This document shows, piece after piece, positions 1 through 35,530 of a stretch of 35,530 bases of DNA (position 1 is the first letter of the stretch; each line of letters begins with the position of its first letter). This DNA is from Dokdonia sp. (GTDB lineage Bacteria > Bacteroidota > Bacteroidia > Flavobacteriales > Flavobacteriaceae), in contig JAHDEV010000013.1 in the NCBI GenBank assembly GCA_020628615.1, positions 1 through 35,530 on the forward strand, given 5' to 3'. The position numbers and the translations under genes were made by a program. Below the pieces are notes generated by a model. The model was not told the DNA's origin, made no database searches, and worked only from the letters and a program-made list of their open reading frames with translations.

Positions 1-57
1 GTAGGCTTTACCGAAGATGAAGACCTCATTGCTCAGATAGGTGTGTAGTGTGAGTAC

Positions 58-71
58 GCTTTCGCGAAAGC
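58..71. repeat. Palindrome copy 1 (GCTTTCGCGAAAGC, 14 bp perfect)
   Basis: agtacGCTTTCGCGAAAGCtttc. Confidence 0.9.
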
Positions 72-110
72 TTTCTATTATGAATTGCTTAAAGCCTAAA
101 AGGGCAATAG

Positions 111-965
111 TTAATTAATATAAATATTCTTGACAGCCTTTTCTTTAAGCTTCTTTTTACTTTTGACATCCTTTTTTTTAAAGAAAAAATTGAAACTTAA
201 TCCTATATAATCTCCACTTAGAGAATATTGTCCTTCTGCTCTTTCTGAAATCTCTAAGTTATCTTGTAGGTATTCTCCTGTAAAATAGTTGGGTATTGCC
301 TTCTGGTATATTATAGATGTTTGAATAAGTATGCGATTTGTAAGGTAATATAGGCCCGGGCTTAATATAAGATTAGGGTATATTGAGGTCTCTCGTGTAA
401 GCGCTTGAAGAGCAAATACTTGTCTTATTTGATCAAGTTCTTCTATATAATAGCTTTTAGAACTAGTTACAGAGCCTGGTCGCAGTAGCGTGATATTAAC
501 ACCTGCCATCATTGAGAAATAAAGATTTCTTTCTAGCTGTTTTTTGAGTTCTATTTGTAGAGGTATAGAAAATAAGAATGTCCCATAAGTTTTAAAGGTG
601 GTAGCATCGCCAGTAAAGCCGGGTACTTCACCATCCCCAATGTTTATAGTATAGTGCTCAAGTGGTAATAGATTGAATAAGAGTCCGTATCTAAAGTTAA
701 ACTCTCTTTCTGGGTGTATTACCTTAGTAAAGCCAAAGGTTATAGATGGAGTTGCTTTACCTTCAATTTGTATAGTACCTATGGTTGTATCAAAATTTGC
801 GGCTCGATATAGCACAGGAGAGAAATTCCACCCAAAGGTTTTGTAGCTAGCGAATTCTGGAAATTTGTTTTTTACGGATGAGCCCTGTGCAATTACGGAT
901 ATTATATTTGTAAAAAAGATGAGTGCAATTGCACTCATCTTTAAATTTAATTTTAGTACATTCAT
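111..965 (-). CDS. Outer-membrane beta-barrel-like protein (PorT-like/hypothetical), secreted
   Basis: 284-aa ORF with N-terminal signal peptide (MSAIALIFFTNIISVIAQG) and alternating aromatic/polar strands typical of Bacteroidetes outer-membrane barrels. Confidence 0.6.
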   Translation of the reverse strand: MNVLKLNLKMSAIALIFFTNIISVIAQGSSVKNKFPEFASYKTFGWNFSPVLYRAANFDTTIGTIQIEGKATPSITFGFTKVIHPEREFNFRYGLLFNLLPLEHYTINIGDGEVPGFTGDATTFKTYGTFLFSIPLQIELKKQLERNLYFSMMAGVNITLLRPGSVTSSKSYYIEELDQIRQVFALQALTRETSIYPNLILSPGLYYLTNRILIQTSIIYQKAIPNYFTGEYLQDNLEISERAEGQYSLSGDYIGLSFNFFFKKKDVKSKKKLKEKAVKNIYIN

Positions 966-969
966 TCCA

Positions 970-1257
970 TTACCAGGTTAAAGCTTTTGAGCTGTTACTT
1001 CCATTATGATGAAAATCACCAAACACACTTTGACCATTCCTTGCTTCAAGAGTTCTAGAACCCCATATTGTTATTGTCTTTTGTCTGGTTCTTCTTCTTT
1101 TTCTTGATTTTGCTCCAAAACCTTGCTTTGCATTTGGACCGAAACAGGCCGAGCCTTTTAAGGCATAAGTTAAATTTACGCCTAATCTAGTCCTAGACTT
1201 TCTCCATCTACGACCTCTTTTTTTGTAAGAAACTTGTCTCGCCTGAGTTCTTGTATA
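970..1257 (-). pseudogene. Detached C-terminal part of the upstream lipoprotein gene (95 codons in the same frame after TAG)
   Basis: Same-frame translation after the TAG is YTRTQARQVSYKKRGRRWRKSRTRLGVNLTYALKGSACFGPNAKQGFGAKSRKRRRTRQKTITIWGSRTLEARNGQSVFGDFHHNGSNSSKALTW*. It ends 4 nt before the ATG of the next gene. Confidence 0.5.
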
Positions 1258-1995
1258 CTAAGGTAAACTTCTTATTTCTACTTTCCTGAAAATTTTTCGA
1301 TTCGAACTTATGTTAATTTGGTCAGAGGCTGCTTTCCAACCACTACAGGAGCTTGCTGATTTTGGCGTTGTAATTATATAAGGGTCATTACTAACATCTT
1401 CTCCGTTGTTGATTTTCTGTAACGAAATTCCAAAATCACCTATAATTTCATAATTGTTTAATGGCTTGCCAAAAGAGAATACTTTCCCGTCAATCATTAC
1501 TTCTTGGTCAGAATTTAATAACGCCATTTCCTCATCGTTAAAAAGTAAATCATTTGAAGGATGTACTTCCATATCAAGGGTTTCGTTATCTAGCCATTGT
1601 CGCACCTGTATATCATACGTGCTTCTCAATGAATTTGCAAAATTTCTTGATTGTTCAAAATCCAGAAGAGGTTGCTTTGAGTTAAATTCATTGTTATCTT
1701 CCATATCATCAAGTTCGTCATCTGTAAGATGATCATATTGAGCCACAAAATTATCTTCGTGAGCTTCTATGGCGGCTTCAAGTTCTTCTGCGGCAGCAAC
1801 AAAATCTTCGATAGATGCAAAAGATAACATTGTTGCATTGCCTCCTTGGGATCGACCTCTTGCTGGTAGATCAAATGAAATGATGTTAGTTTCAGGGACT
1901 TGTTCTAGTGTAAATGCCGCTTCTGTATTTTGCGATTCGTTTGTTAATTCAATATCTTCTTTACTACAAGAAGTAAGAGATAGAGTTGTTATCAT
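1258..1995 (-). CDS. Putative lipoprotein, probably truncated by an in-frame TAG
   Basis: ORF begins MITTLSLTSCSKED, a lipobox-like LTSC. The exact start is uncertain because the frame stays open upstream. It ends at TAG (1258-1260), with an open frame continuing downstream. Confidence 0.55.
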   Translation of the reverse strand: MITTLSLTSCSKEDIELTNESQNTEAAFTLEQVPETNIISFDLPARGRSQGGNATMLSFASIEDFVAAAEELEAAIEAHEDNFVAQYDHLTDDELDDMEDNNEFNSKQPLLDFEQSRNFANSLRSTYDIQVRQWLDNETLDMEVHPSNDLLFNDEEMALLNSDQEVMIDGKVFSFGKPLNNYEIIGDFGISLQKINNGEDVSNDPYIITTPKSASSCSGWKAASDQINISSNRKIFRKVEIRSLP

Positions 1996-2147
1996 TGTAA
2001 CTGCCAGTAATTGCTTGTAAATTTCATTCGTTTTTTGTTTTAGAATTATAAAATTTGATTGGTACCAGCCGCTAAACTAGTGGTTTAGTTTTCTCAATCC
2101 TAAAGGATTTCCTTTTTTTGAGCGTTTTTTTTGATTTTTTAGTGCGA

Positions 2148-2157
2148 TTTCGCGAAA
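2148..2157. repeat. Palindrome copy 2 (core TTTCGCGAAA, imperfect arms)
   Basis: gtgcgaTTTCGCGAAAgcgtaa. Confidence 0.8.
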
Positions 2158-2254
2158 GCGTAATAAACCCTATTAAACCACAATTTACAAGGCTTTAAAA
2201 ATGCATTTATTACAGAAATAACGGCCTTGCGGATTGCGATATAAATAAAACATC

Positions 2255-2262
2255 TACTTTTG
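2255..2262 (+). promoter_or_regulatory. Bacteroidetes-type -7 promoter element upstream of topA (TACTTTTG)
   Basis: Match to TAnnTTTG about 20 bp upstream of the topA ATG, with TTG candidates about 18-25 bp upstream. Confidence 0.5.
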
Positions 2263-2283
2263 TAATCTGAAAAAATAAAATGT

Positions 2284-4809
2284 ATGGCAAAGAATCTCGT
2301 CATTGTGGAGTCACCTGCAAAGGCTAAAACGATAGAAAAATTTCTAGGCTCAGACTATAAAGTTGAGAGTAGTTTTGGACACATTGCAGACCTTCCCTCT
2401 AAGGAGTTAGGTGTTGATGTAGATGGAGATTTTACTCCAAAATATAAAGTCTCAGACGATAAGAAAAAGGTGGTGAGAAACCTTAAGTCTCTTGCAAATA
2501 AGGCAGAGATGGTGTGGCTCGCTAGTGATGAGGATCGCGAGGGAGAGGCTATAGCCTGGCACTTAGAACAAGAGCTTGGGTTAACACCAGACCGTACAAA
2601 ACGTATTGTTTTTCACGAGATTACAAAGACGGCTATACTAAGAGCTATTGAGAACCCTCGTAAGATTGATTATGATCTTGTAAATGCACAACAAGCGCGT
2701 AGAGTGCTTGATAGATTAGTGGGGTATGAGCTCTCTCCAGTATTATGGAGAAAGGTAAAAGGAGGTCTTTCGGCGGGGCGTGTGCAGTCTGTTTCTGTAA
2801 GACTTATTGTAGAGCGTGAGCGTGAGGTTTTAGGTTTTGAGCCTAAAGCTTCATATAGAGTAGATGCAGAGTTTACTACGCAAGATGGAAAGTCTTTTAA
2901 AGCAAAACTTCCTAAAAATATAACTACCAAAAAAGAGGCTAAGGCTTTTCTTGAGAAAAACCTTAGCGCTACTTTTAAAGTAGATGCGCTTACTAAAAAG
3001 CCAGCAAAAAAATCACCAGCACCACCATTTACAACCTCTACCTTACAACAGGAAGCAAGTAGAAAACTGTACTTCTCTGTAAGTAAAACGATGACGATGG
3101 CACAGCGACTCTATGAAGCTGGGCATATTACATATATGAGAACAGATAGTGTAAATCTATCTAAAGATGCAAAGGCGGGTGCAGAGGCAGAGATTGTAGC
3201 TGCTTATGGTAAGGAGTTTCATAAAGAACGTAATTATAAAGGGAAGTCTAAGGGAGCACAAGAAGCTCACGAGGCGATACGCCCTACAGATTTCTCAAAG
3301 CATTCTGTAAATATGGACCGCGACCAGATACGTCTCTATGAACTTATATGGAAACGTGCGATTGCCTCACAAATGAGCGAGGCACAACTAGAGCGCACAA
3401 ATGTGCAAATAGCCTCTAGCGCAGGTACAGATAACTTTACAGCAAATGGGGAGATCTTAAAGTTTGAAGGTTTCTTAAAGGTATACCTAGAAGGTAGTGA
3501 TGATGAAGATGTAGAAGAGACAGGCTTACTTCCAGATCTTAAAACAGGAGAGACATTACTTAATAAATACATTACCGCCACAGAGCGTTTTACAAGACCA
3601 CCATACCGCTATACAGAAGCTTCTCTAGTAAAGAAACTTGAAGAGCTGGGTATAGGACGTCCATCTACATATGCACCTACTATTACGACTATTCAAAACC
3701 GTAAGTATGTAGAAAAAGGTACTGTAGAAGGGAAGGAGCGATCTTATGATGTGCTTAGTCTTGAAAACAACGAGATAAAAGATAGAACGCTTACTGAGAC
3801 TGTAGGGTCAGATAAAGGAAAGCTAGTTCCTACAGATGTAGGGATGGTCGTAAACGACTTCTTGGTACAGCACTTTGAAAACATTCTTGATTATAACTTT
3901 ACGGCAAAGGTCGAAGCAGATTTTGACGACATAGCAGAAGGAAAGCAGGAGTGGACAAAGATGATGAAGGATTTTTACAAAGATTTTCATCCTCACGTAA
4001 AAGATGTAGAAAAAAATGCAGAGCGTGAAGTAGGAGAGCGCATATTAGGAGAAGATCCAGCTACCGGTAAACCGGTAAGTGTGCGTCTAGGTAAATTTGG
4101 TCCTATGGTGCAAATAGGTTCTGTAGAAGATGAAGAGAAGCCTCGATTTGCAAGTCTAGGTCCAGACCAAACGCTAAGCAACATCACCTATGAGCAGGCA
4201 ATGGATCTCTTTAAATTACCTAAAGATTTAGGTACTTTTGAAGAAGAAGAGGTGTCTGTAAATAATGGTCGTTTTGGGCCATATGTTAAGTTTGGAAAAA
4301 CATTTGTATCACTTCCTAAAGGACGTGACCCAATGGATGTAGATCTAGATGAGGCTATTGTATATATCAAAGAGAAGCAAAAGGCAGATGCTCCTATCTA
4401 TATGTATGAGGATTTGCCAGTTCAGAAAGGTACAGGTCGTTTTGGCCCGTATATAAAATGGAACGGAATGTTTATAAACGTAAACAAGAAGTACGATTTT
4501 GATAACCTCTCTGATGAGGATATTGTAGAGCTTATAGAAGTCAAAAAGCAAAAGGAGATAGATAAGGTACTTCAAGATTTTCCAGAAGAAGGAATACGTG
4601 TAGAAAAAGCACGCTGGGGGCGCTCTAATATTATAAAAGGTAAGCTCAAAATAGAGCTTAGTAAAGATATAGATGCTGCTGCTTTAAGTCTTGATGAGAT
4701 AAAAGACTACATCGAGAAGAAGGCTCCAAAAAAGAAGGCAGCCAAAAAGAAGGCGCCAGCAAAAAAGAAAGCTCCGGCTAAGAAAAAAACCACAGCAAAA
4801 AAGAAATAA
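2284..4809 (+). CDS. topA: DNA topoisomerase I with Lys/Ala/Pro-rich C-terminal tail
   Basis: 841 aa; MAKNLVIVESPAKAKTIEKFLG N-terminus, TOPRIM DEDREGEAIAWHL, active-site region YMRTDS, C-terminal zinc-ribbon-derived repeats (GRFGPYVKFG). Confidence 0.97.
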   Translation: MAKNLVIVESPAKAKTIEKFLGSDYKVESSFGHIADLPSKELGVDVDGDFTPKYKVSDDKKKVVRNLKSLANKAEMVWLASDEDREGEAIAWHLEQELGLTPDRTKRIVFHEITKTAILRAIENPRKIDYDLVNAQQARRVLDRLVGYELSPVLWRKVKGGLSAGRVQSVSVRLIVEREREVLGFEPKASYRVDAEFTTQDGKSFKAKLPKNITTKKEAKAFLEKNLSATFKVDALTKKPAKKSPAPPFTTSTLQQEASRKLYFSVSKTMTMAQRLYEAGHITYMRTDSVNLSKDAKAGAEAEIVAAYGKEFHKERNYKGKSKGAQEAHEAIRPTDFSKHSVNMDRDQIRLYELIWKRAIASQMSEAQLERTNVQIASSAGTDNFTANGEILKFEGFLKVYLEGSDDEDVEETGLLPDLKTGETLLNKYITATERFTRPPYRYTEASLVKKLEELGIGRPSTYAPTITTIQNRKYVEKGTVEGKERSYDVLSLENNEIKDRTLTETVGSDKGKLVPTDVGMVVNDFLVQHFENILDYNFTAKVEADFDDIAEGKQEWTKMMKDFYKDFHPHVKDVEKNAEREVGERILGEDPATGKPVSVRLGKFGPMVQIGSVEDEEKPRFASLGPDQTLSNITYEQAMDLFKLPKDLGTFEEEEVSVNNGRFGPYVKFGKTFVSLPKGRDPMDVDLDEAIVYIKEKQKADAPIYMYEDLPVQKGTGRFGPYIKWNGMFINVNKKYDFDNLSDEDIVELIEVKKQKEIDKVLQDFPEEGIRVEKARWGRSNIIKGKLKIELSKDIDAAALSLDEIKDYIEKKAPKKKAAKKKAPAKKKAPAKKKTTAKKK

Positions 4810-4812
4810 TAT

Positions 4813-5979
4813 ATGGCATTTGAGGTGCTCCTCCCTATTCCAGATCTTGCGCTTGCACATATACAGCTGCAGCATCACCAGTCACTAGGTAATAATATAA
4901 GGCTGCACAGCGAGCAAGAAGGACTGCCAGATTTAGAAGGAGTAGCTATAGCTATAGTTTGCTTACGCGAAAAAAGAAGAGACCCCAATAATCTTTCAGA
5001 CGGGCTCTCCTTTACCGAAGTGCGCCGAACATTTTATGAACTGTTTCCCGGAAACTGGCACACTACCATTGCAGATCTAGGAGATATAGACGCTGGTGCA
5101 TCTGTAGATGATACATACTTTGCCATACGCACTCTCAACGAGTCTTTGTTTAAAAAAGGAATCATACCTATTTATATAGGAGGAAGTCAAGATCTTGTGT
5201 ATCCTATTTATCGTTCTTACGATAAACTAGATCAAATGGTTAATATCGTTAATGTTGATAGTCGTTTTGACCTAGGAGACGCAAGTCAGCCTATAAACAA
5301 CAAGTCTTACGTAGGTAAAATCATAGTCACAGAGCCTTATAATTTATTTAATTACTCAAATATTGGGTATCAAACTTATTTTAATCCTCAAGAGGAAATA
5401 GATTTGATGGATAAGTTGTATTTTGACTCCTATAGACTAGGTAATGTTTCGGCAGCGATGAACATTACAGAACCTGTTATGCGTGATGCAGATCTTGTTG
5501 CTATAGATCTTAATGCGATACGTAGTAGTGAGTTGAGTACTAGGCATAATAAAATGCCTAATGGTTTTGATGGGAAAGAGATTTGTACCATTGCAAGATA
5601 TGCAGGGATTAGTGACCGTGTAAGTTCTTTTGGAATTTTTGAATATCAAAATGATGCTCAAGAAGAAAAAGCGGCAATGCTCGTTGCACAGATGATGTGG
5701 TACTTTATAGAGGGAGTGAATTTTCGCGCAAGCGAAAATATGGATATAGAAAAAGGTAATTTTCTTACCTACCAAGTACCCATTGAAGATGAGGTGCTTA
5801 CATTTTATAAGAGTGAAAAAACAGCTCGCTGGTGGATTGAAATTCCATTTATTATGGGCTTGAATAATAAATTAAAAAGGCACACGTTATTACCTTGCAC
5901 GTACCAAGATTATCTGGATGCTTGTAACCAAAACATACCTGAACGCTGGTTCAAAGCAAGGAAGAAAAACGAAATTTGA
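4813..5979 (+). CDS. Arginase/agmatinase/formimidoylglutamase family protein
   Basis: 388 aa; ureohydrolase-like motifs (IYIGGSQDLVYP, NVDSRFDLGD, DLVAIDLNAIRSSE). The metal ligands look atypical, so it may be a divergent member. Confidence 0.75.
   Translation: MAFEVLLPIPDLALAHIQLQHHQSLGNNIRLHSEQEGLPDLEGVAIAIVCLREKRRDPNNLSDGLSFTEVRRTFYELFPGNWHTTIADLGDIDAGASVDDTYFAIRTLNESLFKKGIIPIYIGGSQDLVYPIYRSYDKLDQMVNIVNVDSRFDLGDASQPINNKSYVGKIIVTEPYNLFNYSNIGYQTYFNPQEEIDLMDKLYFDSYRLGNVSAAMNITEPVMRDADLVAIDLNAIRSSELSTRHNKMPNGFDGKEICTIARYAGISDRVSSFGIFEYQNDAQEEKAAMLVAQMMWYFIEGVNFRASENMDIEKGNFLTYQVPIEDEVLTFYKSEKTARWWIEIPFIMGLNNKLKRHTLLPCTYQDYLDACNQNIPERWFKARKKNEI
5720..5739. repeat. Diverged palindrome look-alike: ATTTTCGC-GCAA-GCGAAAAT hairpin inside the arginase-family CDS
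   Basis: 8-bp stem with GCAA tetraloop; relation to the family is uncertain. Confidence 0.4.
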
Positions 5980-6087
5980 ATATGTGTTTCAACGATGAAA
6001 TGATTATTTTTGGCGAATAAATTGTTTATTACAAATAAAATAAATAGGTTTACGCCCTTAACTTTAGAATACTTAACCTAATATCCT

Positions 6088-7458
6088 ATGAAAAAGTATA
6101 TTGCATTTATTGCGATAGTAGCTTTGCTGTCTAGTTGTGGCAAAGGCGATCGTGGAGAACTCGTTGGTGCCAAAGGCAAGCGATGGAATCCCGAAAAACC
6201 ATTTGGTATGACTCTCGTTTCTGGAGGGGCATATATAATGGGTAAAAGTGATGATGACTTTGCTGCGGTAAATGATGCTCCTACTAAAACTGTTACTGTT
6301 CGTTCTTTTTATATGGATGAAACAGAAATCACAAACGCCGAATATAGACAGTTTGTAGAGTGGGTAAAAGATTCTACTGTACGTACTAAACTTGCTATAC
6401 TGGCAGATGAGCTTGGGGAAACTCCAGGAAGTGGTGGTATAGGTGACTTTGCATTTAATGATGCAGATCCTGCAAATATGACTCCATACGAGCAATATAT
6501 GTACGATAACTATTATGGCTTAGGTGAGACTGGATTTGAAGGACGTAAACTTAATAAGGATATAGATATCATATGGGATACAGACCAGTATCCAGATGAG
6601 TACTATGCTGAGGTGATGGATACAATGTACATCCCACTAGAAGAAGCTTATAATGGACAGCGCACCATAGACGTAGATAAGCTTAACTTCCGTTACACAT
6701 ACTTAGACATACAAGCTGCTGCAAAGAAGAATGGTGGTCGTCGTAAAGATCATATTAAGACAGAGGTGGTTCCGGTTTACCCTGATACGACTGTATGGAT
6801 TAAGGATTTTGCATACTCGTATAATGAGCCTATGCATAATGATTACTTCTGGCACGATGCTTATGGTGAGTACCCTGTTGTAGGTGTTACCTGGATGCAA
6901 GCAAAAGCTTTTTGTGAGTGGAGAACAATGTATAAGAACTCTTACCAAAAATCAAAAAAGAGACAATTTGTAAATCGTTTTAGACTTCCAGGTGAAGCAG
7001 AGTGGGAATATGCTGCTCGTGGCGGACTGGAAAGTGGTGATTACCCTTGGGGTGGGCCGTATGCTAAAAACGATAGAGGATGTTTCCTTGCAAACTTTAA
7101 ACCTTTAAGAGGAGATTATGGTGCAGACCAAGCATTATATACTGTAGAAGCAGATGCTTACGAACCTAACGACTATAACCTGTACAATATGGCAGGTAAC
7201 GTGTCTGAGTGGGTAGCTTCTTCTTATGATCCAGCTTCTTATGAATATATGTCTACTATTAACCCTAACGTAAACGATAAGGATAACCGTCGTAAAGTTA
7301 TACGTGGTGGTTCTTGGAAAGACGTTGCTTACTTCCTACAGGTAAGCTCACGTGATTATGAGTATCAAGACTCTGCACGTAGTTATATCGGTTTTAGAAC
7401 CGTACAGGATTTTATGGGAATTGATGAGAAAATCAACCTTAGAAAACCGAAGAAATAA
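6088..7458 (+). CDS. gldK: Gliding motility / T9SS lipoprotein GldK (FGE-sulfatase fold)
   Basis: Lipobox LLSSCGKG; formylglycine-generating-enzyme-like motifs (EWEYAARGG, YNMAGNVSEWVASS, VIRGGSW, IGFRTV); followed by gldL, gldM and gldN. Confidence 0.95.
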   Translation: MKKYIAFIAIVALLSSCGKGDRGELVGAKGKRWNPEKPFGMTLVSGGAYIMGKSDDDFAAVNDAPTKTVTVRSFYMDETEITNAEYRQFVEWVKDSTVRTKLAILADELGETPGSGGIGDFAFNDADPANMTPYEQYMYDNYYGLGETGFEGRKLNKDIDIIWDTDQYPDEYYAEVMDTMYIPLEEAYNGQRTIDVDKLNFRYTYLDIQAAAKKNGGRRKDHIKTEVVPVYPDTTVWIKDFAYSYNEPMHNDYFWHDAYGEYPVVGVTWMQAKAFCEWRTMYKNSYQKSKKRQFVNRFRLPGEAEWEYAARGGLESGDYPWGGPYAKNDRGCFLANFKPLRGDYGADQALYTVEADAYEPNDYNLYNMAGNVSEWVASSYDPASYEYMSTINPNVNDKDNRRKVIRGGSWKDVAYFLQVSSRDYEYQDSARSYIGFRTVQDFMGIDEKINLRKPKK

Positions 7459-7536
7459 CTAATATTATTTACCCAAATTATATTATTCAATTACTTAACT
7501 AAATTAACTTAACTAAACTAAAAAATTTTATTAGTC

Positions 7537-8172
7537 ATGGCAAAATCTAAAACTGGAAAGAAATTAATGAATATGGTCTACGGACTAGGAGCAGCAGTTG
7601 TAATTATTGGTGCTTTATTTAAAATTATGCACTGGCCATATGGTAACCTAATGCTTATTATTGGTCTTATTACAGAGGCAGTAGTATTCGCAATTTCTGC
7701 ATTTGAACCAGTAGATGACGAACTTGATTGGGCTCTAGTATATCCAGAACTAGCAGGCGGGGCAAGTGGATCTAAGAAAAAAGCTGCAGCTCCTGTAGAT
7801 GCAGAAGCACAATTATCAAAAAAACTAGACGATATGCTTAAAGAGGCAAAAATTGATGGTGAGTTGATGAGCAGCTTAGGAAACAGCATACGTAATTTTG
7901 AAGGTGCAGCAAAAGGAATTGCTCCTACAACAGATGCAATGGCTTCTACAAAAAAATACTCTGAAGAGATGGCACTTGCTGCTGCTCAAATGGAATCTTT
8001 AAATAGCCTTTATAAAGTGCAAGTTGAGTCTTCTAGTCGTCAGGCAGAAATCAATGAGCAAGTAACTGCAAACGCAGGAAAACTTAAAGAGCAAATGGAA
8101 AGTCTTGCAACAAACCTTTCTTCACTGAATGGTGTGTATGGAGGAATGCTTTCTGCTATGAATAAAAACTAA
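7537..8172 (+). CDS. gldL: T9SS/gliding motor protein GldL
   Basis: 211 aa; two N-terminal TM helices with KIMHWPYGNLMLIIGL; position between gldK and gldM. Confidence 0.95.
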   Translation: MAKSKTGKKLMNMVYGLGAAVVIIGALFKIMHWPYGNLMLIIGLITEAVVFAISAFEPVDDELDWALVYPELAGGASGSKKKAAAPVDAEAQLSKKLDDMLKEAKIDGELMSSLGNSIRNFEGAAKGIAPTTDAMASTKKYSEEMALAAAQMESLNSLYKVQVESSSRQAEINEQVTANAGKLKEQMESLATNLSSLNGVYGGMLSAMNKN

Positions 8173-8220
8173 TTCTAGTTGTTTTTACAATTAACTAACT
8201 AACAGCTAAAATTAAAAACA

Positions 8221-9771
8221 ATGGCAGGAGGAAAACAAAGCCCAAGGCAGAAGATGATTAACCTGATGTATCTAGTGTTTATAGCGATGCTAGCACTTAA
8301 TATGTCTAAGGAGGTACTATCGGCTTTTGGGTCGATAAATGAAAAATTTGATCGTTCTAACACAACTTTTGAAGCAAAAAATAATCTAGCACTAGCAGAT
8401 TTATCTAAAAAAGCAAACGAAAACGAAGAGTTTAAGGCAGCTGCAGCAACAGCTCAGTCTGCAAAGCAACTTGGAGATGCATACTTTACTTATTTAGCTT
8501 CAGAAAAAGACGCATTACTTGCGGGTGTTGAAGATAAGACTGATTATGAAGCGATGGATAAGTCTAACTTCTTAGATGAGCGCTTTTATAAAGGTGGAAA
8601 AATCACTCCACAAGGACAGAAGTTTCTTGATGAAATGGCTAAGTACCGTGATGGTATGGTAAAGCTGGCAGGTGATAATAAAGCGCTAGTTGCCCAAATT
8701 AATGAAGATTTTAGTACTAGTGATGTAGTAGATGGAGAAGGAGTAAAGAAAGATTATATCTCTTACAATTTTGTAGGTTTCCCTTCAGTATCTTCATTAA
8801 CTAAGATGTCTCAATTACAAAATGATATCAAGGTTGTAGAAAACGAGCTTTTAACAAAGCTACTTTCTGGAAACTTAAAAGAACTAGCTTCTTTAGATAA
8901 CTACGAGACGGTAATGACTACCTCAAAAGGAGCTTATTATACTGGGTCAACCTTTGATGGTGTTCTTTCTTTAGGTCGTGTAGATGCTTCTACAAAACCT
9001 TCTAGAGTTGAGCTTAAGCTTGATGGGCGTCCTATACCTTCAGATAAAATTTCTTATGATGGTGGTAAACTTGTATTAGGAGTTAATACTGGTGGCGTAG
9101 GTGATCACAAAATCACAGGTACATTGTTTTATCCACAAGACGGTAAAGAAATAGAGGTTGCTGTAGAGCAAGCTTTTACAACAATAAACAAACCTAACTC
9201 TGCAACCATCGCTGCAGATAAGATGAATGTTGTATACCGTGGTGTAGATAACCCTATGACGATATCATTTGCCGGTGTTGCAGATAATGCTGTCACAGCA
9301 TCTGGAGCAGGTCTTTCTAAAAGATCAGGAAGCAAGTATAATATGAAACCTTCACAAGGTAGAGAGGTGACAATTAATGTGACTGCAAAGTTACCAGACG
9401 GTGGTGGTACAGTTTCTGACAAGGCTGTTTTCCGTATTAAAGATATCCCACGTCCAGTAGGAGCTTTAGGAGGAGATGATGGAGGTAACCTTAAGAAACC
9501 TCGTAACACAGTATCTGCAGCTCCTATTAATGCAGTGCTTCCAGATTTTGACTTTGACCTAAACTTAAGAGTTAATAGTTTCAAGTTTAGAGCTGGTGAC
9601 CAAGCAACGGTAGCTGTACAAGGAAACAAGCTTAATGCTGCTGCAAAGTCTGCTCTTAAGAGAGCAAAGAGAGGATCTTCAGTACAGATATTTGATATTA
9701 AAGCAAGTATACCAGGTAACTCTATAAGATTGAAGACAGTGTCTCCAATTATTATTGAGTTATCAAACTAA
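8221..9771 (+). CDS. gldM: T9SS/gliding motor protein GldM
   Basis: 516 aa; MAGGKQSPRQKMINLMYLVFIAMLALNMSKEVLSAFG N-terminus characteristic of GldM. Confidence 0.97.
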   Translation: MAGGKQSPRQKMINLMYLVFIAMLALNMSKEVLSAFGSINEKFDRSNTTFEAKNNLALADLSKKANENEEFKAAAATAQSAKQLGDAYFTYLASEKDALLAGVEDKTDYEAMDKSNFLDERFYKGGKITPQGQKFLDEMAKYRDGMVKLAGDNKALVAQINEDFSTSDVVDGEGVKKDYISYNFVGFPSVSSLTKMSQLQNDIKVVENELLTKLLSGNLKELASLDNYETVMTTSKGAYYTGSTFDGVLSLGRVDASTKPSRVELKLDGRPIPSDKISYDGGKLVLGVNTGGVGDHKITGTLFYPQDGKEIEVAVEQAFTTINKPNSATIAADKMNVVYRGVDNPMTISFAGVADNAVTASGAGLSKRSGSKYNMKPSQGREVTINVTAKLPDGGGTVSDKAVFRIKDIPRPVGALGGDDGGNLKKPRNTVSAAPINAVLPDFDFDLNLRVNSFKFRAGDQATVAVQGNKLNAAAKSALKRAKRGSSVQIFDIKASIPGNSIRLKTVSPIIIELSN

Positions 9772-9784
9772 AATAAAGTAAATT

Positions 9785-10675
9785 ATGAGTCTTAAACGTT
9801 TAATTTTTGTTGCACTAGGTCTTTTAATGACTGTACCAGCGTTTGCACAAGGTAACATCCTTAATGCAAAAACGCCAGACGAGATGTTTGAAGTAACCGA
9901 AGAGCAAAAAGCAAAAGATAATGACAAACCATTACCATACGGTTACGTTGAAAAACGTGATGTACTATGGGCAAAAAATACGTGGGAAGTTATTGATCTT
10001 GATGAGCGCGTTAACTTTCCTCTTTATTACCCTATCGATACGGTAAATATGGGGTCAGATCGTCGTTCACTTTTTGATGTTCTAGTAAAGAACATTAAAA
10101 ATGGTAAGATAGACGCTATCTATAGAGATTCATATTTTACAGAAAAGATACAGCTAGAAGACCTCTCTGCTGCAATGGTAAAAATCGATACTTCAGATGA
10201 GGGGTACGATCAGTTTAACGCAGGAGAGCCTATTTCAGATTATAACATTGAGCGTACAGAAATTACATCTTATGACATTAACGCATATCACGTACGAGGG
10301 TACTGGTATATAGATAAGCGTCAAGGTGAGTTAAAGTACCGTCTGTTAGGTATAGCTCCAGTATCTGGTGATGTTAACTTTTTAGATGATTCTAGTGCGG
10401 CAGATATCGAGCTTTTCTGGGTATGGTTCCCAGGGGCGAGAGAAGTGCTTCATAATGCAAAAGCATTTAACCGTAAAAACACATCTTTACCTATTTCATT
10501 TGATCATCTTCTTAACAGTAGGCGCTTTAACGCTACAATTTATCAAGAAGATAATGTGCAAGGAGACCGCAAGGTTAAGGAGTATATAAGTGATAATGCA
10601 ATGATGCAGTTACTTGAATCTAATCGTATAAAAGAAAATATACGCAACATAGAGCAAGACCTTTGGAATTATTAA
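9785..10675 (+). CDS. gldN: T9SS/gliding protein GldN
   Basis: 296 aa; signal peptide, GldN-type body (VLWAKNTWEVIDLDERVNFPLYYP); last gene of the gldKLMN cluster. Confidence 0.95.
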   Translation: MSLKRLIFVALGLLMTVPAFAQGNILNAKTPDEMFEVTEEQKAKDNDKPLPYGYVEKRDVLWAKNTWEVIDLDERVNFPLYYPIDTVNMGSDRRSLFDVLVKNIKNGKIDAIYRDSYFTEKIQLEDLSAAMVKIDTSDEGYDQFNAGEPISDYNIERTEITSYDINAYHVRGYWYIDKRQGELKYRLLGIAPVSGDVNFLDDSSAADIELFWVWFPGAREVLHNAKAFNRKNTSLPISFDHLLNSRRFNATIYQEDNVQGDRKVKEYISDNAMMQLLESNRIKENIRNIEQDLWNY

Positions 10676-10696
10676 GGTAGTTCTATTAGAATATAT

Positions 10697-10732
10697 AAAA
10701 GCCATCAGAACAATGTTTTGATGGCTTTTTTT
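10697..10732 (+). terminator. Rho-independent terminator after gldN
   Basis: AAAAGCCATCA / TGATGGCTTTT stem with an 11-nt loop followed by a T tract. Confidence 0.85.
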
Positions 10733-10786
10733 ATGTATTAAAGATAACATCACTATTTAAACCGGCTATTGCCTTATTTTTGTTTT

Positions 10787-11845
10787 GTGAGTAAAATAGA
10801 TTATATAATAGTAGGTTTAGGTCTTGCTGGTATTGCTTTTTGTGAGCAATGTCTAGCCGCAGGTAAGACTTTTATGGTGTTTGATAAGGGCGTAGAAGGT
10901 GCCAGTAGGGTAGCCGCCGGTCTTTATAATCCTGTGATTTTAAAACGATACTCCCTCCCTTGGAAAGCTGTATCGCAGTTTGACCTAGCGATTCCGTATT
11001 TTCAAAAACTTGAGGCAAAGCTAGATGCCCAATTTATGCATCCTATGCCCGTGAGGAAGGTCTTTCACTCTATAGAAGATCAAAATAATTGGTTTGCTGC
11101 TAGTGATAAGCAGGGGCTCGAGCGTTTTGTAAAAACACCACTCATAAAAAACGAAAATAAGGGTATACAAGCACCTTATGATTATGGTGAAGTACTAGAG
11201 ACCGGTCGCGTAGACATTAAGACCTTACAGCACGCTTATGAAAATTACCTTAAGGAGATGTCCGCTTTCGCGAAAGCGGAATTCAACTACGCACAGCTCA
11301 CACTAACAGATGCTGGAGTAAAGTATCAAGATTATGAAGCGTCTCACATAATTTTTGCCGAAGGATATGGTATCAAGCAGAACCCTTACTTTAACAAATT
11401 GCCCCTTGTAGGAAACAAAGGTGAGTATATTATTATAAAAGCGCCAAAATTAAAGCTTACTGCCGCCATCAAAACCTCTTTTTTTATTGTCCCACTAGGT
11501 GAGGATTTATACAAAGTGGGTGCAACTTATAACTGGACAGATAAGGACTGGGAAAGCACGCAGGTAGCCCGCGAGGAGCTAGAGTCTAAGTTTGCTGCTT
11601 TAGTAAATACACCATATGAGGTGGTAGGTCAAGAGGCGGGTGTACGCCCTACTACAGGAGATAGAAGGCCACTATTAGGAGTGCATCCTACATATAAACA
11701 GCTCGCTGTGCTCAATGGCTTAGGTACGCGCGGGATAATGGCGGGACCACTGCTGGCACACTATCTATTTGAATTTATAGAAAAGAATATTCCGCTTCCA
11801 GAGGAGGTAGATATAATGAGATTTCCCAAAAAGCTGGAGATCTAG
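10787..11845 (+). CDS. FAD-dependent oxidoreductase (DAO/DadA-like)
   Basis: Rossmann motif DYIIVGLGLAGIAFCEQ; GTRGIMAGPLLAHYL C-terminal FAD motif. GTG start at 10787 preferred over the tracked TTG at 10769. Confidence 0.8.
   Translation: MSKIDYIIVGLGLAGIAFCEQCLAAGKTFMVFDKGVEGASRVAAGLYNPVILKRYSLPWKAVSQFDLAIPYFQKLEAKLDAQFMHPMPVRKVFHSIEDQNNWFAASDKQGLERFVKTPLIKNENKGIQAPYDYGEVLETGRVDIKTLQHAYENYLKEMSAFAKAEFNYAQLTLTDAGVKYQDYEASHIIFAEGYGIKQNPYFNKLPLVGNKGEYIIIKAPKLKLTAAIKTSFFIVPLGEDLYKVGATYNWTDKDWESTQVAREELESKFAALVNTPYEVVGQEAGVRPTTGDRRPLLGVHPTYKQLAVLNGLGTRGIMAGPLLAHYLFEFIEKNIPLPEEVDIMRFPKKLEI
11261..11280. repeat. Palindrome copy 3 (TCCGCTTTCGCGAAAGCGGA, 20 bp perfect, inside a CDS)
   Basis: Reads SAFAKAE in the FAD oxidoreductase. 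Confidence 0.93.
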
Positions 11846-11868
11846 GTAGTATGAAATGTGGTTTAGAG

Positions 11869-11884
11869 CGCTTTCGCGAAAGCG
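11869..11884. repeat. Palindrome copy 4 (CGCTTTCGCGAAAGCG)
   Basis: Between two convergent stop codons. Confidence 0.93.
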
Positions 11885-11889
11885 TAAAC

Positions 11890-12285
11890 TTACTTACTCA
11901 CAAGTTGATCTTTACTCGGGTCATATTTCATAAAAAAGTTAATCCATATGTTGCGTGCTAGTCGCATTATAACCGGCATAAAAACAACCAGTGTGCCTAC
12001 GATGGCAATAAAAGTATTTACCAGGTTTGCTTCAAAAAAGAAATAGGTAATCACAAAAGCGGCTGTGGCAAATGCTATGCCTACGGGATAACTTACATAC
12101 ATTGCTCCATAAAAGAAAGAAGGTTCTATCTTATATTTTGTGCCGCAGTGAGAGCAACGCTCGTGCATTTTGAGCGTCTCAGTTAAGATGTAGGGATTTG
12201 AGTTTATATACATAGACTCATTCTGGCATACTGGGCATTTACCAGTAAGAATGCTGTTGAGTTTTGTACCTTTTAGAATTCCCAT
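11890..12285 (-). CDS. DUF983 family small membrane protein
   Basis: 131 aa; two CxxC pairs (CPVCQN, CSHCG) plus two TM helices. Confidence 0.75.
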   Translation of the reverse strand: MGILKGTKLNSILTGKCPVCQNESMYINSNPYILTETLKMHERCSHCGTKYKIEPSFFYGAMYVSYPVGIAFATAAFVITYFFFEANLVNTFIAIVGTLVVFMPVIMRLARNIWINFFMKYDPSKDQLVSK

Positions 12286-12368
12286 AATCTCCTTAGTTTA
12301 TAAGTACAAATTTAAGCATCTTTGCACCACCACACCGATTTCAAATTATAACTTTTACTTAATATCTT

Positions 12369-14279
12369 ATGCTTAATATTCACAACCTTTCTGTCTCTTT
12401 TCAAGGCGAATATTTGTTTGAAGAAATCACCTTTAGACTTAATAATGGTGATCGAGTAGGGCTTGTGGGTAAAAACGGTGCTGGTAAGTCTACAATGCTG
12501 CGTATCATTTCTGGCGAGCAGCAGTATGATACGGGATCTATAGCTATTGAGAAGGAGATAAGCATAGGTTTCTTAAAGCAAGATATAGATTTTATAGAAG
12601 GCCGCACGGTGCTTGAGGAGTCTTATGAGGCTTTTAAAGAAATTAAAAAACTAGAGAGTCAACTTGCTCATATTAATGAGCAACTAGCGACACGTACAGA
12701 CTACGAGAGTGAGAGCTATAACCAGCTTATGATAGATATAAACGACGTGCAACACCAGTATGAAGTACACGGCGGTTATAGTTATAAAGGTGAGACAGAA
12801 CGTATATTACAAGGTCTAGGTTTTAAGCGTGAAGATTTTGATAAGCTTACAGATACCTTTTCTGGAGGGTGGCGTATGCGTATTGAGCTAGCTAAACTTT
12901 TACTACAAAATCACGATATACTACTGCTGGATGAGCCTACAAACCACTTAGATATAGAGTCTATTATATGGCTTGAGAGTTTCTTGCGAGGGTATACTGG
13001 AGCTGTAGTGATTGTATCTCACGATAAAATGTTTCTCGACAATGTGACTAACCGTACTATAGAGATTTCGCTAGGTCGCATTTATGATTACCCGAAGCCG
13101 TATACGCAGTACCTTGTGCTTCGTTCGGAAATAAGAGAGCAGCAACTGGCTTCACAAAAAAACCAGCAGAAGCAAATTGAGCAGACAGAAAAGCTTATTG
13201 AAAAGTTTAGAGCAAAAGCCTCAAAGGCTACAATGGCGCAGTCACTCATAAAAAAGTTAGATAAGATAGACCGCATTGAGGTAGATGAAGATGATAATAG
13301 TGTGATGACGCTTAAATTTCCTGTATCTGTCACACCTGGTAAGGTTGTGGTAGAGGCAGAGGAGGTTGCAAAAAGCTATGGAGATAAAAACGTTTTACAA
13401 GGTATAGACTTGCTGGTAGAGCGTGATACTAAAACCGCCTTTGTAGGGCAAAATGGTCAAGGTAAATCTACGCTGGCAAAAATTATAGTAGGAGAGCTCG
13501 AGCACCAAGGGAAGGTGAAGCTGGGTCACAATGTACAAATAGGTTATTTTGCTCAAAACCAAGCCGAATACCTTGACGGGTCAAAAACTGTGGAGGAAAC
13601 GATGATAGATGCCGCAGATGAGAAAACAAGACCACGTGTGCGAGACATATTAGGCTCTTTTCTCTTTAGGGGAGAGGAGGTAGATAAGTATGTGCGTGTA
13701 CTCTCTGGAGGTGAGCGCAACAGGCTAGCCCTTGCTAAGCTTATGCTGCAACCCTTTAACGTGCTTGTGATGGATGAGCCTACAAATCACCTAGACATAA
13801 AATCAAAAAATGTACTTAAAGATAGTCTCAAACAGTTTGAAGGGACTCTTATAGTCGTATCTCACGACCGTGATTTTCTACAAGGTCTTACAGATAGGGT
13901 TTATGAGTTTAAAGATCATCGCATAAGAGAGTATCTGGGAGACATAGATTACTACCTAGAGCAGCGAGAAGTGACAAACTTGAGAGAGGTAGAAAAGCGT
14001 GATGTTGTAAAAAAAGAGGCGCCCGTAAAGAGCACAAAGAAGTCTTACGAAGATCAAAAAAAGCTCAAATCTCTTAATAATAGACTCAGTAAAGTAGAGT
14101 CTAATATTAATAAAATAGAACGCGAGATCAAGGAGCTAGACGTTGCCCTGGCGACTAATTATGATGAGACAGTTGCAGACCTAAGTTTTTTTGATATCTA
14201 CAATGGCAAGAAAAAGAAGCTAGACGGCTTTATGGAAGATTGGGAGAAAATCACAGAAGAGCTCGATGCGTTAAACTAG
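12369..14279 (+). CDS. ABC-F family ATPase
   Basis: 636 aa; two Walker A motifs (GKNGAGKST, GQNGQGKST), signature sequences, LLLDEPTNHLD / VMDEPTNHLD, no TM segment, C-terminal coiled coil. Confidence 0.93.
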   Translation: MLNIHNLSVSFQGEYLFEEITFRLNNGDRVGLVGKNGAGKSTMLRIISGEQQYDTGSIAIEKEISIGFLKQDIDFIEGRTVLEESYEAFKEIKKLESQLAHINEQLATRTDYESESYNQLMIDINDVQHQYEVHGGYSYKGETERILQGLGFKREDFDKLTDTFSGGWRMRIELAKLLLQNHDILLLDEPTNHLDIESIIWLESFLRGYTGAVVIVSHDKMFLDNVTNRTIEISLGRIYDYPKPYTQYLVLRSEIREQQLASQKNQQKQIEQTEKLIEKFRAKASKATMAQSLIKKLDKIDRIEVDEDDNSVMTLKFPVSVTPGKVVVEAEEVAKSYGDKNVLQGIDLLVERDTKTAFVGQNGQGKSTLAKIIVGELEHQGKVKLGHNVQIGYFAQNQAEYLDGSKTVEETMIDAADEKTRPRVRDILGSFLFRGEEVDKYVRVLSGGERNRLALAKLMLQPFNVLVMDEPTNHLDIKSKNVLKDSLKQFEGTLIVVSHDRDFLQGLTDRVYEFKDHRIREYLGDIDYYLEQREVTNLREVEKRDVVKKEAPVKSTKKSYEDQKKLKSLNNRLSKVESNINKIEREIKELDVALATNYDETVADLSFFDIYNGKKKKLDGFMEDWEKITEELDALN

Positions 14280-14284
14280 TATTT

Positions 14285-14306
14285 TTACGCTTTCGCGAAA
14301 GCGTAA
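14285..14306. repeat. Palindrome copy 5 (TTACGCTTTCGCGAAAGCGTAA, 22 bp perfect)
   Basis: Begins 6 bp after the ABC-F stop codon. Confidence 0.95.
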
Positions 14307-14327
14307 TATTTTTGAGATAGAATTTAG

Positions 14328-14353
14328 AAACCAGCGATACAAGCTGGTTTTTT
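14328..14353 (+). terminator. Rho-independent terminator after the ABC-F gene
   Basis: AAACCAGC-GATACAA-GCTGGTTT followed by TTT, downstream of the palindrome at 14285-14306. Confidence 0.8.
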
Positions 14354-14449
14354 CTTTTAACATATGGAATAGGTTGTTTTGTAAGTAATACCGCACGTTC
14401 TTGCTTTTAATTTAAGACATCGTTAACAGCAGCGCTACGGCTTCATACT

Positions 14450-14457
14450 TAGATTTG
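14450..14457 (+). promoter_or_regulatory. Bacteroidetes-type -7 element (TAGATTTG) upstream of the RND operon
   Basis: TAnnTTTG match about 45 bp upstream of the adaptor-protein ATG. Confidence 0.45.
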
Positions 14458-14500
14458 CACTACTGGTACTCAAGCCATCAAAACAACCAAAATAAAATAG

Positions 14501-15637
14501 ATGCGTAAAATCATCCTCTCTCTGTTAGGAGTCCTACTCATAATTGGAGCTTTTTTTGCTTCAAAAGCTATTGTAGCAAGTAATCAACGTACAAGACCTA
14601 AGCCTAAAAAAGTTATAAAAACAGTCTTTGTAGAAGATGCTGTAAATGGGGTTGTGCCTATAGAAATTTCGGCAAACGGAAATCTCGTTGCTCAAAGAAG
14701 GCTAGAAATATTTTCTGAAGTGCAGGGCGTGCTTCAAAAAGGAAGTAAGCTTTTTAAGCCAGGACAAGAGTATAGAAAAGGACAAACGTTACTTAGTCTT
14801 AATAGCTCTGAGTACTATGCAAGTGTACAGTCACAAAAAAGCGCACTATATGACCAGATCACTTCTATAATGCCAGATTTGCGTCTTGATTATCCAGAAG
14901 CTTACCCAAAATGGCAAGCATATCTAAATAACTTTGACGTAAGCAAGGCAACTCCACCTTTACCAGAAATCACATCAGAAAAAGAAGGTTATTTTATTTC
15001 TGGTAGAAATATACAGACAGCCTTTTATAATGTAAAAAACTTAGAGCAACGTCTAGGTAAATACAGAATAACGGCTCCATTTACAGGTGTTCTTACAGAA
15101 GCGCTAGTTACAGAAGGAACGCTGGTGCGATCTGGGCAAAAGCTAGGTGAGTTTATAGATACAAGTTCATATGAGCTAGAAGTTGCTATAAGTAAGAATT
15201 ATGCAGATTTATTACAAGTAAACAATGAGGTGACACTATCTACCATAGACGGCAAGCAAACCTATACTGGTAAGGTAACTCGAGTTAATGGTAATATAAA
15301 TCAAGACTCACAAACTATAAATGCTTATATAGAAGTACAAGGAGAAGGGCTTAGAGAAGGTGTTTACTTAGAGGCATTGCTACAAGCAAAAGAAGAGCAG
15401 GAAGCAATATCCCTACCAAGAGGATTATTACAGCCAAATAATGAACTTTTTATGGTGCGTGATTCTATTCTAGATGTCATAGCGGTAAACCCAGTTTACT
15501 TTTCTGATAAGGAAGTAGTTGTAAAAGGTATACCTGAAGGTACAAAGATAGTAAGCAAGCCAGTACCTGGAGCATATGCAGGTATGCTTGTAAAGATCTA
15601 TTCAGATAAGGAATCATCACAAGAAGAAGCAGAGTAA
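14501..15637 (+). CDS. RND efflux periplasmic adaptor (HlyD/MFP family)
   Basis: 378 aa; N-terminal TM anchor, lipoyl/barrel-sandwich and beta-barrel pattern (YRITAPFTGVLTEALVTEGTLVRSGQKLGEFID). Confidence 0.92.
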   Translation: MRKIILSLLGVLLIIGAFFASKAIVASNQRTRPKPKKVIKTVFVEDAVNGVVPIEISANGNLVAQRRLEIFSEVQGVLQKGSKLFKPGQEYRKGQTLLSLNSSEYYASVQSQKSALYDQITSIMPDLRLDYPEAYPKWQAYLNNFDVSKATPPLPEITSEKEGYFISGRNIQTAFYNVKNLEQRLGKYRITAPFTGVLTEALVTEGTLVRSGQKLGEFIDTSSYELEVAISKNYADLLQVNNEVTLSTIDGKQTYTGKVTRVNGNINQDSQTINAYIEVQGEGLREGVYLEALLQAKEEQEAISLPRGLLQPNNELFMVRDSILDVIAVNPVYFSDKEVVVKGIPEGTKIVSKPVPGAYAGMLVKIYSDKESSQEEAE

Positions 15638-15638
15638 G

Positions 15639-18600
15639 ATGCGCAAAGTCATTGAATATTTTATTAAGTATCACGTAGCTGTAAACGTTATCGTGTTAAT
15701 GTTTGTGGTGTTTGGTATTTATGGTGCCTTGTCACTTAATTCTTCATTCTTTCCACTAGTAGATTCAAAAAACATTAATATAAGTGTTGCTTACCCAGGT
15801 GCATCTCCACAAGAGGTAGAAGAAGGTATTGTACTTAAAATAGAAGATAACCTTAAAGGATTAGATGGCGTTGAGCGTGTAACATCTACTTCACGAGAAA
15901 ATAGTGGAACTATAAATGTGGAGATAGAAAAAGGAAAGGATATTGATTTTATGCTTCTTGAAGTAAAGAACGCTGTAGATCGTGTACCTTCATTTCCTTC
16001 TGGTATGGAGCCTCTAGTAGTAGCAAAAGTTGAGGCTATAAGGCAAACTATATCTTTTTCTATAAGCGGAGAAAACGTATCGCTTGAGACTTTAAAACAA
16101 ATAGGGCGACAGGTAGAAAATGACCTGCGTGGCATAGATGGAATATCACAGATAGCAGTATCAGGTTATCCTGAAGAAGAAATCGAGATAGCTGTAAATG
16201 AAAACAGTTTACTTGCTTACAACTTGTCTTTTGCAGATGTATCTCAGGCGGTAAGCACATCTAATATTTTAACTACTGGCGGGTCTATAAAAACTGAAGC
16301 AGAGGAGTATCTCATACGAGCAAATAATAGAGCTTACTACGGAGATGAGTTGTCTAATGTAATAGTGCGATCAGACCCAAGCGGTCGAACGATACGTCTC
16401 AAAGATGTGGCAGAGGTAAGAGATCGTTTTTCTGAAACACCTAATGCAAACTACTTTAATGGAAATCTTGCTGTAAATGTGACGATAACCTCTACAAATA
16501 CAGAAGATCTTATAGGCGCTGCCGAAAAAGCAAAAGAGTATATAGAAGACTTTAATGCTAAATATAATAATGTGCAACTTGCTGTTGTAAGTGACTTATC
16601 TATAACCCTTGTACAGCGTACTGCCCTCCTTACTGAAAATGCCATTGTAGGGATGCTCCTAGTACTATTATTTCTATCAGTATTCTTAAATACTCGACTA
16701 GCATTCTGGGTAGCCTTTGGACTTCCCGTGGCATTCTTAGGGATGTTTATGCTTGCAGGCTATTTTAATGTGACGATTAATGTATTATCATTATTTGGGA
16801 TGATCATCGTGATAGGTATTCTGGTAGATGATGGTATTGTGATAGCAGAAAACATCTATCAACATTATGAACGTGGTAAAACACCTATACAAGCTGCTGT
16901 AGATGGAACAATGGAGGTATTGCCACCTATCTTATCTGCTATTACTACTACAATTCTAGCTTTCGGAATTTTCTTGTTTTTAGATGGTAGAATAGGTGAG
17001 TTTTTCGGAGAGGTTTCGGTTATAGTAATGCTTACGCTGCTTGTTTCTCTTGTAGAAGCCCTCATTATACTGCCAGCTCACCTTGCACATTCTAAGGCAT
17101 TGCGAGCACAAAGTAATAAGCCTAAAAAGGGAGTGGCAAAGCTATTCTCAAAACTGCGATATATAAATGAGTTTGGAGATCGTATTATGGTCTGGTTGCG
17201 CGATCGTGTGTATAGTCCAGTTTTAAGGTTTGCCCTTGATTATAAGTTTTTGATGTTCTCAATTTTTATTGCATTTATTTTACTCACCTCCGGGAGTTTT
17301 GAGGCGGGTATTATACGTGGAGCGTTTTTCCCGAGAGTGGCGAGTGACAATGTGAGAATAAGTCTTGAGATGCCTAATGGTACAAATGCCGCTATTACTG
17401 ACAGTATTATCTCTTTGATAGAAGAAAAGGTTATAGAGACTAATAAAGAGCTCACTGAAAAGTATAAAAATGAGATAGACGGCCCAATGTTTGAAAACAT
17501 TATCAAAAACATTGGCCCAGGTACCTCTACAGCCTCTTTGAGTATAAATTTATTGCCAGGAGAAGAGCGACCTAATGAAGTGACCTCAGATATTGTAGGT
17601 AATATGATACAAGAAAAGGTGGGGCCTGTTATAGGTAAAGAAAGCCTTGTGTATGGAGGTGGAGGTAACTTCGGAGGAAGCCCGGTAGCTGTTTCTCTAT
17701 TGGGTAATAATATTACAGAGCTTAAAGCCGCAAAGGAAGAACTGAAGAAGTCCTTAGAGACAAACCCAGTTTTAAAAGATATAACAGATAACGACCCTGC
17801 GGGTATTAAAGAAATTAGATTAGAGCTCAACGAGTCTGCATACTCACTTGGGCTCAATCTACAAACCGTAATGGCGCAGGTACGAGCAGGATTCTTTGGG
17901 GCACAAGCGCAGCGCTTTCAGAGAGGTCAAGATGAGATAAGAGTATGGGTGCGTTATGATCGGGATAATAGATCATCTATATCTAATCTAGATGATATGC
18001 GTATCACAACACCATCTGGAGCAAAGGTGCCTCTTAATGAGATAGCATCTTACACTATTGAGCGTGGTGATGTGGCGGTAAACCACCTTGAGGGTAGAAG
18101 GGAGATACAAATACTTGCAGATCTTAAAAACCCTAAAGAAGTAAGTGCCACAGATGTAATGACAGATTTGCGTACTAACGTGATGCCAGAAATATTATCA
18201 AAATATCCTACAGTAACACCATCATATGAAGGTCAAAACAGAGAGGCTGGGAAACTTACAGACTCACTTATACCTGTAGGCCTTACGGTGCTATTACTTA
18301 TTTATATAGTGATTGCATTTACCTTTAGAAGTTATAGTCAGCCGTTGATGTTATTGCTTCTCATACCATTGAGTTTACCGGCAGTAGCCTGGGGGCACTG
18401 GATACACGATTTCCCGCTTAACATATTATCTATGCTTGGTATTATAGCCTTGATAGGGATTATGGTTAATGATGGCTTGGTACTTATAGGTAAGTTTAAT
18501 ACTAACCTAAGAGAGGGTATGACCTTTGAGGATGCTATTTTTGATGCTGGTCGTTCTAGATTTAGAGCTATCTTTCTTACCTCAATCACAACTATTGCTG

Positions 18601-18887
18601 GTCTTGCGCCGCTTATTTTTGAAGAGAGTAGACAAGCACAGTTCTTAATCCCTATGGCAATATCTATTGCATACGGGATAGGGTTTGCAACGGTACTTAC
18701 GCTTGTAATGCTTCCTATCTTTTTATCATTTAGTAACTGGGTAAAGACTACTACAGATATGTTACAGAAGGGAAGAAAGACAGCTAGAGAAAATCAAGAG
18801 AGAGCCGTAAAGGAAATGGAAGAAGAGCACGAGAATGACAACCAAGAGCTTCAAGTTGCCTTTAAGCCTAAAACAGATATAGCGTAA
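15639..18887 (+). CDS. RND efflux permease (AcrB/HAE family)
   Basis: 1082 aa; GILVDDGIVIAENIYQHYERG, GIMVNDGLVLIGKFN and the expected TM topology. Confidence 0.95.
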   Translation: MRKVIEYFIKYHVAVNVIVLMFVVFGIYGALSLNSSFFPLVDSKNINISVAYPGASPQEVEEGIVLKIEDNLKGLDGVERVTSTSRENSGTINVEIEKGKDIDFMLLEVKNAVDRVPSFPSGMEPLVVAKVEAIRQTISFSISGENVSLETLKQIGRQVENDLRGIDGISQIAVSGYPEEEIEIAVNENSLLAYNLSFADVSQAVSTSNILTTGGSIKTEAEEYLIRANNRAYYGDELSNVIVRSDPSGRTIRLKDVAEVRDRFSETPNANYFNGNLAVNVTITSTNTEDLIGAAEKAKEYIEDFNAKYNNVQLAVVSDLSITLVQRTALLTENAIVGMLLVLLFLSVFLNTRLAFWVAFGLPVAFLGMFMLAGYFNVTINVLSLFGMIIVIGILVDDGIVIAENIYQHYERGKTPIQAAVDGTMEVLPPILSAITTTILAFGIFLFLDGRIGEFFGEVSVIVMLTLLVSLVEALIILPAHLAHSKALRAQSNKPKKGVAKLFSKLRYINEFGDRIMVWLRDRVYSPVLRFALDYKFLMFSIFIAFILLTSGSFEAGIIRGAFFPRVASDNVRISLEMPNGTNAAITDSIISLIEEKVIETNKELTEKYKNEIDGPMFENIIKNIGPGTSTASLSINLLPGEERPNEVTSDIVGNMIQEKVGPVIGKESLVYGGGGNFGGSPVAVSLLGNNITELKAAKEELKKSLETNPVLKDITDNDPAGIKEIRLELNESAYSLGLNLQTVMAQVRAGFFGAQAQRFQRGQDEIRVWVRYDRDNRSSISNLDDMRITTPSGAKVPLNEIASYTIERGDVAVNHLEGRREIQILADLKNPKEVSATDVMTDLRTNVMPEILSKYPTVTPSYEGQNREAGKLTDSLIPVGLTVLLLIYIVIAFTFRSYSQPLMLLLLIPLSLPAVAWGHWIHDFPLNILSMLGIIALIGIMVNDGLVLIGKFNTNLREGMTFEDAIFDAGRSRFRAIFLTSITTIAGLAPLIFEESRQAQFLIPMAISIAYGIGFATVLTLVMLPIFLSFSNWVKTTTDMLQKGRKTARENQERAVKEMEEEHENDNQELQVAFKPKTDIA

Positions 18888-18888
18888 A

Positions 18889-19569
18889 ATGAATTTGTAT
18901 AAAAATCATACACCGCGAGAAATTGTTGCCGTGCTAGAGCATAGCGATAAGCTTACTTATGAAGCAAAGCTCAACTTGTTAGATACTATTAGAAATAAAT
19001 CTATAGATGTTTCTACAGAAAAGCTGGAAGAGCAAATCGCACACAAAGAAGTGGCCATCGCAAATCTTGAAAACCTTGAAGAGCTAGGTTTTCATTATGA
19101 AGAAAACACAACCACAGGAGAGATTATAGTAAAGCGCACCTCAAAAGCCAAAATTATGGATGTCATATCCATAGTACTAGGTGTATTGCTATCACTTGTA
19201 GGGCTTATAGCCTTCTGGCTTCTCGTTGCAATTTTTACAGGCGATAATGAGTTTGGACTGGATAAGTTATTCATATACGTGCTTATGATTACTGCTGGAC
19301 TTGTAGGTTTTAAAATGTTATCAGGTATAGAACGTTTTTTAGATTTTAATAATTTTTTGCTTACTAAATCTGGAGATGAGATAACTATAAAAAAAGGAGG
19401 GCTATCTGGAGCTCAAACTTACCATAGTACCCAGCTCGGGATTGATGAGGAAGAAGGAGAGCTCGTTTTTCATATAGATAATATTGAGTTCATAAGGGCA
19501 AATCAAGACAACCTAGTGCAAAGACGTACGCTAGAAACATTATTACTTAAAATGACTGCAAACAGATGA
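18889..19569 (+). CDS. Uncharacterised two-TM membrane protein in the RND operon
   Basis: 226 aa, one nt after the permease stop and overlapping tolC by 4 nt (ATGA); two central hydrophobic helices. Confidence 0.75.
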   Translation: MNLYKNHTPREIVAVLEHSDKLTYEAKLNLLDTIRNKSIDVSTEKLEEQIAHKEVAIANLENLEELGFHYEENTTTGEIIVKRTSKAKIMDVISIVLGVLLSLVGLIAFWLLVAIFTGDNEFGLDKLFIYVLMITAGLVGFKMLSGIERFLDFNNFLLTKSGDEITIKKGGLSGAQTYHSTQLGIDEEEGELVFHIDNIEFIRANQDNLVQRRTLETLLLKMTANR

Positions 19570-20903
19570 AAAAATCTTTTATAAAAAGTATAGTTGCTAT
19601 GGTATTGTTTTTTGCTTTCGCGAAAGCGTATGCACAAGACCTCCCGGCACAATTGCTCACAAAAGAAGAAGCCGTGCAGATAATGCTTGAAAATAATTTT
19701 GGGATACTACTGGCAAATAATCAAGTCGCCATAGCCGAAAACAATAAAAATATCTTGAATAGTGGCTACTTGCCATCTCTCACCGGTAATGCTGGAGTAA
19801 ATTATAGTATAGATGATCAAGAGGCTACCTTTCAAGATGGTAATGTAAGCGCCGTAGATGGGGCAGAGACCACAAGATATAACGCATCTATTAACCTTAA
19901 CTATACCTTGTTTGATGGGTTAGGTAGGTACTATAATTATAAAACATTAAAAGAGCAGTATGGCTTATCGCAGCTGCAAGCACGAGAGACCATAGAGAAT
20001 GTAATGCTGCAGCTCTTCTCTGTGTATTATGAGGTGGCTCGTATTGAAGAAAACTTAGCTGTTTTAGAAACTGCTTTAGATATTTCAAAAGCGAGAGAGG
20101 TACGTGCACAATATCAATTTGATTATGGCCAAGTAAATAAGTTAGAGGTGCTCAATGCACAAGTAGATATTGTTACAGACAGCACAAACATTCTTACTAC
20201 CAGGCAGCAGCTACGTAATGCACAACGAGACCTTAACGTGGTTCTTGCTAGAGAACTAGAAGATTTAAAAAGTGCAGATACTACCGTCACTTTCATAAAC
20301 CCGCTAGAAGTAGAGCGATTTATAAATGAGGGTATTACAAATAATGTATCTATACTTCAAGCAGAGCAAAATATTACCATAAGTAATTATCAAATTAAAC
20401 AAGCTAAATCTTTGCTTTTACCTACCATAGGTCTTACAGGTAGTTACGGGTGGACAGAGGGTAACTTTCCTGCTACAAATTTTCTTGCCTCTAGCACCTC
20501 TACAGGTTTTCAAACAGGTGCAACCCTACAGTGGAATCTCTTTGACGGAGGTAGCTCTATCATAGGAGTAAAAAACGCAAAAATCTTTTTAGAAAATCAA
20601 AAGTATACCCAAGAGCAATTAAGGCAGCAGGTACTGGGAGACATTGCAAATGCAAAGGGTGATTATCTCAATGCACTTAAAATCTATGAGCTTCAAGAGC
20701 AAAATGTAAGCACAAGCCAGGCTAACTTTGATCGATCAGAAGAGCGATTTAAGCTAGGGCAGGTAAGTAGCGTAGAGTTTAGACAGGCACAACTTAACTT
20801 GCTCAATGCACAAACCACTAAGAATGCCGCAAAGTATACGGCAAAGCTGGCAGAAATACAGTTGCTACAGCTCACGGGGCAACTCCTTAATGTGAAGTTG
20901 TAG
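19566..20903 (+). CDS. TolC-family outer-membrane efflux protein
   Basis: 445 aa; signal peptide, duplicated TolC helical repeats (LEVLNAQVDIVTD, FRQAQLNLLNAQ). Confidence 0.93.
   Translation: MKKSFIKSIVAMVLFFAFAKAYAQDLPAQLLTKEEAVQIMLENNFGILLANNQVAIAENNKNILNSGYLPSLTGNAGVNYSIDDQEATFQDGNVSAVDGAETTRYNASINLNYTLFDGLGRYYNYKTLKEQYGLSQLQARETIENVMLQLFSVYYEVARIEENLAVLETALDISKAREVRAQYQFDYGQVNKLEVLNAQVDIVTDSTNILTTRQQLRNAQRDLNVVLARELEDLKSADTTVTFINPLEVERFINEGITNNVSILQAEQNITISNYQIKQAKSLLLPTIGLTGSYGWTEGNFPATNFLASSTSTGFQTGATLQWNLFDGGSSIIGVKNAKIFLENQKYTQEQLRQQVLGDIANAKGDYLNALKIYELQEQNVSTSQANFDRSEERFKLGQVSSVEFRQAQLNLLNAQTTKNAAKYTAKLAEIQLLQLTGQLLNVKL
19614..19627. repeat. Palindrome copy 6 (GCTTTCGCGAAAGC) inside the tolC signal peptide
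   Basis: Reads FFAFAKAYAQ. Confidence 0.93.
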
Positions 20904-20913
20904 GAGGTAATTC

Positions 20914-20929
20914 CGCTTTCGCGAAAGCG
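20914..20929. repeat. Palindrome copy 7 (CGCTTTCGCGAAAGCG)
   Basis: 11 bp after the tolC stop. Confidence 0.93.
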
Positions 20930-20945
20930 CAATAAAAATTACACT

Positions 20946-21125
20946 ATGTTTGAACATTTTTTTCAATGTCCATACTGTTGGGAAGAGGTGTCTATGCTTT
21001 TAGACCCATCTGTGAGTACGGTTTATGTAGAAGATTGTGAGGTGTGTTGTAATCCTATAGAGGTGCGCACTACTTTTGAAGAGCAAGAACTTGTAGGTTT
21101 TGAGGCTCGTGATATTGAACAATAG
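20946..21125 (+). CDS. Small cysteine-rich CPXCG-type zinc-ribbon protein
   Basis: 59-aa ORF missing from the supplied track: MFEHFFQCPYCWEEVSMLLDPSVSTVYVEDCEVCCNPIEVRTTFEEQELVGFEARDIEQ; CPYC...CEVC pairs. Confidence 0.8.
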   Translation: MFEHFFQCPYCWEEVSMLLDPSVSTVYVEDCEVCCNPIEVRTTFEEQELVGFEARDIEQ

Positions 21126-21295
21126 GTCGTTTCTGGTCTCTCTTTTGTACATCTTGAGGTGATATTTGAGATTTTAATACAGTATTACCTACTCTCAATT
21201 AAATATATTGTTACAGATATGCCTGTCTATGTGATGGTTGCAAATAATTAAAAAAATATCCTACTTTTTCCTTTTATATATGACAAAAACGGTTG

Positions 21296-21303
21296 TATAT
21301 TTG
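21296..21303 (+). promoter_or_regulatory. Bacteroidetes -7 promoter element (TATATTTG) of the tRNA-fMet gene
   Basis: TAnnTTTG match about 60 bp upstream of the mature tRNA. Confidence 0.5.
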
Positions 21304-21362
21304 CACTCCAATTAACGCAGTACTGATGGCCTAATCAAGAAACGTGTTACTGGAACATATAT

Positions 21363-21435
21363 CGCGGGATAGAGCAGTAGGCAGCTCGTCGGGCTCATAA
21401 CCCGAAGGTCACTGGTTCGAGTCCAGTTCCCGCTA
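21363..21435 (+). tRNA. tRNA-fMet (CAT), initiator
   Basis: Full cloverleaf; anticodon arm TCGGG-CTCATAA-CCCGA with three G:C pairs, C1-T72 mismatch in the acceptor, T arm ACTGG-TTCGAGT-CCAGT; CCA not encoded. Confidence 0.93.
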
Positions 21436-21441
21436 CTAAGT

Positions 21442-21475
21442 AAAAAGTCTCAATCACAAGTTGAGACTTTTTTTA
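21442..21475 (+). terminator. Rho-independent terminator after the tRNA
   Basis: AAAAAGTCTCAA-TCACAAG-TTGAGACTTTTTTT. Confidence 0.88.
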
Positions 21476-21568
21476 TGGAATAACATTGTTGTTCTTGAAG
21501 CACTAGATAATTTATGATATGAAATACATTATAAAGCTGAAAGAATGTCAATAAAATAAAAAAATATT

Positions 21569-21793
21569 ATGGAAATTAACCCTACCGAAATTATCGGTTA
21601 TCTAGCCAGTTTATTTGTGCTGTTGTCATTTTTATTTAAAGATATACGTACACTACGTATTGTAAACTCAGTGGGTTGTGCATTTTTTGTGGTCTATGGC
21701 GTATTGTTATCAAGTATACCGGTAATAGTAACTAATGTTGCGATATTGCTAATAAATGCATACTATCTTTTTATAAAAAAGAATGTAAATTAA
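21569..21793 (+). CDS. Small inner-membrane protein (YgjV-like)
   Basis: 74 aa with three hydrophobic segments (IIGYLASLFVLLSFLFKDIRTLRIVN). Confidence 0.6.
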   Translation: MEINPTEIIGYLASLFVLLSFLFKDIRTLRIVNSVGCAFFVVYGVLLSSIPVIVTNVAILLINAYYLFIKKNVN

Positions 21794-21927
21794 GGAGTTG
21801 AGTAGGAGTTTTCTCTCCTTTTTGAGTTGATTATCAATATTTTATGCTTGTGTTTTACAAGTATTTATAGGTAAATCTTGTATAATATGGTGAGTTACAT
21901 TACATTCGCCAAAATTTGAAATACTGT

Positions 21928-22152
21928 ATGAAATTAATGGAAGAAGCGGTGGCTTTTGAGAATGCTTCAATGAGCAATATGTCCACCAGTGATCGCGTTG
22001 CAGCTTCAAGAGAAGCAAAACGCCTCATTCTTGCACTGAATGAGATTTTTAAAGAGACAAAGGATTCTGAAATAATGGATACAATGAAGCGTCTCACAGA
22101 AAAGAAAAAGAAGATAGAAAAACGCTTGAAGGGTAGACCTGATAGTATGTAA
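21928..22152 (+). CDS. Small charged helical protein, unknown function
   Basis: ATG at 21928 preferred over the tracked TTG at 21916; followed by a terminator. The antisense ORF is less plausible. Confidence 0.6.
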   Translation: MKLMEEAVAFENASMSNMSTSDRVAASREAKRLILALNEIFKETKDSEIMDTMKRLTEKKKKIEKRLKGRPDSM

Positions 22153-22155
22153 AAT

Positions 22156-22188
22156 AAAAGAGGCCTCACTTGTGACGGTCTCTTTTTT
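22156..22188 (+). terminator. Rho-independent terminator
   Basis: AAAAGAGGCC-TCAC..GTGA-CGGTCTCTTTTTT stem with one G:U pair and a T tract. Confidence 0.65.
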
Positions 22189-22209
22189 ATTTATACCATA
22201 GTCATATAT

Positions 22210-22671
22210 ATGCAGCCAGATAATTTTACAAATGAGTTTTTTGGGATAGGAATCCAGAATGGAAAAACTCCAGAAAACTTAGGAGTGCTCTGGCGTTCTG
22301 CTCAAAACTTAGGAGCCAGTTTTATCTTTACCATAGGCAACCGCTATGCAAAGCAAGCTAGTGATACACACAATGCTGTAAGTGCGATGCCTTATTATCA
22401 CTATGATAATTTTGATGACTTTTTTAATCATTTACCTAAAGGAGCACGTATTGTGGGCGTAGAGCTAGATGAGCGTGCACAACCGCTAGAAACTTTTGAA
22501 CACCCTAGGCGCTGTGTTTATTTACTAGGAGCAGAAGATCACGGCCTTACACGTGAGGCAATAGATAGATCTCATTTTCTTGTAAAGTTCTCTTCTACCC
22601 TAAGCCTTAATGTTGCAGTGGCTGGGAGCATCGTGTTATATGACAGAGCCCTGGCAAAACCTAGATCGTAA
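22210..22671 (+). CDS. SpoU/TrmH-family RNA methyltransferase
   Basis: 153 aa; NLGVLWRSAQNLGAS, YLLGAEDHGLTREAI, LSLNVAVAGSIVLYD. Confidence 0.88.
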   Translation: MQPDNFTNEFFGIGIQNGKTPENLGVLWRSAQNLGASFIFTIGNRYAKQASDTHNAVSAMPYYHYDNFDDFFNHLPKGARIVGVELDERAQPLETFEHPRRCVYLLGAEDHGLTREAIDRSHFLVKFSSTLSLNVAVAGSIVLYDRALAKPRS

Positions 22672-22675
22672 TTAG

Positions 22676-22695
22676 TACGCTTTCGCGAAAGCGTA
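22676..22695. repeat. Palindrome copy 8 (TACGCTTTCGCGAAAGCGTA)
   Basis: 5 bp after the SpoU stop. Confidence 0.95.
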
Positions 22696-22771
22696 ATCCC
22701 TCCCATAACCACACATCATTTACATAATTAATAACTCTTTATATCCATAAAGGCAAACGTACTATTTAAAG

Positions 22772-22779
22772 TATCTTTG
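22772..22779 (+). promoter_or_regulatory. Bacteroidetes -7 element (TATCTTTG) upstream of era
   Basis: TAnnTTTG match 15 bp upstream of the era ATG at 22795. Confidence 0.5.
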
Positions 22780-22794
22780 CCTAAAAGAAACACT

Positions 22795-23679
22795 ATGTCG
22801 CACAAAGCCGGATTTGTAAATATTATAGGAAACCCAAATGTGGGTAAAAGTACGCTTATGAATGCCTTTGTGGGTGAGCGCCTAAGTATCATTACCTCAA
22901 AAGCACAAACTACACGTCACCGTATACTAGGTATTGTAAACGGAGAAGACTTTCAGATGATTTTGAGCGATACCCCAGGTATTATAAAGCCGGCATACGA
23001 GCTACAAGCCTCTATGATGGACTTTGTAAAAAGCGCCTTTGAAGATGCAGATGTGCTACTTTACATAGTAGAGCTAGGAGAAAAGGAGCTCAAAGATGAA
23101 GCGTTTTTTAATAAAATACGTGGTGCAAAAATTCCAGTTTTATTACTCATTAATAAAATAGACAAAGGTAATGAAGAGATGCTAGGAGAGGCGTTAAAGC
23201 TTTGGTCAGAAAAAGTGCCAAATGCTGAGGTGTTTGCCATCTCTGCACTTGAAAACTTTGGTGTACCACAAGTATTTAATAGAATTATAGAGCTACTACC
23301 AGAGTCTCCAGCTTTTTACCCAAAAGACCAACTTACAGATAAGCCAGAGCGCTTTTTTGTAAATGAGATCATACGTGAGAAAATCTTGATGCACTACAAG
23401 AAAGAAATCCCGTATGCAGTAGAGATAGATACAGAAGACTTTTTTGAAGAAGATGAGATCATACGTATGCGCTCTGTGATTATGGTAGAGCGTGATAGCC
23501 AGAAAGGTATCATTATAGGTCATAAAGGAACTGCGCTTAAGCGAGTGGGAGTAGAGGCTCGTAAGGATTTAGAAAAATTCTTTGGTAAGCAGGTGCACCT
23601 TGAGCTCTATGTAAAAGTAAATAAGAACTGGAGAAGCAGCGAGCGCCAGCTCAAGCGTTTTGGGTATAACCAGAAGTAG
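22795..23679 (+). CDS. era: GTPase Era
   Basis: MSHKAGFVNIIGNPNVGKSTLMNAFVGERLSIITSKAQTTRHRI, DTPGI, NKID, KH domain (IIIGHKGTALKRVG). ATG at 22795 preferred over the tracked TTG at 22777. Confidence 0.96.
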   Translation: MSHKAGFVNIIGNPNVGKSTLMNAFVGERLSIITSKAQTTRHRILGIVNGEDFQMILSDTPGIIKPAYELQASMMDFVKSAFEDADVLLYIVELGEKELKDEAFFNKIRGAKIPVLLLINKIDKGNEEMLGEALKLWSEKVPNAEVFAISALENFGVPQVFNRIIELLPESPAFYPKDQLTDKPERFFVNEIIREKILMHYKKEIPYAVEIDTEDFFEEDEIIRMRSVIMVERDSQKGIIIGHKGTALKRVGVEARKDLEKFFGKQVHLELYVKVNKNWRSSERQLKRFGYNQK

Positions 23680-23685
23680 TATAAG

Positions 23686-23705
23686 TACGCTTTCGCGAAA
23701 GCGTA
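23686..23705. repeat. Palindrome copy 9 (TACGCTTTCGCGAAAGCGTA)
   Basis: 7 bp after the era stop. Confidence 0.95.
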
Positions 23706-23750
23706 AATCACCATCTTTTACACCATCTTCATACTAAATATTTTATCATC

Positions 23751-24290
23751 GTGAATAATAGAAAGCTTAAGAATAGCGAACTCAACAGAAAAACGGTTGC
23801 AGATTTTAAGGAGGCAGAAAAAACGCCACTTATTATCGTGCTGGATAACATAAGGAGTCTCAACAATGTAGGTTCAGTTTTTCGTACGGCAGATGCCTTC
23901 CTTGTTGAAAAAATATACCTGTGTGGTATCACCGCTACACCGCCGCATCGTGATATTCAAAAAACAGCACTGGGAGCAACAGATGCCGTATCTTGGGAGT
24001 ATGCAGAAGATGCAATCGCACTAGCTCATACTTTAAAAGAACAGGGGGTAAAAGTTTGTGCTATAGAGCAGGCAGAAGATGCTGTAATGCTAGACAAGTT
24101 TACTCCTGTAAAAGGGGAGAGGTATGCTGTTGTTTTTGGTAATGAAGTAAAGGGAGTGCAGCAAGAGATTGTGTCCTTAAGTGATACGGTACTTGAGATT
24201 CCGCAGGTAGGTACTAAGCATTCTCTCAATATTTCTGTAAGTGCAGGAGTGGTTATATGGGACATCTTCAGTAAGTTAGGAGTTTCTTAA
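23751..24290 (+). CDS. SpoU/TrmH-family RNA methyltransferase (second)
   Basis: 179 aa; VLDNIRSLNNVGSVFRTADAF, VVFGNEVKGVQQEIV, HSLNISVSAGVVIWDI. Confidence 0.9.
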   Translation: MNNRKLKNSELNRKTVADFKEAEKTPLIIVLDNIRSLNNVGSVFRTADAFLVEKIYLCGITATPPHRDIQKTALGATDAVSWEYAEDAIALAHTLKEQGVKVCAIEQAEDAVMLDKFTPVKGERYAVVFGNEVKGVQQEIVSLSDTVLEIPQVGTKHSLNISVSAGVVIWDIFSKLGVS

Positions 24291-24374
24291 TGGGTTGTTA
24301 AAGTGTTATTTAACAGTCACTTATGATTTTTGCTCAATATTTTGTTTATCTTTAAAAGAAAAAAGATAAACATT

Positions 24375-24860
24375 ATGTCAAAATTCACAATGCCCATACG
24401 TTTTGCCATCGCAATGGCAGGAGGGCTCATCGCATATTTTTTAGTACTCGCATTATTTAACCTTCATACTAATGTTATGTTCTCGCTTTTTAATGGCGTG
24501 ATTGTAGGTTTTGGTATTTACGAGGTGATTAAGTACACAAAAATTAAGAACGGATCTGCTTTTAGCTACACAGACGGACTTACTAATGGAGTGGTGTCTG
24601 GATTTATTGCTACTATATTATTTACAGCATTCTTTGCACTATATGCAGGTAATATAAACCCAGATTTTCTAGACGGGCTCATAGGGCCTTGGGAGAAGAC
24701 GTATAATACAAGTATAGGTTCTGTAATATTTACAGTTGCAATAGGAGGATTTTCTACCGCTATATGTTTATCACTTTGTTTTATGCAGCTTTTTAAACCT
24801 AGCTGGAATACTGAAGGAACTAAGAAGGTGTTACGAGAGAGAGGACCAGTTATTAGATAG
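24375..24860 (+). CDS. DUF4199-like membrane protein
   Basis: Four hydrophobic helices; ATG at 24375 (MSKFTMPIRFAIAMAGG) likely the true start inside the 24330 ORF. Confidence 0.65.
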   Translation: MSKFTMPIRFAIAMAGGLIAYFLVLALFNLHTNVMFSLFNGVIVGFGIYEVIKYTKIKNGSAFSYTDGLTNGVVSGFIATILFTAFFALYAGNINPDFLDGLIGPWEKTYNTSIGSVIFTVAIGGFSTAICLSLCFMQLFKPSWNTEGTKKVLRERGPVIR

Positions 24861-24885
24861 TTTTCATTTGGGAAAAGTAAATTAA

Positions 24886-24907
24886 AAAACCGCCAGATGG
24901 CGGTTTT
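24886..24907. terminator. Bidirectional-looking Rho-independent terminator
   Basis: AAAACCGCC-AGAT-GGCGGTTTT perfect 9-bp stem. Confidence 0.85.
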
Positions 24908-24969
24908 CTTAGTTTTATTAAATAGCTTAAAAAAACACAATTAGCGATTGTAAATCACAAGATAAATAG

Positions 24970-24977
24970 TATATTTG
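24970..24977 (+). promoter_or_regulatory. Promoter of rplU-rpmA (TATATTTG, TTG at 24948-24950)
   Basis: TAnnTTTG with TTG 19 bp upstream, consistent with Bacteroidetes primary sigma promoters. Confidence 0.6.
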
Positions 24978-25040
24978 CACCCGCTTAAACTGAGAGGTTT
25001 AGGCTTTTATTAGTGTAATAACAATATTTAATTAATCGCT

Positions 25041-25715
25041 ATGTACGCAATTGTAGAGATAGCAGGGCAGCAATTTAAAGTTGCAAAAGACCAAAAAGTC
25101 TTTGTTAACCGCCTATCTACCGAAGAAGGAAAAAAAGTCGATTTCGACAAAGTACTTTTGGTAGGAGACGGATCTAACATCACTTTAGGCGCCCCAGCTA
25201 TAGACGGAGCTCTAGTAGGAGCAAAAGTCTTAAGACACCTTAAGGGTGACAAAGTAATCGTTTTCAAGAAGAAAAGACGTAAAGGATACCGTGTAAAAAA
25301 CGGACACCGCCAGTCACTTACTGAAATCGTAATTGAAAGTATCGCTACTTCTGGAGCTAAGAAAGCTGCTCCAAAAAAAGAAGCAAAAGCAGAGCCTAAA
25401 GCTGCTGCTCCTGCAAAGGAAGCTGCACCAAAGGCAGAAGCAAAAAAGGCTGCTCCTAAAAAAGCTGCCAAAGCTGACGATCTTAAAAAAGTGGAAGGTA
25501 TCGGACCAAAAATCGCATCAACTCTTGTTGAGGCTGGTATTGATACATTTGCAAAACTTGCAAAAACTGACGCTGCTAAGATTTCTGAAATCATCGCAGG
25601 TGTACGTGGAAACCACGTAACTGACACATGGCCAGCACAAGCACAAATGGCTGCAGATGGTAAGTGGGATGAGCTTAAGAAATGGCAAGACGAATTAGAC
25701 GGTGGTAAAGCTTAA
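25041..25715 (+). CDS. rplU: 50S ribosomal protein L21 with Ala/Lys/Pro linker and helix-hairpin-helix-like C-terminal domain
   Basis: N-terminal ~105 aa is L21 (MYAIVEIAGQQFKVAKDQ...KKKRRKGYRVKNGHRQSLTEI); C-terminus DDLKKVEGIGPKIASTLVEAGIDTFAKLAKTDAAKI is HhH-like. Confidence 0.95.
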   Translation: MYAIVEIAGQQFKVAKDQKVFVNRLSTEEGKKVDFDKVLLVGDGSNITLGAPAIDGALVGAKVLRHLKGDKVIVFKKKRRKGYRVKNGHRQSLTEIVIESIATSGAKKAAPKKEAKAEPKAAAPAKEAAPKAEAKKAAPKKAAKADDLKKVEGIGPKIASTLVEAGIDTFAKLAKTDAAKISEIIAGVRGNHVTDTWPAQAQMAADGKWDELKKWQDELDGGKA

Positions 25716-25755
25716 TCGCGATACTATCAAGTATAACTTATAAAACCGAAACAAG

Positions 25756-26016
25756 ATGGCTCACAAAAAAGGAGTTGGTAGTTCTAAAAACGGTCGTGAA
25801 TCAGAATCGAAACGCTTAGGTGTTAAGATCTTTGGAGGACAGGCTGCAATCGCAGGGAACATCATCGTACGTCAAAGAGGTAACACTCATCACCCAGGTG
25901 AAAACGTGTACGGAGGAAAAGATCACACACTTCACGCAAAAGTGGATGGTGTTGTAAAATTCCAAAAGAAAAGAGACAATAAATCTTACGTTTCTGTAGT
26001 GCCTTTTGAGGCATAA
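25756..26016 (+). CDS. rpmA: 50S ribosomal protein L27
   Basis: [48 protein letters not shown]. Confidence 0.97.
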
Positions 26017-26046
26017 GCAACTAAGATAATTACTATCTCATTATAT

Positions 26047-26077
26047 AAAACCCTTACCGCAATGCGGTAAGGGTTTT
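26047..26077. terminator. Rho-independent terminator after rpmA
   Basis: AAAACCCTTACCGC-AAT-GCGGTAAGGGTTTTT, 14-bp perfect stem. Confidence 0.92.
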
Positions 26078-26149
26078 TATGGTTATACATACTTGATTGA
26101 TATTTAAATGTTTGGTATGTTGTTTGATGCAAGAGACAAAACACTTCTT

Positions 26150-26701
26150 ATGAGAATATTACTAGCGTTTTGTTGTGCCTTTTTATTGCAATCTTGCTTT
26201 CCTGTAGCGGTGGCGCCTAACCTGAGTGAGGGTAAGGTTAAAAAAGCAAAAAAGTTTAATAGAAAACTACCTAATAGATATGCATATCTATTTACAGACC
26301 CTAAGGATGCAAATGAGTTTTATGAGTATGTAAATACTAAATATGATCTCAATCATAACTATGTAGAAGATAATGTGCGCGTACTTATTAGTAACGAAGC
26401 TTACTATGTCTCATTTTATGAAGTGGGAAAGAAAACGCAAACGGTCAATTTATTGAGACCACTAGCAAATAAGGTGCTTGAAGAAAATGGAGCGCCGCCC
26501 GTATTTAATGATGACCCTTTTAGGGATTATGGTGATACCTGGTACATCGCATTACTTATAACAGATGAAGATTTTAACGACGCCTTGCATCCAGATTATA
26601 AACATTATAAGGGCATAAGGCAATTTGCAGCTTCTTTACATAAAGAGTACTATAGTATGAGTAACTATAAGCAAGCCACATTTACAGTGCAACGTAACTA
26701 G
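26150..26701 (+). CDS. Putative lipoprotein, unknown function
   Basis: Signal/lipobox MRILLAFCCAFLLQSCFP from ATG 26150 within the tracked 26108 ORF. Confidence 0.65.
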   Translation: MRILLAFCCAFLLQSCFPVAVAPNLSEGKVKKAKKFNRKLPNRYAYLFTDPKDANEFYEYVNTKYDLNHNYVEDNVRVLISNEAYYVSFYEVGKKTQTVNLLRPLANKVLEENGAPPVFNDDPFRDYGDTWYIALLITDEDFNDALHPDYKHYKGIRQFAASLHKEYYSMSNYKQATFTVQRN

Positions 26702-26702
26702 C

Positions 26703-27407
26703 TTAGTTTACCTTGATTTTATCTGTACCTAGATAGCCATCATTTTTATTGTAGTACCAGGCTCTGTCTTTAGGCATTTTTATACCTCCTATGGTAGCAA
26801 TATCAGAAAGCAGTATGTACTCACCTGTAGTCTCATCATCACCCTTAAAAAATTGATATACCTCCATTGCATATGTCTCTGGGTCAAAATAAAACTGCCA
26901 CACATCTGTGCCTACATTTTTATCATAGCGCACACGTGCTACTAGATATTCTTTTCCTTTGAAGGTGTCCTTTTTAACATCCTTCTCGATAATAGTTCCC
27001 TTATCTGTGAGCTTCATAGGTAAACCATAGAGGTATGAGTAATAATTTCTGAACATTACAGTGCGTTCACAATCCGCATCTGCAGTGGTGCTTGTTACGA
27101 CCTCTCCAGCTTTGTTTGTGTGTTTGCAAGCAGTGCCTAGAAGCTCTCTAAAGCTTGTTTTGCCATCTTGTGTTGTTGTTACATTAAAGTACTCTCTAGG
27201 TAAATCTAGTGTGATTACACTTTTGCGATCTGGTTTGTCTGGCATATCAAGTACGAGTGTAAACTCTCCAGTAAAGGTCGCCCAGTTGCTATTTGGGTCG
27301 TGATAGGCTATAGATTTTGCCACGAGCTCTGGTCCAGTTAATTGTTGTGAGTACGCTTTCGCGAAAGCGCAACAAAATAAAACAGCAATAAGCGTGTAGT
27401 TTTTCAT
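26703..27407 (-). CDS. Secreted protein, outer-membrane lipoprotein-sorting/DUF6503-like
   Basis: MKNYTLIAVLFCCAFAKAYSQ signal peptide from ATG at 27405-27407; ...YFDPETYAMEVYQF..KMPKDRAWYYN. The signal peptide contains the palindrome. Confidence 0.65.
   Translation of the reverse strand: MKNYTLIAVLFCCAFAKAYSQQLTGPELVAKSIAYHDPNSNWATFTGEFTLVLDMPDKPDRKSVITLDLPREYFNVTTTQDGKTSFRELLGTACKHTNKAGEVVTSTTADADCERTVMFRNYYSYLYGLPMKLTDKGTIIEKDVKKDTFKGKEYLVARVRYDKNVGTDVWQFYFDPETYAMEVYQFFKGDDETTGEYILLSDIATIGGIKMPKDRAWYYNKNDGYLGTDKIKVN
27354..27369. repeat. Palindrome copy 10 (CGCTTTCGCGAAAGCG) in the signal peptide of the minus-strand gene
   Basis: Reads CCAFAKAYSQ. Confidence 0.93.
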
Positions 27408-27467
27408 TGTGAAAGTTTGAGCTATGAAGATACACATTGCTTTTTGATAACCATAACTAACTTTAGT

Positions 27468-28097
27468 ATGGTATTAACAGCAGTGCAAAGTGATAAATTG
27501 TATCTTAAAAATATGGAAGAAAAAGTAGAAGTAGCACTTGAAGATGGAATGCTTAATCTAGAAAACAAGCAGATCCCAAAAGAGATTTATGATGAGGCAA
27601 TTATTGCCTTAGAGCACTATCCAGAATTATGGGATGCAGATATTACTTTTCAATTTAAGAACAATATAAGAAAGTCAACTATGCAGGCACAGCCTAGGTG
27701 GGCTAGCTTTCTTAAATCTAGAAAAAACAGATCTTACATTATTTTAATCTCAAGAAAGATACAAATAGATCAAGAGGAGCTTAACTTTTCTGAAGTACCC
27801 AGCGATGTGGTAATAGGGTGGCTTGGTCACGAGCTAGGTCACGTGATGGATTATAGGGAACGCTCTGCCTTCGGGATGCTGGTTTTTGGTGCAAAATATT
27901 TATACTCTGGCGCACATATAAAAGAAGTAGAGCGCACGGCAGATGTGTATGCAATCACCCACGGTATGGGCTCATATATTTTAAAAACAAAGAATTTTAT
28001 ACTAGATCACGCTCATATCTCTGAGAAGTATAAGCAACGTTTGCGTAGTTTATATATGTCGCCAGAGGAGGTGATGCACCTACTTGAGAATGATTAA
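27468..28097 (+). CDS. Putative zinc metallopeptidase-like protein
   Basis: GHELGHVMDYRER carries HExxH (HELGH); no obvious signal peptide; ATG 27468 or 27513 are the plausible starts. Confidence 0.55.
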   Translation: MVLTAVQSDKLYLKNMEEKVEVALEDGMLNLENKQIPKEIYDEAIIALEHYPELWDADITFQFKNNIRKSTMQAQPRWASFLKSRKNRSYIILISRKIQIDQEELNFSEVPSDVVIGWLGHELGHVMDYRERSAFGMLVFGAKYLYSGAHIKEVERTADVYAITHGMGSYILKTKNFILDHAHISEKYKQRLRSLYMSPEEVMHLLEND

Positions 28098-28111
28098 ATT
28101 ATAGAGTGAAT

Positions 28112-29632
28112 TTATTGCTCACTTATAAAAGTTTCAAACTGGGCAAACTTTTCTTCATCCATTACTTTTTCCATCTTTACCTGGCCACCTTTTTTCTTAT
28201 TTGCGCCACTCCACTCGTGAAAGATATTTGGGTCTATAGTAGTCACCTTTACACCTTTTAGGGATTTACCTCTGGCTACACCATAATTTTTATTGGCATT
28301 TTTAAGAGATTCATCAAGAGCTTGAGCAAGATCTGTCTCGCTAGTGGTGGCTGTTGTTCCTAAATACCAGCAGTGGTAAAACTCACCGTCTATTTTTTTT
28401 GCACTTAGTGTAAACTCAGGTATTTTAATATCAAACTTTTCTTCTAGATCTCTTAGCGCATCTTCCATTTTATTTACAGAAAGTTGTGAGCCTACAACGT
28501 TAAGGAAGAATTTTGTGCGCCCCGTGATTTTAATTTCGGCTCTCTCTACATCTGTAAATGCTACGGTGTCGCCTATGAGATATCTCCACGCTCCAGAGAC
28601 GGTACTTATGATAAGTACATAGTCTACCCCTGTCTCTACTTCGTTAAGTGTAAGAGCAGGTGCATCTTGTGAGAGCGAGCCATCTTCATTAATATATTCA
28701 GGTTTAAACGGTACAAATTCAAAATAAACGCCGGCATCTGTACTGAGCTTCATAGATGCTGTTTCTGGTCTACTCTGGTATGCCATAAAACCTTCGGAGG
28801 CTAGGTAAGTGTCTATAATGGTAATGTCTCGACCTAGTAGCTGTCTAAAGCTTTTCTCATAGGGTTGAAAAGCTACACCTCCACTGGTAAAGACCTGCAG
28901 GTTAGGCCAGATGTCGTGTATGTTGTCTACATTATGGTAGGCTATTACTTCCTTGAGCATAAGCTCCATCCAAGATGGGATACCACTTAAGGCTCCTATA
29001 TCCCAAGATTTTGCATTTTCTGCGATGGTTTTAACACGCTCATCCCAGTTGTCTATTTTTGCTATTTCTTCTCCAGGTTTATAAAAACCTTTAAACCAGA
29101 AGGGGATATTGCTAGCTGTGATACCGCTTATTTCTCCTTCAAGAAACTCGTCATTTTTGGTGAGGTCTGTAGAGCTACCTAGTGCCATAACTTCTTTGTC
29201 AAAAAAGTCTGTAGGTAACTCATAATGTGCCAGCGCAGATACTTGTGCGATACTAGTCGTTCTTATGGCTGCTACCATATCTTCGGTTACAGGTATGCGT
29301 TTACTAGTTTTACCTGTAGTCCCACTTGATAATGCAAAATAGTGTGGCTTACCAGGCCAGGTGATATTTTCTAGACCATCCTTAATGCGTTTCCACCACA
29401 TATCATTCATCTGGTTATAATCGTGGTAGGGTATTGCTTTTCTGTAAGCCTCGCCCACATTATCTTCTTCTAGAATTTTTGAAAAGCCATAATAGATGCC
29501 AAAAGAGGTATCCTTTGCTGTGTCGAGCATTGTACGCAAGACATTCTCTTGCTCTTCAACTGGGTTTGAGCTTGTGGTGAGTGTGTCTTTAAGATCAATT
29601 GCACCTTTTATAATAGAACCTAGAATAGCCAT
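28112..29632 (-). CDS. GH3-family (auxin-responsive-promoter-like) acyl-adenylating protein
   Basis: 506 aa; FALSSGTTGKTSKRIPVT, TYLASEGFMAYQS, YLIGDTVAFTDVERAEIKITGRTKFFLNVVGSQLS. Confidence 0.88.
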   Translation of the reverse strand: MAILGSIIKGAIDLKDTLTTSSNPVEEQENVLRTMLDTAKDTSFGIYYGFSKILEEDNVGEAYRKAIPYHDYNQMNDMWWKRIKDGLENITWPGKPHYFALSSGTTGKTSKRIPVTEDMVAAIRTTSIAQVSALAHYELPTDFFDKEVMALGSSTDLTKNDEFLEGEISGITASNIPFWFKGFYKPGEEIAKIDNWDERVKTIAENAKSWDIGALSGIPSWMELMLKEVIAYHNVDNIHDIWPNLQVFTSGGVAFQPYEKSFRQLLGRDITIIDTYLASEGFMAYQSRPETASMKLSTDAGVYFEFVPFKPEYINEDGSLSQDAPALTLNEVETGVDYVLIISTVSGAWRYLIGDTVAFTDVERAEIKITGRTKFFLNVVGSQLSVNKMEDALRDLEEKFDIKIPEFTLSAKKIDGEFYHCWYLGTTATTSETDLAQALDESLKNANKNYGVARGKSLKGVKVTTIDPNIFHEWSGANKKKGGQVKMEKVMDEEKFAQFETFISEQ

Positions 29633-29742
29633 ATGAGTTGGTTTTTTTACAAATATGTTAAATAAACCCGCTTAACTTACTGCCTTTAACCCAATCTTAA
29701 GGAACAATTGTGAAAAATATAGGAGCTTTTGTGTAGGGGTAA

Positions 29743-29764
29743 TTACGCTTTCGCGAAAGCGTAA
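29743..29764. repeat. Palindrome copy 11 (TTACGCTTTCGCGAAAGCGTAA, 22 bp perfect)
   Basis: Intergenic between the retropepsin-like gene end and the GH3 start. Confidence 0.95.
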
Positions 29765-29788
29765 AAAGAACCATCTCACACTTATGTC

Positions 29789-30376
29789 TTACTTGAGGTA
29801 TAAGCAGTTGTATTGATAATCTATAATGCCTTTGCCGGCATTTAAAACATCTGCACCCAGAATACCGTGTACTGGCGCTGCATTGTGAGCAATTAGTGCG
29901 GTGTTTACGTGTGACATATCAAAGAGTACAATGTCAAGTTTTTTGTACTGCCACTTCTGAATTTTTAAAAAGTTATTGCGAGAGAGTTTGGTCTCCATAC
30001 CTGTTGCTCCGGCCCCTGCGGCTAGCACCTCACTATCTTCTTGCAGTAAGCCAAAAAGGTCTGCGTAGCTAAAATCTATACAAGAACTAGAGGCGCCTGT
30101 GTCTAGTATAAAAGACCCTTCTACACCATTAATTTTTGCCTTTATCTCGAGGTGATTTGTTACGGTAGGAAACAGGCGTGAGCGACAATAACCTTTTGAT
30201 AGTAAAAACTCGCGTAGTGAGGGCATAGGGTATGTGATTTCTATCAAAAGTAATACAATCGTTTTTACACTGTGTGGTAACCAAATGATTTTTGAAAAAA
30301 GAAGCAAAATCATTTTACTTCTTCTTGTAGCAAAGTATTTTTGTGATCTATGACTTTTACAGATACACATACCCAT
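29789..30376 (-). CDS. Retropepsin-like aspartic protease domain protein
   Basis: GSFILDTGASSSCIDFSYADLFG with ILGADVL. The true start is probably internal, since the tracked ORF overlaps the divergent tatD start. Confidence 0.7.
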   Translation of the reverse strand: MGMCICKSHRSQKYFATRRSKMILLLFSKIIWLPHSVKTIVLLLIEITYPMPSLREFLLSKGYCRSRLFPTVTNHLEIKAKINGVEGSFILDTGASSSCIDFSYADLFGLLQEDSEVLAAGAGATGMETKLSRNNFLKIQKWQYKKLDIVLFDMSHVNTALIAHNAAPVHGILGADVLNAGKGIIDYQYNCLYLK

Positions 30377-31126
30377 TTATACAGTGAGTCTTTTGACGAA
30401 GATCAAGCAGAAATGATACAGCGCGCCATAGATGCTGGCGTGACTCGTTTTTTTATACCAGCAATAGACTCGGCTTATACAGAGCGTATGTATGCGCTAG
30501 AAAAGGCGCATCCAGATACCGTGTATCTTATGATGGGGCTGCACCCTACACACGTAAAAGAAAACTATGAAGAGGAGCTTGCTCACATAGAAACGCAGTT
30601 TGCGGCGCGTGACTTTTATGCAGTAGGGGAGATAGGGATAGACCTGTACTGGGATAAGTCTACGCTTGCGATACAGCAAGATGCATTTATGAGACAAATC
30701 CAGCTAGCAAAAAAATATAAGAAACCCATAGTGATACATTGTCGTGAGGCTTTTGACGAGGTTTTTGAAATATTAGAAAGTGAGAAGGGTGATGATCTTT
30801 TTGGGATTTTTCACTGTTTTACGGGTACAAAGGAGCAAGCCCTAAAAGCGATAAGCTATAATATGAAGTTGGGTATAGGAGGTGTGGCGACTTTTAAAAA
30901 TGGTAAGATAGATCAGTTTCTTGCAGAAATACCGCTGGAGCACATAGTGCTAGAGACAGACGCACCTTATTTGAGCCCCGTGCCCTATCGCGGTAAGAGA
31001 AATGAGAGTAGTTACCTAGTGCTGGTGGCCGAAAAGCTTGCGACCATTTATCAAAAACCACTAGATGAGATTGCTGCTATTACCAGTAAAAATGCAGATA
31101 ACGTTTTTTTTACAAAGCGCGCATAG
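30350..31126 (+). CDS. TatD family metal-dependent hydrolase
   Basis: FTDTHTHLYSESFDED, GLHPTHVKE, AVGEIGIDLYWD, IHCREAFDE, FHCFTGT, LETDAPYLSP. Confidence 0.92.
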   Translation: MTFTDTHTHLYSESFDEDQAEMIQRAIDAGVTRFFIPAIDSAYTERMYALEKAHPDTVYLMMGLHPTHVKENYEEELAHIETQFAARDFYAVGEIGIDLYWDKSTLAIQQDAFMRQIQLAKKYKKPIVIHCREAFDEVFEILESEKGDDLFGIFHCFTGTKEQALKAISYNMKLGIGGVATFKNGKIDQFLAEIPLEHIVLETDAPYLSPVPYRGKRNESSYLVLVAEKLATIYQKPLDEIAAITSKNADNVFFTKRA

Positions 31127-31172
31127 TATCTTATTGTAAATAGGTAACTCAGCCATAAAATATTTTGTTCTT

Positions 31173-32318
31173 TTGTGGAGACCAATATATACCCAATTGA
31201 ACAACTACGACCATATACGCCCATACCACGACCAGGAGGTAAATGAGGCGCTTTTAAGAGCCGCCAGACACCCTATGTTTAGAGTGTTGTTGCAATTTAC
31301 ATTTCCAGATTTATCGCAAGAGCAAATTTTAGAAGTCCTTAAAACGTGTCACTCTATTGCAGATTTTCAAGAGAAGGTGATTTATAAGTCTGTAAGTAAC
31401 CTACTTGATAAAAGCTCAGAAGGATTTACTCAAAGTGGTTTTAGTGCGCTTTCGCGAAAGCGGTCTTACCTCTATTTATCAAATCATCGTGATATTGTAC
31501 TAGATACGTCATTGCTCAATATGACTCTTATAGACCATAATCTTATCACCACAGCATCTGCCATAGGTGATAATCTGGTTCAGAAAGATTTCTTAATGGA
31601 GTTGTCTAAGCTCAATAGAAACTTTTTAGTCTTAAGAGATCAGTCGCCTAGGGAGTTGCTTATGAGTTCTAAACTGCTGTCTAATTACATTAAATTTTTA
31701 TTACAGTCTCATAGATCTGTATGGGTAGCACAGCGAGAGGGAAGAACAAAAGACGGTCTCGATAAAACACAGCAGGGAGTTCTTAAAATGATTACTATGG
31801 CTCGTGGTAAGACGCCACTTATGACTTACCTGCGAGAGTTGAGCGTCATAGGTGTGGCAATATCTTATGAGTATGACCCTACAGATATATTAAAGGTGCC
31901 AGAGATTGTTGCAAAAAGAGAAAACCTGCCTTATATAAAAACAGCAAATGAAGATTTTAACAGCATACTTAAGGGAGCGCTAGGTAATAAACGTAACATT
32001 CACATCGCAGCATCGCCGTTACCAGAAAAGGTGTATGATGATATTGAAGATAAATATGATAGTGACAATGAAAAGTTACAGGCCTTTGCTAGTGAATTAG
32101 ATAAAGTAATCTGGAAGAATTATAAACTCTGGCCTACAAACTACATCGCTTATGATCTCTATCATAAAACAGATAAGTATAAGGACAAATATGATACTAA
32201 GGAACTGCGTCATTTTGAACGTAGACTAGAAGTACGTGTTGATTTATCTAAGCAAATGGAAGTAGACAGTTTCTTGTTAATGTATGCAAACCCCGTATTG
32301 CAAGCCGAAAAGTTATGA
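31173..32318 (+). CDS. 1-acyl-glycerol-3-phosphate acyltransferase-like (PlsC-like) protein
   Basis: YLSNHRDIVLDTSLLN (NHxxxxD-type motif), WVAQREGRTKDG; TTG start. Confidence 0.75.
   Translation: MWRPIYTQLNNYDHIRPYHDQEVNEALLRAARHPMFRVLLQFTFPDLSQEQILEVLKTCHSIADFQEKVIYKSVSNLLDKSSEGFTQSGFSALSRKRSYLYLSNHRDIVLDTSLLNMTLIDHNLITTASAIGDNLVQKDFLMELSKLNRNFLVLRDQSPRELLMSSKLLSNYIKFLLQSHRSVWVAQREGRTKDGLDKTQQGVLKMITMARGKTPLMTYLRELSVIGVAISYEYDPTDILKVPEIVAKRENLPYIKTANEDFNSILKGALGNKRNIHIAASPLPEKVYDDIEDKYDSDNEKLQAFASELDKVIWKNYKLWPTNYIAYDLYHKTDKYKDKYDTKELRHFERRLEVRVDLSKQMEVDSFLLMYANPVLQAEKL
31447..31462. repeat. Palindrome copy 12 (CGCTTTCGCGAAAGCG) inside the acyltransferase CDS
   Basis: Reads SALSRKRSY. Confidence 0.93.
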
Positions 32319-33337
32319 GTAAAGCAAAGATCCTTTTAATATATACTGGTGGTACCATAGGTATGATTAAAGACTATGAGACGGGAGCACTCAAAGCCTT
32401 TGATTTTGATGAGCTACTAGATAAAATACCAGAGCTACGGTTGCTGGATTGTGAGATAAGCACTGCCTCTTTTGAGACCGTGATAGACTCGTCTAATATG
32501 AATCCTGCATACTGGAATCAATTATGTGATTTTATAGAGCAGGGTTATGATACATATGATGGTTTTGTGGTATTGCACGGGAGTGACACGATGAGTTATA
32601 GTGCATCTGCAGTGAGTTTTATGCTAGAGAATTTAAGTAAACCTGTGGTATTTACAGGTTCGCAGTTGCCCATAGGAGACCTGCGCACAGATGCAAAAGA
32701 GAATCTTATAACGGCCGTACAAGTAGCTGCCTTAAGAAAAAGGAATAAACCACTCATAGCCGAAGTGTGCTTGTATTTTGAGTATAAGCTTTACAGGGCA
32801 AATCGTACCTCAAAAATTAGTGCAGAAAATTTTGAAGCCTTCACTTCGCCTAACCATCCGGAGCTTTTAACCTCAGGTGTGCATCTCACAATTAATGAAG
32901 ACGCCCTCTGGAAACCAAATAAAAAGCAACTCAAAGTCCATAAAAAACTAGTTACAGAAGTCTTACTCCTTAAAATATATCCAGGTATCTCACAATGTCT
33001 TGTAGAGGCAATGCTCAATGTGCCTTGCGTGCGAGGTGTGGTATTAGAAACTTTTGGAGCAGGTAATACTACAACAGAGCAGTGGTTTATAGATGCACTT
33101 AAGGCAACTATAAAAAGGGGAGTGCCTGTAGTAAATGTCACACAATGTATCTCAGGCAGTGTTCATATGGGTAATTATGAAACCAGCGTCGCCCTTAAAA
33201 AAATGGGAGTTATTAACGGAAGCGATATCACCTCTGAAGCCGCAATAGCAAAAATGATGTACCTCTTAGGGCAAAATTTAGGGCCTAAAGTTTTCAAAAC
33301 AGTTTTTGAAACATCACTGCGTGGTGAGATGTCATAA
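32315..33337 (+). CDS. Type I asparaginase
   Basis: KILLIYTGGTIGMI, VVLHGSDTMSYSASAVSFML, FTGSQLPIGDLRTDAKENLI; 4-nt overlap with the upstream gene. Confidence 0.93.
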   Translation: MSKAKILLIYTGGTIGMIKDYETGALKAFDFDELLDKIPELRLLDCEISTASFETVIDSSNMNPAYWNQLCDFIEQGYDTYDGFVVLHGSDTMSYSASAVSFMLENLSKPVVFTGSQLPIGDLRTDAKENLITAVQVAALRKRNKPLIAEVCLYFEYKLYRANRTSKISAENFEAFTSPNHPELLTSGVHLTINEDALWKPNKKQLKVHKKLVTEVLLLKIYPGISQCLVEAMLNVPCVRGVVLETFGAGNTTTEQWFIDALKATIKRGVPVVNVTQCISGSVHMGNYETSVALKKMGVINGSDITSEAAIAKMMYLLGQNLGPKVFKTVFETSLRGEMS

Positions 33338-33346
33338 TTATGAACT

Positions 33347-33372
33347 AAACCTTGAGTGCCCCGAGGTTTTTT
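33347..33372 (+). terminator. Rho-independent terminator after asparaginase
   Basis: AAACCTTG-AGTGCCC-CGAGGTTTTTTT with one wobble pair. Confidence 0.65.
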
Positions 33373-33417
33373 TGTTAATTCGCATTCCTTAATATATAGC
33401 GATTGTTTTTAGTACGC

Positions 33418-33427
33418 TTTCGCGAAA
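33418..33427. repeat. Palindrome copy 13 (core TTTCGCGAAA with intact left arm, lost right arm)
   Basis: agtacgcTTTCGCGAAAattaata, just upstream of tRNA-Ser. Confidence 0.85.
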
Positions 33428-33436
33428 ATTAATAAT

Positions 33437-33521
33437 AGAAAGGTGGCCGAGTGGCTTAAGGCGCACGCTTGGAAAGCGTGTATACGGAAACGTATCGAGG
33501 GTTCGAATCCCTTCCTTTCTG
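33437..33521 (+). tRNA. tRNA-Ser (GGA)
   Basis: Acceptor AGAAAGG/CCTTTCT, anticodon loop CTTGGAAAG, long class II variable arm, T arm GAGGG-TTCGAAT-CCCTT; CCA not encoded. Confidence 0.95.
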
Positions 33522-33845
33522 CAATGGTTGTAAGTTGTCTGGCCTAGTATGATGACTAGATTATCTTATATTTCTTCTAATGGATACTTCTTATTTTCTT
33601 TTTACCTAGATGTTGTCTATTAATCAATAGTATTTTCTTTATTCCATTATAGAGGTAGAAAATAATTTTAAATTTAATATAAATCTCTAATAATTAAGTT
33701 TACATAGATAATTTGTGTATTTTGTCGATGATTTTGAATGTTTGGTTCATCTGGACTACATTGCTTAATCTGTAAATTAGGATTGTAAATAGTCATATAA
33801 AATAGAGTCACTAGTATAACAGGTGACCAAAAAAAATCATCACGT

Positions 33846-35530
33846 ATGATTCATAAAACTACTAAGACTCGCGTTACTGCTTTAATATTTTTTATAACGC
33901 TCCTATTTTGTTCCTTTCAATTAGAGGCTCAAATTATTGCAGGGACTAATAGCCCAAACCCTGATCCTGCAGGTCCTCCAGGAAACCCAGATGCTATTAT
34001 AGCTGTAAATGCGGCTCTTGGTGCAGATGGAGTTACTTTTCAAGTGCAAGGAGCAGAAGCCTGTATTACAGGTGGAGGTGGGAATAATGGTAGTCCAGGT
34101 GAAGACCCTGAGTGGAGATTTGATGTTACACTTGCAGATCCAGGTAATATATTGCCTGTGTCTGAAGATATAGAAATTCGTGTCTGTAGACGTGGGGATT
34201 TTGGGCAAACCGCTGAAGCTGTTTTTATTTTAGATGAGGATTTAAATCAAGTAGGTATAATTCCAGGTCAGGGTAACATATCTTTTGATTGTACATCGGG
34301 TCCAGTTTGTCAGGTTGTTACAATTACATCTTGTGCCTTTAATGCACAAACTGCGGATGGTGTTTTTAGTCTAACGCTATATACAGATGGAGCAGCTTCT
34401 GGAAATACAGTAGGTGATTTTTGTAATGTCCCTGCAGGTCCTCAACAAGATGTAACGCCAGCCGGATGTACTGGAGATTGTCTTACCTATAGTCAGTCCG
34501 TGCCATCTGGAGGTGGTAGGGTTTTTAATAATCAGGCAAATGGAGGGCCTATGGTAAACTCTGAAGCTGTTGCTGCAAATTGTGCATTTATTGATTATTT
34601 TATATTTCCAACAGGGGGGCTAGCTTTTACGATAGATGGGACAGATTCTGAAGATCTTAACGGAGAAGATTACTGCGTGGGTGAATCTGTATTTATTCCT
34701 TCTGCTTCTGGAACTGGTCAACAATTTACCGTATCTATAGATGGCGGTCCAGCGCAAAATGTAGGAGGAGGAGGTATGGATATAAATTATGAATTTACAT
34801 CACCTGGTGTTTATGAAATTTGTAATATTATAGACCCTGGAGGATGTGCAGAACAAAGGTGTACAGTACTCAATGTAATTGATAGCCCTCCGGGTGATGC
34901 GGGTCCAGATGACCAAATTTGTCAAAATCAAGGTTCCTATTTGCTTTCAGGGGCAGTCGTTATGGCAGATAATGTACAATGGAGTTCAAGTGGAGATGGG
35001 TTTTTTGATAACGCTAATGCTAATAACCCACGGTACTTTCTTGGATCGACTGACGTTAACGCTGCGGTAATACAGCTTTCAGTTACTGTGTCGAATAATG
35101 ACGGTATTTGTGATCCAGTTACAGATAATATGATATTGAGCGTCAGCGAAGAGCCAACAGTAGAAGCTGGAGCAACTGCTTCCTTATGTTCTGATAACGG
35201 CGCGTATACTTTAAGTGATGCTACCATCGGTGGTGGAGCGACAACTGGAACTTGGTCACTAACGACAAGTCCTGCAGGTGGTGACGGAGCATTAAGCTCA
35301 ACTGCTGCGACAGCTAACCCTGAAACAGTAACTTTTACAGCTACGGTACCTGGAGATTATATACTGACATTAACAAGTGACTTTACAGCACCTTGTGCTG
35401 CTGCAACAGATACGGTAACCATTACTGTGGAAGATGAGCCAACAGTAGCAGTGGCATCACCAACGGCAACTATTTGTTTTGATGATATGTTTACGGTTGC
35501 TGGAAGTACATCTACCAACGGAATAATTGC
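33846..35530 (+). CDS. Large secreted repeat protein, 5' part only (adhesin-like; probable T9SS substrate)
   Basis: Open frame to the window end with no stop, absent from the ORF track. MIHKTTKTRVTALIFFITLLFCSFQLEAQ signal peptide, then Gly/Asp/Thr-rich Ig/PKD-like repeats (SVSEEPTVEAGATASLC..., TVEDEPTVAVASPTATIC...). Confidence 0.85.
   Translation, partial: MIHKTTKTRVTALIFFITLLFCSFQLEAQIIAGTNSPNPDPAGPPGNPDAIIAVNAALGADGVTFQVQGAEACITGGGGNNGSPGEDPEWRFDVTLADPGNILPVSEDIEIRVCRRGDFGQTAEAVFILDEDLNQVGIIPGQGNISFDCTSGPVCQVVTITSCAFNAQTADGVFSLTLYTDGAASGNTVGDFCNVPAGPQQDVTPAGCTGDCLTYSQSVPSGGGRVFNNQANGGPMVNSEAVAANCAFIDYFIFPTGGLAFTIDGTDSEDLNGEDYCVGESVFIPSASGTGQQFTVSIDGGPAQNVGGGGMDINYEFTSPGVYEICNIIDPGGCAEQRCTVLNVIDSPPGDAGPDDQICQNQGSYLLSGAVVMADNVQWSSSGDGFFDNANANNPRYFLGSTDVNAAVIQLSVTVSNNDGICDPVTDNMILSVSEEPTVEAGATASLCSDNGAYTLSDATIGGGATTGTWSLTTSPAGGDGALSSTAATANPETVTFTATVPGDYILTLTSDFTAPCAAATDTVTITVEDEPTVAVASPTATICFDDMFTVAGSTSTNGII

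Follow-up and report, generated by a model that had tools for sequence, protein, structure and literature searches.

To our knowledge, few iterated genomic motifs have a known function, Chi and the uptake signals being such cases, and HIP1 is not yet among them. The uptake sequences of Haemophilus (USS) and Neisseria (DUS) are not palindromes, and they occupy non-coding DNA and tolerant coding DNA (PMC1939737), with a bias toward gene ends in the Pasteurellaceae (PMC2346458). Karlin et al., whose work is cited in PMC1939737, reported uptake sequences to be evenly spaced; PMC1939737 itself argues that their spacing is too uneven for a role in compaction. The HIPs of cyanobacteria, including HIP1, are short lineage-specific palindromes that are iterated within and between genes, typically at 1000–2000 per Mb (PMC4390886). 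The motif that we describe here from Dokdonia works like a HIP or an uptake signal; it is longer and rarer than the HIPs and, unlike USS and DUS, palindromic, and we claim membership in neither class.

The window is a stretch of 35,530 nucleotides on contig C243 of the source genome, a fragmented assembly of 2.7 Mb. A check of the window sequence reads the palindrome CGCTTTCGCGAAAGCG exactly at positions 27354–27369. It lies in the signal peptide of a gene for a secreted DUF6503 protein (gene call at 26703–27407, minus strand; Pfam PF20113, E=1.2e-51), whose ATG is at 27407–27405 and whose N-terminus is MKNYTLIAVLFCCAFAKAYSQQ; the palindrome lies in codons 14–18 and is read on the minus strand in the frame that gives AFAKA. 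The protein is 96% identical to one from an uncultured Dokdonia. An outer-membrane efflux protein (OEP) gene on the plus strand (19566–20903, PF02321), with the N-terminus MKKSFIKSIVAMVLFFAFAKAYAQ, holds another exact copy in its signal peptide (19614–19627), where the identical 14-mer encodes AFAKAY. Both N-termini resemble signal peptides by a simple heuristic, which was used for all signal-peptide calls here. The preliminary description had placed the same palindrome in the signal peptides of two unrelated genes and had attributed their common AFAKAY segment to the DNA repeat. Both statements hold.

In total, the window contains 12 exact copies of the 14-mer, and 16 places match with at most three mismatches compared to 1.3 expected from shuffled sequences. 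Exact copies are found in intergenic DNA downstream of the minus-strand gene 111–965 (58–71), between the convergent genes 10787–11845 and 11890–12285 (11870–11883) and between the genes 28112–29632 and 29789–30226 (29747–29760). Others come right after a stop codon: that of the ABC-F-like gene 12369–14279 (14289–14302), that of the OEP gene (20915–20928) and the stops at 22671 (22679–22692) and 23679 (23689–23702). Within genes, a copy in the AFAKA frame lies in the DAO oxidoreductase gene 10787–11845 (11264–11277), and a copy in the LSRK frame lies in gene 31275–32318 (31448–31461) and is kept in locus L009 and genome G306. Among the inexact places, GATTTCGCGAAAGC (2146–2159) has one mismatch and lies between divergent genes, with an exact match in genome G301 at the corresponding spacing, and GCTTTCGCGAAAAT (33416–33429) is a one-armed copy in the intergenic region after gene 32315–33337.

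Across the source genome we counted 737 exact copies, or about 270 per Mb, compared to none for the reversed control. Chance is thus excluded, both by this difference and by the excess in the window over the shuffles. All 18 Dokdonia species are rich in the palindrome (369–905 exact copies). Among 301 genomes of the family, the only rich ones are Dokdonia, the two genomes of g11 (578 and 664 copies) and g193 (408), and none of 396 genomes across the phylum is rich except the source Dokdonia. Richness is hence confined to these three groups among the approximately 700 Bacteroidota screened in total, and the restriction to a few related genera is shared with USS and DUS. The group g11 is probably Nonlabens, as judged from a named Nonlabens locus that contains two copies in 8 kb. 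In the sister genera, no iterated palindromic 'dialects' were seen in loci of 5–12 kb, which are too small as samples. We found no report of the motif in Flavobacteria in the literature searched, whose coverage leaves out most subscription journals.

The repeated unit has the core GCTTTCGCGAAAGC and the extended form TACGCTTTCGCGAAAGCGTA; conservation spans approximately 16–20 bp, and the flanks beyond are merely AT-rich. Two-fold symmetry is perfect in most copies and includes a TA..TA extension. In the G000 sample, one-mismatch copies are scarce (8 compared to 111 exact copies), which points to unusually strict maintenance. The copies with two mismatches include a recurrent class, since 63 of 91 lack one outer dinucleotide and represent a one-armed 12-bp form. 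The motif differs from USS and DUS in being a perfect palindrome, in its greater length (14–20 bp), in its few one-mismatch copies and in its occurrence in Bacteroidota. The directionality of the non-palindromic USS and DUS is a descriptive trait of the known examples and not of function, and one-armed 12-bp copies occur here.

The same data bear on a HIP-type explanation, by which an orphan methyltransferase would read part of the palindrome, for instance TCGCGA or CGCG, and the site, once methylated, would serve repair or regulation. The phenotype resembles that of HIP1 as a highly iterated, lineage-specific palindrome within and between genes (PMC4390886). However, the over-represented unit is 14–16 bp long, and 111 of the 152 occurrences of TCGCGA in the G000 sample fall inside it. 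The motif is also longer than the HIPs (14–20 compared to approximately 8 bp) and about four to seven times rarer per Mb, and its hosts are Flavobacteriaceae. We consider this explanation unlikely.

Gene-level statistics were obtained from samples of approximately 404 kb (G000), 400 kb each (G208 and G306) and 800 kb (G301), with genes called by a purpose-made hexamer-based caller. In the G000 sample, 53 copies are genic and 58 intergenic, compared to 55 and 35 in the G208 sample. The genic share is thus 48–61%, and the density per base is 6–13 times higher in intergenic DNA. Genic copies are read in the frames AFAKA, LSRK and RFRES at ratios of 30:16:7 (G000) and 33:14:8 (G208). Hundreds of exact copies, enrichment in intergenic and tolerant coding DNA and a preferred frame are all features of USS and DUS, and even spacing has been reported for USS. 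Here, the coefficient of variation of the spacing is 0.57–0.73, compared to about 1.0 in a null model that preserves the gene map, and only 1–4 neighbours are less than 1 kb apart where 19–32 are expected under that null. Along the G301 chromosome, tiles of 20 kb contain 3–9 copies each (variance/mean 0.52), with no gap, cluster or bias toward origin or terminus among the tiles. In this assembly of one contig, a second OEP match and a second TopA match, degraded and interrupted by many stops, lie near the contig end (C1:3290723–3293186); the two ends appear to overlap in a low-quality duplicated end.

Even spacing and symmetry are also what a chromosome-organising site would show, that is, a site bound about every 4 kb by a dimeric cytoplasmic protein (nucleoid-associated, loading SMC or topoisomerase, or similar) and kept by direct selection. 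The perfect two-fold symmetry with its TA..TA extension, the avoidance of close pairs, the uniform cover of the whole chromosome, the very strict exactness and the conservation of orthologous places all agree with such a protein. Like parS, Noc-binding sites and matS, the motif is palindromic, resembles a protein-binding site and is about 14–16 bp long; in contrast to these, its copies number in the hundreds and are spread evenly round the chromosome (G301) with neither concentration nor gap. Against this explanation stand the lack of a candidate protein, the absence of a positional bias that would point to a role at origin or terminus, the one-armed copies that are frequent among the variants, and the gain and loss of single sites between species, which suggests that each is dispensable. 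Given the symmetry and the even spacing, we regard a chromosome-organising site as a serious if doubtful possibility, nearly as likely as an uptake signal.

Many copies lie 6–30 nt past stop codons, especially in G000, and as RNA the palindrome can fold, as would an intrinsic transcription terminator or another RNA hairpin. Yet a T-run follows only 4% of the post-stop copies compared to 14% of random intergenic positions, half of the copies are genic, and convergent gaps are not enriched in G208. A terminator is therefore a very improbable explanation.

Within genes, copies occur more often than expected where a signal peptide or a hydrophobic N-terminal segment is predicted. The four genome samples gave 4, 5, 8 and 6 such copies compared to 1.2, 1.3, 1.9 and 1.2 expected (P=0.034, 0.01, 0.0006 and 0.0012), an enrichment of roughly fourfold that is approximate, as the predictor is heuristic and the samples overlap in some orthologues. 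Of the 23 signal-peptide copies, 22 are in the AFAKA frame. Signal peptidase I favours small residues, which the AFAKA frame fits. The AFAKA reading would suit a hydrophobic core and cleavage region of the AxA type, so that the palindrome would be tolerated in signal peptides. The preliminary description had gone further and suggested selection at the cleavage junction, to be checked by locating the copies in the three frames. The check bore out an enrichment in signal peptides and a preference for the AFAKA frame, but only about 10% of the in-gene copies are there. With the other roughly 90% elsewhere in genes, intergenic DNA 6–13 times denser and two further frames in use, selection at the junction as such is not supported. 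As the main driver of the repeat, selection for an AFAKA peptide is refuted by the intergenic copies and by near-invariant codons: although 256 spellings of AFAKA are possible, 114 of 124 such peptides across the samples use that of the palindrome. Many orthologous signal peptides, moreover, are without the palindrome. The fourfold enrichment is what speaks for this driver, and we give it hardly any credence. For a palindrome that is maintained as DNA, signal peptides seem to be a permissive place and not a target.

Conservation of the sites points in the same direction. When G301 or G000 was compared to G306, the 14-mer was exact at 7 of 10 and 9 of 11 alignable places, where 0.1–0.2 would be expected, and the flanks of these places were 72–74% identical; some of the inexact places are palindromes shifted by the alignment. 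The OEP site lies within the signal peptide and is exact in 18 of 20 genomes, which represent three genera, at protein identities of 55–99%. Eight of the 17 other Dokdonia have the DUF6503 site (G315, G301, G310, G306, G304, G303, G313 and G307), and it is absent from the remaining nine and from both Nonlabens-like genomes. Near-invariant codons, exact aligned sites amid flanks of about 72% identity and even spacing together argue for selection or drive on the DNA rather than on signal peptides.

We also compared Dokdonia orthologues with and without a site. Of 19 such alignments, 12 are gapless near the site, with replacements such as AFAKA/AMHKA and RFRES/EIGDS, or with LSRKL retained in other codons; gaps occur in seven, some of which join distant paralogues. 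Recurrent insertion, as put forward in the preliminary description, is not supported, since the sites are old and stay exact from genus to genus, and site-free orthologues are mostly gapless. The case that the palindrome did not spread by insertion is strong but not complete. It bears on the possibility that the palindrome is a mobile element of the REP/REPIN kind, which a RAYT transposase would copy and which would insert repeatedly, including into signal peptides. REP/REPIN elements resemble the motif in being palindromic and present in hundreds of copies. In contrast to them, most carriers of the palindrome are without a RAYT (Y1_Tnp is absent from eight of nine Dokdonia tested and from g193), no conserved unit extends past approximately 20 bp, about half of the evenly spaced copies are genic, and site-free orthologues mostly show in-register replacement. 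A mobile element is thus largely refuted, and we think it most improbable. A phage origin was considered and rejected, with only 41 stretches found in 2.9 million viral contigs.

We conclude with high confidence that the palindrome is a maintained recognition site for which signal peptides are a permissive place. A sequence-specific trans-acting factor would keep it exact and evenly spaced. The most likely such factor would be a DNA-uptake system for self-recognition: fragments that bear the palindrome would be preferentially taken up and recombined, and the palindrome would accumulate by drive wherever proteins tolerate copies, as do USS and DUS in Pasteurellaceae and Neisseriaceae. We favour uptake because the placement in tolerant DNA, the frame bias, the bias toward gene ends and signal peptides, and the spacing resemble what has been reported for USS and DUS, and because Riemerella columbina, a species that the authors of that study place in the Flavobacteriaceae, favours its own over competing DNA (PMC7965970). 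Counted against uptake are the palindromic form and greater length by which the motif departs from USS and DUS, the strict maintenance seen in the scarcity of one-mismatch copies and the symmetry and even spacing, which fit a dimeric chromosomal DNA-binding protein too. ComEC is encoded in all 19 genomes tested, including palindrome-free relatives, so that its presence does not discriminate. In the literature searched, we found no report of natural transformation in Dokdonia or Nonlabens. Taken as a whole, a lineage-specific iterated recognition site with a trans-acting factor, permissive signal peptides and an uptake system as that factor is a tentative proposal, to which we would give somewhat less than an even chance. 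If the palindrome is an uptake signal, sequence-specific natural transformation would extend to Bacteroidota, and the motif could guide genetic tools for Dokdonia.

On a TopA tree, the rich genomes require three changes, or a single gain followed by intervening losses is possible. The sister of g193 on this tree is g147 (genome G146), which has nine exact copies and 86 places with at most two mismatches compared to 20 in the control; these near-copies are apparent relics of a decayed set. In g193, there are 732 such places compared to 48 in the control, with 408 exact, so that its set is half decayed. Other relatives tested are near the control level, with a modest excess in g78 (38 compared to 15). 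The pattern in g147 and g193 indicates that the palindromes appear to decay once something is lost, presumably a trans-acting reader that g147 would no longer have. An exact and even palindrome of 14–20 bp together with a decaying sister lineage offers a natural experiment for finding its reader, and the relics in g147 are useful for tracing a reader that was lost.

In few-copy genomes of other genera, the palindrome lies inside heavy-metal resistance genes that encode RND pumps, OEP, P-type ATPases and multicopper oxidases (loci L069–L075, L077–L079 and L082 in genomes G079, G088, G217, G102, G203, G012, G112 and G177). One OEP gene of these genomes contains a conserved pair of copies 933 bp apart, and the transferred genes carry the palindrome in AFAKAQ signal peptides as well. 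These copies trace the transfer of genes from one genus to another, and the palindrome is thus a marker of gene flow that is already visible in the metal-resistance islands of other genera. A parS-like origin cluster was considered for the 933-bp pairs and rejected, as the copies sit within the transferred genes. A wider proposal is that Dokdonia, Nonlabens and a third marine genus of Flavobacteriaceae share a palindromic signal for recognition of self-DNA, the first described for Bacteroidota, which would have shaped their proteomes (AFAKA signal peptides), was lost and is decaying in g147 and has left its trail in exported metal-resistance genes; we regard this as conceivable, with about one chance in three.

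A few contigs in the viral collection contain at least three copies in 24–37 kb: L149, L166, L169 (IMGVR_UViG_3300040781_000495), L134, L150 and L157. They may derive from palindrome-rich bacteria, either as host DNA or as prophages. In the window, TopA lies near gliding and T9SS genes (2284–9771) that encode an FGE-sulfatase-domain protein, a GldK/J-like protein and GldM. The distance between TopA and OEP in G192 and G244 is approximately 15–17 kb, the same as in the window. Lys/Ala-rich repeats of the KKAPAKKK type, with a composition like that of histone H1, occur in the C-terminal part of TopA (4713–4800) and at 25340–25475 in gene 25041–25715.
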